A stretch of 64,000 nucleotides of DNA, taken from IMG/VR virus record IMGVR_UViG_3300031369_000001, positions 38,615 to 102,614 of that record; one strand, written 5' to 3'. The notes beneath the pieces are model-generated. The model was not told where the DNA came from, ran no database searches, and saw only the letters and a program-made list of their open reading frames with translations. This stretch comes from a virus. Below are positions 1-64,000 of the stretch, in pieces; positions within the stretch are counted from its first letter, which is position 1; every line of letters begins with the position of its first letter. A program made the translations under genes and the position numbers.

Positions 1-330
1 GATAGTGTTGCTAAAAGAAATCAACAAAGAGTTCAAACCTATATTACGGTAAATGAATTAAGGGCTGAAGAAGATAGACCTCCATTGCCAGATGAACAAG
101 GGGATATTATACTGAATCAGGTTTACATTCAGAACAAACAGCAAACACAAGCAATGCAGCAACAAGAAGAAGGTGATCAAAACGAAAACGGAATGACACA
201 AGATGAAGAAGGTGATGATGGAAAACAAGATATAAGATCTTTATTATCTAAATATTCTGAGGATGATTTAGTTGATCAAAATGAAGATGATGAAGTAAAG
301 AAAAGTTTAGTATTGGATGTAGTTTTATAA
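1..330 (+). CDS. Portal protein, C-terminal part (5' end outside window)
   Basis: The frame is open from the first base, so this is the tail of a longer gene. The visible 109 residues begin with a segment containing TVNELRAEEDRPPLP, which resembles the region near the C-terminus of many phage portal proteins ('T(V/I)NExRxxxGLPPL'). An acidic, Gln-rich tail follows (QQEEGDQNENG, then EDDEVKKSLVLD). Portal proteins form the dodecameric channel at one capsid vertex. A portal directly upstream of a MuF-type head gene is the usual phage order, which supports the call. The portal core itself is not visible, so the assignment rests on a short motif and context. Confidence 0.65.
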   Translation, partial: DSVAKRNQQRVQTYITVNELRAEEDRPPLPDEQGDIILNQVYIQNKQQTQAMQQQEEGDQNENGMTQDEEGDDGKQDIRSLLSKYSEDDLVDQNEDDEVKKSLVLDVVL

Positions 331-345
331 AATAAGGAAATTGAG

Positions 346-555
346 ATGAGTATTGATAAAAAATTTGTTGACCGTTATGCAGACGCTTTATCTAGGCTAC
401 ATATTTCTGTTGAGGTAATTAGTTACTATGAGTCTTTGTTAAAAGATGCTAATCAATTAATTTATGAAGCGTCTAAACATACTACGAATGATTCTTTTTA
501 TAATAGGTGTCTTAGTTGGGAAGAAGGTTACCATAATAGGAGGGATAATGTCTAA
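346..555 (+). CDS. Hypothetical protein, 69 aa
   Basis: Small, mostly helical-looking protein (starts MSIDKKFVDRYADALSRL) with no motif I recognise. AAGGA lies about ten bases before the ATG. Its last eight bases overlap the next gene, whose SD (AGGAGG) lies inside this gene, so the two are probably translated together. Position between portal and the polyvalent gene suggests a minor head-related or early protein; function unknown. Confidence 0.6.
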   Translation: MSIDKKFVDRYADALSRLHISVEVISYYESLLKDANQLIYEASKHTTNDSFYNRCLSWEEGYHNRRDNV

Positions 556-733
556 GATAAAACATATTTGTCGTAATTGTGCCTTTATGCGAAGAAGCGC
601 TAAACCTAAAACTATTTATAAATGTAGAATTAAAATTATGCATGGCATACTTCCATCGGTTGTTAAACCATCAAATGAATGTGACGTAGAGAATGGTTTT
701 CAGCCGTTGCGGATCTTAAATAAGGATAAATAA
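548..733 (+). CDS. Small cysteine-containing protein, 61 aa
   Basis: The start at 548 (MSKIKHICRNC) is chosen over upstream in-frame codons because AGGAGG sits 7 bases before it. Four cysteines (C8, C11, C26, C44), the first two as CxxC, suggest a small metal-binding fold. The protein is basic. It overlaps the preceding gene by 8 bp and is followed after 2 bases by the next. I do not recognise a family. Confidence 0.6.
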   Translation: MSKIKHICRNCAFMRRSAKPKTIYKCRIKIMHGILPSVVKPSNECDVENGFQPLRILNKDK

Positions 734-735
734 TT

Positions 736-1116
736 ATGAAATTGGAACATATAGTGAATGCTAGAATTATAAAAGAATCAGATTTAAGTGATTTATATTT
801 TGGTTTAAGTAATGACTTAGCTAAGATTACTGTTTCTGAATATGATAAATATTGTTCTGGTACTATTAATATTGATATAGGAGGAACAGAAGCTCTTTCT
901 TTTGGGGATATTGATACAGTCAAAGGTATTTTATTAGTAGTTAACAATGATTGCGAATTAACTGTAAATAGCAGTAATGTTCCTATTTCATTGATACGTC
1001 ATACGGATACTACTTACCCAAAAGCTAGTTTTTTCATGAACGCTTTAATTAGTGATTTTAGCATTAAGGCATTAACTGTAGCTTTATCTGGTTTTTATTG
1101 TGCTTGGGGGGAATAA
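736..1116 (+). CDS. Hypothetical protein, 126 aa, beta-rich
   Basis: Starts MKLEHIVNARIIKES. Alternating hydrophobic/polar stretches (TINIDIG, GILLVVNNDCELTVNSS) suggest a beta-sandwich-like small domain, as in minor structural proteins. No signal peptide, membrane segment or catalytic motif is visible. The stop codon directly abuts the ATG of the following coiled-coil gene. Function not recognised. Confidence 0.6.
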   Translation: MKLEHIVNARIIKESDLSDLYFGLSNDLAKITVSEYDKYCSGTINIDIGGTEALSFGDIDTVKGILLVVNNDCELTVNSSNVPISLIRHTDTTYPKASFFMNALISDFSIKALTVALSGFYCAWGE

Positions 1117-1587
1117 ATGGCTAGGAAAGATGAGATTGAGAGTATAGAAAAAGTATTACAACTTTATACTCAACAAATGGATAGCCAAATTACTAGGTTC
1201 AATGAAATTGTGATTGAGCAATCGATTCAAATTGGAAAGCAATCTGTTAATTTTGAAAGACTAGAGCGGACTGTAGCGCAAGAAGTACTTCCAGTGATTA
1301 AAGAGCTTCCTGGATTGATAGAGCACGGCATTAGATTAGCCCAAGATACTTGTCCATTGTATAAAGCTTGGGATAGGAAAGAAAAAGAATCAGTAGGAGA
1401 TAAATTGGGTTCTTTATTTGATTCTAAACCACCAAATAAAAAGAAATTTACAATATCTACTAATCTTAAAATTAGATTAATTGAAGCGCTTATTCTTTTA
1501 CTTCTATCCCTTGCGGCATGGTTTGGTATAAGTAGTTACAATGAACCTTTTTCAGTTGCTGATAAAGCAGTAACAACCCATAAGTAA
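1117..1587 (+). CDS. Coiled-coil protein with C-terminal membrane segment, 156 aa
   Basis: Residues 1-60 are a charged helical region with heptad-like spacing. Residues about 120-139 form one clear hydrophobic helix (LIEALILLLLSLAAWFGI) preceded by a basic stretch (PNKKK). This is the layout of a tail-anchored or single-pass membrane protein with a short external tail. It resembles phage proteins placed near portal genes, but no family can be assigned. A holin role is unlikely because the single helix is C-terminal and no endolysin is nearby. It starts directly after the stop of the previous gene. Confidence 0.6.
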   Translation: MARKDEIESIEKVLQLYTQQMDSQITRFNEIVIEQSIQIGKQSVNFERLERTVAQEVLPVIKELPGLIEHGIRLAQDTCPLYKAWDRKEKESVGDKLGSLFDSKPPNKKKFTISTNLKIRLIEALILLLLSLAAWFGISSYNEPFSVADKAVTTHK

Positions 1588-1588
1588 A

Positions 1589-4500
1589 ATGCACATACAA
1601 ATAGAAGCAAAGAAGGAAGAACTTTTTTCCAAAAGAGTTTCTTTAGTAAAGTCTATCGCTGATTGCATTGGAGAAGTAGATTCTGATTTAAAAAATCGTT
1701 TAATAAAAGCGATAGACAATAAAGACAAATTGTTTACTGATCCAGTTTTACTAGAAGTATTGAAGCAATGGGAAATAGGTTATAAAGACCAAACCAATGC
1801 GATGCTTGTTGATATAAGTAAAGTATTGGATAAGGGAAAATTAAATAAGAGTCTTAGTTCTGATCCTTCTTGGATTGGTGTTGATTTAGATAGGACGTTA
1901 GCTGAATATCATGAATATAAAGGCCCTGCTTCTATCGGTAAGCCAATTCCTAGAATGGTTGATAGGGTTAAGGAATGGATTGCTAATAATAAAAATGTAA
2001 AAATTATGACCGCTAGGGCAAATCCAAATTCTAGCGATTTTAGAGCATCTATTACTGCTATAAAGAAATGGTGCAAAAAATATATTGGAGAAGAATTACC
2101 GGTAGTATACGAAAAAGATCTGCATATGGTTGAACTTTGGGATGACCGAGCTATTCAGATTAAACCTAATACGGGTATTAGGGCAGATGGATTAAATAAA
2201 AGTGAAGATGAAGGTATTTCATATTTTCATTACGATATAGATACAGATTCCTATATTGAAGACTATAATGAATATTTAAATAAAGCACAAAAAGGTCCAT
2301 TCATTGGTCCACGTGGAGGTAAATGGGCTGATCCAGAACACACCATACCTTGGAAAGAAGAAGTACACAGCTACTCAGAAACTAAAGACCGATATAGTGA
2401 TGAAGAAGCTGAACAAATTTTAGATAGAATAGGCGAGGCTTTATATAGTCATCAAGCAATTAATCCTCGTGAAAAAGATGATACTGGATTTAGTTATGTG
2501 GATATGGACAGATGGAGATCTGTAACTGGTGTAAATGCAAAGAGACAATTACTTCAAAAATATAAACGCCAAATAGTCGGTGCTTATAGTATTGAAGAAT
2601 ATCATAAATTAGGATTAGCAGATGTAAGAGAAGGTAAGGGATATAAAGCGAACATTAAACCTTATTATAATAAAACTTGGGGAAGCCTCACCCTTCCGGT
2701 AGATGGAAGGGTTGATAGAGATACCTTTAATAAATTTAGAGAGATTAATAGAAAACATAATGTGTGGTTTAGTAATGGCGATAACTTTATTAAAGAACAA
2801 TATTTAGATGATTTTGATTTTGAATCTTATAAGAAGGATATGGGGGAAATAGGCATAAAAGTTCACCCAATTAAGGGGGAACGAAAACAAAATGTATCTG
2901 AAAAAGACGAAAAGGATCTTACTGTAGATGAAGCTTTGCAAAGCATTAAAAATAGAAGGATTAAGGATGCAATTGTTCTTAAGAAAATAGGTAAAGATAA
3001 ATTTGCTTTTTGGTCTACCTATTCTCCAGAATTTAATGATTTGTTTTCTAATAAAACTGGTGGATTGTCCGGTATTTTTTACGCAAATAAAGATAATAAT
3101 TGGGCTAGAGAAACGCATGAATTGAATCTAGTAGAAGAAGCTTTACAACAGATAAAGAAGCAATTGCCTAATTATAAGTTGTATATAGATGAAGAAGGTT
3201 TGAAAGAAGCACAAAATGAAAAAGCGAGATATCAAGCTGAATTACAAAAGCCAATTCCTGAAGTACAGAAATTATTAGATAGTAAATATTCATTATTTCC
3301 TTATCAAAATGAAGCAGTGCATTTTTTAGATAAAACAAATGGAAATGCCTTAATTGGGGATTCCATGGGACTTGGAAAAACGCTTGAAACTTTGGCTTGG
3401 TTGGCTAAAGGAAATAAGAAAACAATTTTAGTTGTTCCGAAAGTAGTAAGGCGTACTTGGTTACAAGAAGCAGATAAGTTTTTTCCAGGGCAGTTTAAAG
3501 GAACTGAATTAGTGTCTTCTGATATAAGAAATAATAGAGTTCCAAATTTTAAAGATAAGAACCTTGTAACTGTTAATTATGAATCTTTAGATAAGTTTTA
3601 TCCTTATTTAAAGGATGCTGGTTTTGATACAGTAGTAGTTGATGAATCACATAGGATGAAGAATCCTAAAGCTAAACAGACAAAAGCGATTCAAAAGGTA
3701 TCGGCATTAGTAAATCATCATATTTTATTGTCTGGAACAGCGGTTAAAAATAAAAAAGAAGAGTTGTTTACCCAGTTAGAAGTTGTTGCGCCAGGTAAAT
3801 TTACATCTAAAAATCAAATAAAATTTGCTACTATTGGCGGACTTTGGCGCGATATGAAGGATTTCTATATTGCGAGGAGTAAGGAAGAAGTTCTAAAAGA
3901 TTTACCTGAAAAAGTCACTTCTATTATTCAACAAGACATACCTAATTTACCTGATTATGGTGCAAATAAAGATATTGGGGATATTGCTAAAATTAAAGCT
4001 TCTGTAGCAATTGGAAAAGTTCCTGCTACTATTGATTTGGCTAAAGAGATACTAGGTTCTTCTGATTCAAAGATAATTGTGTTTACTGATTCAGTTGAGG
4101 CAGCTAAAAAGATTCATGAAGAATTAGGTGATATTTCTTTATTGCACCATGGGCAAATGAGCGATGATAAAAGGGAAGCGGTAAAGGAAGAATTTCAAAA
4201 AACAGATGGTAATGGTGATTTCATTTCTCCTAAACGGGTATTCGTAACTACTCGTCAGTCAATGGCTGTAGGAGCTACTTTAACCGCTGCTGATAAAGTC
4301 ATTTTTAATGACTTACCTTGGACTGCTGCTGATTTACGACAAGCAGAGGATAGAGCACATAGAATTGGGCAAAAGAACAACGTAAATGTTTATTGGGTCA
4401 CTGCTTCGAATAATTTATTTGATTCTTCAGTTACGGAGATAATTAAAAGGAAATATGAATTATCTAAAAAAGTAAATCAGGGAAAGAAGCTGACGCAAGA

Positions 4501-6397
4501 AGAAATTGCATGGATGAATAAGCCGTTAACGGTTAGTGATATATTGAATAAAATACATGGAGGTAAAACGCCTATAGAAGAAGAAAAACAATTGCTGATT
4601 AAAGAAAATAAACCTGAAGTTCCTGTTATTCCGATAGAAGTACCTAAACAAGAAGAAGAGCAGAAGCCTAAATTTATTATGCAAGAACCTGTAAAAGTTA
4701 AAGAATCTAAAGATATAATAGATATAAAAAAAGATATTAAAGAAACACAAAATAAGATTGATAAATTAAGAGATAGACAATTAAAAGATTGGCAATCTGG
4801 ATCTATAACTCGTAAAAGGACAACTACATATAATGCTGAAATAAGTCGACATAATGATAGGATACAAGAATTAAAAAAGCTTTTAAACAAATATGAAGAA
4901 AATATTAGTGTAATACAAGAAAAAGAACCTGTAAAAGTTGAAACACAAGAACCTGTTAAAAAGAAACGTGGAAGGCCTCTTGGTTCTAAAAACATTAAAA
5001 GAGTTGCTATTCCTCCAATGGTTATCCAAGAACCTGAAAAAAAGAAAAGAGGGAGACCTCCTGGTTCTAAAAACAAAATGACTCGAGTTGCTATTAAAGA
5101 AGTAACACCTCCTACATTTAAACGAGAAGCTATAAAAGAGGAACCTGTTAAACAAGGTAGGGGAAGGCCACCAAAGCCACAAAGTGTAAAAGAAGCGGAA
5201 TCTAGTTTAGCTTACGTTTCTGCTAAGAATATAAAACTTAAAAAAGTTGCTTCTGATGACGTTCACGATGTCTATCAAACTAATTTTTCTATAGACGTAG
5301 ATGACGCCAAAATAGCTATGAATAATTTACGTGAGCAAGGTATCAATGCAACGGTGCTAGAAGGAGATCCAGGAATAGTTAAAATAAGAAAAGGTTTTAT
5401 AATTAGTGAATCTGATTTATATAAAGCCTTATTCATAGGACCTAAAGGTGGTAAATGGGCAAATGCTGAACATACCATACCTTATCAAGAAGATATAGTT
5501 CGAAAACCTGTTAAGCGAGAACCACCTGGTTCACAGTTAGCAATTGACGTACAAAATAAATTAAAAGAATTGAAAGTAGACAAATTACCTCAATCTACTA
5601 TTCCAATTTCAGACATTAGAATTGATTTAACAGGTAATGTTGATACAAAAGCAATCATTACTTGGAAAGATACTAAAGGAAAAGTCCAAAGTGGTTATAC
5701 TCCAAAATTCCATGAAATAAATGCTAAGGAAAAATGGGATAGAATTAATAAATTTAGAAGTAAGAAAAAAGAAATTGTAAATACATTAAATGAAAAATTG
5801 ATTAAGGGGAAACCCGGTAGTATTGACCACCAAGGTTATACTATATTAGCCATTATTGCAGAAACAGGATTACGTCCAGGTAGTACTGAAAGTGTTAGAA
5901 AGCATGGTCATTACGGTATAAGTACTTTAAAAAAGGATCACATTGCTTTAAATAATAAAATGGCTGTTTTAAATTTTATTGGCAAAGAAGGAAAGAAGAA
6001 TGTTACAGTGATTCAAAATCCTGTTACGTTAAAAGCTTTAGAGTATTACGTAAGCAATGCTACCGAAAATGGTAGTATATTTAATTCCAATGCTTTGGAT
6101 ACTGGTAAAACCATACTTCCTAAAGGAATGAAGGTGAAAGACCTTAGAACAATTAAGGCCACCGAATCAGCGGAAAGATTATTAAAAGAAGTTGACACTC
6201 CTCCTCCATTAACCGGAGATAGTAAAAAGGATAAACGATTATTAGCAAAGGCATTGTTGGAAACAAGTAAAAAAGTGGCTACAATATTGAATAATACTCC
6301 TAGTATTGCAAAGGCTAGTTATATCCATCCAATGGTATTTGAACAATGGGCAAAAAGTGTAGGAGCATCTGAAAAACTTTGGAAAGAGGTAGGTTAA
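1589..6397 (+). CDS. Polyvalent fusion protein: HAD-like / SNF2 helicase / AT-hooks / topoisomerase IB
   Basis: A 1602-residue chain of distinct domains. Residues about 95-200 are HAD-like (GVDLDRT with D99 and D101, MTAR at 140-143, WDDRA at 184-188). Residues 238-259 are the shared linker (FIGPRGGKWADPEHTIPW). Residues about 560-960 are a SNF2-family ATPase: Walker A GDSMGLGKT near 590-597, DESH near 685, and the motif VI-like RAHRIGQ near 920. About 1125-1195 holds three AT-hooks (KKRGRPLGSK, KKRGRPPGSK, GRGRPPK) that would bind the minor groove of AT-rich DNA. A second linker copy follows at about 1278-1300. Residues about 1310-1602 are a topoisomerase IB catalytic region (TGLRPGS with R1429, a FIGKEGKK segment, nucleophile Y1578 in SYIHP). 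Family knowledge: phage 'polyvalent proteins' are injected with DNA. The order suggests an ATP-driven DNA translocase fused to a swivelase; delivery is inferred. Confidence 0.88.
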   Translation: MHIQIEAKKEELFSKRVSLVKSIADCIGEVDSDLKNRLIKAIDNKDKLFTDPVLLEVLKQWEIGYKDQTNAMLVDISKVLDKGKLNKSLSSDPSWIGVDLDRTLAEYHEYKGPASIGKPIPRMVDRVKEWIANNKNVKIMTARANPNSSDFRASITAIKKWCKKYIGEELPVVYEKDLHMVELWDDRAIQIKPNTGIRADGLNKSEDEGISYFHYDIDTDSYIEDYNEYLNKAQKGPFIGPRGGKWADPEHTIPWKEEVHSYSETKDRYSDEEAEQILDRIGEALYSHQAINPREKDDTGFSYVDMDRWRSVTGVNAKRQLLQKYKRQIVGAYSIEEYHKLGLADVREGKGYKANIKPYYNKTWGSLTLPVDGRVDRDTFNKFREINRKHNVWFSNGDNFIKEQYLDDFDFESYKKDMGEIGIKVHPIKGERKQNVSEKDEKDLTVDEALQSIKNRRIKDAIVLKKIGKDKFAFWSTYSPEFNDLFSNKTGGLSGIFYANKDNNWARETHELNLVEEALQQIKKQLPNYKLYIDEEGLKEAQNEKARYQAELQKPIPEVQKLLDSKYSLFPYQNEAVHFLDKTNGNALIGDSMGLGKTLETLAWLAKGNKKTILVVPKVVRRTWLQEADKFFPGQFKGTELVSSDIRNNRVPNFKDKNLVTVNYESLDKFYPYLKDAGFDTVVVDESHRMKNPKAKQTKAIQKVSALVNHHILLSGTAVKNKKEELFTQLEVVAPGKFTSKNQIKFATIGGLWRDMKDFYIARSKEEVLKDLPEKVTSIIQQDIPNLPDYGANKDIGDIAKIKASVAIGKVPATIDLAKEILGSSDSKIIVFTDSVEAAKKIHEELGDISLLHHGQMSDDKREAVKEEFQKTDGNGDFISPKRVFVTTRQSMAVGATLTAADKVIFNDLPWTAADLRQAEDRAHRIGQKNNVNVYWVTASNNLFDSSVTEIIKRKYELSKKVNQGKKLTQEEIAWMNKPLTVSDILNKIHGGKTPIEEEKQLLIKENKPEVPVIPIEVPKQEEEQKPKFIMQEPVKVKESKDIIDIKKDIKETQNKIDKLRDRQLKDWQSGSITRKRTTTYNAEISRHNDRIQELKKLLNKYEENISVIQEKEPVKVETQEPVKKKRGRPLGSKNIKRVAIPPMVIQEPEKKKRGRPPGSKNKMTRVAIKEVTPPTFKREAIKEEPVKQGRGRPPKPQSVKEAESSLAYVSAKNIKLKKVASDDVHDVYQTNFSIDVDDAKIAMNNLREQGINATVLEGDPGIVKIRKGFIISESDLYKALFIGPKGGKWANAEHTIPYQEDIVRKPVKREPPGSQLAIDVQNKLKELKVDKLPQSTIPISDIRIDLTGNVDTKAIITWKDTKGKVQSGYTPKFHEINAKEKWDRINKFRSKKKEIVNTLNEKLIKGKPGSIDHQGYTILAIIAETGLRPGSTESVRKHGHYGISTLKKDHIALNNKMAVLNFIGKEGKKNVTVIQNPVTLKALEYYVSNATENGSIFNSNALDTGKTILPKGMKVKDLRTIKATESAERLLKEVDTPPPLTGDSKKDKRLLAKALLETSKKVATILNNTPSIAKASYIHPMVFEQWAKSVGASEKLWKEVG
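2300..2365 (+). repeat. Shared linker cassette, copy 1 (type A)
   Basis: Encodes FIGPRGGKWADPEHTIPW followed by KEEV, between the HAD-like region and the segment leading to the SNF2 domain. It differs from copy 4 (10915-10980) at only three of 66 bases, all C/T changes. Confidence 0.9.
5418..5490 (+). repeat. Shared linker cassette, copy 2 (type B, 73-bp perfect direct repeat)
   Basis: Encodes KALFIGPKGGKWANAEHTIP plus YQ, between the AT-hook region and topoisomerase IB. All 73 bases are identical to 9851-9923 in the MuF-family gene, in the same codon phase. Confidence 0.95.
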
Positions 6398-6615
6398 TGC
6401 AAGAAAGACGAAATGTAAGAGTTATTGGTAGTAAATTACTACGTATACCCGATGGGTTTATTTCTTGGGAAGAACATTTAAAGGTATGGGAAGCATACCA
6501 TAAGAAATGGAATAATATTCAGTCGGCGGAAAGGATTGCGGAAAGAGGGGGATTTTACATGGATGAAGTTATTGAACTACTTGGAGAACAACCTAAGACA
6601 TGGAGAGCACGGTAA
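6397..6615 (+). CDS. Hypothetical protein, 72 aa
   Basis: Starts at the TAATG overlap with the end of the polyvalent gene (MQERRNVRVIG), with AAAGAGGTAGG just upstream as SD. Basic N-terminus, then a helical, Trp-rich region (ISWEEHLKVWEAYHKKWN). No recognised family. The overlap indicates translation coupled to the giant gene, so it may be a co-expressed accessory. Confidence 0.6.
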   Translation: MQERRNVRVIGSKLLRIPDGFISWEEHLKVWEAYHKKWNNIQSAERIAERGGFYMDEVIELLGEQPKTWRAR

Positions 6616-6752
6616 TGGAAAAAGAATTTAATAAAGAAATGAATGAAGATATTGATGATGATGGAGAATTAGACGTTGAGTGGTATCCTATACCGGAAGG
6701 ATTAAAAGAAGCTTGGAATGAGATTATTTTAGAGGAAGGTGGGGCGAAATGA
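6615..6752 (+). CDS. Small acidic protein, 45 aa
   Basis: ATG overlaps the previous stop (TAATG) and the stop overlaps the next start (ATGA), so it fills the gap exactly. The product is very acidic (MNEDIDDDGELDVEW). Its size and charge are in the range of phage DNA-mimic or chaperone-like peptides, but there is no specific evidence for either. Supported mainly by the tight stop-start spacing on both sides. Confidence 0.55.
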   Translation: MEKEFNKEMNEDIDDDGELDVEWYPIPEGLKEAWNEIILEEGGAK

Positions 6753-6976
6753 GTATAAGGGTGAGTGGTATTTTAGAGATTAATTGGTCAGTTGAATTGC
6801 CGGAAGGGAAAGAACATAGCGGGGTTATTTCAGATGATCCAGTTATTGAAGCCGTTTTAGATTTTATTCCGCAGACAGGTTCTATTTATTTATGGGGAGA
6901 AGATGAGAAACCAGTTGATGTGTTTTTAGAAGTTCATGAAGAAGACATGGAAATAGAAGAAGATGAAAGAGGTTAG
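6749..6976 (+). CDS. Small acidic protein, 75 aa
   Basis: Starts MSIRVSGILEINW; AGGAAGG upstream acts as SD. Probably a small beta-strand-rich domain followed by a strongly acidic C-terminus (EVHEEDMEIEEDERG). It is followed two bases later by the DHH phosphoesterase gene. No family recognised. Confidence 0.6.
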   Translation: MSIRVSGILEINWSVELPEGKEHSGVISDDPVIEAVLDFIPQTGSIYLWGEDEKPVDVFLEVHEEDMEIEEDERG

Positions 6977-6978
6977 TT

Positions 6979-7968
6979 ATGCGTGAAAAAGTATTGTGTA
7001 TTTATCATAATGCGGATTTAGATGGCATTTGTTCAGCAGCTATAGTTTACGATTATTTTAATTGCCAGGGTGATGTTATCGATGGAAATGTTATTCTATA
7101 TGGAATGAATTACGGAGATGATTTTCCTTGGTCATTTATAGACAAAGATGAAATGACTGAAGAAGATAAAGAAGATTGTGTTCCTTATGACAAGGTAGTA
7201 ATGGTTGATTTTTCTTTATCTAAAGAAGATATGAAAAGATTAAATAATTTAGTTGATTTAATTTGGATAGATCATCATGTGAGTGTAATTGCCGACAACA
7301 AAGATATTCAAGGTGTGCGCGATATAAATTACGCTGCATGTGAATTAACCTATATGTATTTTCATACAGGAATTACTTATATTGATGGAGTACTTGCTTT
7401 ACCATTAGATGGGGATATGCCAAAAGCTGTTAGATTATTAGGACGTTATGATGTATGGGATCATAGTGATAAAGAAGTAGTACCTTTTCAATATGGAATG
7501 AAATTATACGATATAGGGCCTTGTAATTCTGAATGGAAGGATTTGTTAGATAATTCAGTGATTTCTGATAGTATAATTAAACAAGTAATTCATAATGGTG
7601 AAATAATTGAAAAATACCAAAGTAATTTGAACTATAAATATGTAAATGCATATGGCTTTGTTGCTGTTTTAGAATTTGAAGATGAATTGTATAATGTACT
7701 GTGTGTAAATAAAGGTTTTAGTAATTCATCTATTGTTAAGGATAGTGCATTATATAACAAATCTATTATTGATTTAATAATGGTTTTTGTAAGGCATGAG
7801 GAGTCTTACAAAGTTTCTTTATATACCGAAAAAGAAATAGATGTATCACAGATAGCAAAAGCTTTTGGGGGTGGAGGACATAAAAAGGCTGCTGGGTTTA
7901 TTTGTAGTGGCTTAGAATTTGAAGATTTTAATGGAAATTTGATTATTGACATAGATCCCAATGAATAG
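6979..7968 (+). CDS. DHH-family phosphoesterase (NrnA/RecJ-like)
   Basis: The 329-residue protein carries the complete DHH signature: HNADLDGI at 10-17, the motif II aspartate in VDFS (D77), IDHHVS with D98-H99-H100, and the C-terminal DHHA1 motif FGGGGHKKAAGF near 296-307. These residues bind two Mn ions in oligoribonucleases (NrnA), pAp phosphatases and RecJ-like exonucleases. Its length fits the compact NrnA type better than RecJ, which has extra domains. Probable role: degrading short nucleic acids or nucleotide salvage during infection. The last 8 bases overlap the next gene. Substrate cannot be told from sequence. Confidence 0.85.
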   Translation: MREKVLCIYHNADLDGICSAAIVYDYFNCQGDVIDGNVILYGMNYGDDFPWSFIDKDEMTEEDKEDCVPYDKVVMVDFSLSKEDMKRLNNLVDLIWIDHHVSVIADNKDIQGVRDINYAACELTYMYFHTGITYIDGVLALPLDGDMPKAVRLLGRYDVWDHSDKEVVPFQYGMKLYDIGPCNSEWKDLLDNSVISDSIIKQVIHNGEIIEKYQSNLNYKYVNAYGFVAVLEFEDELYNVLCVNKGFSNSSIVKDSALYNKSIIDLIMVFVRHEESYKVSLYTEKEIDVSQIAKAFGGGGHKKAAGFICSGLEFEDFNGNLIIDIDPNE

Positions 7969-8518
7969 AATTCCTATACAGCGATGGACTGAATTACGAA
8001 TGCAATATGCATTAACTAGGAAAAATAATCTTTTTGACTTTGGAAGATATGCAGTTGTTCCGAATATTGGTTGGGGGTTAGGACTTAATCACGAACCTGA
8101 TTTATTGTGTTTATCTAAAACTGGGATATTTCATGAAGTAGAGATTAAAGTAACTATGGCTGATTTGAAAACAGATAAAGATAAGTGGCATAATCATTAT
8201 TCTAGATTTGTTAAACACCTATGGTTTGCTATTCCAGACATTTTATCTATAGATAAGGTTTTAAGCGAAATTCCTGATTATGCTGGATTAGTTCAAGTGA
8301 GTACTTATTACAATGAATATCCATATAATCAAAAATATTCAAGACAAAAGTATTTAACTCATATAATTAGAAAACCTAGACCAAAATTACGAAAAGGGTT
8401 GTTTACCGACCCTAAACAAGACACTATTATAAAATTTTTAAGGATTGGAGTTTTGCGAATGTGGACAGATACCTATAGGTTTAAACATTTTGACCGACAA
8501 GTAATATTAAAGGGGTGA
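7961..8518 (+). CDS. PD-(D/E)XK-type nuclease-like protein
   Basis: The 185-residue protein contains HEPDLLCLSKTGIFHEVEIK at about 44-63: an acidic residue (D47) on one strand and E61-x-K63 on the next, the typical PD-(D/E)XK metal-binding core. A following helix (MADLKTDKDKWHNHY) and FVKHLWFAIPD also fit the fold. Such single-domain proteins are common in phages as structure- or end-specific nucleases. It overlaps the DHH gene, so the two may work together in nucleic-acid turnover. Substrate and activity unproven. Confidence 0.65.
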   Translation: MNRIPIQRWTELRMQYALTRKNNLFDFGRYAVVPNIGWGLGLNHEPDLLCLSKTGIFHEVEIKVTMADLKTDKDKWHNHYSRFVKHLWFAIPDILSIDKVLSEIPDYAGLVQVSTYYNEYPYNQKYSRQKYLTHIIRKPRPKLRKGLFTDPKQDTIIKFLRIGVLRMWTDTYRFKHFDRQVILKG

Positions 8519-8523
8519 TTATT

Positions 8524-11500
8524 ATGCCGTTAACTCCTGATCAAATATTAGAAATCCAAGATATAATTGAATTACATCATAATGCATTTATAGCTAATAC
8601 AATTGGTCATGATGCGTTACCTGATGAAGTAATTGATGAATTACGAGATAAAGGATTATTGAATAAAGAATCTAAAGACCTTATTAAGAAGATATATGAA
8701 TACGGTCAAGTGCTTGGTAAATTGAATAGTCCCCAAGCTTCACAGATGTCCTATAATAGATTTGAAGATTATATTCAAAAAAATCCACAACCGTTAACGC
8801 AAATGCAACAACGAGCTGTTCGTATGGCCCAAGTGAATGCCGGTCAGTATTGTATGGGATTAGGAAATATAATTGAAAAAGATACGGGAAGAACTTTAAT
8901 AGAAGCAGATCAAAGATTTAGAATTGCATATGAGGATAAAATAAAAAATCTTACTGCTTTAAATGCTGCAAGAAGAGAGAGTATTGAAAAGCTTAGAAGT
9001 GATTTAGGTTGGTCTACAGGGGATTGGGCTAGGGATATGAAACGAATTGCTGTAACTGAAATAATGTATTCAACGCAGCAAGGACAAGCGGATTACCTTA
9101 GAAAGAAATATGGAGAAGATGTTTTTGTTGCACGTATTCCTAATCCAGGGGCGTGTAAGCATTGTATTCGTTTACATATTGGTCCAGATGGGCAGCCTAG
9201 AATATTTAAATTATCTACTTTAGAGGAACATGGTAGTAACGTAGGACGAAAACAAAATGATTGGCAAGCTGTAGTTGGCCCAGTTCATCCTAATTGTGTA
9301 TGCAACATGATTAGTGTTCCAAAGGGATGGGGATTCAATGAAGAAGGAGACTTGCTTCCAGGAGGTAAGTTAGGGGAAATATATTATGAACCAGAAGAAT
9401 TAGAAAGGGCTTTAATTGAAGAAAATCTTTTTTATAAATCTTTAAAGGCTAAGGTTAATATAGTTTTCCAAGGAATTCCTATTGTTATTGAAACTCCAAA
9501 AGGAGATAAGCGAAAATGGATTAATGGAGATGGTTCGATAGGGGAAACCATTATGCAGGAAGCTTCTTATGGATTCGTAAAAAATACTACTTCTATGGAT
9601 GAAGAAGAATTAGATGTATTCGTTGGACCATTTAAAGATTCACCTGTAGTTTATATAATTGATCAAAAGAATCCGGATAATGAACTATATGATGAACAGA
9701 AATGTATGCTTGGTTTTCGAAATGAAGAACATGCATTAAATGTATATAGAATGAATTACGATAATCCAGATAAATTTATTTATGACTGTAGTTCGATGGA
9801 TATAGAAGCCTTTAAGAGATGGTGTGGGATAGGTATTATTCGAGAAGAAATATATAAAGCCTTATTCATAGGACCTAAAGGTGGTAAATGGGCAAATGCT
9901 GAACATACCATACCTTATCAAGATCCTAGTTTAGCAATGAGAAATAAAGCTAGTAATTTTTATGATGGATTGATTAGTTGGGTAAAGGATAATAAAGATA
10001 ATTTACAATTTGATTCAAATGGAAATGTTTATATACAGGCAAATCAATTTACAAATGATAAAAATTTATCGCATTTACATATACTGATTACTCCTAAAGG
10101 AGTTTTTAGAGGCAATGGTATTGGTAAAACTAGTGATGGGAAAGATGTATTAGTGTTAACTAATTTAAGAAATCCATATGATACTACTTATTTAGACACT
10201 AGAATAACTAGTAGAGTTATTATACACGAAATATCTCATTATCTTAATGCTGGATACGATAAAGTTCATAATATAGTAACTGAGCATGGTAAAGAATATT
10301 ATAATCAATCTGTCGAATTTGATGCATTTTGGAATGAAGGTGCTGGGGAATTGGAAAGATTTATTCGTAATTTTAAAGACACAAATCAACATCATATATT
10401 TGAAAGGATAGTAGGAAATTCTCCTGATTTTAAGTACTTTAATAGTAAAGTAAAATCTTTTTGGGATAAAACCTTTTTGAATAGTTTAACAGAAGCTAAT
10501 AAGAAAAAATTTGATAAAAGATTATATAGATTATGGGATGATTTAAAAAGCAATATCTATAAATCTAATTACGATTTATCCCCTGGTCCAGGTTCTGGAT
10601 TGAATTTCTTTTTAGGTACTAATGTAAATAAACCGAATAGTGGAGGAACTATTCGATATAAAGAAGTATTGGAATTAGGTAAAGAGGAATTAGAAAAACG
10701 TAAAAAGCAAAAAGGTAATAAAGGTATTTACGGGGATATAGAGGATTATCAATTTGGCGAAAACATTATACCGGTTAAAGAATTGATAATTCCTGAGACC
10801 GTAAAAGAGTCTAAGAAAGAAGCACGGAAGAAAAATAAGGATGTGAATAAATTTGTACTTACTAGAAGATTAAAATGGAAAAAAGGAAATGTAAATAATT
10901 TAAATAAATCATTGTTCATTGGTCCACGTGGAGGTAAATGGGCTGATTCAGAACATACTATACCTTGGAAAGAAGAAGTATCAACAAATGGTAAATTTGT
11001 TGATACTAACGATAGTGCTTTAAGTAACGTATTGGCGGAATTGTTGGGAAAAAATATTCATTTAGAAAAAGTTAGGGAAACAGATAAAGAGTTGTTTTAT
11101 AGAGGGGGTAAGGAGTTACTTATTGGTGCTAAGAAGCTAATTAATGCTTTAAAAAATAAAGGATTTAAGGTAGAAATAATTCCGCAAGGAAAGAACCTTC
11201 CTATAGTTGTTTTGAATAAGCCAATAAAAAAAGAACCAATAAAGAAAGAACCAATAAAGAAAGAACCAATAAAGAAAGAACCAATAAAGAAAGAACCAAT
11301 AAAGCTATCCAGTGATGAAGTTATAAAACAAGATAAAGTTTTAAAGGATAAAAAGATTTTTAACAAATTAAGTAGTGATTATGTTAATAGGATTAATAAT
11401 ATTTACAAAGTATTAAAAGACGATAAAGATTTTAAATACTTTGTAAAATCTATTGGTCATACTAATGTAAAAGATACTATTGAATACTTAATTAATAAAT

Positions 11501-12069
11501 GGAATGAGACAGGAAGTGACCATGATATACATTTAATTATTTTACAAAAAGCTGCGATGGATGAGTTTGGATTGGATAGTGGGACGATTAAACATTTTGA
11601 TAAGAAGTTATTAAATAAGGTACATAAAATACCTAAAACTGTTATGGGGGCAAGAAAATTTATAAGAGCGCAGTATAGTCTTACACAAGAATATCTAAAA
11701 AAACAGGGGATATCGGAAATTATTCTGTTTAGAGGAATGCAACTTAAAAAGATTAAAAGTGATGGTAGGTCTAAAGAGATTGAAGTTACTTCCCAACCTC
11801 TATCTTCTTGGTCTACTTCTTTTTCAGAGGCTAAAGATTTTTCTGTAAGGGGGGCAGTTGGTAGTTCTTCTTTTTCTAGTGTTTTATTGTCTAAAAAAGT
11901 TCCTATAGAACAAATATTTTCTATACCAAAGGTTGGTATAGGTGAAAGTGATGAACAAGAATGCGTTTTACTTGGAAATAAGAAAGATCCTGAAAAAGTG
12001 ATTTCTTTAGCTGCTGATTATCATTATATGTATAATATTAATGTAAAACAATTATATGGAGAAAAGTAA
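8524..12069 (+). CDS. Polyvalent MuF head protein: MuF / pyrophosphatase-like / peptidase-like / ADP-ribosyltransferase
   Basis: ATG 8524 preferred (AAGGGG upstream); a GTG at 8515 is the alternative. Numbering from 8524, residues about 140-280 are a MuF head-morphogenesis domain (ACKHC, VHPNCVC). About 310-430 resembles the InPase domain of polyvalent proteins (ETPKGDKRKWI, ELDVFVGP). A linker copy follows at about 446-467. About 480-780 holds HEISH at 568-572, a zinc-peptidase-like signature, with further acidic residues (EFDAFWNEGAGELE). A second linker lies near 798-819. KEPIK repeats follow, then an ADP-ribosyltransferase: R1070 (LFRGMQ), STS at 1097-1099, and E1144-x-E1146 (DEQEC). R-STS-ExE with two glutamates is typical of arginine-modifying ARTs. 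Family knowledge: MuF proteins with C-terminal toxins are packaged and injected. The target is unknown. Confidence 0.87.
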   Translation: MPLTPDQILEIQDIIELHHNAFIANTIGHDALPDEVIDELRDKGLLNKESKDLIKKIYEYGQVLGKLNSPQASQMSYNRFEDYIQKNPQPLTQMQQRAVRMAQVNAGQYCMGLGNIIEKDTGRTLIEADQRFRIAYEDKIKNLTALNAARRESIEKLRSDLGWSTGDWARDMKRIAVTEIMYSTQQGQADYLRKKYGEDVFVARIPNPGACKHCIRLHIGPDGQPRIFKLSTLEEHGSNVGRKQNDWQAVVGPVHPNCVCNMISVPKGWGFNEEGDLLPGGKLGEIYYEPEELERALIEENLFYKSLKAKVNIVFQGIPIVIETPKGDKRKWINGDGSIGETIMQEASYGFVKNTTSMDEEELDVFVGPFKDSPVVYIIDQKNPDNELYDEQKCMLGFRNEEHALNVYRMNYDNPDKFIYDCSSMDIEAFKRWCGIGIIREEIYKALFIGPKGGKWANAEHTIPYQDPSLAMRNKASNFYDGLISWVKDNKDNLQFDSNGNVYIQANQFTNDKNLSHLHILITPKGVFRGNGIGKTSDGKDVLVLTNLRNPYDTTYLDTRITSRVIIHEISHYLNAGYDKVHNIVTEHGKEYYNQSVEFDAFWNEGAGELERFIRNFKDTNQHHIFERIVGNSPDFKYFNSKVKSFWDKTFLNSLTEANKKKFDKRLYRLWDDLKSNIYKSNYDLSPGPGSGLNFFLGTNVNKPNSGGTIRYKEVLELGKEELEKRKKQKGNKGIYGDIEDYQFGENIIPVKELIIPETVKESKKEARKKNKDVNKFVLTRRLKWKKGNVNNLNKSLFIGPRGGKWADSEHTIPWKEEVSTNGKFVDTNDSALSNVLAELLGKNIHLEKVRETDKELFYRGGKELLIGAKKLINALKNKGFKVEIIPQGKNLPIVVLNKPIKKEPIKKEPIKKEPIKKEPIKKEPIKLSSDEVIKQDKVLKDKKIFNKLSSDYVNRINNIYKVLKDDKDFKYFVKSIGHTNVKDTIEYLINKWNETGSDHDIHLIILQKAAMDEFGLDSGTIKHFDKKLLNKVHKIPKTVMGARKFIRAQYSLTQEYLKKQGISEIILFRGMQLKKIKSDGRSKEIEVTSQPLSSWSTSFSEAKDFSVRGAVGSSSFSSVLLSKKVPIEQIFSIPKVGIGESDEQECVLLGNKKDPEKVISLAADYHYMYNINVKQLYGEK
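9851..9923 (+). repeat. Shared linker cassette, copy 3 (73-bp perfect direct repeat)
   Basis: Identical at all 73 positions to 5418-5490. Separates the pyrophosphatase-like from the peptidase-like domain. Confidence 0.95.
10915..10980 (+). repeat. Shared linker cassette, copy 4 (type A)
   Basis: Encodes FIGPRGGKWADSEHTIPW plus KEEV, between the peptidase-like region and the KEPIK/ADP-ribosyltransferase region. 63 of 66 bases match copy 1. Confidence 0.9.
11221..11304 (+). repeat. 15-bp tandem repeat coding (PIKKE)n
   Basis: CCAATAAAR begins every 15 bases at 11221, 11236, 11251, 11266, 11281 and 11296, coding PIKKE units. It forms a charged spacer before the ADP-ribosyltransferase part. Copy number could change by slippage without loss of frame. 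Confidence 0.95.
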
Positions 12070-12284
12070 TGGTAATTAATATTGATGAAGATTTAATAAA
12101 TTCTGATTGGTTAAAAAGTAAATGGAATTTACCTCCATATAAAAGCTTTAAATTTATGGAGATATTGCATAGAGATAAAAAATCTTTAGATCAGTTTAAG
12201 CAATTACCTGTATATAAATGGGCAGTTAAAAATGGATTAATTAAAGATGATGAATGGACAGGTAGTGTAAATGAAGTGCCCTAA
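12069..12284 (+). CDS. Hypothetical protein, 71 aa
   Basis: ATG overlaps the stop of the MuF polyvalent gene (TAATGG). Mostly helical and Trp/Lys-rich (LKSKWNLPPYKSFKFMEILH). Directly coupled to a gene with a C-terminal ADP-ribosyltransferase, so an immunity or chaperone partner is conceivable, but nothing in the sequence shows it. The last 14 bases overlap the next gene. Confidence 0.6.
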   Translation: MVINIDEDLINSDWLKSKWNLPPYKSFKFMEILHRDKKSLDQFKQLPVYKWAVKNGLIKDDEWTGSVNEVP

Positions 12285-12471
12285 TTGTCGTAATCAAATA
12301 ATCCAAAGAACTGATGATGGATTTAAATTACACGTAAAGGGGAGGATTATTTGGAAAGGAGATATATGTGAATCTAAATGTTATTGGTGTGGCGAACCCA
12401 TTAAAGTGGCGTTGCCAGTTGATTTATCCAAAGCTATTAGGGGGAAAGAGCGTTATGTCATTAAGCGCTAA
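12271..12471 (+). CDS. Zinc-ribbon protein, 66 aa
   Basis: Begins MKCPNCRNQI and carries a second pair, CYWCGE, near residues 37-40: a CxxC...CxxC zinc ribbon. The remainder is basic. Such ribbons next to MuF genes occur in many phages; Mu's Com is a similar-looking protein, but identity with it is not claimed. The gene ends convergently with the minus-strand cluster, with the two stops overlapping by 4 bp and no terminator between them. Confidence 0.65.
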   Translation: MKCPNCRNQIIQRTDDGFKLHVKGRIIWKGDICESKCYWCGEPIKVALPVDLSKAIRGKERYVIKR

Positions 12472-12782
12472 TTGATTAGATATGTAGCGTCTCCCATCTC
12501 ATACGTTAAAATGAATTGTAGTACGGCGGCTTCAGTGTTAAATTGATTATATAGTTCTTTAACGCTACTTTGATTGTCAATTTGGCTTTTAATCTCCATT
12601 AAACTATTTTCGTGGTAAAATGAAGAAATGAATGTATGTGGGAGTCTATATCCAATACCTAAGTATAGTGTATGGATACAAAATAGATATAGCAAATCTT
12701 CATTTGACAGATAGATTCCTTCTTCTAAATCTTTCATGAGTTTTCGTGCTTTTTCGATTGACGATATTTTTTTATTTTTCAT
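12468..12782 (-). CDS. Hypothetical protein, 104 aa
   Basis: Last gene of a six-gene leftward cluster. ATG at 12782 is preceded on its strand by TGGAGGCC, a good SD. Helical protein (SSIEKARKLMKDLEEG), no motif recognised. It overlaps the upstream gene by 11 bp. Confidence 0.6.
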   Translation of the reverse strand: MKNKKISSIEKARKLMKDLEEGIYLSNEDLLYLFCIHTLYLGIGYRLPHTFISSFYHENSLMEIKSQIDNQSSVKELYNQFNTEAAVLQFILTYEMGDATYLIN

Positions 12783-13020
12783 TTTTGGCCTCCATATTTG
12801 TTTTTAGGTTGTTTATATTCCATTGTTGTTCCGTTTCCCTTCTCATTTTATCTATTTCTTCTGAATAGATAACTTTGAAAATTGTTTCTTTTGATTCATA
12901 TTCGTTTAGCCCCATACAGGCAGGGCACCGAATTATCCATTTACACGTTAAATCCTTATGGTTCGCCCACAAGTATGAAAATGGAGGTTTGTTGTGCTTT
13001 TTACAGTTATTCAGTTTCAT
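12772..13020 (-). CDS. Lar-like small zinc protein, 82 aa
   Basis: Cysteines near the N-terminus (NNCKKH), then CKWIIRCPACMG, and a C-terminal helix with EQQWN. This spacing (Cys motif, W.I.CPxC, helix ending in WN) resembles the restriction-alleviation (Lar) zinc-finger family seen in phages. The next gene upstream has the same plan, so the two may be duplicates. Family role: small early proteins, in Rac prophage linked to modulation of type I restriction. Function here is inferred from layout only. Confidence 0.55.
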   Translation of the reverse strand: MKLNNCKKHNKPPFSYLWANHKDLTCKWIIRCPACMGLNEYESKETIFKVIYSEEIDKMRRETEQQWNINNLKTNMEAKNEK

Positions 13021-13246
13021 AGCTCATATTATTCCAAAAAAAGATAACACGATCTACATCTTCTTTATGATTACTAAATATTTCTGAATAATTTGTGTAT
13101 TGGAAATATTCTTTAATTGATATAGATGGTCCACGCATTAAGCACGACGGACATATTACGAATATATTTGTGCATGCTGGATTGATTATTTGGTAATCTA
13201 ATACTGGGTCGCTTTGACAAAATTGACATCTATTTATTTTTTTCAT
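13007..13246 (-). CDS. Lar-like zinc-finger protein, 79 aa
   Basis: MKKINRCQFCQSDP opens with CxxC, followed by FVICPSCLMRGP and a C-terminal RVIFFWNNM. This is the usual Lar_restr_allev pattern (CxFCxxxP ... CxxCxxxGP ... WN). A clean two-knuckle zinc fold is likely. Its start is preceded on its strand by AAGGAGT. Possible role in protecting phage DNA from host restriction; not demonstrable here. Confidence 0.65.
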   Translation of the reverse strand: MKKINRCQFCQSDPVLDYQIINPACTNIFVICPSCLMRGPSISIKEYFQYTNYSEIFSNHKEDVDRVIFFWNNMSYETE

Positions 13247-13249
13247 GAA

Positions 13250-13600
13250 TTACTCCTTATAATTTGGAAAATAATATTCGTCTTCTTCTCCTTGCGGATA
13301 AAAATCTGCGAAAGGTCTTCGATTGCCATTTTTTAGGGTGTTTTTTAGACACAATTTAATGTCTGCTATTCGATCGCATAGTGAATAGATATATGTAAAA
13401 TCATAGAATTGTTGTTTTGTTAATCCGTTTTGCAATTCATTTTTGTTTCGACAAGGTGGTATTCCCCAATCTCCATACAAACAACGATCACTTAGCCTAT
13501 ATGCGCGAATTATCTCTTCGAGGCATTCTATGTATTCTCCTGCTAAAAAAAGAATACCCGCCCCTTTTATCGTTTCTTCTAGATCGTTTAGTTTAGTCAT
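13250..13600 (-). CDS. Hypothetical protein, 116 aa
   Basis: Starts MTKLNDLEETIKGAG; GAGAAGCAGG on its strand is a modest SD inside the upstream gene, which it overlaps by 8 bp. Helical, with scattered cysteines (CLYGDWGIPPC) and an acidic, aromatic C-terminus (EEDEYYFPN). Not recognised. Confidence 0.6.
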   Translation of the reverse strand: MTKLNDLEETIKGAGILFLAGEYIECLEEIIRAYRLSDRCLYGDWGIPPCRNKNELQNGLTKQQFYDFTYIYSLCDRIADIKLCLKNTLKNGNRRPFADFYPQGEEDEYYFPNYKE

Positions 13601-13862
13601 TTACCTGCTTCTCCTTGAAAAATGTTTTGATTTGGTTTTGGATTTGTTTACGATATTGTCCCCATGAATGGAAACAACCGTTTGCCCATTTTCTATTGGT
13701 AACTAGGTTGTCAATTATTATATTGGGATACGATCCTTTTTTTGGCCTACGGTTACTATATAGGACCATTTGATCTTTATAGATAACTGTATATCGATAT
13801 CTTTCTATATCTGGTGCCAGTAAGACATCGTATATGATGTCATTCATTGATCTTCTAGACAT
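13593..13862 (-). CDS. Hypothetical protein, 89 aa
   Basis: The start at 13862 (MSRRSMNDIIY) is chosen because AAGGA lies ten bases upstream and it clears the stop of the preceding gene; an in-frame codon at 13919 would overlap that gene. Basic, aromatic-rich protein (CFHSWGQYRKQIQNQIK). No family recognised. Confidence 0.6.
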   Translation of the reverse strand: MSRRSMNDIIYDVLLAPDIERYRYTVIYKDQMVLYSNRRPKKGSYPNIIIDNLVTNRKWANGCFHSWGQYRKQIQNQIKTFFKEKQVND

Positions 13863-13875
13863 GATTGTTTTGTCC

Positions 13876-14109
13876 TTATTTTGGGATATTGAATTTAATG
13901 TAATCTTTATGAAATACACCTACACTATACCGTAAACTATCTAATGCTCGTTGGTAGGAAAGATCATAATTTGCTGGACGTATATTACTAGTGTCATATA
14001 GGTATATAGCGTCTGCTAATGCTATTCTGGCAGATGATTCCATTTCTGGGAGCATTGCGATATGTTTTCGACAGGCGATGAATAATTTTTGTATATTACG
14101 TTTTTTCAT
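13876..14109 (-). CDS. Hypothetical protein, 77 aa, first gene of leftward cluster
   Basis: Start at 14109 (MKKRNIQKLF) has AAGGAGG at ideal distance on its strand. A longer version from 14154 would run through the SD and through the sigma-54-like promoter, so it is rejected. The basic helical N-terminus could bind nucleic acid, but no motif is certain. It is the gene nearest the leftward sigma-54-like promoter; the predicted transcript start lies only about 18 bases before the ATG. Confidence 0.65.
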   Translation of the reverse strand: MKKRNIQKLFIACRKHIAMLPEMESSARIALADAIYLYDTSNIRPANYDLSYQRALDSLRYSVGVFHKDYIKFNIPK

Positions 14110-14137
14110 TTTAATGGCCTCCTTACCTATAAACCTA

Positions 14138-14153
14138 TGCGAATAGTGTGCCA
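14138..14153 (-). promoter_or_regulatory. Leftward sigma-54-type promoter
   Basis: On the minus strand TGGCAC-ACTAT-TCGCA: GG (14152-14151) and GC (14140-14139) are exactly 12 apart, as required for -24/-12 elements. One base departs from TTGCA. Predicted start near 14127, just upstream of the SD of the leftward gene. Confidence 0.7.
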
Positions 14154-14155
14154 AA

Positions 14156-14440
14156 AATTAAAAGTATTGATATGTTTAGGTTTTATTAAAAAGTGGTATT
14201 AGTGTCTAAAAGTTCAAAAATAGAAGTTTTAGGTAAAAGCTAATGATTTTAAGTACTTAACTTTTTATATACTATTACTTTTTTGCGTATTTCTATATAA
14301 AATATGCATAGTTTATTAAATGGTTGTTTTACTTAAGTTTCTAGTGGTAAAATCTTAAAAATGTGGTTTAGCTATGCAAAGTTTTCATAAAGCATTTAAC
14401 TCCTATATTTATAAGTATTTGAATTTGTTAGATTTAAATA
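14156..14440. promoter_or_regulatory. Divergent control region between two sigma-54-type promoters
   Basis: About 285 bases without a gene, very AT-rich. It contains a perfect 12-bp palindrome TTAAGTACTTAA (14249-14260) and a related 8-bp palindrome ACTTAAGT (14331-14338), which could be sites for an enhancer-binding activator serving both promoters. No open frame with a ribosome site is visible. Confidence 0.5.
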
Positions 14441-14442
14441 TT

Positions 14443-14458
14443 TGGCACACCGTTTGCA
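14443..14458 (+). promoter_or_regulatory. Rightward sigma-54-type promoter
   Basis: TGGCAC-ACCGT-TTGCA is a full match to the -24/-12 consensus, with GG (14444-14445) and GC (14456-14457) 12 apart. Predicted start near 14469, giving a leader of about 44 bases to the ATG at 14513. The first eight bases (TGGCACAC) are shared with the leftward promoter. Confidence 0.8.
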
Positions 14459-14512
14459 TTACCTTAGGGGTAGGAATGCGAAAAGCCGCAGCAAAGATAA
14501 AGGAGATATAAG

Positions 14513-14806
14513 ATGGTAAAATTAATACAGGACAATCTTTGGTTTTGTGACGACTGTTATATCGTGGCTGAAACAGGAGACACGTCATCTTTTGACTATT
14601 ATTACGGGCCTAAGGCGGAAGATAGAATACAAGAGATAGAGAAAGAATTATCTCTTTACGAAAAAGAAGGCCACATTGTTTCGGATAATGACTCTGAAAC
14701 GGGTGAAGGTATTGAAGAATTCTCGCATCGATACTGTGATTGTTGTGGCACAGGATTGGCAGGGGGACGGCACCGTATGGTATTATTGGGGAATAACAAA
14801 CAATAG
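14513..14806 (+). CDS. Small zinc-binding protein, 97 aa
   Basis: FCDDCY near residue 11-16 and CDCCGTGLAGGRH near the C-terminus give two Cys pairs, the second being a signature common to small phage proteins of unknown role. The middle is acidic and helical (EDRIQEIEKELSLYEKEG). First gene downstream of the rightward sigma-54-type promoter; AAAGGAGAT is the SD. Probably an early regulatory or host-takeover protein; function inferred only from position. Confidence 0.7.
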   Translation: MVKLIQDNLWFCDDCYIVAETGDTSSFDYYYGPKAEDRIQEIEKELSLYEKEGHIVSDNDSETGEGIEEFSHRYCDCCGTGLAGGRHRMVLLGNNKQ

Positions 14807-14824
14807 GAAAAGAAAGGAAAGAAA

Positions 14825-15592
14825 ATGACACCTCACGACAAAGTTGTTGAAATGTGCGGAAATTTTGACGAAAAATCAAAAGAAGATTTGGCCATCAGAG
14901 CCGAACGACAACGGGAACGAGCTAACAAATGGATGGAACGTTATTTTCTCCTACGTGCAACATTAGAGCGTCAATTGGTTGAGCAAAAAAATGACGGTGA
15001 ATTGCGCATAGCAGCTGCGATAGATGAATTGCAAAAAGGTGGTGAAAAATTTAACATTGAAATTGAGAAAATTAGAAAAGAGCTTTTTGCTGCTAGGCAA
15101 GAAACGCGCAAAATACGTGGGGAAAAAATTGAGGCTTATGAAAATGGGTGTAAAGAGGGATTTAAGCGGGCTCAAGAAAAATTTGCGCGTGAAATACGTA
15201 TCGGTAAACGAGAAATCGCTCGTCAACGTAAAGAGCGTATTAGAATCAAAATCCATGCATTGTTGTGGGAGAGTGTCACTGGTATAGATGCTAATGGCGA
15301 TTTAATTGACTGGGTTCGGCGTGCCATTAAGCGTCAAATTGACGCTCCAAATCATGTCGATGTTGTTGTTATTGAGGGTTCAAAAAAGCGAGAGAATAGT
15401 CAGCCAAAATTAGTCGGCAATTCAGGTTATTCCACAACCCCCTCGGGAAAAACAATCGTGAATTATCCAGGCGCATATGGCTGGAGTACAGTGTATCATC
15501 GCTCAACAGAACGAGTAGAAGTTGGGCGTAACTGGATTCGTAAAAATATTTATTATCTCGCAAAGTCTGAGGCGGAGATGAAGATAAAGTAA
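14825..15592 (+). CDS. Coiled-coil basic protein, 255 aa
   Basis: Residues about 15-145 form a long, highly charged coiled coil (RAERQRERANKWMERY, then KFNIEIEKIRKELFAARQE). The C-terminal 80 residues are globular with aromatic and glycine residues (YPGAYGWSTVYHRS). SD AAAGGAAAG. Codon choice is less AT-biased than its neighbours. No family recognised; length and coil content would suit a structural or nucleoid-binding early protein. Confidence 0.65.
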   Translation: MTPHDKVVEMCGNFDEKSKEDLAIRAERQRERANKWMERYFLLRATLERQLVEQKNDGELRIAAAIDELQKGGEKFNIEIEKIRKELFAARQETRKIRGEKIEAYENGCKEGFKRAQEKFAREIRIGKREIARQRKERIRIKIHALLWESVTGIDANGDLIDWVRRAIKRQIDAPNHVDVVVIEGSKKRENSQPKLVGNSGYSTTPSGKTIVNYPGAYGWSTVYHRSTERVEVGRNWIRKNIYYLAKSEAEMKIK

Positions 15593-15607
15593 TTTTTGTT
15601 TTCGGTA

Positions 15608-15652
15608 CTACACACAAAATTATTTGTGTGTAGGATCGAGCACAAAAGCTCG
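15608..15652 (+). promoter_or_regulatory. Tandem stem-loops in intergenic leader
   Basis: A perfect 11-bp stem (CTACACACAAA / TTTGTGTGTAG) with an ATTA tetraloop at 15608-15633 is followed at once by a 5-bp stem (CGAGC / GCTCG, loop ACAAAA) at 15637-15652. No U-run follows, so this is not a classic terminator. It precedes the SD of the next gene by about ten bases; processing or translation control is likelier. Confidence 0.7.
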
Positions 15653-15671
15653 TAAGAAAAGGGGGATTTAA

Positions 15672-16016
15672 ATGGAAAAAAGAATGACATTGGAAGAAAA
15701 AATCAAAGAAATACAAGGTAAAGTTGATAGTAGTGCGCGGGTTTTGGCGTTTCAACGTGCTAAAACAAAAGCTAGTATGTATCAATACAAAGTCCAAGTT
15801 CCTTATACAATTATTACACAAAATGATCCTTTTGCTATTGCACAAGCGCTTAGATTGCACACAATGCAAGAAGTAATTTCTCTTGAATCTTTGTATGCAT
15901 CTAGACCACATCATTTTGTTCAAATAATTACGGATAGGGCCAAATTAGCAGATCAAATAGAGAAATGTGTTTCTGTAAAAGAGGCTCGCAAACTATTGAT
16001 GGACAATTATACGTAG
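15672..16016 (+). CDS. Hypothetical protein, 114 aa
   Basis: Starts MEKRMTLEEKIKEIQG after SD AAAAGGGGG. Helical throughout, with a ferredoxin-like mix in the centre (YKVQVPYTIITQNDP). No motif recognised. Preceded by the two hairpins at 15608-15652, which may set its expression. Confidence 0.6.
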   Translation: MEKRMTLEEKIKEIQGKVDSSARVLAFQRAKTKASMYQYKVQVPYTIITQNDPFAIAQALRLHTMQEVISLESLYASRPHHFVQIITDRAKLADQIEKCVSVKEARKLLMDNYT

Positions 16017-16027
16017 GAGGTTAGGTA

Positions 16028-16255
16028 ATGAATATCGAGACTAAAATAAATATTAATTATACAGTTACTGTGTCTAATAGATTTCGTAGAGCGGTTAATG
16101 CCTGGTATGGAAAAGTAGGCTTAGCTACTAATCGTCAAATTGTTAATTGGTTTAAAATGTATGGGGAATCTAATAGTGATGCAGTAATGGAGCATTTAGC
16201 GATTATAGAATTGGAAAATAGAAATAAAAAATGTAGGAGGAATAATGCAAGTTGA
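16028..16255 (+). CDS. Hypothetical protein, 75 aa
   Basis: Starts MNIETKININYTV after AGGAGGTTAGGT. A possible helix-turn-helix-like stretch (TNRQIVNWFKMYGES) is visible but weak. The last 11 bases overlap the next gene. Function unknown. Confidence 0.55.
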   Translation: MNIETKININYTVTVSNRFRRAVNAWYGKVGLATNRQIVNWFKMYGESNSDAVMEHLAIIELENRNKKCRRNNAS

Positions 16256-16454
16256 AATAAAAAATAAAGAAGATGTTCGTACATATTTAATAGATGAATA
16301 TTGTATGGATGATATGGAATGTTCTCAATTTTTAAACTGCATTAATGATAATTTAATTAGAGCTATATCTTCTAGTCATGTGTCTATTATAGATTTTGTG
16401 GATGCCATGGTTAAATGGGGGAATATAAAAGTAATACGTTGTATAGGTATTTAA
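16245..16454 (+). CDS. Hypothetical protein, 69 aa
   Basis: ATG 16245 has TAGGAGG immediately upstream, inside the previous gene. Acidic, with several Met/Cys residues (EYCMDDMECSQFLNC). Not recognised. Confidence 0.55.
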   Translation: MQVEIKNKEDVRTYLIDEYCMDDMECSQFLNCINDNLIRAISSSHVSIIDFVDAMVKWGNIKVIRCIGI

Positions 16455-16525
16455 ATACTATAATACCTTTGTTTTTTTCTTTGTTTTTCTAAACTTTTGT
16501 GGTAGGGCATAATAAGGAAGTCAAA

Positions 16526-16570
16526 ATGCCGGTAAAATTTGATGATGAAGAAGCAGTTTGTGGCGATTAA
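16526..16570 (+). CDS. Possible 14-aa leader peptide
   Basis: AAGGAAG lies six bases before an ATG that opens a 14-codon frame (MPVKFDDEEAVCGD), ending 17 bases before the next gene. The strong SD and position suggest a leader peptide or micro-ORF; it could also be chance. Confidence 0.3.
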   Translation: MPVKFDDEEAVCGD

Positions 16571-16587
16571 CAGCAAGGAGGTTATTG

Positions 16588-16806
16588 GTGAAAATGATGA
16601 AAAGAGTAGCAATTAAAGATCCTTATTTTTCATTAAAATGGGAAATTTTCCAATTGCCGGAAGAACAGCAAACGAAGTGGGAATTGATGTATGAGGTGTC
16701 AGGTGGCTCACTTCTTTTTGAACGGATTCATGTTCTTTACCCACGTAAAATAAAGAATTTGGTAAAGGTAATTGATATCCTTTACGAGAAAATGGAAAGA
16801 GAATAG
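16588..16806 (+). CDS. Small protein with KRVAIK N-terminus, 72 aa
   Basis: GTG at 16588 is placed seven bases after AAGGAGG; ATG codons at 16594 and 16597 are alternatives. The N-terminus MMKRVAIKD resembles that of the gene at 18266 (KRVAIKTD). The rest (FSLKWEIFQLPEEQQ, then RIHVLYPRKIKNLVKVIDILYEKM) is a small alpha/beta domain with no recognised family. Confidence 0.55.
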   Translation: MKMMKRVAIKDPYFSLKWEIFQLPEEQQTKWELMYEVSGGSLLFERIHVLYPRKIKNLVKVIDILYEKMERE

Positions 16807-16816
16807 GAGGTTTTTC

Positions 16817-17197
16817 ATGGAGAAGAAAAGAATTTTGGTAGTAGATGACGATCCATTAATTTGTAAAATGATTAAACGTTGCATAAGAATTTTTATTAAA
16901 TATCCTATATTAAAAGTGAAATGGGCATTTAGTGTTAGGCAAGCTATAAAGACTATAGATAACAGTCATAAAAAATATAGTCTAGTGATTACTGATTGGG
17001 ATTGTTCCCAAGAGAATGATGGATTTAAAGTTGTTTCTTGTGCATTGGGGAATGGTATCCATTGTATTGTGTACACAGGTGATTCTTTATCTGCAAAATG
17101 TTTTTTAAAGAATTATGGAATAGAAATACCCATTATTGACAAAGTAGCTGATATTACGAAATTAATGGAGGTTATAAATGGAATTATCATTAGATGA
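16817..17197 (+). CDS. Stand-alone response-regulator receiver domain
   Basis: Start at 16817 has AGGAGG at 16805. The 126-residue product is a whole CheY-like domain and nothing else: MEKKRILVVDDDP carries the Mg-binding acidic residues, VITDWD carries the phospho-acceptor aspartate, CIVYTGDS gives the switch Thr, and IIDKVAD gives the conserved Lys. There is no DNA-binding or AAA+ output domain, so it must act through a partner. It overlaps the sigma factor gene by 20 bp, which makes that protein the obvious candidate partner. Receiver genes are rare in phages. Confidence 0.85.
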   Translation: MEKKRILVVDDDPLICKMIKRCIRIFIKYPILKVKWAFSVRQAIKTIDNSHKKYSLVITDWDCSQENDGFKVVSCALGNGIHCIVYTGDSLSAKCFLKNYGIEIPIIDKVADITKLMEVINGIIIR

Positions 17198-17963
17198 TAA
17201 ACATTTAAACACTTCATATCAAGAATTATTTGATGCAAATATAAAATTAGTATACCATTATGTTAAAAAACATTCTTATTTTTCCGATGAGTTGGAAAAG
17301 GAAGATGTTTTACAAGACGGTAAACTAGGACTATTCTTAGCAGCTAAAACTTTTGATCCTAATAAAAATGTAGCTTTTTCTACTTGGGCATATTATTGGA
17401 TAAAAGCCATTATTACTCGTTCTCAGGCCAAGTTTACATTTTTAAAATGGCCAAATAAAAAATATATTATCCGGACTAAAATTATTCAATTTTGGGGGAA
17501 GTACTACAATTCACATGGAGAAAATCCAGAATTAGACGACATTATTAATGCTTTAGAAGATTTGGACGCATATATGCCTATAACTTCTAAAGATATTACC
17601 ATTGTTTATAATAATATAACAATGTTCAAAAAATCATTAACTAATAAAACAGGGGAAGCTAATCAAGACTTTTCAGATTATGGTAATGAAATTCTATTAG
17701 AGAGTATAATGGTTCCGCAGGAATCAGCTGAAGATAGACTAGTAAAAAAAAGGTCGGTTGAGTTAAATAAATGTTTGTACAAATTGCCATATTTTGAACG
17801 TTTTATAATTGAAAAAAGATATTTGGAAGAATATACTTTAGAGGATATCAGAAATTTATGGAGTGAAATTACTGGAAAGACGTATACACGAGAATGGATA
17901 CGCCAAAAAGAAAAAACAGCATTAAAGAAAATGAAACGATTTATGGAGGAATTTGATGTCTAA
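17178..17963 (+). CDS. RNA polymerase sigma-70-family factor
   Basis: 261 residues. Region 2 is clear at about 12-75 (LFDANIKLVYHYVKKHS, then ALQDG-like LQDGKLGLFLAAKTFDP and FSTWAYYWIKA). Region 4 is at about 195-255 (LPYFERFIIEKRYL, TLEDIRNLW, then the recognition helix TREWIRQKEKTALKKMKRF). The centre is longer and diverged. Family role: redirects host RNA polymerase to phage promoters, usually middle or late. ATGGAGG precedes the start inside the receiver gene, so the two are translationally linked. Confidence 0.85.
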   Translation: MELSLDDKHLNTSYQELFDANIKLVYHYVKKHSYFSDELEKEDVLQDGKLGLFLAAKTFDPNKNVAFSTWAYYWIKAIITRSQAKFTFLKWPNKKYIIRTKIIQFWGKYYNSHGENPELDDIINALEDLDAYMPITSKDITIVYNNITMFKKSLTNKTGEANQDFSDYGNEILLESIMVPQESAEDRLVKKRSVELNKCLYKLPYFERFIIEKRYLEEYTLEDIRNLWSEITGKTYTREWIRQKEKTALKKMKRFMEEFDV

Positions 17964-18294
17964 GTTATTTTATATATTTCTAATAGTTGTTACTTGCACG
18001 CCATTTGTAATTTATCAATACATAACATATGAGTTATATGATTATACCGGTAAGGTTTATGAAGAATCTTATATTACGGTAAAAGATTATGAGTCTATTA
18101 ACGACTTACCAGTTTATAAGCAATTAAAACAAATACAAAATAGAAAAGAAAAATGTGATAGGATATGTCGGTTGGCTAAGTATTTGTATAGAAAAGAAAT
18201 GAAAAGATTAAATGATTGGTGGTACACATGGGATCAACTTGTAAAAGCAAAAAAGGAGAGATTACGTGAAAAGAGTAGCAATAAAAACAGATAG
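17956..18294 (+). CDS. Small membrane-anchored protein, 112 aa
   Basis: ATG 17956 follows ATGGAGGA by six bases. Residues about 4-23 (LFYIFLIVVTCTPFVIY) form an N-terminal membrane helix or uncleaved signal anchor. The rest is charged and helical (LKQIQNRKEKCDRICRLAKYLYRKEMK). No family recognised. It overlaps the next gene by 29 bp. Confidence 0.6.
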   Translation: MSKLFYIFLIVVTCTPFVIYQYITYELYDYTGKVYEESYITVKDYESINDLPVYKQLKQIQNRKEKCDRICRLAKYLYRKEMKRLNDWWYTWDQLVKAKKERLREKSSNKNR

Positions 18295-18718
18295 CTGTGA
18301 TTGTGTCTATTGTAGGTACCCGGTTACTCCAGAAGTTCATGACAAGAGGTTTATTGCTGAAGCGGTTGCAATTCGGCAATATATAAAGTTAGATCAATTA
18401 CCTAATTTACAAAAAGCATTAGAAAAAGCTTCAGTTAATTCGGAAATTTGGTTGGAGATAGTGTTCTTGCTTAAAAAAATTATTGAAGATAAGATAGCTT
18501 TAACGGAAGTTATTTCTCATGCTTCCATTGGTTTAATTCATTCTGAATGGTATAAAATAGGGGATTATTTGCGGAAACGGGCAAAAGACTATAGGAAAAA
18601 TGCATCTATAGAAAGAAAGGATAACGAAATTGAGGGAGCTGCTATTTGGGAAGGAGTTGCTGAGGACCTAGAATCTTGCGCGTATGCTATTGATAACGGG
18701 ATGCATTGGAATAAGTAG
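18266..18718 (+). CDS. Hypothetical protein with KRVAIK N-terminus and CxxC, 150 aa
   Basis: GTG start follows AAAGGAGAG. It begins VKRVAIKTDSCDCVYC, sharing the KRVAIK start with the gene at 16588 and adding a Cys cluster that may bind metal. The rest is helical (LPNLQKALEKASVNSEIW), with an unexpected higher-order repeat of charged residues near the end. Not recognised. Confidence 0.6.
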   Translation: MKRVAIKTDSCDCVYCRYPVTPEVHDKRFIAEAVAIRQYIKLDQLPNLQKALEKASVNSEIWLEIVFLLKKIIEDKIALTEVISHASIGLIHSEWYKIGDYLRKRAKDYRKNASIERKDNEIEGAAIWEGVAEDLESCAYAIDNGMHWNK

Positions 18719-18766
18719 ACTCTATAAATTACCTACTATTATTTTTAGTTTTTCTTTTATTATTAG

Positions 18767-18796
18767 TAAGTTATACGTTAATTAAGGTATAACTTA
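18767..18796. promoter_or_regulatory. 10-bp inverted repeat, possible operator
   Basis: TAAGTTATAC / GTATAACTTA, perfect, with a 10-bp spacer (itself centred on TTAATTAA). It lies in the 198-bp gap before the head genes, 20 bases upstream of a TTGACA (18817-18822). No T-run follows. It is likelier a binding site than a terminator. Confidence 0.5.
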
Positions 18797-18816
18797 TCCG
18801 TAATGCATAAATTCTA

Positions 18817-18855
18817 TTGACAAAATTTCAAATTTAATTACATTCTTATATAGAT
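18817..18855 (+). promoter_or_regulatory. Possible promoter for head genes
   Basis: A perfect TTGACA (-35) at 18817-18822 lies in very AT-rich sequence, but no good TATAAT sits at 16-18 bases; the nearest is TATATA about 24 bases on. It may be recognised by the phage's own sigma factor. Confidence 0.3.
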
Positions 18856-18872
18856 AACGCGATAAGCCTACC

Positions 18873-18925
18873 TGTGTGCAAACACAATTGAGGCAAATAG
18901 CATATAAAGGTGCTAAATGCCTCAA
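18873..18925 (+). promoter_or_regulatory. Structured leader hiding the start codon of the protease gene
   Basis: First stem TGTGT-GCAA-ACACA (18873-18886) has a GNRA tetraloop. The second hairpin pairs TTGAGGCA (18888-18895) with TGCCTCAA (18918-18925), and inside it TAGCA with TGCTA. The loop TATAAAGG shows the ribosome-binding site and the stem covers the UG of the AUG at 18917. This would lower or regulate translation of the next gene. Confidence 0.65.
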
Positions 18926-19708
18926 GAAATTCCTACAAATGATTTTAGACTTTCTGTAGGAGAAGCTTCTTTTTTTACAAAAGCTTCAGCTCCCGAAGGA
19001 CAACAACGTCGAATAGGTGGTGTTGTTTCTACAGAAACTCCGGATAGACAAGAAGAAACTCTTATTCAAAATGGTTTAGATTTTTCTGAATTTGTAAAAT
19101 ATGGTTGGTTTAATGACAACCATTCTAATCCTAAAGTGAGTCATACCTGTAATTTAGTAGGGTATCCTGAGTTAACTGAACGTTTTCAAAAAGGTGATAG
19201 GTTGCCTGATGGAAAAATTGCAAAAGCAGATTGTCATTGGGCAGAGGGGTATTTGTTAGAAGGTTATTCACCTGCTGATGAATTGTGGAATCTTGCCTGT
19301 GCCTTAAATAAGACCCCCCGTAGATTGGGTTTTTCAGTTGAAGGTAAAATTCAACGAAGAGATCCATTAAATAAGTCTACTGTTACAAAGGCAATTGTTA
19401 GAGAAGTAGCAATTACAAAAGCCCCTGTTAATACAGATACACAATTAAATATATTAGCAAAGGCTCTTTCTATGGGTACTTCTATTCCAGGCAATTCTGT
19501 CGATGGAGATAAAACCGGGGAAAATGCTGGGCAAGTTCTTGCTCAGGAATCCTTAGAGAAGAAAAAGAAAAAGAATTTAAAAAAAGGTTTAACGGATAGT
19601 CAAGCGTTTGCTTGGTTATCTAATCATTTACCCAATATATCCCCTGAATTAAAAGGGAGAATAATCTCGTTGACTCGGGATTTAAAATTGCAAAATAAAT
19701 TGCATTAA
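18917..19708 (+). CDS. Prohead serine protease (HK97/assemblin-like)
   Basis: 263 residues. The catalytic pattern is visible: H69 in WFNDNHSNP and S140 in RRLGFSVEGKI, the usual His...GxSxEG arrangement of caudoviral prohead proteases. The approx. 170-residue protease domain is followed by a Lys-rich linker (EKKKKKNLKKG) and a helical C-terminus. It cleaves scaffold and capsid N-termini inside the prohead. It lies directly before scaffold and capsid, the expected order. It could also process the linkers of the polyvalent proteins, which is conjecture. Its start is inside a hairpin (18873-18925). Confidence 0.82.
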   Translation: MPQEIPTNDFRLSVGEASFFTKASAPEGQQRRIGGVVSTETPDRQEETLIQNGLDFSEFVKYGWFNDNHSNPKVSHTCNLVGYPELTERFQKGDRLPDGKIAKADCHWAEGYLLEGYSPADELWNLACALNKTPRRLGFSVEGKIQRRDPLNKSTVTKAIVREVAITKAPVNTDTQLNILAKALSMGTSIPGNSVDGDKTGENAGQVLAQESLEKKKKKNLKKGLTDSQAFAWLSNHLPNISPELKGRIISLTRDLKLQNKLH

Positions 19709-19724
19709 TTAAAAGGAGTTAGTT

Positions 19725-20543
19725 ATGAAAAGACAGCCAATGCAAAATGATGATGAGATGAAGAACAAGAAAGATCAGATGGATGAGGATAACGAAGATT
19801 CTCAAATGGAAGAAGAAGAAAAGTCTTGCGGTACTAAGAAATCACAAGACCTAACCGAAGATGACCTCAGTAAAGCTGTTGAGGTATTAAATGATTATGT
19901 CAATACGACTGATCCAAATTCTCGAAAAGAGACTTTATTGAAAAAAGCAATGACTGATGATCTTTCTTCTGAAGAGATGAATGAACTATTTAAATCTTTA
20001 AGTGGTTCTGAAAATTCAAATACGGAAGAAGTTAATGATTTTTCTGATTCTGTTCTTAATTCATTAGAATCTGATACTATTCAGAAATCATTAGATGTTT
20101 CTGATTATTTAACAGAATTGCATAGTGGATTAGTTAAATCGCTTAGTACGTTAGAAGGAGAATTAAATAGTAATGCTATGCGTCAGCATACATTTAATAT
20201 TACTCTTGCTAAGAGCATGGTTTCTGTTGTTACTGGGTTACAGCGTACAATGAATGTTATTTCTGAATTAAAAAAATCTATGGACAATTATAGTGAAGCC
20301 CCTATTAGAAAGCCAACATCTGTTCAACCTTTAAACAAAGCTTTTGTTGGACACAATGGGCAAGAAGGGCAGTCTTTAAAGAAATCTGAAATGATGGGAC
20401 AATTACTCTATCTTGCAGAGCAAGGAGTTGATAACATTGGGGGAGTTAGTGTAAATCATGCGGTTGCTTTACTGGAAAGTAGCAATCAATTACCTAATCA
20501 AGTTGTTAGTGCTTTAAAAGCTAGACAAGGAGCTACTGCTTAA
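19725..20543 (+). CDS. Head scaffolding / assembly-core protein
   Basis: 272 residues, with a strongly acidic N-terminus (MDEDNEDSQMEEEEKSCG) and then helical segments (LSKAVEVLNDYV, MVSVVTGLQRTMNVISELKK). Its position between the protease and the capsid gene, acidity and helical content fit a scaffold that is degraded by the neighbouring protease. There is no sequence motif for the family, so the call is largely contextual. SD AAAAGGAG. Confidence 0.65.
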   Translation: MKRQPMQNDDEMKNKKDQMDEDNEDSQMEEEEKSCGTKKSQDLTEDDLSKAVEVLNDYVNTTDPNSRKETLLKKAMTDDLSSEEMNELFKSLSGSENSNTEEVNDFSDSVLNSLESDTIQKSLDVSDYLTELHSGLVKSLSTLEGELNSNAMRQHTFNITLAKSMVSVVTGLQRTMNVISELKKSMDNYSEAPIRKPTSVQPLNKAFVGHNGQEGQSLKKSEMMGQLLYLAEQGVDNIGGVSVNHAVALLESSNQLPNQVVSALKARQGATA

Positions 20544-20544
20544 T

Positions 20545-20581
20545 AATGAGGGCAGAGCTTATATATAATTGTGCCCTCATT
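20545..20581 (+). promoter_or_regulatory. Stem-loop between scaffold and capsid genes
   Basis: AATGAGGGCA / TGCCCTCATT, perfect 10-bp stem, 17-base AT-rich loop, no U-run. It lies 21 bases before the capsid ATG. Probably an mRNA processing or stabilising element that separates capsid from scaffold expression. Confidence 0.6.
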
Positions 20582-20601
20582 GGGCTTAAAAGGAGTTAAA
20601 A

Positions 20602-22032
20602 ATGTTAGAGAACATGGTTAGTTTTTCAGATTATGATGGCATCGAGGGATATGGAAGTGTTCAGCAGCAAGAAGTAGTTGACTTGAATAAAGCTTTAACT
20701 GCTGGACAAGATATAGCGGCGCCTACTGTTGCTGCTGGAGAAGGCTTTCCTTTACGGGTTGAGTCTTTAGAGAATACCTTAAAAACGGTTACCTTTACGG
20801 CAAAAGAAATTGTTTTTTGGAAAGCTATTCCCAAAATCCCTGCATACAATACGGTGGAAGAGCATAATCAGATTTCGAATTATGGATCTAATGAGGATTC
20901 TGGATTCATTCCGGAAGGTGCGCTTCCTGAAAGTGATGATTCTACTTATGCGCGAAAGTACGCGGTGGTAAAGTTTTTAGGTACTACTCGATCTGTAACT
21001 CATGTAATGAGTCTCGTTCGGCCAGCGCATGGTAACGTTATCGCCAATGAAACCGTTAATGGAACATTGCATTTACTTCGTATTTTGGAAAAAGCTCTTT
21101 ATTACGCGGATTCTTCTTTATCTGCTGTTCAATTTGATGGCTTTAATAAGCTAATTACGGATAATGCAGATTCTGATCATGTATTAGATTTAAGAGGAGC
21201 GCCTCTTACCGAGGATATTTTATCGGACGCAGTAGCTACTGTTAGAACTTCTTATGGATTTCCTACTCATCTTCATTTAAACCATAAGACTAAGTCGGAA
21301 TTAACTAAGACATTTTTCCCCAAAGAGCGACATAATACTTTTACTGATAATAGTGGTATTATTGGTAATAACATTACTGGGTTTACTTCTGAATCAGGTA
21401 TCGTTCAATTTGTAAGTAATACTTTTCTTACTGGTAACACTGCTTCTTATAATTCCGCAGCAATTGGGGACGCAACTAAAATCCCTGGAACACCTACTAT
21501 CAGTACTTCATTAGCTGCTTCTGGTACGGCAGCTCCGTTATGGACTGCGGATGATGCTGGGAGCTATTATTGGACTGTCGTTGCGTGCAATCGTTATGGG
21601 AGGTCAGCTCCAGTGGACGCAAATGAGGCCGGAGGTGCTTTTGCCGTTGCCACTACGCAAACAGTTACTTTTGGTGTAACACCGTCAACTACTGGAGGTG
21701 CCGGGGCTACTGAATGGTACGAAATTTATCGTACTAAAAAGGGTGGGGCGGATGGTACGGAGAAATTAATTCAACGTATCGTGAACTCTAATACTACAAG
21801 TGAACAAACAATTACGGATTTGAATGCAAGTCTCCCGGACACTACCAATGCCTTTTTACTTCAGCAGAATATTGATAGTCTTTCATTTAAACAATTAGCT
21901 CCGATGGTTAAAATCCCATTAGCGACTATTGCGACAGCCGTTCGTTGGTGTCAGGTTCTTTATGGGGTTCCTGTGCTTTATGCCCCGAATAAGAATTTCT
22001 TATTTAAGAATGTGGGAAAGAATAACTACTAA
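20602..22032 (+). CDS. Major capsid protein with Ig/FN3-like insertion
   Basis: 476 residues. Residues about 1-285 resemble HK97-fold capsid proteins of large myophages (PLRVESLENTLKTVTF, then EDSGFIPEGALPES and VKFLGTTRSVTHVMSLV). Residues about 290-425 look like an inserted Ig/FN3-type domain (PGTPTISTSLAASG, YYWTVVACNRYGRSAP, EWYEIYRTKKGG). The capsid fold then resumes (FKQLAPMVKIPLATIAT, VPVLYAPNKN). Such insertions usually project from the capsid surface. Its base composition is richer in G+C and codon use looks optimised, as expected for an abundant protein. Flanked by stem-loops on both sides. Confidence 0.88.
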   Translation: MLENMVSFSDYDGIEGYGSVQQQEVVDLNKALTAGQDIAAPTVAAGEGFPLRVESLENTLKTVTFTAKEIVFWKAIPKIPAYNTVEEHNQISNYGSNEDSGFIPEGALPESDDSTYARKYAVVKFLGTTRSVTHVMSLVRPAHGNVIANETVNGTLHLLRILEKALYYADSSLSAVQFDGFNKLITDNADSDHVLDLRGAPLTEDILSDAVATVRTSYGFPTHLHLNHKTKSELTKTFFPKERHNTFTDNSGIIGNNITGFTSESGIVQFVSNTFLTGNTASYNSAAIGDATKIPGTPTISTSLAASGTAAPLWTADDAGSYYWTVVACNRYGRSAPVDANEAGGAFAVATTQTVTFGVTPSTTGGAGATEWYEIYRTKKGGADGTEKLIQRIVNSNTTSEQTITDLNASLPDTTNAFLLQQNIDSLSFKQLAPMVKIPLATIATAVRWCQVLYGVPVLYAPNKNFLFKNVGKNNY

Positions 22033-22056
22033 TTGTTATTCGATGTAGATATTACC

Positions 22057-22087
22057 AATAAAGAAAGTTAGGGGGACTTTCTTTATT
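22057..22087 (+). terminator. Stem-loop after capsid gene
   Basis: AATAAAGAAAGT / ACTTTCTTTATT, perfect 12-bp stem with loop TAGGGGG. It is AT-rich and lacks a clean U-tract (followed by ATTTCTAAA), so it may be a weak terminator or a 3' stability element that keeps capsid mRNA levels above those of the genes beyond. Confidence 0.55.
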
Positions 22088-22107
22088 ATTTCTAAAGGGA
22101 GTACATT

Positions 22108-22428
22108 ATGCCAAAAATGAAAAATATTTTACCTCATATGAGAAACAATAAAGTAAGGGTTAATGGTAATTCTTACAAATTGAATAATGAGGGTGAAGCA
22201 TTTATTGAGGATGAAATAGCTATTGGAATATTATTGCAAGATTCTGCATGGAGAAAGGTAATTGATAGGATTCCTATTAAGTCACCCTTAGAAGATGGTA
22301 TTGATTACTCTAAAATGCATAAAGATGAGCTGATAGCTTTACTTAATTATAAAAATATTGAATTTGATCCAAAAGCTAAAAAAGCCGAGCTAATACAGTT
22401 AGTTCAGCAATTACCATTAGGAGAGTAA
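22108..22428 (+). CDS. HeH/SAP-like motif protein, 106 aa
   Basis: The C-terminal 40 residues (DYSKMHKDELIALLNYKN, then KAKKAELIQLVQQL) form the helix-extended-loop-helix pattern of HeH/LEM/SAP or Rho-N-like domains. Such motifs are common at the end of phage head-fibre and head-completion proteins. The N-terminal part is beta-rich (KVRVNGNSYKLNNEGEAFI). Probably a minor head protein. Confidence 0.65.
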   Translation: MPKMKNILPHMRNNKVRVNGNSYKLNNEGEAFIEDEIAIGILLQDSAWRKVIDRIPIKSPLEDGIDYSKMHKDELIALLNYKNIEFDPKAKKAELIQLVQQLPLGE

Positions 22429-22433
22429 ATATT

Positions 22434-22754
22434 ATGGAAAAATTTAAAGATTATGATCCAATTTTCGCAAAACATGGTATTGACAACGTTTGCGCTGCTG
22501 GTAAACCTGGTGTAGGTGTACAGGGATTAACTTATACTATGGTTAGTGGTGGCGCAATTGTATTTGCTGCACAAGGATTGGCGAATATGGCTTCAGCTAG
22601 TTACCAGGTTCTTGTTCAAAATCAAACCGATATAGCTGATCCATCTACAGTGGGAACTAAAACTACTACTGGTTTTGTAATTACTGGCCCCGATGCGGAT
22701 GATGTATTAGACATCGTGGTCGTTGGTCAGATTGCAGGACAAAAGGCTAGTTAA
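22434..22754 (+). CDS. Putative head decoration protein, 106 aa
   Basis: Rich in Gly, Ala, Thr and Val with alternating strands (GAIVFAAQGLANMASASYQVLVQ, TTTGFVITGPDADDVLDIVVVG), as in small all-beta phage structural proteins. Placed right after capsid genes. The stop overlaps the next start (TAATG). Family not identified. Confidence 0.55.
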   Translation: MEKFKDYDPIFAKHGIDNVCAAGKPGVGVQGLTYTMVSGGAIVFAAQGLANMASASYQVLVQNQTDIADPSTVGTKTTTGFVITGPDADDVLDIVVVGQIAGQKAS

Positions 22755-23044
22755 TGAGTTTACTGTATACAAGAAGTGGTAAACCTCATATATTTAATGA
22801 CACTATTAGTACTACTGGAAGAATGCATGATTTTAGGGGGTACTCTAAGTGGTTAAGAATTACTGCTACCACAAATCCTTGTTTAATTTACTTTACTGAA
22901 GAAGATTTTACTTCTGGAACTAATTTTATTACTGTAGCTACGGCAACTCCTTTCGAGGCACCTTTAGAAATTAATAAGATTTGGATAAAAGGTAGTGGTG
23001 GTGATTCCGATGTGGCATTAGTGGCTTCTATACGTTTAAATTAG
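22754..23044 (+). CDS. Putative small head-surface protein, 96 aa
   Basis: Starts by TAATG coupling. Beta-rich (WLRITATTNPCLIYF, INKIWIKGSGGDSDVALVASIRL), resembling small jelly-roll or decoration proteins. Between the decoration-like gene and a long fibre gene. No family recognised. Confidence 0.55.
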   Translation: MSLLYTRSGKPHIFNDTISTTGRMHDFRGYSKWLRITATTNPCLIYFTEEDFTSGTNFITVATATPFEAPLEINKIWIKGSGGDSDVALVASIRLN

Positions 23045-23080
23045 TGCCTAGTTCTTTTACTTTTAATTTTGGAGGATTAT

Positions 23081-25090
23081 ATGCCTATTGCGCAATTTTA
23101 TGCAATAAAGGATAATCGTTATAAAGTTGTAACTGGTCAAATAGACGGTACTAATCCTCCTATTCCTGGAACAATTGATCGAGTTTTCGTATGTACAACT
23201 TCAGGGGGGGTTTTTACTCTTAACTATTTATATTATGATAATGGTATTGATTGGATAGAAATTGTACCTTTTAATGAATTACTTATTAGCGTAACTTTAG
23301 ATTTATTAGGAGGTAGTACCGAATTTAAGGAATATAGATTATATACTTGGGGAATAGGAGATTCTTCGTGGCATATTCTTAGTGAAGTTATTATTGCAGG
23401 GGGGGATGTTCAAGGTCCTATTTCTTCTACGGATAATGCAATAGTTAGATTTGATTCTACTACTGGTAAACTAATACAGAATAGTAACGTAATTCTTAAT
23501 GATGATGGTGATATTGAAACTAGTGGTACAATTACTTCGAATTTAATTAATGGTAGAGATATAGCTACTGATGGAAGTAACTTAGACTCTCATATATCGG
23601 ATGATTCTATCCATTATGTCCAAACTTCAATAGACCATACAAATATACAAAATATTGGAGCTAATACCCATGCAGAAATTGATGATCATATTTCTGATGG
23701 GGATAATCCACATGCCGTAACTAAAACCCAAATAGGATTGTCTAATGTCACAAATGATTCTCAATTAAAACGTAGTGCTTCGGATTTTAATAGTTTTGAT
23801 TTAAAAGCTTCTCCAGTATCAGGGGATATAGTTTTAGTAGAAAATAGTGAAGATGCTAATAATAAAAATAAAATAACCATAGGATCTATTTCTCATACAG
23901 TTTTAGCTGATATAGGTGTTAAATCACATACAACCATTGATACACATATCGATGATAGTACTATACATTATGCTCAAACACTTATTGATCATACGAATCT
24001 TTTAAATAAAGGAACTAATACTCATAGTGCTATAGATTCTCATATATCTAGTAACTCTAATCCTCATTCTATTACTAAAACCCAAATAGGTCTTGAAAAT
24101 GTAACTAATGATTCTCAATTGAAAAGAAGCGCTAATGATTTTTCTTCTTTTACCATTAAAGCTTCTCCAGTATCAGGAGACATAATACTTATAGAAGATA
24201 GTGTTGATTCTAATAATAAGAAGTATATTACGATAGGTGGAATTTCCCATACTATTTTGTCTAACATAGGAACTAATTCGCATATTGCTATTGATTCGCA
24301 TATAAGTGACGGAACTCTTCATTACACACAATCCAATATAGATCATACTAGTATCCAAAACATTGGAACTAATTCACATACTGTCATAGATACTCACATT
24401 TCGAATATTAGTAATCCACATACGGTTACAAAAACGCAAGTTAGCTTAGGGAACGTTACCAATGACGCTCAATTGAAAAGGAGTGCAAGTGATTTTTCTT
24501 CGTTTACTGTAAAAAGTACTCCGGTATCAGGCGATATAATTTTAATAGAAGATAGTGCTGATTCAGGAAGTAAGAAATATATTACCTTGGCTAATTTATT
24601 GGGAAATGTGAATGGTCCAGGTTCTTCTACGGATAATACAATAGTTAGATTTGATTCTACTACTGGTAAACTAATACAAGGTAGCAATGTTACGATAAAT
24701 GATACAGGTGATATGCATATGAATAATCATCATATCACCAATGCACAAACTATTACTTTTAATGACGTAGGTAGTGTTTCTCCTAGTGGGAGTACTATTA
24801 CTTGTGAATTTGATGTTGATCAGAAAATAATTGCAGATTTAGATGATAATGCTTCTTTAACTATTCAATTAAACACTCCTATAGGTCCTGGAAATTTTGT
24901 TTTAGTTTTAAAGCAAGGAAGTAGTACTGCTACTACTTCTATTACATGGGTAACTGAGGGAACTCATGGTTTATACGGAGTATTAAATTTTAGCACTGCT
25001 TTAGAGGCTAGAATATTTATAGGATTATTCTACGATGGAACAGATTGGTATGCTTTATCTAGTGATATGCCTCAAATATTAGGGAATTAA
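23081..25090 (+). CDS. Fibre protein with three 118-residue repeats
   Basis: ATG 23081 follows GGAGGA. 669 residues. The centre holds three copies of a 118-codon unit, each with a NPHxxTKTQ(I/V)xLxNVTND element (at 23705, 24059 and 24413) and a SPVSGDI(I/V)L(I/V)E element. NPHxVTKxQxGLxNV repeats are typical of phage fibres and form trimeric shafts. The ends are globular (N-terminal beta domain; C-terminal domain with FVLVLKQGSSTATTSITW). Its place within the head module suggests a head or neck fibre. Near-identical 57-bp repeats flank the triplicated part. Confidence 0.75.
   Translation: MPIAQFYAIKDNRYKVVTGQIDGTNPPIPGTIDRVFVCTTSGGVFTLNYLYYDNGIDWIEIVPFNELLISVTLDLLGGSTEFKEYRLYTWGIGDSSWHILSEVIIAGGDVQGPISSTDNAIVRFDSTTGKLIQNSNVILNDDGDIETSGTITSNLINGRDIATDGSNLDSHISDDSIHYVQTSIDHTNIQNIGANTHAEIDDHISDGDNPHAVTKTQIGLSNVTNDSQLKRSASDFNSFDLKASPVSGDIVLVENSEDANNKNKITIGSISHTVLADIGVKSHTTIDTHIDDSTIHYAQTLIDHTNLLNKGTNTHSAIDSHISSNSNPHSITKTQIGLENVTNDSQLKRSANDFSSFTIKASPVSGDIILIEDSVDSNNKKYITIGGISHTILSNIGTNSHIAIDSHISDGTLHYTQSNIDHTSIQNIGTNSHTVIDTHISNISNPHTVTKTQVSLGNVTNDAQLKRSASDFSSFTVKSTPVSGDIILIEDSADSGSKKYITLANLLGNVNGPGSSTDNTIVRFDSTTGKLIQGSNVTINDTGDMHMNNHHITNAQTITFNDVGSVSPSGSTITCEFDVDQKIIADLDDNASLTIQLNTPIGPGNFVLVLKQGSSTATTSITWVTEGTHGLYGVLNFSTALEARIFIGLFYDGTDWYALSSDMPQILGN
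23422..24678 (+). repeat. Direct repeats inside fibre gene
   Basis: 57-bp copies at 23422-23478 and 24622-24678 differ at one base and are exactly 1200 bp (400 codons) apart. Between them lie three 354-bp units. Recombination between the outer copies would remove the shaft repeats without changing frame. Confidence 0.9.
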
Positions 25091-25091
25091 T

Positions 25092-25745
25092 ATGGCTACT
25101 TCTTTTGTAAGCACATCTTCTGATTCTGATAGCTCTAGTTATTCTGTTTATCCTGTTGTCCCCGCTGGTGTCCAGGACGGTGATCTTTTAGTAGCGTTTG
25201 TTGGTGGCGTTGCGGCTGACACATCAGCAAGTGGCTGGACGTATTTAGGAGGGATCTCTGAATTTCGCGGGTTTTTTAAGGTTGCCAATTCGGAGAGTGG
25301 AACTTACACATTTAATCAGGTTGTCCAGGGGCCGCTTAGGGCACAGGTTGTTGCCTATAGGGGAGGATTCGACACATCGGATCCAATAGATGCAAATTCA
25401 TCCGCTGTGTATGGGTACAATAATGATGTATTAAAGGGTGGGACTGTCTCGCCTACTCTGTACCAGAACGAGACGTTGATATTTTTTGGTGGGTGTTATC
25501 GGACGTCAGCTGTTACGTTTAGTACCCCGGAGAATCCAATAACATTTACAGAGGATGTTAATACTGGAGACACCACAGGTGATATGTGGTGTCTATTTGC
25601 TCATGGTACATGGTACGTAGATGGTGCAAGTGGTGATATTGACTCGACAATGTCTGTCAGCACGCCCAATAAACAAGCGTTTGTATTAGCCCTTAATCCT
25701 AAAATAAATGTAAGTAATCCTATTTTAGCGGCAATGAGTTTTTAA
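25092..25745 (+). CDS. Putative fibre/adhesin-like structural protein, 217 aa
   Basis: All-beta, Ser/Gly-rich protein (SVYPVVPAGVQDGDLLVAFVG, SGWTYLGG, FVLALNP). The pattern is like the bacterial/phage domain in which 'GDLLVAF...GWT.....' repeats occur in surface and tail proteins. From about 25140 to 25680 the DNA is visibly richer in G+C and uses C/G at third positions more than either neighbour, which suggests recent acquisition. Location after the fibre gene suggests a receptor- or capsid-surface role. Confidence 0.6.
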   Translation: MATSFVSTSSDSDSSSYSVYPVVPAGVQDGDLLVAFVGGVAADTSASGWTYLGGISEFRGFFKVANSESGTYTFNQVVQGPLRAQVVAYRGGFDTSDPIDANSSAVYGYNNDVLKGGTVSPTLYQNETLIFFGGCYRTSAVTFSTPENPITFTEDVNTGDTTGDMWCLFAHGTWYVDGASGDIDSTMSVSTPNKQAFVLALNPKINVSNPILAAMSF

Positions 25746-25746
25746 T

Positions 25747-26349
25747 ATGCAAATAGATGTAAACCAAGATCCAATAATATTATGGATTTTAGCTAAAAAT
25801 TATGATGGTACATTTAAATCTGATATTTTAAGTGGTACAGTTAGGGTATTTTTTATTGATTCAGGTATAGAAAATAATATTTTAGCGATAACTTCTTTAT
25901 CAGAATTGTCTACTGGTAAATGGATATATGAATGGTCTCCTGTATCTTTGGCTATTGGTCAATATTTAATTGAATTTAATTTAATAGATAATTCTGGATT
26001 TGGTATAACTATTTTAGAGGATTTAATTATTACCGATTCGAATGATAAAGGTAAAATTGATTTTCAATATGTTGCCTCGGATAAAGGGACAGATATTGAA
26101 TTAGGACTATGGGTAGAAGATAATGGAGAAGTATTAAAGGATATAGATTCTATTGCTCTTGTTATACATAATATTGATGGAGTTTTAATTAGCGATTTAG
26201 GAATTATTTCATCGGATACTTCTGAAGGTGTTTTTAAATTTACCGTTTCTAGTAGTGTATTAAGTGAAGCATCTTCTTATTATTTAAATATTATTGTTAC
26301 TAGAGGAAGTGTATCATACGAAGCTAATATGGGTTTATCGGTTGCGTAA
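25747..26349 (+). CDS. Beta-sandwich structural protein, 200 aa
   Basis: Two likely Ig-like halves (IILWILAKNYDGTFKSDIL ... IEFNLIDNSG, then DIELGLWVEDNGEVL ... SYYLNIIVTRG). Similar to the N-terminal domains of phage upper-baseplate or fibre-support proteins. No catalytic motif. Its stop overlaps the next start. Likely an accessory of the preceding fibre genes. Confidence 0.55.
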   Translation: MQIDVNQDPIILWILAKNYDGTFKSDILSGTVRVFFIDSGIENNILAITSLSELSTGKWIYEWSPVSLAIGQYLIEFNLIDNSGFGITILEDLIITDSNDKGKIDFQYVASDKGTDIELGLWVEDNGEVLKDIDSIALVIHNIDGVLISDLGIISSDTSEGVFKFTVSSSVLSEASSYYLNIIVTRGSVSYEANMGLSVA

Positions 26350-26507
26350 TGTTACTACTTAGTAATAAGTTTCAAGTAATAAGAATTTCCATAGGGGGAA
26401 CTGTTTATCCTTCTTCTACTACGGTTGGTCCAAAGGTAAAAATAGCAATTGATTTAAAACCAGATATTACCATTGTAAAAGATCTTAAACCTATACCTAG
26501 AGGATAA
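26349..26507 (+). CDS. Small protein, 52 aa
   Basis: Opens at the TAATG overlap (MLLLSNKFQVIRISIGG) and ends one base before the next gene. Beta-rich and basic, without membrane segment. The exact fit in the gap supports it. Not recognised. Confidence 0.5.
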   Translation: MLLLSNKFQVIRISIGGTVYPSSTTVGPKVKIAIDLKPDITIVKDLKPIPRG

Positions 26508-26508
26508 A

Positions 26509-27528
26509 ATGGCTACTGTAAAAGTAAAATGGAGAGTTGAGGAATTAGATAATGTATTAGAGCAATTTGATACTCAAAAAGTTTATAGGAGTACTACGGG
26601 AGAATCAGGGGTATATAGTGAAATAACGATCCCGAGCACTAGGATTGATCTTGTATCTAATGTTACAGAATATTATTTTGATGATATAAATGGGGATTCT
26701 TCATACTATTACAAAGTAACCTTTTTTAATTCAGATACTGATAATGAAAGCACTGCGTCTAATGCTATATCTGGTGGGACAGCACTTGCTCTATCTATTA
26801 TCTCTGTTGAAGAGTTAAAAGAAATATATTTATTTGGATTAGATTTAACAGACGATTCAGGTAATCCCATACCAGATAGTGTTTACGAACATTATATAAA
26901 AAGTGCGGTTGCTCGTTTAGAAAAAACTTTAGATATAAGATTACTTCCAATTACTATTAGTAATGAACCTCATGATTATATAAGAGAAGAATTTTTACAA
27001 TTTATGTATTTATTTTTATATGAATATCCTGTGATTTCTGTAGAAGGAATGACTTTAGAATTTCCTACTGATAATACTATTATGACTGTAGATTTAGCGG
27101 ATATACATTTGCGAAAAGAGAGTGGTCAATTACAAGTAGTTCCTAATTTGAATTCTAATTATGCATTTATTTTTACAAATTCATCTTTTGGCGTATTACC
27201 TTACTATCAATTATTTACTCGGGCTATACCTGATTTCTTTAGAGTTTCATATACCGCTGGATTAGATCCTATTCCGGATGACATTAAAGATTTAATTGGT
27301 AAAATAGCAAGTTTTGGCCCTTTAAACATTGCGGGTGATTTAATTGGGGGAGCAGGCATAGCTTCGCAATCATTAAGCATTGATGGACTTTCTCAGATGA
27401 TTAATACTACAAGTAGTGCTACTAATGCTGGATACGGTGCTAGATTGCTTCAATATGGAAGAGAAATTAAAGAAGTGATACCGGAATTAAGAAGGTATTA
27501 TAAAGGTTTTAGAATGGTGGTAGTATAA
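26509..27528 (+). CDS. Head-tail connector (adaptor) with N-terminal FN3-like domain
   Basis: Residues 1-95 resemble a fibronectin-III domain (KVYRSTTGESGVYSEI, YYFDDINGDSSYYYKVTFFN). The rest resembles gp6/gp15-type adaptors: helical YEHYIKSAVARLEKTLDI, RVSYTAGLDPIPDDIKDLIGKIAS, and GARLLQYGREIKEVIPELRRYYKG. Adaptors bind under the portal and extend the DNA channel. Usual adaptors lack an FN3 domain, so it may project from the neck. Overlaps the next gene by one base. Confidence 0.7.
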   Translation: MATVKVKWRVEELDNVLEQFDTQKVYRSTTGESGVYSEITIPSTRIDLVSNVTEYYFDDINGDSSYYYKVTFFNSDTDNESTASNAISGGTALALSIISVEELKEIYLFGLDLTDDSGNPIPDSVYEHYIKSAVARLEKTLDIRLLPITISNEPHDYIREEFLQFMYLFLYEYPVISVEGMTLEFPTDNTIMTVDLADIHLRKESGQLQVVPNLNSNYAFIFTNSSFGVLPYYQLFTRAIPDFFRVSYTAGLDPIPDDIKDLIGKIASFGPLNIAGDLIGGAGIASQSLSIDGLSQMINTTSSATNAGYGARLLQYGREIKEVIPELRRYYKGFRMVVV

Positions 27529-28307
27529 TGGTTGCTCCCGTAATAGGTGTTCCTTCTGGAGTAAAGCAGAACGGCCAAAGAGTTGATTTTAGAAATAAGC
27601 AATTTGACCTTGCAATAGAGACTAAAGGTTATTTATTAGCTTGGACAAGGGCAACTATGTGTCCATGTAAAACGGATATTTCAGAACAACCCGATCCTAA
27701 TTGTACTTTGTGCAAAGGAAAAGGTGTTTTTTATTTTGGAGGCAGTAGTCAGGATTTATCTTCTTATATATTTTCTACATTACAACAAAACATAATCACT
27801 TCTTCAAACGCAATGGTAATTCGTGGAATAATTACTAATATTACTAATAAGAAAGAAAATCTTGATAAAATAAGTAATTGGGTAGACGGTTCAATGCGTT
27901 TAACTGTTCGTCCTGAAAATAAAATAGGGTATTTAGACAGATTTGTGGGGTTGGATTGTAATATTCCATATACTGAAACAAAAATATCAGATGGAACTAA
28001 TACTATTATACCTAGGTATCCAATAATTGAAATTAATTTATTACGGTCTATTGATACTACCTATGTATTGGATACTGATTTTGAAATAACTACTAGTGGA
28101 AGTATTTTTTGGCTAAATGCTCCTCCTGCTACAGGAATTAAACTAACTCTACATTATTTATGTTATCCTACGTGGTTAGTAATAGATCATCCACACAGTG
28201 TTAGAATGACTTCTAAATTATTAAAAACCCCTAGTCCTAAAACCCCTACAGGAGATCCTATTGATTTACCAACCCAAGCTTTAGTACTCTATGAGTTTTT
28301 AGTATAG
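27528..28307 (+). CDS. Neck / head-closure protein with zinc knuckle
   Basis: 259 residues. A conserved-looking CPC...PDPNCTLCKGKG motif (C45, C47, C59, C62) matches myophage neck proteins that carry a small zinc ribbon. Downstream strands (PIIEINLLRSIDTTYVL, KLTLHYLCYPTWLVID) fit a beta-barrel 'stopper'. Lies between adaptor and gp10-like gene, as expected. Confidence 0.65.
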   Translation: MVAPVIGVPSGVKQNGQRVDFRNKQFDLAIETKGYLLAWTRATMCPCKTDISEQPDPNCTLCKGKGVFYFGGSSQDLSSYIFSTLQQNIITSSNAMVIRGIITNITNKKENLDKISNWVDGSMRLTVRPENKIGYLDRFVGLDCNIPYTETKISDGTNTIIPRYPIIEINLLRSIDTTYVLDTDFEITTSGSIFWLNAPPATGIKLTLHYLCYPTWLVIDHPHSVRMTSKLLKTPSPKTPTGDPIDLPTQALVLYEFLV

Positions 28308-28309
28308 TT

Positions 28310-29173
28310 ATGGATTATCGAATAGAAAAAGGTAATTTTACTGTTGAACAATTAGCCTTATTAACCGTAGATGTAGTTTCTACTATTCTAGATAATGTTG
28401 TACAGTCTGCTAGAAACCACTGGATTAAAATTGCTAAAGAAGATAATAGTCATTTAAAATTGGATTATTTACGAGGAATACAACCAATTGATGTAAAAAG
28501 AAGAAAAGGAACTTGGACCGTTTCTCTTGTAGGTGAATTACCACATTTACTAGAGGATGGAAGTCCTGAATTAGATATGAGGGATACTTTACTAGGCCCG
28601 AATGTTCCAGTAGTTCCTTTAGGATCTAGAGGAAAACATCTTAGTGAAAATAAGCAATTTTATCGTGCTATTCCTTTTAGACATACTGGGCCTAGTAGTG
28701 GCAGTGTTGTAGGTCAAGCGATGGGATCAGCTTACCAAGGAATGTTGGGGATAAAAGAAGCAAAGAAATTAGGGAGAAAAGTTTTTAAAGAGGCTAAGCA
28801 ACTTAGTGCAAGTGCTACAGCGCCTATAATAACGCGAGAAACTATAAAGAATCCTTTTACCGGTAAATCCACTACTGGTTGGGTATTTGGTGGAAAAAAA
28901 CAAACTTGGGGGGATAGGTTATCTGCTGGATATGCTCCTAAATTAAAAGAACACCACACTACTGACATTTATACAGGAATGGTTCGCTTAGAGAAAACTT
29001 ACGTAAAAGGAACACAAAGTCAGTATATGACTTTTAGAACAATATCTACTGCAAAAAGGGTTGGGTGGATTAGGAAACCCATTGAAGCAAGGCATTATGC
29101 TGAAAAAGTAAGGCTTTTTGTTGGCGATTTAATTCCAAAAGCAATTGATGCCTTTATGAAGGAAGTAAAATGA
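28310..29173 (+). CDS. HK97 gp10-like tail-completion/neck protein
   Basis: 287 residues: an N-terminal helix (SARNHWIKIAKEDNSHLKLDY), a short barrel (RKGTWTVSLVGELPHLLEDGS) and a long basic insertion. The pattern ARxxW ... GxLPHxLExG is characteristic of HK97 gp10-like proteins. The C-terminus (RHYAEKVRLFVGDLIPKAIDAFMKEV) completes the fold. The middle part (PSSGSVVGQAMGS) is extra. Start is 3 bases after the previous stop. Confidence 0.65.
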   Translation: MDYRIEKGNFTVEQLALLTVDVVSTILDNVVQSARNHWIKIAKEDNSHLKLDYLRGIQPIDVKRRKGTWTVSLVGELPHLLEDGSPELDMRDTLLGPNVPVVPLGSRGKHLSENKQFYRAIPFRHTGPSSGSVVGQAMGSAYQGMLGIKEAKKLGRKVFKEAKQLSASATAPIITRETIKNPFTGKSTTGWVFGGKKQTWGDRLSAGYAPKLKEHHTTDIYTGMVRLEKTYVKGTQSQYMTFRTISTAKRVGWIRKPIEARHYAEKVRLFVGDLIPKAIDAFMKEVK

Positions 29174-29838
29174 TTAATAGGTATCTAAAAACTATATTAG
29201 AAAATGGAATAACAGCAATACAAAACGATTTAACTATACTAGATGAGTTATTTCGTTATAATTTTATTCTAGAAGACAATGAGTCTATTTCGTGCAAGTC
29301 ATATTTTAGTACAAATGGATTTACCGTAGTGAATGGTTATCCAAGAAGCGATTCTAAATTCCCATTGTGCGCAATTACTTTGCTATCAGATAGAGAAGCT
29401 GATTACGTATTGAATAATGACGCAGGGGTTATAGACGATGTACCTGAACAATATACCAATATGGATTTAAAAACTACTATCTGGGAGTATATGTACCAGT
29501 TATTTATTTATACAGAACATCCTGATATAACTGCCTATTACTACGAAATAGTTAAATCTATTTTATTAGAAAATATAGATACCTTTAACGATTTAGCATG
29601 TTTTAACCTATCACTATCTGGTTCAGAATTAGCCCCAGATTTACGGTATTTGCCTGAACATTTATTTTCTAGGCAATTAACCTTTAGGTGTAATTCTGAA
29701 TTTACAAGATTTGATCGCGATAGTAAATTATCTAAAGCTTTTAAGGTTACTGGTATATATGTTGACAAAATAGCTAGTAAACAAGATATTGGTGATGTGA
29801 AAGCCAATGTTAACATTTATGAGGATATAAATGACTAA
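29170..29838 (+). CDS. Putative tail terminator protein, 222 aa
   Basis: Overlaps the gp10-like gene by 4 bp (ATGA). The central YMYQLFIYTEHPDITAYYYEIVKSILLE and FNLSLSGSELAPDLRYLPEHLFSRQLTFRC fit tail-terminator proteins, which cap the tail tube and sheath. Directly before the sheath gene in tail-module order. No strict motif exists for the family. Confidence 0.6.
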   Translation: MINRYLKTILENGITAIQNDLTILDELFRYNFILEDNESISCKSYFSTNGFTVVNGYPRSDSKFPLCAITLLSDREADYVLNNDAGVIDDVPEQYTNMDLKTTIWEYMYQLFIYTEHPDITAYYYEIVKSILLENIDTFNDLACFNLSLSGSELAPDLRYLPEHLFSRQLTFRCNSEFTRFDRDSKLSKAFKVTGIYVDKIASKQDIGDVKANVNIYEDIND

Positions 29839-30082
29839 AAAGAAAGAACCATTTCGTAGAGAACCTATGACGAATATAGGGCTAGAAAATGTTGTTAAAG
29901 AAAAAAGAAAACCTGATTTACCTAAAGTAACTATCGCGGTATTTAGGTTAGTATCTGGTGTTAAAAGTGATCAAATTGCTGGATTTGCACATTATGCTAA
30001 ACTAAATAATATGATTTTATTAACTATTCCTGAATGGCAAAAGGAATATGAAAACTTTTTATGTAAGCCTGTAAGGAGTTAA
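29831..30082 (+). CDS. Hypothetical protein, 83 aa
   Basis: Basic N-terminus (MTKKKEPFRREP) and a compact C-terminal region (DQIAGFAHYAKLNNMILLTIPEWQKEYENFL). It lies between terminator and sheath, where myophages often have a small tail-completion or helix-turn-helix-like protein. Not recognised. Confidence 0.55.
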   Translation: MTKKKEPFRREPMTNIGLENVVKEKRKPDLPKVTIAVFRLVSGVKSDQIAGFAHYAKLNNMILLTIPEWQKEYENFLCKPVRS

Positions 30083-30085
30083 AAA

Positions 30086-32383
30086 ATGGCAACATCAATA
30101 TTTTTTAATGGTAGGCTAATTTCTATTCCTGGTTCGTATTCGAGTATCGATGCTTCAGGATTAGAAACAATTGGTTTAAGTGCTTCTGGTATTGTGGCAG
30201 TTATTGGAACAGCTGTTGGAGGTAGGCCGGTATCCGCCATTTCAGAAATTGACGATATTATATCTATTGCTAAACCTGAACAAGGTTTGCAGACCTTTAA
30301 AAGTGGGAATTTAAGGGAAGCTATTGCGATGCTTTTTTCCCCGAGTAAAGATCCAGATATTCAAGGAGGGGCGCAGCAAGTAATTGCAATGAAGGTAAAT
30401 CCCGCAACGCAGTCAAGCGGGCAATTATCTAATGCATATAATGCTATTTTAGATTTAACATCTAAAGATTGGGGGGATTTTACGAATCAGATAAATGTTT
30501 TAGTTAGTTCTGGAACAACTAAAGGAATCTTATTTACTATCGTCTATGAAGATATTATTGAGACGGTTGATAATTTAGGTGGGGATGTTATTTTTAATTT
30601 AAAATATGTTAAGCCTACTTATGGTTATGACACCATGATTGCTGAAGTAAAAAGTGGTGGCTTAATAAGTTGCAATGCTACTAGAGATCTAGGGGGTTTA
30701 GATTCCGACATTACTCAATTAGGGGGAAATGGCACTTTAATAGTTGCTAGTTCTTCTACTTCTGACACTACACAAAGTCTCATTGTTTATGGATTAGATG
30801 CTTCAGGAGCCTATCAGACTGAGACATTTTCATTGAATGGCACTACCAGCGTCAATGGGTCTTTGACGTTTTCTAAAATAATTGGTGCCAGAATTGTAGG
30901 AACTACTATCGGTACTGTTACGCTTACAGATACTGATCCTACAACTATTTTAACAATTACCGCTGGGGTTAATGGGTCTAAGGGTATTGCCAATTGTTCT
31001 ACCAATTATGTATCTAATAGCAAAGTTACTTTGGTATCAGATGGAGCATCAACGAAGGATGTTTTACTTATTGGGAAAGATTCTTCAGGAGTATTACAAG
31101 TTGAGAAAATTACGTTAACTGCGACTACTCCAGTTATTAGTGTTGGTAATTTTAGTGAATTAACCTATATAGGTTTAGGGGATGTTGAGGCAGCACAAAC
31201 TTTGACGTTATCTTGTGAAGCGGCTGCGAGTACTACGACACATAATACTATTCAAAAAGTTTCTGATTATTTTAATAGTAAATCGGAATCATCTAATGGA
31301 TTTGTTTTTACAATTTCTACCGCATTATTATCTTTAGATTCTTCTAATTTAGATATAACTACTGGGGCAGGAGGAGCGGTTAGTTGTCTTAGCCCAGCAA
31401 ATCCCGCATTCTATGCAGATGCTTATTTAGTTCGGCAATGGATTAATAATAATAGTCAATTAATATCAGCAAGTAAGGTAACTGCTGCGGTTGGGGGTGC
31501 TCCTAGTACCTTTACTGTTCCTATTTACTTAACTGGTGGATCTGAAGGAACTGCCACTACGTCAGATTGGCAATCAGCATATAATTGGCTTAAGCAAATT
31601 TTTGTTAATTCTATTGTTCCTTTGACTGGAGATCCAGCTATACACGCTATTCAGGATGCGCATATTGCATATATGTGCGGGGTAGGTCGGAAAGAGAGAG
31701 ATGGTTTTATTGGATTATTAAATACTGCGCAAGACGATGTTCCTACTAAAACAGAACTTAAAAGTCAAATAATAGATTTAAATAGTAGGCATGAACGTAC
31801 CTTTGCGCAGTCTATTGAATACTATAATACAGCAGGAGAACGAGAAGAATTTTTGCCTTATTTTACTGCTTGTATTGCTGCGGGAATGCAAGCAGGTAGT
31901 AGCGTCGGTACTTCTTTAACTTTTAAATATGCAAATGTGTTGAAGTTCAATCAATCGTCTACTTGGAATCCCGTGGATGACGCAGAGGAATTAATACAAT
32001 CTGGATTATGCTTTTTGGAAAATGTTTCAGGAGTAGGTAGGCGATGGGTTAGGAATATTACTACACATCTAAGTAGTAATAATTTAGCATATATTGAGGG
32101 TAGTGTAAATGAAGCAGTTAATTACGCAGTATATAACCTTCGAACAGAATTAGAATTTGCAGTAGGTAAAAAGGGATTCGCCGGGACTATAAATGCAGCT
32201 GCTTCTGTTGCTAGGGGTATTCTAGAGTCACTTATTAGAGAAGGAATTATAGTTGCTTATAGAAGTTTAAATATTGAACTAATTACTGATGTAATGGAGG
32301 TATCTGTTGAAATTGCTCCTGTTTTACCGATTAACTTTATCTTAACAACAGTGCATTTAATAACTATTCCGCAAACTGCGTAA
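30086..32383 (+). CDS. Contractile tail sheath protein
   Basis: 765 residues. The N-terminus (PGSYSSIDASGLETIGLSASGIVAVIGTAVGG) and C-terminus (RGILESLIREGIIVAYRSLN, then VSVEIAPVLPINFILTTVHL) are the conserved sheath ends that lock neighbouring subunits in the contractile lattice. The middle (about 200-480) has extra beta domains, making the protein longer than simple sheaths. SD GTAAGGAG. Followed by the tube gene, as in all contractile tails. Confidence 0.9.
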   Translation: MATSIFFNGRLISIPGSYSSIDASGLETIGLSASGIVAVIGTAVGGRPVSAISEIDDIISIAKPEQGLQTFKSGNLREAIAMLFSPSKDPDIQGGAQQVIAMKVNPATQSSGQLSNAYNAILDLTSKDWGDFTNQINVLVSSGTTKGILFTIVYEDIIETVDNLGGDVIFNLKYVKPTYGYDTMIAEVKSGGLISCNATRDLGGLDSDITQLGGNGTLIVASSSTSDTTQSLIVYGLDASGAYQTETFSLNGTTSVNGSLTFSKIIGARIVGTTIGTVTLTDTDPTTILTITAGVNGSKGIANCSTNYVSNSKVTLVSDGASTKDVLLIGKDSSGVLQVEKITLTATTPVISVGNFSELTYIGLGDVEAAQTLTLSCEAAASTTTHNTIQKVSDYFNSKSESSNGFVFTISTALLSLDSSNLDITTGAGGAVSCLSPANPAFYADAYLVRQWINNNSQLISASKVTAAVGGAPSTFTVPIYLTGGSEGTATTSDWQSAYNWLKQIFVNSIVPLTGDPAIHAIQDAHIAYMCGVGRKERDGFIGLLNTAQDDVPTKTELKSQIIDLNSRHERTFAQSIEYYNTAGEREEFLPYFTACIAAGMQAGSSVGTSLTFKYANVLKFNQSSTWNPVDDAEELIQSGLCFLENVSGVGRRWVRNITTHLSSNNLAYIEGSVNEAVNYAVYNLRTELEFAVGKKGFAGTINAAASVARGILESLIREGIIVAYRSLNIELITDVMEVSVEIAPVLPINFILTTVHLITIPQTA

Positions 32384-32398
32384 TAAAGGAGGCATATT

Positions 32399-32863
32399 AT
32401 GTCTTTAGATAAAGGTCAACCAGGACGCCTTATTACTGGGGCAAGATGTCGATTTAGTGTAAATGGTCAAGTTATTGGCTATGCGCGAAATGTTAGTGGT
32501 GGAGAAACGGTACAATATGAGGCAATCGACGTATTGGATAATATTGAGACGGAAGAACATGTTCCCGTTGGATATAGTGTTAGTCTTACTGCTTCTATGT
32601 TTCGCATTGTAGGGAATAGTTTAAAAAGTGCGGGTTTATTTCCTCCTACAGGTAAGGATCCAGAAGAGCATCTACGGAATGTATTGTTACTTTCAGGTAT
32701 TATGAAAGCAACTATAGAAGATACAAAAACGGGAAAGGTAATCCACGAATATAGTAATGTGAAAGTATCTAGTTATAATTGGCAAGTTGACGCACGAGGG
32801 GTAATGGGGAATGATATAGACTTTGTAGGTATTAGGGCTTTGGATGAAAGTGAATTAAGTTAA
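32399..32863 (+). CDS. Tail tube protein
   Basis: 154 residues, typical size for myophage tubes. Starts MSLDKGQPGRLITGARCRFSVNGQ, with a central YEAIDVLDNIETEEHVPVGYSV and SSYNWQVDARGVMGNDIDFVG, matching the beta-barrel tube fold that forms hexameric rings inside the sheath. Followed by a strong terminator. Confidence 0.85.
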   Translation: MSLDKGQPGRLITGARCRFSVNGQVIGYARNVSGGETVQYEAIDVLDNIETEEHVPVGYSVSLTASMFRIVGNSLKSAGLFPPTGKDPEEHLRNVLLLSGIMKATIEDTKTGKVIHEYSNVKVSSYNWQVDARGVMGNDIDFVGIRALDESELS

Positions 32864-32892
32864 AACTTATTTTATTTTTTCCTTAGCTTTGG

Positions 32893-32937
32893 CCCCTAAT
32901 ATAGATTACTCCCATCTATATTAGGGGTCTTTTTATT
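32893..32937 (+). terminator. Rho-independent terminator after tail tube
   Basis: Perfect 14-bp stem (CCCCTAATATAGAT / ATCTATATTAGGGG) with loop TACTCCC, followed by TCTTTTTATT. Ends the highly expressed head-sheath-tube block. Confidence 0.95.
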
Positions 32938-33000
32938 GTATATTTAATTTTTAGTGTTATATAGGATAACATAAATCATAGAGCGATGGTTTATGAGCCT

Positions 33001-33036
33001 CCCCCTATTAGCAATAGTGTTGATAGGGGGAAAATT
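33001..33036 (+). promoter_or_regulatory. G/C-capped stem-loop upstream of chaperone gene
   Basis: CCCCCTAT / ATAGGGGG, 8-bp stem, 14-base loop, then AAAATTTT. No proper U-tract. It sits in the 253-bp gap that otherwise holds the terminator and a leader for the next gene. Confidence 0.5.
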
Positions 33037-33116
33037 TTGATGTATTGTGTCTAATTTCTAGATACGGTATGTTAGGTAATAGTGAAATTGTTTTTTATTT
33101 TCAAAGGGAGTATGCA

Positions 33117-33578
33117 ATGAAAGAAGATGACATGGTTAAAGGTGTTAAGCATTTATTAGACGCTAGTACGGATGATTTAATTGAAGAATCTATATCACAA
33201 GATAAAGAATCATTAATGGATGATCCTAAGCTTAACGAAGAATATGAATTTGATTTTTGTTGGAAAGATAAAAGGGGGCATAAATGGGAAGGGCATTTTA
33301 CTAATAAAATATTATCTATTGCCGAGCATCAAGCAGTTGGTATTTTAAGGTCTCGATTAGGTGGTGGTATTCCAGTTGAATCTTTAGATTTACTAACTAA
33401 TGAACTTAATTTAATAATTGCGCATCTATCTATTTCTTTAAAAAGCAAACCTAAATGGGCTGAAGATTTAAGAACATTGGTGCATATAGATTTATTACAG
33501 GATTTATATAAGGAGGTAGCCTCACATGAGGCAATGTTTTTCGGAGATGTCGAATTTAAAGAAGATAGCTCTTCGTAA
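33117..33578 (+). CDS. Tail assembly chaperone, first protein
   Basis: ATG 33117 is chosen over earlier in-frame codons because of AAAGGGAG just upstream. 153 residues, acidic N-terminus (LIEESISQDKESLMDD), then YEFDFCWKDKRGHKWEGHFTNKIL. Position between tube and tape measure and overlap with the next frame match the tail chaperone pair (gpG/gpT-like). The last 53 bases overlap the next gene. Confidence 0.65.
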   Translation: MKEDDMVKGVKHLLDASTDDLIEESISQDKESLMDDPKLNEEYEFDFCWKDKRGHKWEGHFTNKILSIAEHQAVGILRSRLGGGIPVESLDLLTNELNLIIAHLSISLKSKPKWAEDLRTLVHIDLLQDLYKEVASHEAMFFGDVEFKEDSSS

Positions 33579-33912
33579 AATTGATGACGGTATTGCTAGA
33601 ATTGAGAATTGGTGGACTAGTAAATATAAATTACCCCCAAATCATGAGTTATTTATGAATAGGAGTGTAGCTTCTTTACATATTGAAATGTTAAAAGATT
33701 TATTATTAAAAAAAGAGCAATTGGAAAAAGATTTAAAAAAGGCTACCGGTGCTGAATTTGCGGAATTAACTAATCAGCTTACTAGTATTGACAGAGCATT
33801 AAATGATGAAGTGGATAGTGATTTAAGCGAAGATCCTTTAATTGATAAATGGGAAAAAGAATTATTAGAAGGAATAACCCCTAATCTAAATGAAGGATTT
33901 AAAAATGCCTAA
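33526..33912 (+). CDS. Tail assembly chaperone, second protein
   Basis: 128 residues in the +1 frame relative to the first chaperone. AAGGAGG at 33510-33516 before ATG 33526 argues for separate initiation; in many phages this pair is instead made by programmed frameshift. Helical and charged (KKEQLEKDLKKATGAEFAELTNQL). It would bind the tape measure during tail assembly. Confidence 0.6.
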   Translation: MRQCFSEMSNLKKIALRKIDDGIARIENWWTSKYKLPPNHELFMNRSVASLHIEMLKDLLLKKEQLEKDLKKATGAEFAELTNQLTSIDRALNDEVDSDLSEDPLIDKWEKELLEGITPNLNEGFKNA

Positions 33913-36031
33913 AGATTACAAAACTACTGTTACAGTTGAGCATAAAGCACGAGGTTTTGACAAAGTATCTAGGGATAATAATAGGTACATTTATGCCTTA
34001 TCTAAGATGCGATCACAACTTAGTAGTTTGAAACAAAATTATAAAGATGCCACAAAAGAGGTAGATAAACTTTCGAAGGCTCTTGATAAACAAAATGAGG
34101 TAATATCTAAAAATTTAGAAAAGCAACAAAAACAAGGTGCGTTCATTCAAGGATTAGTGCAAGGGGGGTTTACTCCCGCAATGTTTTTGCAACGCGGTCC
34201 AGGTATGCCACAACAAATGGCAGGGATGGCTATCGGTAGAACTTTTAGAACTGGTATGGCTGGAGTAGGAGGGTCTTTCACAGGTGTACAAGGACTTCAG
34301 CAGTTTCTAGGGTCTATTCCAGGTGTAGGTGGATTTCTTAGTGGACAAATAGGTAAATTAGCTGGATATGCTGACCAAAATATAAATTATCAACGTACTA
34401 AATTAGAAATGGCTCCTTACTTATCTACTTTTTCAGAGTTGCAAAAGGAAATTCAATCTAGAGGAATTTCAAAATCTATAAGTGACCAATTATCTCAACA
34501 ATCTAAGCAATCTGGAGAAATGTTTAAGGGTTTTGTTGGTAAACAATTATCTGAAACCCCTATGGGAAAAGCTTTAGGAGTAGGTCCTAATAAAATGCCT
34601 GCGTTACCAGGTTCAGGTTTAGCGGCGTTACCAGGTTCAGGTTTAATGGGCCAATTATTATCTAATGTAATTGAACAAGGTCCCGTTAAAGTAATAGCAG
34701 ATATAACTAAGTCTGTTATTGAACAAAATATTCCTCAATATGCTGAAAAATTGAAAAAAAGGCAGGAAGCTAATTTACAACAATTTAATGAGGAGTATAA
34801 ACTTAATCAAGAAAGAATAGATAATTTAAAAAGTGCAAAACGACAAAGTATACAAGGAATACGCGCAACAAATCCTTTAGCAGGATTAGCAACGGAAGGG
34901 GCTAGATTACTTGGTATGAATGAAGAAGAAACTTTACGTTTCTTTGGGTCTATTTTGCAAGCAGGAGGAGGAGTAACTACAGGGGAACAAGCGAAAGGGA
35001 TAAGACAAACTGCTTTTGGGGCAAAAACTCTATTTGGTGTTCAGGGGGGAGTGTCTGGAGCTTTTTTAAAAGCTGGTAGACGTGGAGGTATTGTAGGGGG
35101 TATGGGGAAAGCGGATAATGCATTAAAACAATCCATTAATGAGGGCATCTCTTTAGGGTTATCTGGTTCAGAAATAAACCAATGGCTGCAACAAATTGCT
35201 TCCAGTATTTATCAATTTCAACAAACTGGTATTGGTATTAATGTTGATTCCATTTCTAAATTAGCTACTGATATTGGTAGAGCAGGATTACCTATTACTA
35301 GAGCTATAAATATGGCTCAAGGTATTACTCAGTATCTTCAAGGAATAGGTAGTAAAGGAATTAGTAGCGGTGCGGATTTAATGATGCTTCGTGAATTAGG
35401 GGGATTTAGAGGAGGAGGTGTAGGGGAATACAGAAAAGCACGAAGTAGATTAGAGGAATTACAATTTCAAGCAAAAGGTATGGGTGTAGAAGGAATTGCT
35501 GGTTCTCCTATTAGTGAAGCATTAAAAAGTTATATGCAAAATGTTGGAGGAGATCAGGCGACAAAGTCTGAATTACTTCAAAGATTGCTACAAAGATGGG
35601 GGGTAAAAGGGAGTGTTAAGCAATTTGATTGGTTAGCTATGCAATTAATGGGTGGGCCTACGACAGGAGATCAAGGTAAAGCTATTGCTGATTTTGCTAA
35701 AGAACAGCAAAAGGGGCAACAAGAATTAGCGGCTATTTCTAAAGCAGGGGGAATTAGCGGCGCAGCCGCTAGAGTAGTAAGTGTTAGAGCACCAAATTTA
35801 CGAGCACAAGCAGAAATGCAAAATAAGCAAATTGATATTGGTGGTAAAGCGGTGTCTACTATGCAAGCATTTGAACGTAATGCATTAAAGGTTTCTGGAG
35901 CATTTATTAATTTAGCAGATGGTCCATTAAAAACAGTACATGAGGCAATGTCTTCTCTTACAGATATAAGTATTGAATTAGCTAATCAATTTGTTAATAT
36001 CCTTAAAAATGGCGCGAGTGTCCCATGGTAA
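33905..36031 (+). CDS. Tape measure protein
   Basis: 708 residues from ATG 33905 (GAAGGA upstream); an in-frame ATG at 33890 is possible. N-terminal coiled coil (SQLSSLKQNYKDATKEVDKLSKAL), then Gly/Gln-rich and helical repeats with hydrophobic patches. Encodes a duplicated ALPGSGL (24-bp tandem repeat at about 34601-34648). Length of the chain sets tail length: at about 1.5 angstrom per residue, roughly 100 nm. The 8-base overlap with the chaperone fits family order. Confidence 0.8.
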   Translation: MPKDYKTTVTVEHKARGFDKVSRDNNRYIYALSKMRSQLSSLKQNYKDATKEVDKLSKALDKQNEVISKNLEKQQKQGAFIQGLVQGGFTPAMFLQRGPGMPQQMAGMAIGRTFRTGMAGVGGSFTGVQGLQQFLGSIPGVGGFLSGQIGKLAGYADQNINYQRTKLEMAPYLSTFSELQKEIQSRGISKSISDQLSQQSKQSGEMFKGFVGKQLSETPMGKALGVGPNKMPALPGSGLAALPGSGLMGQLLSNVIEQGPVKVIADITKSVIEQNIPQYAEKLKKRQEANLQQFNEEYKLNQERIDNLKSAKRQSIQGIRATNPLAGLATEGARLLGMNEEETLRFFGSILQAGGGVTTGEQAKGIRQTAFGAKTLFGVQGGVSGAFLKAGRRGGIVGGMGKADNALKQSINEGISLGLSGSEINQWLQQIASSIYQFQQTGIGINVDSISKLATDIGRAGLPITRAINMAQGITQYLQGIGSKGISSGADLMMLRELGGFRGGGVGEYRKARSRLEELQFQAKGMGVEGIAGSPISEALKSYMQNVGGDQATKSELLQRLLQRWGVKGSVKQFDWLAMQLMGGPTTGDQGKAIADFAKEQQKGQQELAAISKAGGISGAAARVVSVRAPNLRAQAEMQNKQIDIGGKAVSTMQAFERNALKVSGAFINLADGPLKTVHEAMSSLTDISIELANQFVNILKNGASVPW

Positions 36032-37584
36032 ATATTGCAGACAATTATAAAAAAATAAAATATGGTTTTCAACGTTCTGAAAATTCTAGAGCAGCTGCCA
36101 TAATATATCAACATGAAGATGATCCTATTATCTTATATAATCGTAAAAAAGGTACTGCATTTGATTTAAAAGGTACTAAAGCGAGTAGTGAAGAGCCTAC
36201 AGTTATTTCTATTAGTACGACTAAGAGTATAAATAATATAGCAGGTAATTTTTCTATAGTATTAAAAGATTCTCAAACAACTATAGACCTTTTTAAACGT
36301 CTTACAGATGATGATTGGGTAGATATTATATTCTATATAAACAATGAACCATACCATCAATTTAGAGGAATAATTGATGAAATTAATAGGTCTATAAATA
36401 TAGGTGGTACAGGTGCTACTGTAAAAACTTATACGATAACGGGAAGGTGTTTTGGCAAGATTTGGGAAGCTACCCCTGTTTGGTTCAGTCCTTATTATAA
36501 TGATATAATTACAGAAGCAGTTAGTTCTAGAGTATTTGACGGTGTTCCAGAATTATTAGGTAATCCTTCTCAATCTGTTATTGCTTTTATGAAATCTTTT
36601 TTAGAAGCATTAGAAAATGTAGAAGGCCCTAACTGGACACCTCCTAAGAGTATGCCAGGTATTAAAGGAACTAGTTTTTTATCAAATGTTAATTTTAATG
36701 TTTTATCTGATGGGAGTTCCACTTATTTTCAAAATATACCACAAAGGCTATTGTTTAACCTAAATGCTATTAATCCGGATGGAACTTTATGGGATTTAGC
36801 TAAACAATACTCTGATCCATTATTTATGGAAGTATATACGGATTATCTTCCTAAAGGAGATCCATTTAGTAAAGAATTAAGTAATTCATCAGACATTGGC
36901 AATAATGATATGACAATAATAATTAGGGATCGACCTTTTCCCTTTTTAGATACTTCTGTACCCGTAGGCTACGAAGATACTTGGGAAGAATTACCTATTT
37001 TCACAATAATTCCTCAAGAGATAGAAATACATAATGTCTCTAAATCAGGATATGAAAGATACAATGCCTTTTATGTGTCTAGTAGATTATATCAAGAAGA
37101 AGTGAATAGTTATTCATTGTCTATATTAGCGCCTTTACTAGATAAAGACAGTATTAAAAGGCATGGATTAAGAAGGTTTGACGTTCAATCCGAAATTCAT
37201 CCAGATCCTAATAATCCATTAGCTTTTGGTGGAAATAATATTGCCGCTATTTGTGAATATCAAAGACAATTAATTAGGGATTGGTATTGTTTGAATCCTT
37301 ATTTTTTATCAGGAACAATTGTATTAGCCCATGGTAGACCGGATATAAGAATTGGATGCAGATTACATATTCCTGGAGTAAGAATAGGCAATAAAGACAT
37401 TATTCCTGAAGAAAATTATTATATTGAAGAAGTAAAAAATGATTGGGTATTTGGTAGAGGTGTTCGGACTACTTTAGGAGTTACGCGTGGATGGATAGGT
37501 AATATGAATACCTATTATGAAAATTTAAATAACATGGTATTACGATATAAATTAGCTGAATTAAAAGAGTTAGATATAGGGTGA
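36025..37584 (+). CDS. Baseplate hub protein
   Basis: 519 residues. The N-terminal domain (ISISTTKSINNIAGNFSIVLKD, WVDIIFYINNEPYHQFRGIIDEI) is the first barrel of gp27/gp44-like hubs. The centre contains hub-type regions (GKIWEATPVWFSPYYND) and the end includes GRPDIRIGCRLHIPG. It follows the tape measure, as hub genes do. Overlaps the tape measure gene by 7 bp. Confidence 0.7.
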   Translation: MVNIADNYKKIKYGFQRSENSRAAAIIYQHEDDPIILYNRKKGTAFDLKGTKASSEEPTVISISTTKSINNIAGNFSIVLKDSQTTIDLFKRLTDDDWVDIIFYINNEPYHQFRGIIDEINRSINIGGTGATVKTYTITGRCFGKIWEATPVWFSPYYNDIITEAVSSRVFDGVPELLGNPSQSVIAFMKSFLEALENVEGPNWTPPKSMPGIKGTSFLSNVNFNVLSDGSSTYFQNIPQRLLFNLNAINPDGTLWDLAKQYSDPLFMEVYTDYLPKGDPFSKELSNSSDIGNNDMTIIIRDRPFPFLDTSVPVGYEDTWEELPIFTIIPQEIEIHNVSKSGYERYNAFYVSSRLYQEEVNSYSLSILAPLLDKDSIKRHGLRRFDVQSEIHPDPNNPLAFGGNNIAAICEYQRQLIRDWYCLNPYFLSGTIVLAHGRPDIRIGCRLHIPGVRIGNKDIIPEENYYIEEVKNDWVFGRGVRTTLGVTRGWIGNMNTYYENLNNMVLRYKLAELKELDIG

Positions 37585-37589
37585 GTATT

Positions 37590-38606
37590 ATGATGCTAGG
37601 TAAAGGTGTTCGTACACAAAATGGAATTCCGGTTAGATTTAGAAGAGAAAATAGTAATCCGAATGGGCTATTATTAAAAGCAGTGGTAATTGCCACCTAT
37701 GTAACTGATTCAGAGGAACACCCTAAAATTAATGACACAATAAATACTCCTAGTGTTGTATATTGCGATGTAGTTGTTTATTCCAATATGCCTTATTGCA
37801 GATGGTTTCCTTTATCTAAAGTATTAGTTTCTCAAAAAAGAGGTGGAATACATAATGACAATATTTGGAAACCTAAAGCAGTTAGTAAAAATATATCAGG
37901 AGATTTTAATTCTACTATAGGAGCTAATCCGGGTTCCTTGGATGGAGATCATGTATTAATAGGTTTTATTAATAATTCTTTTAATGAACCAATTATTATA
38001 CGAGGGATACCTCATCCTTCACGTGATATTTATAATGAAGAAAATGAATTAGGAAAGCGTATTAAACTTAAGCTAGTGGATGGAGATCCAGATTTAGTTA
38101 AACATCATGGGGTTTTTCATGGAGTAACAGATTCTGGTGATTATGTAGTAAATACGGTTTACGCTAATGATGGCATTACGGATGATTTAGGAAAAGAGCC
38201 TTTACCATCGATTACAGGTGAAACAGGTAATCAAATACATAGTTTACCTGAGAATAGCAAGTATTCTATAGAATTTAAAAATGTGTCTGATCCTATAAAC
38301 CCAGTAAACGTAGTTACCTTAGTTATTAAAGCTGTTGACAATAATATAGAAGTATTTAAAGATGGGGAAAATGTTATAACGATAAATGATTCCGGTTTAT
38401 CTTCTATATTGCAATTAGGAAATGGTGCTGTATCTGTAGCTATTGCTACACATTTAAAAACTTTGTATAACAATTTATATAATGCAATTTTTTCACATGT
38501 TCACCCTGTAGGAAGCCCAAATACTGGGTCACCTATTTTTTCTTCTCCTTTACCTATTTGGGATATATCTATTGAAAGTGATAGGTTGACAATTCCTGAT
38601 AATTGA
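37590..38606 (+). CDS. Baseplate spike / puncturing protein
   Basis: ATG 37590 follows GGGTGA; GTG 37581 is an alternative. About 338 residues: an OB-like N-terminal half (WFPLSKVLVSQKRGGIHND), a central beta region and a C-terminal NAIFSHVHPVGSPNTGSP. An H-x-H near the C-terminus binds a metal ion in spike tips of the gpV/gp5 type. Located between hub and wedge genes. Membrane-piercing role inferred from family. Confidence 0.65.
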   Translation: MMLGKGVRTQNGIPVRFRRENSNPNGLLLKAVVIATYVTDSEEHPKINDTINTPSVVYCDVVVYSNMPYCRWFPLSKVLVSQKRGGIHNDNIWKPKAVSKNISGDFNSTIGANPGSLDGDHVLIGFINNSFNEPIIIRGIPHPSRDIYNEENELGKRIKLKLVDGDPDLVKHHGVFHGVTDSGDYVVNTVYANDGITDDLGKEPLPSITGETGNQIHSLPENSKYSIEFKNVSDPINPVNVVTLVIKAVDNNIEVFKDGENVITINDSGLSSILQLGNGAVSVAIATHLKTLYNNLYNAIFSHVHPVGSPNTGSPIFSSPLPIWDISIESDRLTIPDN

Positions 38607-38620
38607 GGATTATTATAATC

Positions 38621-40624
38621 ATGACTGTAAGTACGCTTGAATATATAAAAGAAGAAGTAAGACAGCAAAAAACAGGGGATACAAATTTCCTAAAAAGATT
38701 TTTATATTTCTTTGAATTAATTGTTCCATCTGAAAAAGTTAAAAATCAAGAGTCTTTGAATTTTTTATTTCCATTGATTCTTCCCCCTGAATCAATAATG
38801 TTAGAAGAACCATTTTCTGTAGAAGAGACTGAAACACAAATGGGGGGATTGTTCATTGAGGAAAATGGTATTATAAAAAGAAATTTAACTATTAAAGGTC
38901 ACACAGGATTTCAGCCTAGATTACTAAGGTCGTCTAATACTAATCCATTAAAAAGTGCTGCTAGAGCATCATTGGGTTCGTTTATTCCTGGTTCAGAAAT
39001 AGGTAAACCAGATCTTAAATCCCTAGAAACGGTTTCATATTCTAGAAAATTACCTATAAAAGTATTAGCTGCTATATCAGGTCACAGGCATTTTCAATAT
39101 TTACAAGATTCTGTATTTAGGACATATGCGGATTTAAAAAAAGATCCAGCTTCTGCAATGGGTACTTCTTTGCGATTTCATAATCCAAAGGATGATGAAC
39201 ATTGGGAAGTAGTTCCTAAAAAATTTACGTTAGAAAGAGATGCTTCTAAAAATAGGTTTTTATATTATTACACAATTGAATTAACAGTAGTTGGTCCTGC
39301 TAAAGAAATTGATTTTGACTATATTGAAGACAAAACATTACTAGAGCAATTTACTGATGTATTACGAATCGCTAAAAAAGGTCTAGATTTAACTACTGGT
39401 TCCGTTCAAGATTTGATTCGTTTACAAGGAGAACTTCGATCTTCTATTAGCAATATCGCAGTTCTTATTGATTCAGTTACAGCTATTAATTCAGCTGTAG
39501 ATGATTTTGTAAAAGGTAATAAACGATTAATTGATTCTACACATTCAATTGTTCTTAGCACTATGGATTTAATTGATTCAACCTTAAATACTTATAACAA
39601 ATTATCTAGATCTGGTAATGTTAGACAAATTCCTGAACCGGTTGTGCAGTCCATTAGAAGTTTGAATAAAGGATTGGAATTAATCTCTGTAAATCCTTCT
39701 ATATTTGCTAATGACACTGTTACCAAAGTTGAGAATATTAAAAAGCGTCAAAATAGATACAATTTATCAATAGATAGAATTAATGCTGCTTTAGATAGTG
39801 ATTCACCTACTACCTTTGATGAATTAAAAAGTAAAGGTACTGGTTTAACTAAAGGGGATGCCATTGCAATTAATGGAGAATTAGAAATAGGTAATGATAT
39901 ATTTCAGTATACCAGTATTGAAAGAGTTCAAATTTCTTCAGGAGATACTTTAACTTCTTTAGCTGCTAAACATATGGGGAATGCTAGATTATGGCAATAT
40001 ATTGCTATAATTAATGGATTAACTTATCCATTTTCAAGTGACATAGCTTCTCGTGATTTATCTAAAAAAAGTGAGGAACATCCATTTAATTCTTCTTTGG
40101 GTATTGGTGATTTTATACTTATTCCATCTAATAATACTCCTATTCAAGATTATATAGGTACGTCAATATTAGGAACATTCCTTACAGAACCTTTAGAACA
40201 TCATTTATTTGGTACTAATTTTGCTTTAGACCCAATTTACAATAAATTAAATGATACGAATATATATACAAATAATCGTATTAAATACGATATACCTATA
40301 AATAAAGAAAAAGGAAGTATGGATGTTAAATTAGTTAGGGATCTTCCTAATCTAATACAAGCAATTATACTTCGTATAATCGTAGAAAAAGGATCTGCTA
40401 TTTTATATAAAAAATTTGGATTAAATAGGATTGTAAGCTTAGGATTTACTCCATCCGATTTAGAAAATGCTAAATACAGAATAAGAGAAGCAATATTATC
40501 AGATGCTAGAATTGATAGTATTGAACAATTAACTTTAGTACAAGAAGAAGATGGTTTAAAATGCGATTTATCTATTTCAGTAAAGGGCTTCAATACGTCA
40601 GTTCCTTTACGTTTTACCGTATAA
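38621..40624 (+). CDS. Baseplate wedge fusion: LysM plus gp25-like domain
   Basis: ATG 38621; 668 residues. Residues about 435-475 are a LysM module (VQISSGDTLTSLAAKHMGNARLWQ...INGL), as in gp53-like wedge proteins. Residues about 565-668 look like gp25/GPW (MDVKLVRDLPNLIQAIILRI, then ARIDSIEQLTLVQEEDGLKCDLSI), which carries the conserved wedge fold. In T4 these are separate proteins; here they form one chain. N-terminal part unknown. It nucleates the wedge and sheath start. Confidence 0.75.
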   Translation: MTVSTLEYIKEEVRQQKTGDTNFLKRFLYFFELIVPSEKVKNQESLNFLFPLILPPESIMLEEPFSVEETETQMGGLFIEENGIIKRNLTIKGHTGFQPRLLRSSNTNPLKSAARASLGSFIPGSEIGKPDLKSLETVSYSRKLPIKVLAAISGHRHFQYLQDSVFRTYADLKKDPASAMGTSLRFHNPKDDEHWEVVPKKFTLERDASKNRFLYYYTIELTVVGPAKEIDFDYIEDKTLLEQFTDVLRIAKKGLDLTTGSVQDLIRLQGELRSSISNIAVLIDSVTAINSAVDDFVKGNKRLIDSTHSIVLSTMDLIDSTLNTYNKLSRSGNVRQIPEPVVQSIRSLNKGLELISVNPSIFANDTVTKVENIKKRQNRYNLSIDRINAALDSDSPTTFDELKSKGTGLTKGDAIAINGELEIGNDIFQYTSIERVQISSGDTLTSLAAKHMGNARLWQYIAIINGLTYPFSSDIASRDLSKKSEEHPFNSSLGIGDFILIPSNNTPIQDYIGTSILGTFLTEPLEHHLFGTNFALDPIYNKLNDTNIYTNNRIKYDIPINKEKGSMDVKLVRDLPNLIQAIILRIIVEKGSAILYKKFGLNRIVSLGFTPSDLENAKYRIREAILSDARIDSIEQLTLVQEEDGLKCDLSISVKGFNTSVPLRFTV

Positions 40625-40633
40625 GGTGTAAGA

Positions 40634-42061
40634 ATGGCTAGATTTGTATTAAAGCGTTATGAACAAATATTAGCGGGTATGATTGCTAAATTAGTTGCTA
40701 GAACGGAATTGAATGATCTATTTGATTCTTCTACAGTTAAACATTTATTATCTGCTGCTGCGATGAGTGATGACGAGCAATATTATCAAATATCTTTGAT
40801 TTTATTATTGAACGATATTGATAATGTTGAAAGTGATGATTTAGATGATTTTGCTCAAATATTATCTAATATGACAAACGATGGAGAAACACTTTTACGT
40901 AGACAAAGCAGTAGGTCAGTAGGCACTGTAGTATTTTCTAGGAATATAGTTAGTGGGTCTATAACTAAAGAAGCAGGAATTATTATAAAGACTAATTCGG
41001 GGGTATCTTTTAGAACAACATCTGGATTTACCATTAATTCAGGAGATCCTTCAGTTTTATCAGGACATACAACTGGTCAAGATTCTTCCCCTATTCCTAT
41101 ACAATCCTTATTATTAGGAGAAACTAATAATGTATCAGCAAATACTATAATTAAATTTGCTAATAAACCTATTGGAATTGATTCAGTAATTAATTTATCA
41201 GATACTTTATTAGGAAAAGATAAAGAAAGTGATGATCAATATAGAAAACGTATTAAAGGTTATATTAATTCTTTAGTTAGATCTACTCCACATGCGATGG
41301 AAAATGCGGTATTAGGATTATCTGATTCCATTACTGGGTCAGTTATATTATTCGCTAAATTAATTGAAGATATCGTTAATTTAGGAAATTGCATTTTATA
41401 TATAGATGATGGTACAGGCTATGCCCAAAGTACTGAAGAAATATTAGGGGAAAACGTAACATATGGTTTAGCTGGGCCTCCTGCTAATTCTGCTGTAGGA
41501 GGGGAAACTTATTTATTTTTAGATAATATTGCTATAAATGAAGATGCGCCTTTTATTCTTACTAGTTCAATTAGGGGGGTATTAGTAAAAGATGTTGATT
41601 TTTACTATGATTCATCTAGAGGCCAAATCAATTTTATAACGGCATTAAGCGCTGGTGAGGTTATTACTGGAGACTATACAAAATATACAGGAATAATAGA
41701 ATTAGCACAAAAAGTAATAAATGGTGTTCCTTCGGATAGACTTAATTACCCTGGTTATAGAGGAGGGGGGGTAAGAGTAAAAGTTAAAGCTCCTCAAGTA
41801 TTAATTGTAAACATTGAAGGAAGTATTGTAGTTCAAGAAGGTTATGATACTGACATTGTATATGATAATGCTGAAAGTGCTATTTTACGTTATATAAATA
41901 CTTTAGATATATCTGGTGACGTAATAGTGTCATCTTTAATCACTGTAATTAAAAATGTAGAAGGTGTATATGATGTAGCTATTATTACTCCGTCTAATAA
42001 TATTCCTATATTAGATGATCAATTAGCTAGGACTACTATTAACAATGTGAGTATACGATGA
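40634..42061 (+). CDS. Baseplate J-like protein
   Basis: 475 residues. The core LSDTLLGKDKESDDQYRKRIKGYI and TPHAMENAVLGLSDSITGSVIL are the hallmark of gpJ/gp47-like baseplate proteins, followed by GVPSDRLNYPGYRGGGVRVKV. This protein connects wedges to the periphery. Overlaps the next gene by 4 bp. Confidence 0.82.
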   Translation: MARFVLKRYEQILAGMIAKLVARTELNDLFDSSTVKHLLSAAAMSDDEQYYQISLILLLNDIDNVESDDLDDFAQILSNMTNDGETLLRRQSSRSVGTVVFSRNIVSGSITKEAGIIIKTNSGVSFRTTSGFTINSGDPSVLSGHTTGQDSSPIPIQSLLLGETNNVSANTIIKFANKPIGIDSVINLSDTLLGKDKESDDQYRKRIKGYINSLVRSTPHAMENAVLGLSDSITGSVILFAKLIEDIVNLGNCILYIDDGTGYAQSTEEILGENVTYGLAGPPANSAVGGETYLFLDNIAINEDAPFILTSSIRGVLVKDVDFYYDSSRGQINFITALSAGEVITGDYTKYTGIIELAQKVINGVPSDRLNYPGYRGGGVRVKVKAPQVLIVNIEGSIVVQEGYDTDIVYDNAESAILRYINTLDISGDVIVSSLITVIKNVEGVYDVAIITPSNNIPILDDQLARTTINNVSIR

Positions 42062-42462
42062 CTTTTTCAATAAATTCTGTAGATAAATCAGAAATATTTA
42101 ATGATGGAGGCTATGAACTAATTATTTCTGGGGTATTAGAACAAGGATCGTCTTATAATGTATTTATTGGTGATTTTTTAAATGATGACGACGCTAAATG
42201 TTATTCTGGTATACCTGAACAAGGTAATATTATTTATCCTGAATTAGATAATACTTTGTATGTGTATACTCCTTTATTAAATATAGCGGATAGTAGTCCT
42301 TATTCAATTACTGTCGTCAACATAGATACTTTAGAAACAAGAAGTATATTAAATTGTCTTTATGTTAGAAATAAGCAATTTTGTTCTAAGGTATATACCT
42401 ATAGAAATAATTTATTTAGTAATTATGAATTAGGTCCTATGAACATAACTGAAGAGAATTAG
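42058..42462 (+). CDS. Small baseplate-associated protein, 134 aa
   Basis: Beta-sandwich-like, IPT/TIG-style start (FSINSVDKSEIFNDGGYELIISG), with scattered Cys. Located between baseplate J and the long fibre gene. No specific family. Probably a baseplate accessory. Confidence 0.55.
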   Translation: MTFSINSVDKSEIFNDGGYELIISGVLEQGSSYNVFIGDFLNDDDAKCYSGIPEQGNIIYPELDNTLYVYTPLLNIADSSPYSITVVNIDTLETRSILNCLYVRNKQFCSKVYTYRNNLFSNYELGPMNITEEN

Positions 42463-42471
42463 GAGATAATT

Positions 42472-45400
42472 ATGGCCGTCAATATTATTATAGCAGTAGC
42501 AGGACAAGGATCGGGTAGTGGTGGAGAATCTAGATCGTTTCCATATTCTTTGATAATATCAGATCCTACACCTTTAGTTACTCTAAGTTTATCCGATACA
42601 ACGGGAGTAACTAGTTATTTTTGGGAATTACTTAATCAACCACCTTTTGCTACTGCCGTATTATCTAGTCAAAGTGCTAGTAATCCAACATTTACTCCTA
42701 CATCTACTAGGTGGGGTACTTATCTTATTAGGTGCACCATTATTAGAAATGGTGTTCAAGAAATAGATGAAATAGGTTTAAGTTTTAGAACACCTAATCA
42801 TGATTTACGATTTCCCGCAGCAGGGGAAAAAGTTGAATTTGATTTAGATGATGGATGGGCATTAGCTGAATTTTATTTTTGGCAATATGTTGATAATCTA
42901 TCTATTGGAGGAGGAGGTAGTAGCTATTGGGAAAGGGTGAGTACTATTTTATCTCCTGCTACAAATGGGGATACTATTCAAGTAGGAAGTGGAAGCGCTT
43001 CTTCTCCTTCTTACAGCTACGAATCTGATATAGATACCGGTAGGCGTTTATATAATACAGGAATAGAGGCTTTTACCGTAGGTGGTGTAGACCAATTATT
43101 ATTTGGAAATGATAGTGGTCCCTATATAAAAGCGGCAGATAATCATCAATATTTGAAAATTGGAAATTATAAAACTACCTCTGGTGGATATTCTCAAGTG
43201 GTAATAGAGGGGGTAGGTCATACTAATAATTCAGGGGGTAAGGCTACTATACAAGCAACTGCTCCAACTGGAAAAATTAGTGAATTGGATTTATTATCTA
43301 CTAATATTAGTGGTAGTTCGACAATAAATGTAACATCAAATAGTGGATCATCTATTAGTAGTCCTTCTATTGTGGCTATTAGGTCAGAAGGGCAAGGTCC
43401 TACTAGTTTAACATTAGTTGCAAGTTCTTCTGTTAACGATGTAAATAGTTTGATTAGTTTAAGTAGTACTTCATTAGTTGGGGATTCTTCTATAACTATA
43501 GGAGCGCATGCTCCTATAGGAAATAGTTATATTGCTATAGGTAATAGTAATACACAACAAATTCGATTCACTGATAAAAATTTAGATGATTCTACATATC
43601 CTAATACTTATTGGGCGTTATCTTCTATAGCAGATAATTGGGATGATTTAAATAGTAATTATGGTACGCAAACTTTAGTAGAAATACTTAATACTTTACA
43701 TGACTCAATCGCCTTAACTATTTCTGCTGGCATAGGTATAAGTGCTCCATTAGCAGGAGGGGTGTACACTATATCAGTGCATGATGCTCCTTCAACAGAA
43801 ATCGATTTCAATGTATTATCTGGACATGCTCCTACTGCTTACGCATTGCAAACATATCTTAATTTCGTACAAGGTCCTACGAAACTAAGTTCCACTGATG
43901 GCCTTATTTCAGATGGGGGTAGTGGAACAATAGATATTAGTGCATTAAATGGTTTAGTGAAGTCCTCTAATACAGAAAATGCAAATACTGTTTTTGCTAA
44001 TTGGACCTCTGTTACTGCTTTAAGTATTACTAATAATGATGTAAGTAGTATTGTAGCTAATTATGCTGCTACCCCTACTATTACTGCTAGTACTGATTTA
44101 TCTAGCTCACTTGCTTTAAATAAAATTTTACTTTCTTTAGTAAAAAGAGAAAGCACTTCTATTGAATATCTCAACATAGACGCACAAGGTTCTGATTTAG
44201 GATATGGTATTAATGAAAAATCTATTATTAAAAATAATTATAAGCCTGAATACGGGACGGGTATAATTATTAGTGGAACTGGTACTCGTAATTTAGCTAT
44301 AACTTCTGGATGGATGTATTGGGGTTTATCTAAGGTAGTGTCTTCTGTTTTTGATTCTAGTTCATCAGATACATGGTCTAATTTTTATACAACAGATAGT
44401 GGGACTACTTGGACAAAAGTTACTAGCCAAACTCAAATAGATAATGCTAATTACAATAATATTGCTAGTGGATTAAGCGCTTTAGGTGCGAGTGAATATG
44501 GTTTATTTTGGATATATCGTAATTACTCTAATACGGATATATATGTTGTTTACGGAATTGCATCTTATGCAACATTAGATGCAGCAAAAGAAGTTCCTAC
44601 TCCTTCTTTAGTTCCTTGGCAGGTTAATGAATTTTCCTATTTAATAGGAAGAGTAATTACTCAACAAGGAACAGACACACTTGACGTTACTTCTATATTT
44701 ATTGATGAAATTGCAGGAGGAACCGTTAGTGTACATAATCTTTTAAGCCTTATTCAAGGAGGAACGTCTAATCAACGTTACCATTTGACAGAAACACAGC
44801 ATAATGATTTAACCACAAATATGCCTTTAGATCCCATTAGCGTTATATTTACAGATGGGTCTAATCAATTAGCTACGCATGCGAATTTGAAATATAGTCC
44901 TGGAGGAACTACGGGCTATTTGAATTTTACAATTGCTGGATCTTCTACAGCGGCAGGTTCTATTGTTTCTTCAGCTATAGATGGGAGTACTTCTTTAGGT
45001 ATGGTTTCTACTAGTGTAGGGACATCAGGTGGTGCATCAGTTATTTCTATAGAAGCCAAAGGTAATGATGGTACAGGAAGTTACGGTATTTATACTAATC
45101 CACAAGGAGAGCATAGGTGGGAAATAGATGGGGAACCTCTTTTATATCTAAATTTTGTATCTTCAGAGCATTCAAGATTAACTGGTAAGCAAAAATATTT
45201 AGATATATACAATACTCATACAACGCCTAGTACTGATGAAGATTCCACTATATTAATTACTAATACTGCTTATGATACTGCGAATATTACTATTGAGAAT
45301 AGTGCGACTAATTCTAGTGGTTCAGTTAGTACTTCTATAAAATCGTTGTTACCCGATGGAGCAGCTAGTATTGATATATTATCGGATAGTTCTAATACTT

Positions 45401-46623
45401 CGGGTGGGAGTTCTGTAGTTACGGTAAAGGCTACTGGAAATAGTGGATCATCCACTTTACAATTAGATACTGATGTATATTTTAAAATAGATGATGTTGC
45501 TGTATTTAAAATATCTGATTTTACAGATCCTAATGATGAAACTGAATTGTCTATTCCAGGAGGCACTGGAGATAGAACTTTATATATACGTAATTTGCAA
45601 ACTAATGGGTCGGCTTATACATCAATTATAAATAAATCTATTGCTACAGATTCTGGTAGTACTGAAGCAGGTTTAGGATTTATTTGTGAATCAACCGAAG
45701 ATAGCGTAGATGCTTATATTCAGATAGCCGCTACCACTACAGGAGCAAATGCAAATGCTGATATAGACATTGTTTCTCAAGTAGGAAGTGGGGATGGAAC
45801 TAGAAAATCAGCAGTACGTTTTCAATATGATAATCCTTCAGCAGTTGATTCATCAGTATCAATACTAGAATCAACTGCTAAAGCAGACGATTCTATTTAT
45901 GCTAGATTTAAAACAGTGGCTGGTAATTATGGACCCCTTGGTGGATTTATAGAAATAGAATCTACAGGAAGTTTATCAATAGATTCTTCTTCAGGAAATT
46001 TTACTTTTGGAAGTTTACTTACAATTGATTCACCTATTACTAGAGTAGAATCTCCTAAATTTGTAGTAGGTGTAAATTGTACCATGAACCATGGTAATTA
46101 CGCTAGGGGCTACGGGGAGTACGTTTCTACTATATTTGAAGGAGCAAGTCATTTTAGTTTAGATAGAAAGGATACTAATAGCGGTAGTGTGATGGGGGGG
46201 AACGGGCTAATACTCACAGTAGCGACTAGTGGAAATGAGACAGCACATTTTAGATACAAATTATCAGATTCTCAGGATGATTCTTATACTCCTTTTAAGA
46301 TACCTGAAAATAGAATTATTTGTATCAGTGGTACAGTAGTCTCTTCTTGTACAGGTTCACATATAGATGCAATTTATGTTCAGAAATTTAATTGGGTTTT
46401 ATGGAATTCTACATATCATGCCGATGAACCTGGAGACGGTGCTTTAGTTGTGTTAGATAGGGCTAGCTGGTTACCTACTATTAGTGTTGATTATATTGCT
46501 ACAGATGGATGGTTTAATTTAGATGTTACCGTTTCTGGCGCATCAGTGGGCGATACTGTTTTACATGTTTGTCATATCACTGAATTTACAGTTGCGGAAA
46601 CAGCTTATGTAGCATCAAGTTAA
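42472..46623 (+). CDS. Long tail-fibre or baseplate structural protein, 1383 aa
   Basis: The N-terminus is an Ig/PKD-like domain (VTSYFWELLNQPPFATAVLSS, TSTRWGTYLIRCTIIR). Then come long beta-repetitive regions with Ser/Thr/Ile-rich motifs, as expected for trimeric fibres. The C-terminal 150 residues (CTGSHIDAIYVQKFNWVLW) may be a receptor-binding head. No membrane segments. SD AGGAG. The stop overlaps the start of a glycosyltransferase gene. The length and repeats, not a catalytic motif, support the call. Confidence 0.7.
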   Translation: MAVNIIIAVAGQGSGSGGESRSFPYSLIISDPTPLVTLSLSDTTGVTSYFWELLNQPPFATAVLSSQSASNPTFTPTSTRWGTYLIRCTIIRNGVQEIDEIGLSFRTPNHDLRFPAAGEKVEFDLDDGWALAEFYFWQYVDNLSIGGGGSSYWERVSTILSPATNGDTIQVGSGSASSPSYSYESDIDTGRRLYNTGIEAFTVGGVDQLLFGNDSGPYIKAADNHQYLKIGNYKTTSGGYSQVVIEGVGHTNNSGGKATIQATAPTGKISELDLLSTNISGSSTINVTSNSGSSISSPSIVAIRSEGQGPTSLTLVASSSVNDVNSLISLSSTSLVGDSSITIGAHAPIGNSYIAIGNSNTQQIRFTDKNLDDSTYPNTYWALSSIADNWDDLNSNYGTQTLVEILNTLHDSIALTISAGIGISAPLAGGVYTISVHDAPSTEIDFNVLSGHAPTAYALQTYLNFVQGPTKLSSTDGLISDGGSGTIDISALNGLVKSSNTENANTVFANWTSVTALSITNNDVSSIVANYAATPTITASTDLSSSLALNKILLSLVKRESTSIEYLNIDAQGSDLGYGINEKSIIKNNYKPEYGTGIIISGTGTRNLAITSGWMYWGLSKVVSSVFDSSSSDTWSNFYTTDSGTTWTKVTSQTQIDNANYNNIASGLSALGASEYGLFWIYRNYSNTDIYVVYGIASYATLDAAKEVPTPSLVPWQVNEFSYLIGRVITQQGTDTLDVTSIFIDEIAGGTVSVHNLLSLIQGGTSNQRYHLTETQHNDLTTNMPLDPISVIFTDGSNQLATHANLKYSPGGTTGYLNFTIAGSSTAAGSIVSSAIDGSTSLGMVSTSVGTSGGASVISIEAKGNDGTGSYGIYTNPQGEHRWEIDGEPLLYLNFVSSEHSRLTGKQKYLDIYNTHTTPSTDEDSTILITNTAYDTANITIENSATNSSGSVSTSIKSLLPDGAASIDILSDSSNTSGGSSVVTVKATGNSGSSTLQLDTDVYFKIDDVAVFKISDFTDPNDETELSIPGGTGDRTLYIRNLQTNGSAYTSIINKSIATDSGSTEAGLGFICESTEDSVDAYIQIAATTTGANANADIDIVSQVGSGDGTRKSAVRFQYDNPSAVDSSVSILESTAKADDSIYARFKTVAGNYGPLGGFIEIESTGSLSIDSSSGNFTFGSLLTIDSPITRVESPKFVVGVNCTMNHGNYARGYGEYVSTIFEGASHFSLDRKDTNSGSVMGGNGLILTVATSGNETAHFRYKLSDSQDDSYTPFKIPENRIICISGTVVSSCTGSHIDAIYVQKFNWVLWNSTYHADEPGDGALVVLDRASWLPTISVDYIATDGWFNLDVTVSGASVGDTVLHVCHITEFTVAETAYVASS

Positions 46624-47327
46624 TGATTATTAGTAATGCCCCAATTCGTTGTATAAATATGAGTAAATCTACTGACAGGATACTTCATATTTTATCAATG
46701 TTTAATGAAGTTAAGCGTATTACTGCTATTGACGGTATGCGATTTTCTAATAATAGTTTTGATGCATATAAAAGACCTAATTGGGATAATAATAAATATC
46801 CTATAAATTCAAAATATTTTTATATGTTCCCTACTACATATGCTTGTAATTTATCGCATATGAAAGCTTGGATAGATTTTATAGATAGTAAAGACGAATG
46901 GTCTATAATAATTGAAGATGATACTGAACCTGTTATGGATTTATCTAATATAGCTATACCAGATAGTTGTGATTTTTATTATTTAATAGGGGTAAATCAC
47001 CCCGGAAAAAGATTATTTTTATATGATGATGGGCAAGTCAAGTTTAGTAGAACTTTAGGGGCTTATTTGCTATCTAAAAAGGCCGCTATACTTTCGTTAG
47101 AGGCTATGAAACCTATTCATTATTTTCAAGCAGATTGGCAAATACCTTTTAGAATTTTTGAATCTATGAAAAATTGTAAAATACCCCAGCCTAATTGGGA
47201 TAATAAATTACCTACAATAAAAGCATATGGACAAAGAGAATCTATTATAAAACATTCACAATTTTCAAAGGTATCTACTTTTACAAAAGATGGAAGTAAA
47301 TCTTGGATACCAAATAGTTTGCTTTAA
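46623..47327 (+). CDS. Glycosyltransferase, GT25-like
   Basis: 234 residues. IRCINMSKSTDR with ITAIDGMRF is the GT25 N-terminal motif, followed by YACNLSHMKAW (S78-H79) and SIIIEDDTEP (E98-D99-D100, metal/sugar site). A later TLGAYLLSKKAAI and ADWQIPFRIF complete the family. GT25 enzymes transfer galactose to LPS or proteins. It starts by TAATG overlap with the long fibre gene and lies inside the tail operon, so a target on the fibres (or a host surface sugar) is plausible. Donor and acceptor unknown. Confidence 0.8.
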   Translation: MIISNAPIRCINMSKSTDRILHILSMFNEVKRITAIDGMRFSNNSFDAYKRPNWDNNKYPINSKYFYMFPTTYACNLSHMKAWIDFIDSKDEWSIIIEDDTEPVMDLSNIAIPDSCDFYYLIGVNHPGKRLFLYDDGQVKFSRTLGAYLLSKKAAILSLEAMKPIHYFQADWQIPFRIFESMKNCKIPQPNWDNKLPTIKAYGQRESIIKHSQFSKVSTFTKDGSKSWIPNSLL

Positions 47328-47339
47328 AGGAAATTTTAG

Positions 47340-49598
47340 ATGACTGTTAAAGGTTATGGTTTAGGAGAATATGGTACGATAGAACCTTGGGGTTCTGTAG
47401 AATATCCCACTGCTACTGGTTTACATAATTCTGTTAATACTGATTTTATGGGGATACTCCAAGCTATTTCTGGGATAATAGGTGAATCTGATAATGAGTT
47501 AGGTGGATTATACTCTACTAGATTAGTTTTTGTCGGAAGCATTGGGGACACAGAAATAGAAGTAGAATCTACATTAAATTGGTCCTATCCTGGTAAATTA
47601 GCAATAGATGGTATTTTATATTATTATGTTAGTATTGTAGGAAATACAATAGGCGGATTGTACTATATCAATGAAAGTATTATTGAACTTGGATTAGCAA
47701 AAATACATAATGTAGATTCTGAAGTAGTTAATGTAAATGAAAATCTTAATGCAATTCAATTGGCAAAAAAAAGTTTGTTGGTTAGTTATGCTGAGGATGA
47801 ATATTTAGATGCTATTGGGCGAAAATATGGTGTACCACGAAAGCCTTTATATGGGGATAATGATACTTATAGAGAAATAATTAAAGCTATAGCATTTGCG
47901 CCTAGAGGTACTATTTATGGAATAGAATTAGCATTAAATGCTTTATTAGGTGTTGGTAATTACGAAATATATGAAGATTTAATACAATATCCTAATGTTG
48001 TATTTATTAAGATAAATGAATCTTATTTTTTAAATGATACACCATACGGAGAAACTTATATATCTGAAAATTTATTTGGTTTCATTAGTGGTGGATCATA
48101 TAACACAATTGTATTGCCATATAGTCCATTAAAAGTTTCTTATGCAAAATTAAAAGATTTAGGAGAAACCTTTGATTTTAGAAACGAAATTCCTTCAGAT
48201 AGTATGTATGAGTATTTTGAAGGAAATGGATTAGATCATGCATTTACTTATTACGGTTCTGCTAGTGAATCTGATGTAACTGCTAATGGTGATTATACTA
48301 ATTTTAATTTGTCATCTTCTGGATCCTTATATTATGAAATGTCTGATGTTCAAGGATCTCGAATTACAGTTGATTCAGATGTAGAATTAAATTTTGTAAT
48401 TCGTATACCAAGTACTTCTTCATTAGCAAATGGTATATTAAAGCAAGTTTATTTTGCTATTTATGATGGAAGTAAAATTGTTAATTTTGGTCTTAATGAT
48501 GATTATAGTATAGGTTTATTTGATACTGAGGCAGGAGGATTTATTGGTGGATCCTATACTTTGCTTCTAGATACATTTTATAATGTTAAAATAGTTAAAT
48601 TAAAAAATACTAGTGTTTCTTTATATGTAAACGGTATCATTGTTTCTAATATATCATATACTTCATTTACTACATCAACTGTTTTACATAAAATACTTTT
48701 TGGAATTTTAGGAGCACCTCCTACTATTGGCGGATCTTTTGATATTAAACAATTAGGTATACACATTAAAAATTATAAAGATTACTGGTTTTCTGAATAC
48801 AATAATGTAGGTAGTGTTGATAGTTTATCACCGACAGTTTTTAACATAACAGGTAGTCATTTATTTACTAGTAATGACGTTGGTAAGTACTTTCAAGTCA
48901 AGGGGTCATCTATTTCTAATTTATATGGTGGCAATAATAATGTAATTGGGAAAATAAAAAACGTGTTATCTACAACTAGTATAGTATTAGAGCCTATAGA
49001 ATATAGTAGATGTATAATTGGGGTATTAGGTAATAATAATATTTTAAAATTAGGAGATAATCATACTAAATTTACATATCCTGATGATTTAGGAAAAAAG
49101 ATAGAAATCAATAATTCTAATTTAGGAAATAATGGTACCTATACTATTATTGATTTACTAGTTGAAGGTTTTTTGGAAAATTATGGAGTAATTAAGTCTA
49201 TTGGGTCCTACCTTACAAATAATAAAGAATATACAAATATAGCTGTACTAAACGCTACATTAATTCCTGAAGAAAATTTGGATATTCAAATATTGATATC
49301 TTTTGAAACAGAATCTAATCTAGATTTTATTCATTCAGATACTGGGTCTAAAATTAGTGATACATTGACTTTACGATCTGGTCTATGGAATAGTGATTTA
49401 GTTATGGACATAGGGATAAGTAATGCGTTATCAGCCCAATTATTACAAGATCATCTTGTACATAATAATATCATAAGTACTTCTCCATTACTTTATAAAT
49501 ATTATCCATTTTATTTATCTGATGTTTTTGGGGAATTAGAAGAATTTTTAGAAGATCTGACTATTGCGGGAGTAATTCCTAAATTGTTAGGAAAGTGA
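47340..49598 (+). CDS. Baseplate protein with tail-protein-I-like and lectin-like regions
   Basis: 752 residues. The section EYLDAIGRKYGVPRKPLYGDND followed by FAPRGTIYGIELALNALLG matches gp48/tail protein I-like baseplate proteins. About 290-480 looks like a LamG/ConA-type lectin sandwich (VELNFVIRIPSTSS, KIVKLKNTSVSLYVNGIIVS, FDIKQLGIHIKNYKDYWF). The C-terminus is unknown. Carbohydrate binding is inferred. It follows the glycosyltransferase by 12 bases. Confidence 0.65.
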   Translation: MTVKGYGLGEYGTIEPWGSVEYPTATGLHNSVNTDFMGILQAISGIIGESDNELGGLYSTRLVFVGSIGDTEIEVESTLNWSYPGKLAIDGILYYYVSIVGNTIGGLYYINESIIELGLAKIHNVDSEVVNVNENLNAIQLAKKSLLVSYAEDEYLDAIGRKYGVPRKPLYGDNDTYREIIKAIAFAPRGTIYGIELALNALLGVGNYEIYEDLIQYPNVVFIKINESYFLNDTPYGETYISENLFGFISGGSYNTIVLPYSPLKVSYAKLKDLGETFDFRNEIPSDSMYEYFEGNGLDHAFTYYGSASESDVTANGDYTNFNLSSSGSLYYEMSDVQGSRITVDSDVELNFVIRIPSTSSLANGILKQVYFAIYDGSKIVNFGLNDDYSIGLFDTEAGGFIGGSYTLLLDTFYNVKIVKLKNTSVSLYVNGIIVSNISYTSFTTSTVLHKILFGILGAPPTIGGSFDIKQLGIHIKNYKDYWFSEYNNVGSVDSLSPTVFNITGSHLFTSNDVGKYFQVKGSSISNLYGGNNNVIGKIKNVLSTTSIVLEPIEYSRCIIGVLGNNNILKLGDNHTKFTYPDDLGKKIEINNSNLGNNGTYTIIDLLVEGFLENYGVIKSIGSYLTNNKEYTNIAVLNATLIPEENLDIQILISFETESNLDFIHSDTGSKISDTLTLRSGLWNSDLVMDIGISNALSAQLLQDHLVHNNIISTSPLLYKYYPFYLSDVFGELEEFLEDLTIAGVIPKLLGK

Positions 49599-49604
49599 GG
49601 AATA

Positions 49605-51788
49605 ATGAAAAAATTATTAAGAGTACAATCTAATGAACGAGTAGATTTTAATGATTTTAAATTTTTAGCAGGAGATAGCGTTACTGCTCAAATTAGGGAA
49701 TTAGTAAATCAGTTTATATGTAATCCAGATGAATACAATCAAAGTATCATTTCGGGATTTGCAATGTCTAATCCATCTGGAAATCAAGTAAGGGTGGATA
49801 AAGGGAAAGCTATATTACACCAAAGAGTTGACGGTTCAGTTATTTATTCAATATTGGCTACTGAAGGAGAAGATTACAGGATAATAGACATATCTACTTA
49901 TCCTGATAATTCCTACAATATTTATATTAGATTTGACTTAATACCAAGTGACAATGAAGGTCGTATATTTTGGAACCCATCCGGTAATGGATCAGAGTAT
50001 ACACAGGCAATAGAGACTCGTTATTCTGCTAATTGGTCTATTCGTATAGAAACTAGTATTCCTGGTGAAGAATGGTTTTTAATCGGTACAGTTGTCAAAC
50101 CAGGTATGTCTATTATTGATAAACGTGATTTTTATTTTGAAGGTTCTGTTGAGAATAATTATCAAACTGGTTGGAGTAGTGATGGAGGAGGAAGTAGTAT
50201 CGATAGAAATGATAATAGAAGTTTGTATGGTGTAACTGATTTACATACATTTGTTAAAGCTATGCAACAATGCATTATTGATATAAAAGGTCGGGGTTTA
50301 CGTAATTGGTGGGATAAAGATATTGGTGGAATGAATGTTGGGTTTGATGATGACCCTATTGAAAATGTTCTAGGAATAGGAGATTCTAATTTCTTTTTGA
50401 AATTAGAAGGTAGTCCTACTACTGGAGTATGCACTATTAATTTTGATACAGATTCCCATTTAAAATATGGTAGAGTAGAAGATTCTTTGACTTTTTCTTT
50501 ATCTAATAAAACATTACTTAAATTGCGAAATGGGGATGATATTTCAGTAAATGGTGGAAGGCTTATTAGTTGTTGCTTAGATGATAATGCCCCAACTTTG
50601 GCTACTTATAAAATAGATGAATTTAAAATTTTGGAAACTACTAATATTTATACAGGAGGAAATCTAAATTCTTTTATTAGTAGGTCTAATCAATGGTATA
50701 AGGAGAATGGTACTAATATATTTCCTAGAGCGCAATTACTGGAAGGATTGAATGTTGTAACGGGTATTGATCATTATGCAGGTGGATCTTTTAGCATAAG
50801 TAATTTAGTTAATTCAATTAGAATTGAACCAGGTGTAGCATACATAAATGGTGCTACTATGTTTGTGAAAGATAGTAGTGGCCAATCAATTGTTTTATCT
50901 GATTTATGGAATGGTGATTCTAATGGCGGATTAACTGCTGAAGCAAAGACTTATATAGGAAGTGCCACAAATGGATATGAAAATTGTTTTTGTCTTTATG
51001 TCTGGCTACGTAAAGATGGTACTTTTTGGCTTGAACCATTTGGTCCAGACATTGACTCGAGAATACCTTGGAAATATGGAGGACCAAGGGTTAAGCCTAG
51101 ATCTCAATCCGGTTTACCCCAAACTGGTTTTAGAGATGATGAATATTTATTAATTGATGTATGCTGGTTAGTACATGGAAAAGCAGCAACGGGTTCTTCT
51201 AGTGATATTATTAATCTATCTGGAGCACTTTATACAGGTGGAGATTATCGTTCTTTTGAAGTAGCTAATTATTTAAGTACTGAAGTAAATGGTACTATTT
51301 TTTATACAAGTGATTTATCTTCTGGGTACCATTACATTGATTTGGATTATGTTGACACAGGAGGTGCTTATCAGAGAAGATCTCCAGGTATACCTGGAGC
51401 ACTTAGTAGAATGGCAAGAGTAGCGATAGTTGGGACTGTTCAGTTAGATCCTAGTGCGTCTGTTAATTTATATATAGGAATGGGTAAATATATATCAGGA
51501 AGTTCCTTGAATTGTGATTCTATTGATCAAGGATGTGGTTTTTGTGTGAGTGAAGAAAATAATTTTGGAAGTAATATTACTATACCTTTTAGAGGTACAG
51601 CGGATATAGAAACAAGTCCTTATATGGATAATACTGTAAGTGGGGGAGGTAGAATTAGAAATAAATTAATTACCTTTTTAGGAGGTAGTGGAACTTTTAC
51701 TATTAGTTTGTCTTTAAGCTTAGTTGGGTTTTATTGGAATAGAAAAGATGTTAATATATTGTCTAGATCGATTGAAACTGTTTCCTAA
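49605..51788 (+). CDS. Large tail-fibre/baseplate appendage protein, 727 aa
   Basis: The N-terminus (LLRVQSNERVDFNDFKFLAGDSV) resembles the attachment end of phage baseplate appendages that contain 'Rxxxxx DxxDF' starts. The rest is beta-rich with Gly/Asp/Asn runs (GTADIETSPYMDNT, SGTFTISLSLSL). No catalytic motif. Third of the large appendage genes; probably distal or side fibre. SD GTGAGGAA. Confidence 0.6.
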   Translation: MKKLLRVQSNERVDFNDFKFLAGDSVTAQIRELVNQFICNPDEYNQSIISGFAMSNPSGNQVRVDKGKAILHQRVDGSVIYSILATEGEDYRIIDISTYPDNSYNIYIRFDLIPSDNEGRIFWNPSGNGSEYTQAIETRYSANWSIRIETSIPGEEWFLIGTVVKPGMSIIDKRDFYFEGSVENNYQTGWSSDGGGSSIDRNDNRSLYGVTDLHTFVKAMQQCIIDIKGRGLRNWWDKDIGGMNVGFDDDPIENVLGIGDSNFFLKLEGSPTTGVCTINFDTDSHLKYGRVEDSLTFSLSNKTLLKLRNGDDISVNGGRLISCCLDDNAPTLATYKIDEFKILETTNIYTGGNLNSFISRSNQWYKENGTNIFPRAQLLEGLNVVTGIDHYAGGSFSISNLVNSIRIEPGVAYINGATMFVKDSSGQSIVLSDLWNGDSNGGLTAEAKTYIGSATNGYENCFCLYVWLRKDGTFWLEPFGPDIDSRIPWKYGGPRVKPRSQSGLPQTGFRDDEYLLIDVCWLVHGKAATGSSSDIINLSGALYTGGDYRSFEVANYLSTEVNGTIFYTSDLSSGYHYIDLDYVDTGGAYQRRSPGIPGALSRMARVAIVGTVQLDPSASVNLYIGMGKYISGSSLNCDSIDQGCGFCVSEENNFGSNITIPFRGTADIETSPYMDNTVSGGGRIRNKLITFLGGSGTFTISLSLSLVGFYWNRKDVNILSRSIETVS

Positions 51789-51817
51789 TTTATAGGAACT
51801 ACAAAAGGAGTTTTGCA

Positions 51818-52123
51818 ATGTCTGAAAGTGCTAGTATTTATCCATTAACGCAAGAATCATTAAAAGATTTAATTGAGGGAAATATTTCCGCAGTAAATGA
51901 TGAAACAAAATATCTAGTTTCTGAGCTAATTAAAGCAAAAGAGTTTGTTACTCAAAATCTTCCTAAATTACAAGAATTGAAAAATCAAGCTACTGCCTTA
52001 GCTAAAGAGATTGAATTTATGGATTATCGTTTTAAAACTTTACAAACTGATTTAAGGAATATTTGGCCTTCAAATTCTATCCCTTCTACTGAAGAACATC
52101 GGGTTCCGAAGATTAATTCCTAA
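51818..52123 (+). CDS. Small coiled-coil protein, 101 aa
   Basis: Starts MSESASIYPLTQESLKD after AAAAGGAG. Long helix with heptad hydrophobics (ELIKAKEFVTQNLPKLQELKNQATALAKEIEFM) suggests a coiled coil, e.g. a fibre-assembly chaperone or a small trimeric tail component. Last gene before a strong terminator. Confidence 0.6.
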   Translation: MSESASIYPLTQESLKDLIEGNISAVNDETKYLVSELIKAKEFVTQNLPKLQELKNQATALAKEIEFMDYRFKTLQTDLRNIWPSNSIPSTEEHRVPKINS

Positions 52124-52188
52124 TAATTTCAATTCTTTACATTTTTTTTCAAAAAAATTTTAAAAGTTTTTAGGTTTTATCCGTCTTT

Positions 52189-52222
52189 AAACGTACTGCT
52201 TACGCAGTACGTTTTTTCTTTT
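52189..52222 (+). terminator. Rho-independent terminator at end of tail module
   Basis: Perfect 11-bp stem AAACGTACTGC / GCAGTACGTTT with loop TTAC and a T-run (GTTTTTTCTTTT). Closes the tail operon. Confidence 0.95.
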
Positions 52223-52260
52223 AAGATTTAAAGATTTAAAGATATTAGGTATAGAAGTAC

Positions 52261-52301
52261 ATGCATGGATATTCAAGAATTTATTATTGAATATCCTGCA
52301 T
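52261..52301 (+). promoter_or_regulatory. Long stem-loop in leader of next gene
   Basis: ATGCA-T-GGATATTCAA pairs with TTGAATATCC-TGCAT: 15 bp with one bulged T and a 10-base loop. A short CCC-CGAA-GGG hairpin follows. The 160-bp leader up to 52378 shows no open frame; the structure suggests RNA-level control or a processing site. Confidence 0.5.
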
Positions 52302-52377
52302 CCCCGAAGGGAATGAGAAAGTAGTTGCTTTTACCGGCAAAATGCCTTATAAATCTGTGATGTAGGAAGGAAGTTTT

Positions 52378-52554
52378 ATGACTTTAATTTTTACATTTTA
52401 TTGTTCTTCTTGTAAGGATGAATTTTGTTATCAAATATCTCAAAAAGGTAGTATGCACACAGATAAACCTTTTGTAGACATGACTTACCTTAAAGAATGG
52501 ATTGAAAAAATTATTTCAGGCGCAGTTGTTAAAATTGAAAAAGTAGTAAAGTAA
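52378..52554 (+). CDS. Small cysteine protein, 58 aa
   Basis: AGGAAGG precedes the ATG. MTLIFTFYCSSCKDEF carries CxxC and another Cys, then a helical C-terminus (LKEWIEKIISGAVVKIEKVV). Ends 5 bases before the DUF262 gene. A zinc-binding partner for the next protein is possible. Not recognised. Confidence 0.55.
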   Translation: MTLIFTFYCSSCKDEFCYQISQKGSMHTDKPFVDMTYLKEWIEKIISGAVVKIEKVVK

Positions 52555-52559
52555 TTACA

Positions 52560-53141
52560 ATGAAATTCAAAGATATACCCCAGTTTACTCGTGATGGAAA
52601 TTATGTAGTTAATGTTTCTTGGAGATATTTAGAAGAAACATTAAATCATTATAAAGAAGATTTTGAGTTACAGTTAGATCCAGATTTTCAAAGACCACAT
52701 GTATGGGATTTGGAAAAACAACAACGTTATGTTGAATTCATTTTGCGAGGAGGAAAATCTTCTCGCGATATTTATTTTAACCAAGCCAATTGGATGCGTT
52801 GGAAAAAGGATACAGATTTAAAAAATCCTTTAGTATTAGTAGATGGAAAACAACGTTTAAATGCTGTTAGATTATTTCTTAATAACGAAATAAAAGCATT
52901 TGGATGTTATTTTAAAGAATTTGAGGATTCTTTACATATTACTGTGGATTTTATATTTCATGTTAATAGTTTATATACTAGAAAAGAAGTGTTACAATGG
53001 TATTTAGATCTTAATAGTGGCGGAGTAGTTCATACTGAAGAAGAGTTGGATCACGTTCGCAAATTATTATTAAAAGAAATAAGCGGAATAGATTTAGATT
53101 ATTATCATAAAGGGATAAAACGAAAAGCCATTAAAAATTAA
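52560..53141 (+). CDS. DUF262-type protein (ParB-like fold)
   Basis: 193 residues. LDPDFQRPHVWD (FQR at 43-45), a helical RYVEFILRGG, then LVLVDGKQRLNAV (DGKQR at 95-99) and LNSGGVVHT form the signature of the DUF262/ParB-like nucleotide-binding domain (GmrS-like). It is a single domain without the nuclease half found in GmrSD. In phages such proteins may act as nucleases, NTPases or decoys of host systems; only the domain is certain. Followed by a hairpin-rich gap. Confidence 0.7.
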   Translation: MKFKDIPQFTRDGNYVVNVSWRYLEETLNHYKEDFELQLDPDFQRPHVWDLEKQQRYVEFILRGGKSSRDIYFNQANWMRWKKDTDLKNPLVLVDGKQRLNAVRLFLNNEIKAFGCYFKEFEDSLHITVDFIFHVNSLYTRKEVLQWYLDLNSGGVVHTEEELDHVRKLLLKEISGIDLDYYHKGIKRKAIKN

Positions 53142-53184
53142 TAATATGAAATTTAATTTAATTATAATAGTTCATATGCTTAAG

Positions 53185-53216
53185 GTATTAATCAATGATA
53201 AAGTATTGATTAATAC
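53185..53216 (+). promoter_or_regulatory. Perfect 12-bp hairpin
   Basis: GTATTAATCAAT / ATTGATTAATAC with an 8-base loop, 43 bases after the DUF262 stop. AT-rich and without a U-run; could be a binding dyad or weak RNA structure. Confidence 0.55.
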
Positions 53217-53270
53217 GTGTTCGATAAAATATTTTAAATACAAAAAATGTTTAAATAATATTTTTATATC

Positions 53271-53320
53271 AAATGCGTATTACGCTGTGGATTACGTTGT
53301 TTTAGTAATACGCATTTTGG
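53271..53320 (+). terminator. Hairpin with short U-run, possible terminator
   Basis: 13-bp stem AAATGCGTATTAC / GTAATACGCATTT, 21-base loop, followed by TGG after TTTT. Weaker than the two strong terminators; it may end transcription of 52378-53141. Confidence 0.5.
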
Positions 53321-53415
53321 TATATAATAAACACCAACCTTCGTCTACATTAGATAAACCACCTTAACGCATTAAATAATTTGATTGCGATAACCGGTTT
53401 TTGTTTGTTTTGGTT

Positions 53416-53484
53416 GCCTCCTTTGTATTGAAATATGTTTTCTACGTGGCGCCGTTTAATTGCGTAGATAGGTACAAAGGAGGC
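53416..53484. promoter_or_regulatory. Two-tier inverted repeat directly before tRNA
   Basis: GCCTCCTTTGTA (53416-53427) pairs perfectly with TACAAAGGAGGC (53473-53484), and inside it TCTACG (53441-53446) pairs with CGTAGA (53463-53468) around a GGCGCC-containing loop. The whole fold ends three bases before the tRNA. It may be a small RNA, a processing signal or a site for a DNA-binding protein. The 53142-53487 gap has no convincing gene. Confidence 0.6.
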
Positions 53485-53487
53485 TTT

Positions 53488-53571
53488 GCCGGGATGGTGG
53501 AACAGGTAGACACAAGGGACTTAAAATCCCTCGGGGGCAACCCCATACGGGTTCGATTCCCGTTCTCGGCA
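53488..53571 (+). tRNA. tRNA-Leu (anticodon UAA)
   Basis: Full cloverleaf: acceptor GCCGGGA / TCTCGGC (one G-U), D-arm GTGG...CAC, anticodon arm AGGGA-CTTAAAA-TCCCT with UAA at 53522-53524, long variable arm (GGGGGCAACCCC) and T-arm ACGGG-TTCGATT-CCCGT. Discriminator A at 53571; CCA is not encoded. UUA is a preferred Leu codon in this AT-rich genome, so it would boost phage translation. Confidence 0.95.
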
Positions 53572-53591
53572 CTATAGAAAGGAGCAATAAA

Positions 53592-53831
53592 ATGAGTAAT
53601 AAAACACATGCGCTTACAGAAAAAGAGATCAAATTATTGAAAAAGGGGGATAGATTAAAAGTTTTAAGTAGTTATTGTCTAGCTTATGCTAGGGATAATG
53701 ATATTGTAATTTATATAGAAACTCATAAATACGAAGGAGATGATGTATATTATATACAATGTAAAAATAAAAAAGGGGAAATTTTTTCATGGAGTTCTAG
53801 GCGTTTTGGTTTATTAAAGGAAAAGGAGTAA
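53592..53831 (+). CDS. Hypothetical protein, 79 aa
   Basis: SD AAAGGAG before ATG. Small beta-barrel-like protein (KKGDRLKVLSSYCLAYARDNDIVIYIETHKYEG, then YYIQCKNKKGEIFSWSS), SH3-like in appearance. First gene after tRNA; possible DNA- or RNA-binding accessory. Not recognised. Confidence 0.55.
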   Translation: MSNKTHALTEKEIKLLKKGDRLKVLSSYCLAYARDNDIVIYIETHKYEGDDVYYIQCKNKKGEIFSWSSRRFGLLKEKE

Positions 53832-53835
53832 TATA

Positions 53836-54177
53836 ATGTTACGAATAATTGGTGAAAGAGGTACAGGTAGAACTACGGCGGCTTTTGCAATTGCGAAAGA
53901 GTTTAATGCAATTGTGGTTGTTCCTGAAAGAAGTACTGCACAAATATATGAAGAAGTGATGGGTAAAGGAAATATATGTGCGGCTCAAGATTTAGAGTTA
54001 TTGCTTAGGGGAGGTAGAATAGGTAGGGAAATCAATATTGTTTTGGATGAATGTTCTATGGAGGAAGGTGATTACTTAATTGATAAGTTTTTAGGCAAAG
54101 GTATTACTTTGAAAGTAGTCGCATATACTTTTACTTTAGAGCCTGATTTTGATTTATTTGTTACCAAAAATCTATGA
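53836..54177 (+). CDS. Small P-loop NTPase, 113 aa
   Basis: Walker A GERGTGRTT at 6-14 and Walker B-like INIVLDEC near 67-74 are visible in a very short protein (113 residues), the minimum for a RecA/AAA-like core. The chain stops soon after a sensor-like strand, so it may be a degenerate NTPase or a subunit of a larger machine. The stop overlaps the tiny next frame. Confidence 0.6.
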   Translation: MLRIIGERGTGRTTAAFAIAKEFNAIVVVPERSTAQIYEEVMGKGNICAAQDLELLLRGGRIGREINIVLDECSMEEGDYLIDKFLGKGITLKVVAYTFTLEPDFDLFVTKNL

Positions 54178-54266
54178 TCATAGAAAATAATTCATTAGTT
54201 ATTTGCATCACTGTTTTGTGTACATGGATACTTTGTCATGTATTACAATATTTGATTAATTTATGA
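54174..54266 (+). CDS. Possible 30-aa membrane micro-protein
   Basis: ATGA overlap at its start; stop one base before the next ATG. The product (NNSLVICITVLCTWILCHVL) is one hydrophobic helix. It may only serve to couple translation of the NTPase and helicase genes. Supported by tight packing, not by homology. Confidence 0.4.
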   Translation: MIIENNSLVICITVLCTWILCHVLQYLINL

Positions 54267-54267
54267 A

Positions 54268-55749
54268 ATGATTACTTTGTATGTAGAAAATAATCGTACC
54301 TATATTGAAGGTGCGAGTAGTGCTATACTCGATGTTATTGATCAAGTAATTCGTTATCCGTCAAATTTGGTGGTAGATTCTACTGTGCAATTAGTAAATG
54401 AAATGAGAACTTGGGATGGTTGGGTAAGACTATTGAATCGTCCTAAGACGATGCTTCCATGGTTTCTTACTGGTTTAATTGGCTATGTATACAACATATT
54501 AGTACAACATTCTATTCCAGCTAACGTAGTAGATAAAAGAATCAGACCTAGAGATAATTTACCTGAAATGGTGGACATACCGTTAAGGGATTATCAAAAA
54601 GAGGCGGTTAAACAGGCTTATAGGTGGGGCAGAGGTGTTATAGATATGCCTCCTCGTTCAGGTAAGACTAGGATTGCTTGTGATTTGCAAAGAAGATTAA
54701 ACCATAATACTATTTGGATTGCCCCAACTATTGCTATTATTGAACAAACTAAGCGAGCATTGGATTCATTTTTTTATAAAAATTATTCCATTAAACTATC
54801 TGGTAAAAAAACTTTAAATGAAGCATCCAAATATCCTATTATCCTAACCACACCTAATACAGCTGTAACTTTACCGGATGAATTATACAAAAGTAGGCAA
54901 TGTTTAATTATTGATGAATTTCATAGAGCAGCTGCTATTATGTATCATGATATAATTAAAAAATGTGACCATATTTATTATAGATTTGGAATGACTGGAA
55001 CATTCACTCGTAGTGGAGATGACCTATTAGCCCTTCATTCCGTATTGTCTAATGTATTATACAAGGTAGATAGTAAATATTTATTGGATAATAAATTTCT
55101 GGTACCTACACATGTAGTTTTTGTTCCAGTATTGGGCAATTTAAAATGCAAGACAGGTAACTATAATACTAGTCATGGTAAGTTTGGAATTTCAGAGAAT
55201 AAATATCGAAATCAATTGGTATCTCAATTATCCGTACTTTTGAATAGGACTGGTCGAAGTGTATTGATATTAGTTAATACGAAAGTACAGGGCCAACTAA
55301 TTAAAGATATTTTGTCTAGTTATTTTCTAATGGAAGGACATTCAAAAAATTTACATACCATTGAATTTGTTAATAGCAAAACGCCAACCAATCTCTTAGA
55401 AGATATATTAAAATCTTTTATTGCTAAGCAAGAAGTTAAGATATTGATAGGTACGTCAGTTTTGGGAGAAGGAGTGGATTTACCTACAGCAGATTCACTA
55501 GTATATGCATATGGTCAAAAAGCAGAGGTAACTTTAACACAAAATGCCTATAGAATAGGTACAGCGGTTAAAGGGAAAACTCATGCAATACTGGTCGATT
55601 TTTCAGATAGACACCATAATAAATTATTGAAACATTCTTTAGAAAGGGCTAATACTTATTATGATGAATCTACATTTGATGTATCGGTATTAAATAAAGC
55701 TGAGGATTTTAGTAATTGGTTAAATCAATTTCCTTATAAGGAATATTGA
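54268..55749 (+). CDS. SF2 DNA helicase (UvsW-like)
   Basis: 493 residues. LRDYQKEAV at 106-114, Walker A MPPRSGKT at 127-134, DEFH at 216-219, GMTGT near 239 and a C-terminal helicase half (ILIGTSVLGEGVDLP, then LTQNAYRIGTAVKGKTHAILVDFSD). Motif VI reads QNAYRIG and not the usual Q-xx-GRxxR, a small departure. T4 UvsW unwinds branched DNA and drives the switch between replication modes; a similar role is inferred. No SD; translation probably coupled from the gene before. Confidence 0.75.
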   Translation: MITLYVENNRTYIEGASSAILDVIDQVIRYPSNLVVDSTVQLVNEMRTWDGWVRLLNRPKTMLPWFLTGLIGYVYNILVQHSIPANVVDKRIRPRDNLPEMVDIPLRDYQKEAVKQAYRWGRGVIDMPPRSGKTRIACDLQRRLNHNTIWIAPTIAIIEQTKRALDSFFYKNYSIKLSGKKTLNEASKYPIILTTPNTAVTLPDELYKSRQCLIIDEFHRAAAIMYHDIIKKCDHIYYRFGMTGTFTRSGDDLLALHSVLSNVLYKVDSKYLLDNKFLVPTHVVFVPVLGNLKCKTGNYNTSHGKFGISENKYRNQLVSQLSVLLNRTGRSVLILVNTKVQGQLIKDILSSYFLMEGHSKNLHTIEFVNSKTPTNLLEDILKSFIAKQEVKILIGTSVLGEGVDLPTADSLVYAYGQKAEVTLTQNAYRIGTAVKGKTHAILVDFSDRHHNKLLKHSLERANTYYDESTFDVSVLNKAEDFSNWLNQFPYKEY

Positions 55750-55764
55750 ATAAAGGAGTATTGT

Positions 55765-56088
55765 ATGTTAATAAATAATGATAGTGGGGTACAAGTAATG
55801 GACAAAGAGCAGTTGAAAAGATGGTTAATAGAATCTGGTAGGAAGTATATACTTATTAATGGCCTCCATTTTATAGATGCTTTGTCTATAGAGGAATTGG
55901 AGTTATTTCAGCAGTTATTAGTCAAATACGAAGAACATAGAAAAACTATTCCTACTGGTCACAATATTACTGAATATAATAAATTTACTGGAGCTAATTA
56001 CACAGTAAAAGAGGTGCGCACATCATTATTAAGCGAAGACGAATTAAAAGAAGTAGGAAAGTTAATTTTATTAAATACAATTAAATAG
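55765..56088 (+). CDS. Hypothetical protein, 107 aa
   Basis: SD AAAGGAG before ATG 55765; an in-frame ATG at 55798 is weaker. Helical (MDKEQLKRWLIESGRKYI, then SIEELELFQQLLVKYEEH). Between helicase and replication genes. No family recognised. Confidence 0.55.
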   Translation: MLINNDSGVQVMDKEQLKRWLIESGRKYILINGLHFIDALSIEELELFQQLLVKYEEHRKTIPTGHNITEYNKFTGANYTVKEVRTSLLSEDELKEVGKLILLNTIK

Positions 56089-56102
56089 CTTAAGGAGTTA
56101 AA

Positions 56103-56465
56103 ATGATTCATACAGACGTTTATACAAATAAAGGTATAGATTATCATATAAAGCTTAATACTACTAATTTTCTTATTTATTGGAGACTTAGTAAATTAAA
56201 GTTTATTGAAAACATAAAAGATGGGGTATTTTTTGCATTTCACAGTAATTTCAATATTAAGGAAATTATTATTAATAGTTTTCCTGTAGCTATTCCAATT
56301 GATTTTACTACATTTTATAATACTTATACTGTTTATAATGATCTTTGTTCTGATAATATCATTATTTCAGTGGTCGGAATGGTTGATATTGCTAATTATA
56401 ATAAATTATTGAATTTTATGTTATATAATCATGGGAAAAAATTTTCTATATTGTATAGGTTGTGA
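56103..56465 (+). CDS. Hypothetical protein, 120 aa
   Basis: SD TAAGGAG. Mixed alpha/beta, rich in Asn/Ile/Tyr (VAIPIDFTTFYNTYTVYNDL). No motif, signal or membrane segment recognised. Its very AT-rich codon use resembles its neighbours. Confidence 0.55.
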   Translation: MIHTDVYTNKGIDYHIKLNTTNFLIYWRLSKLKFIENIKDGVFFAFHSNFNIKEIIINSFPVAIPIDFTTFYNTYTVYNDLCSDNIIISVVGMVDIANYNKLLNFMLYNHGKKFSILYRL

Positions 56466-56499
56466 CTGGTAATGCTAGATATTTAAGGAAGGATTCATA

Positions 56500-57066
56500 A
56501 TGCCTTTATATGAACAATTATTTAGAGATTATTGTTATTACCGTGATAAAACGGATAATGTGCGTTTATTAAAAACAAGAGTACCTTATTTAAAGCCGTT
56601 AAAACCGACAAGAGAACGATTACAATTGTTTGATGAATTGGTTCATTGGTGTGCTTCTAAGAATATACCTGTGAGGCAGTGGCTTTACACGTTATTTGTA
56701 ATGAGATACTGGAAATTTGCTCCTAAGTTAGAAATAAGTCATTTATGTTCTGAAAAGCATATACCCAGATTTTACAAAGTAACTGATTACTCATTTTTTA
56801 ATGAGTATACTGGAGTAACTAATCCATCTACTATTCAATTTGATGCTAATAAAGATATAGTTTCGTCAGTGGAACAGCGTAAAAGGGAATTACTAGTAAA
56901 AGGTGGATCTCAATTATGTATGCAGTACATGAAAGAAGAAACTTTTGGTTTTCATCCAAAAAGTATTATTTGTAATCATTGTGACGGCAGGCATACTTGT
57001 TATGCTGAATTAACTAAATTAGTTGGGCAAAAAATAATAGAATTACGGAATTCTGTTAATGAATAG
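56500..57066 (+). CDS. Replication-associated protein with C-terminal Cys cluster, 188 aa
   Basis: SD AAGGAAGG. Helical with basic N-terminal part (RLLKTRVPYLKPLKPTRERLQLF), followed by a C-terminal CNHCDGRHTC that could bind zinc. Overlaps the replicative helicase gene by 8 bp, so a loader or partner of that helicase is plausible. No family match recognised. Confidence 0.55.
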   Translation: MPLYEQLFRDYCYYRDKTDNVRLLKTRVPYLKPLKPTRERLQLFDELVHWCASKNIPVRQWLYTLFVMRYWKFAPKLEISHLCSEKHIPRFYKVTDYSFFNEYTGVTNPSTIQFDANKDIVSSVEQRKRELLVKGGSQLCMQYMKEETFGFHPKSIICNHCDGRHTCYAELTKLVGQKIIELRNSVNE

Positions 57067-58474
57067 ATCTCCTATTTCATTTGGATCAAATGCTAATATA
57101 GTAACTTTTCCATTTGGAGTAGATTATCAAAAAAGCCTTTTATTGGTAATCACCCAAGACTATAGCTTTGCTTCAGTTGTAATTCCACATTTAAAGGTAG
57201 AATATTTTGAGAATGAAGTATTGATGTGGGCTTATAATTACATCCTTGAATACCGAAATAAGTATAATGCTATTCCTAATTTGAGAATACTATTAGAAGA
57301 GACAAAAAATATTCAAGGAATTAGCAGAGAATTATATAGGATAACTTTAGAGGGAGTTCAAGAAGCAGATGTTTCCTCAATTGAATGGTTAAAAGATCAA
57401 ACATTAGAATTTATTAAAAGGAATATATTTCATAGGGCTTTTCAGGAAAGTGTTGAGCTTTGGAATACTAGTAAAATGAATGAGGTTTACGACCATATGT
57501 CTAAAGCCATGGATAGTATTTCCAAAACTAGTTGGGAGACAGAAGATAGACAATGGTTCTTTGAAAGTTTTCAACAACGAACTATGGAGCGTTTGTCATT
57601 TGATCCATTAATGGATTCTACTTCTACGGGTATAGTACTGCTTGATAAAGTGTTAGATGGAGGTTTGAGTTTAGGTGAAGTAGGTTTATGGATTGGTTAT
57701 TCTAAACGTGGAAAAACCACTTTATTAGTGAATCATGGAGTGCAAGCTGTTCGTAGGTCTTTAAAAAATGTATTACATATCCCTTTGGAAGGTTCTGGGT
57801 CATTAGTTGCTAATCGATATGATGCTATTTTTGCAAATGAAAATTATGGACTAGTTAAACGTGGACAGTTCAATGCTGATGTGTATAAAGCGCTTTGTTC
57901 AGAGTATCAGATGCTACAAAAGCGTTTAGTAATTAGATCATTTACTGAACGATGGGATTATAACATAGAAGATATTCATAGAGAAATAAATGATTTAAAA
58001 AGATTATATAATTGGATTCCTTCCTTAGTGATTATTGACTATGGCGATTTATTAAGTGCCAGAGGTAAATTTAACTCAGAGGAATCCAAACAACGAGCAG
58101 CATATCAGGACATAAAATCTTTAGCAAATAGGGGCTATTCTATTTGGACAGCTTCTCAACCGCAAAGACCTAAAGGAGACATTGAAACAGATGCTGGTTT
58201 ATTGAGTTTTAAGAATATAGCAGACTGTCAAGCAAAGGTTCAAAAAGTAGATTTTATCGGCAGTATTAATCAAACTAAAGAAGAAAGAGATGCGAAGCAA
58301 GCTCGCTTATATGCAGAATTATATAGAGATAACGAGGCAGGAATAGTTATTCCTGTATACGCTGATTTCCATACAATGACTATACGAGACCTTAGAGGAA
58401 AGCCACTTAATACTGAAAAAGTAGTCACTAATTACCAACATGGCATACAACAGGTGAGGGCGCCTATACAATGA
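57059..58474 (+). CDS. DnaB-like replicative helicase
   Basis: 471 residues. The RecA-like core starts TGIVLLDKVLDGGLSLGEV, with Walker A GYSKRGKTT near 212-221, Walker B SLVIIDYGD, and a later FKNIADCQAKVQKVDFIGSINQT. DnaB-family helicases unwind DNA ahead of the replisome and work with primase, whose gene follows. The N-terminal region is shorter and unlike DnaB's. Tightly linked to 56500 and the primase. Confidence 0.8.
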   Translation: MNRSPISFGSNANIVTFPFGVDYQKSLLLVITQDYSFASVVIPHLKVEYFENEVLMWAYNYILEYRNKYNAIPNLRILLEETKNIQGISRELYRITLEGVQEADVSSIEWLKDQTLEFIKRNIFHRAFQESVELWNTSKMNEVYDHMSKAMDSISKTSWETEDRQWFFESFQQRTMERLSFDPLMDSTSTGIVLLDKVLDGGLSLGEVGLWIGYSKRGKTTLLVNHGVQAVRRSLKNVLHIPLEGSGSLVANRYDAIFANENYGLVKRGQFNADVYKALCSEYQMLQKRLVIRSFTERWDYNIEDIHREINDLKRLYNWIPSLVIIDYGDLLSARGKFNSEESKQRAAYQDIKSLANRGYSIWTASQPQRPKGDIETDAGLLSFKNIADCQAKVQKVDFIGSINQTKEERDAKQARLYAELYRDNEAGIVIPVYADFHTMTIRDLRGKPLNTEKVVTNYQHGIQQVRAPIQ

Positions 58475-58511
58475 TTAGTATTCCCATTTATGAGATGACT
58501 AGGAAAGATAT

Positions 58512-59483
58512 TTGTTTAATTTAGAAAAATACCTTATGCGTTTTAATCCTGTATCTTGTAAAACAGATGAATGGGTACTTAATTGTCCTATTTGCCATAG
58601 AGATAAATTAGTAGTGAATATTTCAAAAAAGCTTTGGCATTGTTGGGTATGCCAAGAGTATAAAAGAAATGAATTTGGTAAACGTGTACCTATTAAAGGT
58701 GCTGGTAATATAGTTCAATTAGTAATGCTTTTAGATAGAGTTACTTACCAAATAGCTCAACAATTTGTTAAAGAAAATATCGGAATTACTTCAAAAGGCT
58801 TTACCTACACTGATTTGGAGGAAGGTATTGTTAAGGAAAAAGAAATACCCTTTCCTCCTTTTTCTAAAAGTATTACCGGCATATTGCCTTATTGCTATAA
58901 AAGGGGTATAACTTTAGAAGATGTTTATTATTTTGGATTATTTTATTGTGATGGAGGGCGGTATAGAAATAGACTTATGTTTCCAGTTTATGAGGAAGGA
59001 AAGTTAATTTTTTATCAAGGACGTGCTATGTGGGATTCACAACCTGGAGAAATATATTTAAAATCTCTTAATCCTCCAAAAGATTCTGGGGTTGCTGGAA
59101 CAGAAGATGTTTTATTTAATTTGGAAAATGCTAGTCGTTGGGACAGAGTAGTAATTACAGAAGGCCCTATTGATGCAATTCATACAGGGTACGACGCAGT
59201 TTGCACTTTCGGAAAACATATCACTGAAAAACAAATATTAAAACTTTGCCAACATAATGTTCGTAATATTGATTTAATGTGGGATGGTCCTTCTGAAAAA
59301 GAGCCTTTTGGCGCTATAAAAGAAATGTTTGAAGTACTTCCTTTATTGAGTGGTATATTCAATACAAGGGTAGTTTTTCTTCCCCAAGGAGATCCAGGCG
59401 ATTATTCTAGAAATGATTTAAACATAATACGAACAAATTATTCTAGATTGGCTAATAATATCTCTACGTTAGGAGTATTGTAA
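58512..59483 (+). CDS. DnaG-type primase
   Basis: TTG 58512 is favoured by AGGAAAG upstream; ATG 58536 lacks an SD. N-terminal zinc finger: CPICH at 25-29 and CWVC at 44-47. TOPRIM domain: VVITEGPIDAI near 213-223, then DLMWDGPSE, where the usual DxDxD metal cluster is reduced. 323 residues, short for DnaG and lacking the C-terminal helicase-binding domain. Makes RNA primers with the neighbouring DnaB-like helicase. Confidence 0.8.
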   Translation: MFNLEKYLMRFNPVSCKTDEWVLNCPICHRDKLVVNISKKLWHCWVCQEYKRNEFGKRVPIKGAGNIVQLVMLLDRVTYQIAQQFVKENIGITSKGFTYTDLEEGIVKEKEIPFPPFSKSITGILPYCYKRGITLEDVYYFGLFYCDGGRYRNRLMFPVYEEGKLIFYQGRAMWDSQPGEIYLKSLNPPKDSGVAGTEDVLFNLENASRWDRVVITEGPIDAIHTGYDAVCTFGKHITEKQILKLCQHNVRNIDLMWDGPSEKEPFGAIKEMFEVLPLLSGIFNTRVVFLPQGDPGDYSRNDLNIIRTNYSRLANNISTLGVL

Positions 59484-59701
59484 TGGATAATAGGGTAAAA
59501 ACTGATATTAGATTAACGCAAGTTGTTTTAGATGAGATTAACCAAGTCGTTGATCGACTTGGTATATCCAAAAATGCGTTTTATGCGATATCTATTGCAA
59601 TGGGGTTAGGTGCTGCAAAAACTTTTCTTATGGGGGAAAAGTCGTCATGGTATAAAATTTCTTTTGATATTTTTCAAAAATTACTAAAGCACATTGTTTA
59701 A
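59483..59701 (+). CDS. Ribbon-helix-helix DNA-binding protein, 72 aa
   Basis: Starts by overlap of one base with the primase stop (TAATGG). KTDIRLTQVVLDEINQVVDRLGISKNAFY is a typical ribbon-helix-helix (CopG/Arc) core: strand, then two helices, the second beginning SKNAFY. A C-terminal extension follows. Likely a transcriptional repressor controlling this operon. A perfect dyad lies inside its own coding sequence (59541-59563). Confidence 0.7.
   Translation: MDNRVKTDIRLTQVVLDEINQVVDRLGISKNAFYAISIAMGLGAAKTFLMGEKSSWYKISFDIFQKLLKHIV
59541..59563. promoter_or_regulatory. Dyad inside ribbon-helix-helix gene
   Basis: ACCAAGTCG / CGACTTGGT, perfect 9-bp with TTGAT spacer. Could be an intragenic operator for the encoded repressor or an mRNA hairpin. 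Confidence 0.5.
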
Positions 59702-59721
59702 GTATCTGATTTTATTATATA

Positions 59722-59750
59722 AAAAATGTACATCAAAATATGACATTTTT
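59722..59750 (+). promoter_or_regulatory. Hairpin before second sigma-like gene
   Basis: AAAAATGT / ACATTTTT around a 13-base loop, followed by G; may be a weak terminator after the ribbon-helix-helix gene. Confidence 0.4.
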
Positions 59751-59790
59751 GTAGTAAAACTCCTGTAAAGTTTTTATTTTTATTTTACTC

Positions 59791-59796
59791 TATAAT
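59791..59796 (+). promoter_or_regulatory. Possible promoter -10 element
   Basis: Perfect TATAAT 13 bases before the start of the next gene, in a 108-bp gap. No good TTGACA at the usual distance (AAGTTT at 17 bases). If real, it would start an operon for the polymerase block. Confidence 0.4.
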
Positions 59797-59809
59797 AGAG
59801 GTGTTTTAG

Positions 59810-60241
59810 TTGGACATGCAGATTATAGAATCAGTAGTACGTCATACATTTTTTGTGCCACAAAATAGTGTGGATAGGTTTGGATATTCTTTAGAGGACT
59901 ATAAATCTATATTATGTATTAAATATTTAGAAACTATAAAAGATAATGTTTTATTACAAAATAAGCGTTCTTATTTATTTCAGGTCGCTAAAAATATTAA
60001 AATTGATTTACTTAGAAAGTATAAATTAAACTATATTTTAGCTAGTAATGAAAGTATTACATACGATGAATACATAGAAGCTATTGAGGCAATACACATT
60101 TTGCAAGAAAAATTGACACAATATGAATATTACTTGTTGCTAAAATGGGTGTTTAAGTCTTATAACTATTTAGAACTTGAATCGGGCTTTTATTACAAAG
60201 TCCAAAACGTTTTGAAAAAAGCAAAAGGAGTTTTAAAATGA
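59810..60241 (+). CDS. Small sigma-factor-like protein, 143 aa
   Basis: TTG 59810 is six bases after GAGGTG; ATG 59816 is an alternative. Region 2-like: EDYKSILCIKYLETI, then RSYLFQVAKNIKIDLLRKYKL, which copies the 'WLYRIARNLAIDYLRK' helix of ECF sigma factors. Region 4-like: a helical LTQYEYYLLLKWVFKSYNYLELE... KVQNVLKKAKGVL. Second sigma-like protein in the window. Regions are diverged, so an anti-sigma or polymerase-binding role is possible. Confidence 0.6.
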   Translation: MDMQIIESVVRHTFFVPQNSVDRFGYSLEDYKSILCIKYLETIKDNVLLQNKRSYLFQVAKNIKIDLLRKYKLNYILASNESITYDEYIEAIEAIHILQEKLTQYEYYLLLKWVFKSYNYLELESGFYYKVQNVLKKAKGVLK

Positions 60242-61149
60242 CAGTAGATCAAATGCAACTTTCTGAATGTTATACTAAAGGCTGGGCTGCTAATGTCGAT
60301 CCAGTTTGCAAAGAGTGTTCAGCTGCTACTAAGTGCAAAGACGGTTTATTGCATGGGGTTTTTCATGAAGTAGTATCGATGAATCCTGGTATTACCAATG
60401 ACCAGCTTTCACAGGCGTTGACTATTCCTGTAGAATCTATTCATGTGCTAAAACAAGAATACGATGAGTTTATGGGGGGAGCCGCGCCTACTCCTCCTAC
60501 TCCTCCTGTTCAAATGCCTACTCCTCCTGTTCCTCCTCAAGTACCCCAAATGCCTACTCCTCCTACTCAAATGCCTACTCCTCCTGTTCAAATGCCTACT
60601 CCTCCTACTCAAGTACCGCAGCAGTCATCTGATCCTTGTAAAAAGCGAAAGGGAAAGCGACCAAAAGATTTGATGGATTGTCCTTATTGCAATAATGGAT
60701 TTGGTCCAGACGGAAATCCTTGCGCCGTATGCGGAGGTTACGGCAATATCTCGGCGAAAAAACTTCAGGCATACCAACAAAGTCAATCACCGTCGGTGGC
60801 AACGGGAACGCCAGAACAGGTTAATACGCAACCTATTGCCAGGAATGGTATTACTGCGGGAATGGCAGGGGGAAATACATCGAGTGGTAGTATGCCAGGG
60901 GTATTACCGTTACAAAGGACATCGGTATCCAACGTTGTACAGCCTAGTGCAACAAATAGTGGGCCAGCGAATCCGCCCCAAGCAACGTCGTCAGGGCAAA
61001 CGTCCAAAAGGGGCAAAGCCGTGTCCGGATTGGAGCGGACCTCGATTTTTTCGGTTGAAGCAATTCTTCCTTTGACCACTGGCGAAGTCATTTCTTCTGA
61101 GTTCAGTAATGCGCTTGGAACTGTTACCGTAACTATGCGGCTCAAATAG
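60238..61149 (+). CDS. Proline-repeat zinc protein, 303 aa
   Basis: N-terminal Cys motif (CKECSAATKCKDGLLHG) and a helical winged-helix-like part (ITNDQLSQALTIPVESIHVLKQEY). Then a repetitive region (MPTPPVQ/MPTPPTQ units, about 60490-60615) and a zinc ribbon (CPYCNNGFGPDGNPCAVCGG). The C-terminal half is Gly/Ser/Thr-rich and its DNA is visibly richer in G+C (60783-61149). Located between the sigma-like gene and DNA polymerase. Probably DNA- or polymerase-binding; function unknown. Confidence 0.6.
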   Translation: MTVDQMQLSECYTKGWAANVDPVCKECSAATKCKDGLLHGVFHEVVSMNPGITNDQLSQALTIPVESIHVLKQEYDEFMGGAAPTPPTPPVQMPTPPVPPQVPQMPTPPTQMPTPPVQMPTPPTQVPQQSSDPCKKRKGKRPKDLMDCPYCNNGFGPDGNPCAVCGGYGNISAKKLQAYQQSQSPSVATGTPEQVNTQPIARNGITAGMAGGNTSSGSMPGVLPLQRTSVSNVVQPSATNSGPANPPQATSSGQTSKRGKAVSGLERTSIFSVEAILPLTTGEVISSEFSNALGTVTVTMRLK

Positions 61150-61164
61150 TTTTTATTCTAGTGA

Positions 61165-63135
61165 ATGGTTTTTCAGTACACGCCTACGGAATTTTTAAAC
61201 CTTCCTCCTTTTCAAGGCAATAAGGAGATAGTTCGAAATTATGACTCATTTGAAAGAATGGTTCATTTTTTAGAGCTATCTCCTTTTATTACCTTCGATA
61301 CCGAAACTTCTGGAACTGCCTGGTATAGGCATGCTTCTATTTGTGGTGTTTCTTTTTCAGGAATTTTAGATAATGCTTTTAAATGTTTCTATATTCCTTT
61401 TAGACATAAAACTGGGGAAACTCAATTATCGTTTAGTAGGTGTGCAAGTGGTTTAAAAAAATTATTAGAGAATGATCGTTTAAAAATTGCACATAATTTT
61501 AAGTTTGACGAACATATGTTTCGTAAAGAAGGTATTAGTATCAATGGACCTCGATACGATACAATGATTGCGGCACATATTTATAATGAAAATGTATCTG
61601 CTGCTTTAAAGAATAGAGCGGTTTTAGATTTAAATATAAAAGATGCTCAATTATATGAGCAAGCAGTTGATATTAAGTTAAAAGAATTAGCTAAGCTTAA
61701 TAATATGAAGATAACTGAATATAAATACCAATTTGGTTATTCTCATTTGCCAATTGATCTTTGTGGAATTTATGCTTGTTACGACGTTGATTTTACTACT
61801 CAGCTTTATTGGTTTTACGAAAGGAATCATATATCAACTGATTACTCTAGGGTATTTAATACTGAAATGGATTTATTAGGTGTGCTTTGCGATATGGAAG
61901 AAAATGGCATGCCTATAGATACGGATTACCTTTTTGATTTAAAGAGTAAACTACAAATAGTTAAGTCCCAAGTAGAAGAAAATTTATTCCATAATATGCG
62001 AATACGTAATTTTAATATAGCTTCTGATGATGAATTACGTAATTTTTTATTGAATGATTTATCTTTACCTTTAACTAAACAAACAAAAAAATTTCAATTA
62101 TCAGTGGATAGTGACGTTTTAAAAACATTTTCAAGTTACCATTCTGCTTTATCCCTTATATCTAAATGGAAAGAAGCTGATAAATTAGCCAATACATATA
62201 CTGACTCCATTGTCCGTTGTATGGATTCTAAAAATCTAGTGCATTGCGATTTTCAACAAATAGGAACAATTGCATCTAGATTGAGTTGTAGAAATCCTAA
62301 TTTACAAAATCAACCTACCGATGACGATGACAGAGCAATTGAATACAGTGGTGTTGACTTAGAGCATAATGGAATAGATCCTTGGTCTATTAGAAGGGCT
62401 TATATAGTAAGAGATAAGTCTTGGCCTCGTATATATTGGGATTATTCACAAATAGAATTGCGTATATTAGCGTACTATTCACAAGATCCAGTAATGGTGC
62501 AAGCTTATCTAAATGGTGAAGATATTCATTCTAGGACTTCTTTAGAAGTATTTGGGAATAAGGATAAGGCTTTTCGTAGATTAGCTAAAGTAATTAATTT
62601 TGGTTTATCTTATGGAATGACTGAATATCATTTTGCAGCCGCAGCAAATATCACAGTTGAGGAAGCTCGAGAATTTCTTAATAAATTTTTTGAAAGATAT
62701 CATGGTGTCAAATTATTTAGAGAGAATCTTTGGGAATACATTCGAAACAATGGTGGTTATTTTACTAATATATTTGGGAGACCGAGAAGAATTCCTAATA
62801 TTAATAGTTATAATATAAAAGACCGAAGTAGGGCTGAACGGCAATCTATTGCTACGCATATCCAAGGTAGTGCGGGAGAATTAACAAAAGAATCTCTTGT
62901 TCGCATCCATAAAGCAATTATGTCTGAAGGATTACAAGGTTTAGTTTTTCCAGTCTGTACAATTCATGATGAAGTACAATATGATTGTTGTGTAGATGTG
63001 TTGCCTAAATTTTGTAAAATAGTTAAAACAGTAATGGAAGACTATGAAGAATTTAAACCTATTCCTATAATAGTTGACTCTGAATATACGTTAACTAATT
63101 GGTCTGAAAAACGTGGATTGAAATTAGCTGCATGA
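61165..63135 (+). CDS. DNA polymerase, family A, with 3'-5' exonuclease
   Basis: 656 residues. Exonuclease motifs: FDTETSG near 38-44, HNFKFDEHMF, and CYDVDFTTQ. Polymerase motifs: A YWDYSQIELR near 423-433, B RLAKVINFGLSYGMTE near 471-485, and C CTIHDEVQYD near 598-607. This is a complete Klenow-type enzyme without a 5' nuclease, as in T7 and many other phages. It is the replicative polymerase. The start at 61165 is the first ATG after the gap. Confidence 0.9.
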   Translation: MVFQYTPTEFLNLPPFQGNKEIVRNYDSFERMVHFLELSPFITFDTETSGTAWYRHASICGVSFSGILDNAFKCFYIPFRHKTGETQLSFSRCASGLKKLLENDRLKIAHNFKFDEHMFRKEGISINGPRYDTMIAAHIYNENVSAALKNRAVLDLNIKDAQLYEQAVDIKLKELAKLNNMKITEYKYQFGYSHLPIDLCGIYACYDVDFTTQLYWFYERNHISTDYSRVFNTEMDLLGVLCDMEENGMPIDTDYLFDLKSKLQIVKSQVEENLFHNMRIRNFNIASDDELRNFLLNDLSLPLTKQTKKFQLSVDSDVLKTFSSYHSALSLISKWKEADKLANTYTDSIVRCMDSKNLVHCDFQQIGTIASRLSCRNPNLQNQPTDDDDRAIEYSGVDLEHNGIDPWSIRRAYIVRDKSWPRIYWDYSQIELRILAYYSQDPVMVQAYLNGEDIHSRTSLEVFGNKDKAFRRLAKVINFGLSYGMTEYHFAAAANITVEEAREFLNKFFERYHGVKLFRENLWEYIRNNGGYFTNIFGRPRRIPNINSYNIKDRSRAERQSIATHIQGSAGELTKESLVRIHKAIMSEGLQGLVFPVCTIHDEVQYDCCVDVLPKFCKIVKTVMEDYEEFKPIPIIVDSEYTLTNWSEKRGLKLAA

Positions 63136-63147
63136 AAGGAATAAATA

Positions 63148-63639
63148 ATGTCTATGTATAATGTCCTTGTTCAACGTTTACAAAATATATCTAATTTTAA
63201 TATACACACTATTAATTTAGATGGATCTACTTCTCCATGGTGGGAAGTAACTGGTGCACATATTATTAAAGAAGTTTTTATAGATGAAAGTAATTTACAA
63301 GAAGAAGTTCAGACAATATCTGCAAAAATTGGGCATTGGGGGAGGTACTGTGCGCAATGTAAAAGAGTATGGGATATAAAGGCACGAGAATACCGTATAT
63401 GGAAAGCACAACAATATTTAAAGTATAGAAATACTGGGGAAAAGCATACGGAAAAAGAAATAGATTCACTTATTCGAGTAGATCCTTTTTATTCTAATTA
63501 TTACTTAGAGGTAGAAAGAGCCGAAGAAGTATATAATACAGTATCATATATTGTGCAAGCATTGTTATCTAAAAAAGAAATAATTAAGTCTATGGTTTAT
63601 AGACGTAATACAGAAGATGGTGCGCCTTTATCCATCTAA
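63148..63639 (+). CDS. Hypothetical protein, 163 aa
   Basis: SD GAAAGGAAT. Helical, charged (AKIGHWGRYCAQCKRVWDIKAREYRIWKAQQYL). The helix-rich pattern and location after DNA polymerase remind one of UvsY-like recombination mediators, but the similarity is weak and not claimed. One CxxC (CAQC). Confidence 0.5.
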   Translation: MSMYNVLVQRLQNISNFNIHTINLDGSTSPWWEVTGAHIIKEVFIDESNLQEEVQTISAKIGHWGRYCAQCKRVWDIKAREYRIWKAQQYLKYRNTGEKHTEKEIDSLIRVDPFYSNYYLEVERAEEVYNTVSYIVQALLSKKEIIKSMVYRRNTEDGAPLSI

Positions 63640-63648
63640 GGAGAAAAA

Positions 63649-64000
63649 ATGAGTAATTCATCAAACACAAATATGCCTCCTCAATATTATCCTGTACAGG
63701 GCCAACCTCAATATCCTAATAATCAACCTCAATATCCTAATAATCAACCTCAATATCCTAATAATCAACCTCAATATCCTAATAATCAACCTCAATATCC
63801 TAATAATGCATATCAGCCGCAACAAGGATTTCCACAACAAGGATATCCTATTCAATCACCATATCCTATGCAAGGACAAATGCCTGTTTATAATATGCCT
63901 GATGCTAATCAAATGATGAGTGCATATCAAGAGCATAAAATGTCTATGGGACGCGGTGGATCTCAATATACTTTTGTTAAATTTTTAGGCCCAAATAATG
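63649..64000 (+). CDS. NNQPQYP-repeat protein, N-terminal part (runs off window)
   Basis: ATG follows AAGGAG. Starts MSNSSNTNMPPQYYPVQGQ, then five 7-residue repeats QPQYPNN and a Gln/Pro/Tyr/Met-rich tract, before a globular part begins (GGSQYTFVKFLG) at the window end. Such low-complexity N-termini act as flexible tethers. The function is not visible; the neighbouring genes are for replication. Confidence 0.7.
   Translation, partial: MSNSSNTNMPPQYYPVQGQPQYPNNQPQYPNNQPQYPNNQPQYPNNQPQYPNNAYQPQQGFPQQGYPIQSPYPMQGQMPVYNMPDANQMMSAYQEHKMSMGRGGSQYTFVKFLGPNN
63703..63807 (+). repeat. 21-bp tandem repeat, five perfect copies
   Basis: CAACCTCAATATCCTAATAA(T) repeated five times without change, coding QPQYPNN. 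The copies are identical at every base, which suggests recent expansion. Confidence 0.95.

What the first reader, a model, noticed from the sequence alone, without database searches (positions are those of the whole stretch)
46623..47327. GT25-like glycosyltransferase inside the tail-fibre operon
The gene starts on the stop codon of the 1383-aa fibre gene and is followed by a baseplate protein with a lectin-like part. Phage glycosyltransferases usually act on DNA or host O-antigen; the position suggests self-decoration of tail fibres.
Basis: partly seen in the sequence, partly recalled or inferred. Interest (0 to 1): 0.65.

Follow-up and report, generated by a model that had tools for sequence, protein, structure and literature searches.

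The report
Phage fibre tip with dedicated sugar-transferase
The gene beside this virus's giant tail-fibre gene encodes a real sugar-attaching enzyme, and the same pair (fibre tip followed directly by this enzyme) recurs in otherwise unrelated uncultured phages, which suggests that the enzyme puts a sugar on the part of the phage that grips its host.

Summary
ORF 46623-47327 (234 aa) is a GT25 glycosyltransferase: Pfam PF01755 E=7e-8, AlphaFold pLDDT 87, GT25-type structural matches (collagen galactosyltransferase, bacterial beta-1,4-galactosyltransferase), invariant EDD and Asp171. It starts on the fibre's stop codon (TAATG). Closest phage relatives with the same baseplate operon lack both this fibre and the enzyme. 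New here: 53-56%-identical enzymes occur in two other phage backgrounds that share nothing else detectable with this virus in the compared regions except the last ~210 residues of the fibre, encoded immediately upstream. A scan with a fibre-tip motif alone found seven contigs besides the window, and in all seven the enzyme begins within 1 nt of the fibre stop. Fibre tip plus GT25 is therefore a portable two-gene module. The main rival, modification of the host receptor that the same tip recognises, is not excluded. No sugar has been shown on any virion protein; donor, acceptor residue and host are unknown. The 'lectin-like part' of the next gene found no profile support. Verdict: new variant of a known kind (phage virion self-glycosylation).

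The parts
42472..46623 (+). 1383-aa tail fibre gene; most of it (residues 1 to ~1167) is specific to the window lineage (G000, G001 and the L005 fragment)
45973..46620 (+). fibre C-terminal tip domain, residues ~1168-1383: the only part of the fibre shared (28-33%) with the other two phage backgrounds; contains the Y-V-[ST]-T-x3-G-A-x-H motif (from residue 1217) and ends in Ser1383, conserved as the last residue in all eight
46619..46625 (+). stop/start overlap GTTAATG: the GT ATG uses the last base of the fibre TAA; no clear Shine-Dalgarno, so translation is probably coupled to the fibre
46623..47327 (+). GT25 glycosyltransferase, 234 aa, no membrane segment
46914..46922 (+). E98-D99-D100 acidic (metal/nucleotide-sugar) motif of GT25, invariant in 38 aligned phage GT25 proteins (also part of the pattern used to collect most of them)
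47133..47135 (+). D171, second invariant acidic residue, not part of the search pattern
47340..49598 (+). 752-aa baseplate protein; orthologue conserved in relatives that lack the GT (flank of the variable slot)
49605..51788 (+). 727-aa tail protein; N-terminal part conserved in relatives, C-terminal part variable
40634..42061 (+). Baseplate_J protein, left flank of the variable fibre slot
52189..52214 (+). terminator-like hairpin after the last ORF of the tail operon (51818-52123)
   Evidence: pattern match only; 6 found against 3.7 expected

Best explanation
The gene encodes a soluble GT25 glycosyltransferase dedicated to the tip of the tail fibre encoded directly upstream. Shown: it is a complete GT25-type enzyme with the family's acidic residues, and it forms a two-gene module with one particular fibre-tip domain in three unrelated phage backgrounds. 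Inferred: it is translated late, coupled to the fibre gene, and uses the host's nucleotide sugar to attach a sugar to a Ser/Thr of the fibre tip in the cytoplasm before or during tail assembly. That would complete or tune the receptor-binding surface (or shield it from proteases or decoy binding). Candidate acceptors are residues conserved in all tips, such as Thr1220 in the YV[ST]T motif or the C-terminal Ser1383. Because the enzyme is needed for a working tip, the two genes move together when phages exchange adhesins.
For: (1) GT25 identity by profile and fold. (2) Linkage found from the GT side: homologues at 53-56% identity in L110/L174, L175 and L176 each follow a fibre whose C-terminal ~210 aa match residues ~1168-1383 of the window fibre, while no other gene there matches the window convincingly. 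(3) Linkage found from the fibre side with no GT information in the query: a tip-motif scan of IMG/VR gave 7 contigs, 3 of them new, and all 7 have the GT starting between 1 nt before and 1 nt after the fibre stop. (4) Three different backgrounds: baseplate operon of a large myovirus with an SPO1-like capsid protein, between terminase and portal in a ~50 kb phage, and a different Baseplate_J operon in a third group. (5) Relatives sharing the window's capsid and baseplate genes have other fibres in this slot and no GT25, so fibre and GT are gained or lost together. (6) Specificity of the pairing: among 52 upstream neighbours of other phage GT25 genes, only two were tail-fibre proteins, and the cyanophage GT25 genes inspected lie in sugar-metabolism islands. 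(7) No membrane segment and a pI from 4.9 to 8.9 across the family. (8) Precedent: phage-encoded glycosyltransferases glycosylate capsid and tail-tube proteins in mycobacteriophages, with glycans at the C-termini (PMC12363180 and PMC12619734, citing Freeman et al. 2023).
Against: No direct evidence of a sugar on the fibre. GT25 is best known (Pfam title) for LPS biosynthesis. The GT is better conserved (53-56%) than the tip (about 30%) between backgrounds, which would also fit an acceptor outside the tip. Receptor modification would give the same gene linkage. The number of independent backgrounds is three, all uncultured.
Confidence: 0.6

Rival explanations
1. The GT modifies the host surface glycan that the fibre tip recognises (LPS or another envelope glycan), so that infected cells no longer bind progeny or competing phages; the tip and the receptor-masking enzyme travel together because both are matched to one receptor.
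For: GT25 enzymes include LPS galactosyltransferases (Pfam description; bacterial beta-1,4-galactosyltransferase among PDB matches). Linkage to a putative receptor-binding tip is equally expected. The GT is more conserved than the tip.
Against: It is fused by stop/start overlap to a late structural gene in three unrelated contexts rather than placed with early or lysogeny genes. No membrane segment. No flippase, lipid-linked-sugar or nucleotide-sugar genes were found among the proteins scanned. Late expression leaves little time to remodel the envelope (inference).
Confidence: 0.22
2. The GT glycosylates another virion protein (for example the 752-aa or 727-aa baseplate proteins, or the capsid), and its position behind the fibre is historical.
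For: Operon position also brings it next to the 752-aa and 727-aa tail genes. Known phage virion glycosylation concerns capsid and tail tube.
Against: Only the fibre tip, not the downstream genes or the capsid, is shared by the backgrounds that have the GT.
Confidence: 0.1
3. The GT decorates phage DNA (as the T4 glucosyltransferases do).
For: PHROG label 'glucosyltransferase'; a GmrSD_N-like ORF occurs in the same genome at 52560-53141.
Against: No base-hydroxymethylating or other nucleotide-modifying enzyme family among the proteins scanned in the record. The gene lies in a tail operon, not a nucleotide-metabolism cluster. The closest folds are protein- and glycan-acting GT25 enzymes, while the T4 DNA glucosyltransferases have a different fold (GT-B; own knowledge).
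Confidence: 0.03
4. Passenger (moron) gene that happened to insert behind a fibre, with no functional link to it.
Against: Same pair in three unrelated backgrounds, 7 of 7 contigs from the tip-only scan; catalytic residues conserved; purifying pattern between G000 and G001.
Confidence: 0.05

Closest known systems
Mycobacteriophage virion self-glycosylation (Che8, Corndog, Myrna; Freeman et al. 2023, as cited in PMC12363180 and PMC12619734)
   Same: Phage-encoded glycosyltransferases act on the phage's own virion proteins, with glycans at protein C-termini.
   Different: Targets are capsid and tail-tube subunits. In the one mycobacteriophage locus inspected (Mycofy1, a different phage) the annotated GT genes lie near the genome end, away from fibre genes. 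Here a single GT25 is locked to one fibre-tip domain and travels with it. Sugar transfer is shown there, not here.
GT25 collagen galactosyltransferase ColGalT1/GLT25D1, and mimivirus R655 (named putative glycosyltransferase in the PDB)
   Same: Same family and fold (profile E=2e-38; top Foldseek matches). ColGalT1 transfers galactose to a protein (collagen hydroxylysine).
   Different: About 13-18% identity. The phage fibre has no collagen-type G-X-Y repeats (longest run 2 triplets), so the acceptor must differ.
Bacterial GT25 beta-1,4-galactosyltransferases (8xc8, 8xlz) and LPS GT25 enzymes
   Same: Same size, fold and acidic motif.
   Different: Those act on glycans or lipids of the cell surface (own knowledge); this gene sits in a phage tail operon with no other sugar genes found.
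Cyanophage GT25 genes (Synechococcus phages RN05-S, S-H68, Bellamy; Prochlorococcus phage P-TIM68)
   Same: Nearest hits among 50,697 isolate phages: about 27-32% over the N-terminal ~100 residues.
   Different: They sit in islands of epimerases, sugar dehydrogenases and several GTs, not behind a fibre.
Serotype-converting gtr cassettes of temperate phages
   Same: Phage-encoded glycosyl transfer.
   Different: No gtrA/gtrB-type partners found; late tail-operon location; no lysogeny context seen.

Membership tests
Glycosyltransferase family 25 (PF01755) | Score above the curated family cut-off | tested here: met
   33 bits against a cut-off of 24, E=7e-8; 30.5 bits in six-frame search
Glycosyltransferase family 25 (PF01755) | Conserved C-x-L-S-H...E-D-D core plus downstream invariant Asp | tested here: met
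   C75, H79, E98, D99, D100, D171 invariant in 38 sequences. C, H and EDD were part of the search pattern; D171 was not
Glycosyltransferase family 25 (PF01755) | GT-A fold like solved GT25 structures | tested here: met
   pLDDT 87, pTM 0.86; R655, ColGalT1 and beta-1,4-galactosyltransferases are the top PDB matches, E about 5e-8 to 6e-5. TM-scores are moderate (0.45-0.58)
Glycosyltransferase family 25 (PF01755) | Sugar-nucleotide-dependent transferase activity | not testable with these tools
   needs purified enzyme
Phage virion self-glycosylation system | Glycosyltransferase encoded by the phage and maintained with a virion protein gene | tested here: met
   fibre tip and GT paired in three backgrounds
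Phage virion self-glycosylation system | Sugar covalently on a virion protein, lost when the GT is removed | not testable with these tools
   uncultured virus; needs mass spectrometry
Serotype-conversion (gtr) cassette | GtrA flippase and GtrB bactoprenol transferase partners next to the GT | tested here: not met
   neighbouring ORFs are fibre and baseplate; no such families among the record's larger ORFs scanned
Phage DNA glucosyltransferase system | Phage genes that make a hydroxymethylated or otherwise modifiable base | tested here: not met
   none among the larger ORFs scanned in the 102.6-kb record; the record may be incomplete and small ORFs were not scanned

The most novel reading that the evidence does not exclude
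A mobile adhesin module: a receptor-binding fibre tip whose function needs, or is retuned by, a sugar added by its own dedicated GT25, exchanged as a two-gene unit among unrelated phages, so that host range depends on a phage-made glycan on the fibre tip.
Probability: 0.45. Interest if true: 0.78.

Novelty: new variant of a known kind. Interest (0 to 1): 0.6.

Why it matters
Phage virion glycosylation is documented for capsid and tail tube. A tail-fibre tip with its own dedicated glycosyltransferase would place a post-translational modification on the part that decides host range. It would mean that predicting the function of such fibres from sequence needs the neighbouring enzyme as well, and it gives a defined acceptor (about 210 residues) and enzyme (234 residues) that can be tested in a laboratory strain without the phage.

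Tried and rejected
AlphaFold with only the two 90%-identical GTs failed (pLDDT 29) and was replaced by a 38-sequence alignment. A search of bacterial and archaeal genomes for close relatives found none, so neither a host nor a donor could be named. Isolate phages hold only distant GT25s and no relative of the fibre tip. Collagen-like G-X-Y repeats as acceptor (by analogy with ColGalT1) were checked and not found in the structural proteins examined. Promoter-like sites in the region are fewer than in shuffles (39 against 59.8) and were not used. The 'lectin-like part' of the 752-aa gene was tested and has no profile support. Possible tuning of the donor side by recombination (L174 against L175) was noted but rests on one pair. 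The source paper on mycobacteriophage glycosylation was not in the library and is cited through other papers. Searches for a published fibre glycosylation by a phage enzyme returned none, which is weak evidence since the library is partial.

Full report
Observation. ORF 46623-47327 encodes 234 aa. It scores above the Pfam cut-off for Glyco_transf_25 and matches a phage glucosyltransferase PHROG. The window is bases 38615-102614 of a 102.6-kb IMG/VR virus record, with a single GT25 in it. A second record, G001, carries the same gene at 90% identity in the same order; the GT differs more than its neighbours there (the seven other genes of the tail operon are 95-98% identical), while the core around the CxLSH and EDD motifs is almost unchanged.

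Enzyme. An alignment with 33 other phage GT25 proteins from a motif scan and the four close homologues leaves C75, H79, E98-D99-D100 and D171 invariant. CxLSH and EDD were part of the scan pattern; D171 was not. The model built from this alignment is confident (pLDDT 87, pTM 0.86). Its best PDB matches are mimivirus R655, human collagen galactosyltransferase ColGalT1 and bacterial beta-1,4-galactosyltransferases. The profile of the alignment finds the same proteins by sequence (E about 1e-29 to 1e-38). So it is a complete GT25 enzyme by sequence and predicted fold; activity, donor and acceptor are not shown.

Context. The operon runs Baseplate_J (40634), 134 aa, fibre of 1383 aa, GT, 752-aa baseplate protein, 727-aa tail protein, 101 aa, then a terminator-like hairpin at 52189. 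The GT ATG overlaps the fibre stop (TAATG) and has no clear ribosome-binding site, whereas most neighbouring genes have purine-rich ones. Translational coupling to the fibre is the simplest reading (inference).

Relatives without it. The capsid protein retrieves 17 related contigs. In five with the tail operon readable across the slot (G008, G011, G012, G014, G015), Baseplate_J (cut by the contig end in G014), the 752-aa and the 727-aa orthologues are kept, but the slot between them holds other proteins: unrelated fibre-like ORFs, Laminin_G_3 ORFs, an Ig-domain protein, or nothing. None carries PF01755 and none matches the window fibre. The slot is a variable adhesin site, and fibre and GT come and go together.

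The pair elsewhere. The GT motif scan and an alignment search returned close homologues (53-56%) in L110/L174, L175 and L176. In each, the gene immediately upstream is a fibre whose last ~210 residues match residues ~1168-1383 of the window fibre (28-33% over that stretch), while nothing else in those 16-kb regions matches the window convincingly. The backgrounds differ: L174/L175 place the pair between terminase and portal, followed by scaffold-like and capsid genes; L176 places it after a different Baseplate_J. I then scanned IMG/VR with a DNA pattern for the fibre tip alone (YV[ST]Txxx-GAxHxx[LIMVF]D). It returned seven contigs, three of them new (L180, L181, L182, relatives of L176). All seven have the GT starting between one base before and one base after the fibre stop; in L182 the GT is cut by the end of the fetched locus. 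No tip without the GT and no close GT without the tip was found. The scan was exact-pattern, so more divergent members are missed.

Is fibre adjacency normal for phage GT25? No. Of 52 upstream neighbours of other phage GT25 genes, two matched tail-fibre families (L060, L084); the rest included PhoH, RusA, a halogenase, other GTs and unknowns. The cyanophage GT25 genes, the nearest among isolates, lie in sugar-metabolism islands.

Mechanism. The best explanation is that the enzyme glycosylates the fibre tip. Shown: enzyme family, obligate-looking pairing, mobility as a pair. Inferred: late coupled synthesis, host nucleotide sugar as donor, Ser/Thr of the tip as acceptor, effect on receptor binding or protection. 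Conserved candidates are Thr1220 and the last residue Ser1383; the conserved terminal serine is suggestive because mycobacteriophage glycans sit at protein C-termini (PMC12619734), but the codon also lies against the GT start and may be constrained for that reason. The main rival, masking of the receptor that this tip binds, predicts the same linkage and is set at 0.22. DNA glycosylation is disfavoured by the lack of base-modifying genes among the scanned proteins.

Evolution. GT identity between backgrounds exceeds tip identity (53-58% against 29-37% relative to the window lineage). L174 and L175 have near-identical tips and a near-identical second half of the GT, but the first half of the GT is replaced by a divergent sequence (nucleotide identity down to 59% in one 100-base stretch against about 95% in the flanks). 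The GT of L176 is closer to L174 (78%) than to L180 (70%), while its tip is closer to L180 (48% against 39%), so the module recombines internally. G001 and L181, unrelated phages, come from the same metagenome (3300042731), which fits exchange within one habitat.

Limits. All contigs are uncultured and hosts are unknown. Independent backgrounds number three. The Pfam/PHROG scan covered most larger ORFs of the record, not every small one, and the record may be incomplete.

Noticed in passing
window 1589-6397: 1602-aa protein combining an SNF2-type helicase (residues ~572-927) with a type IB topoisomerase catalytic core (1374-1595): a helicase-topoisomerase fusion.
   Followed up: partly
window 52560-53141: 193-aa ORF with a GmrSD_N (DUF262-type) domain, just after the tail operon; the GmrSD family includes nucleases that attack glucosylated DNA.
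   Followed up: no
window 8515-12069: 1184-aa protein with an InPase-like domain (PF18823) that also resembles parts of large virion or polyvalent phage proteins.
   Followed up: no
window 20602-22032: Major capsid protein 35-37% identical to SPO1-type phages, although the genome is only about 103 kb and the Baseplate_J hits haloarchaeal tailed viruses weakly.
   Followed up: partly
L174 and L175, 8001-8720: First half of the GT gene replaced by divergent sequence while the fibre tip and the second half stay nearly identical: recombination inside the enzyme.
   Followed up: partly
L176 8001-8957; L180 and L181 downstream of the GT: The L176 GT carries an ~80-residue coiled-coil-like extension; in L180/L181 the matching piece is a separate 90-104 aa ORF.
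   Followed up: no
L060 and L084: Two further fibre-then-GT25 pairs (fibres of other PHROG families, larger GT25 proteins of 786 and at least 505 aa, 22-27 nt gaps): possibly convergent examples.
   Followed up: partly
G001 and L181 (both from metagenome 3300042731): Two unrelated phages from the same sample carry the fibre-tip/GT module.
   Followed up: no
L040 7511-8401, L041 10007-10993 (-), L044 6798-7853: Related phages fill the same slot with ConA-like Laminin_G_3 proteins, and L044 has a Gp80-type fibre protein: a variable adhesin locus.
   Followed up: yes
window 53488-53572: tRNA-Leu (TAA) gene downstream of the tail operon.
   Followed up: no
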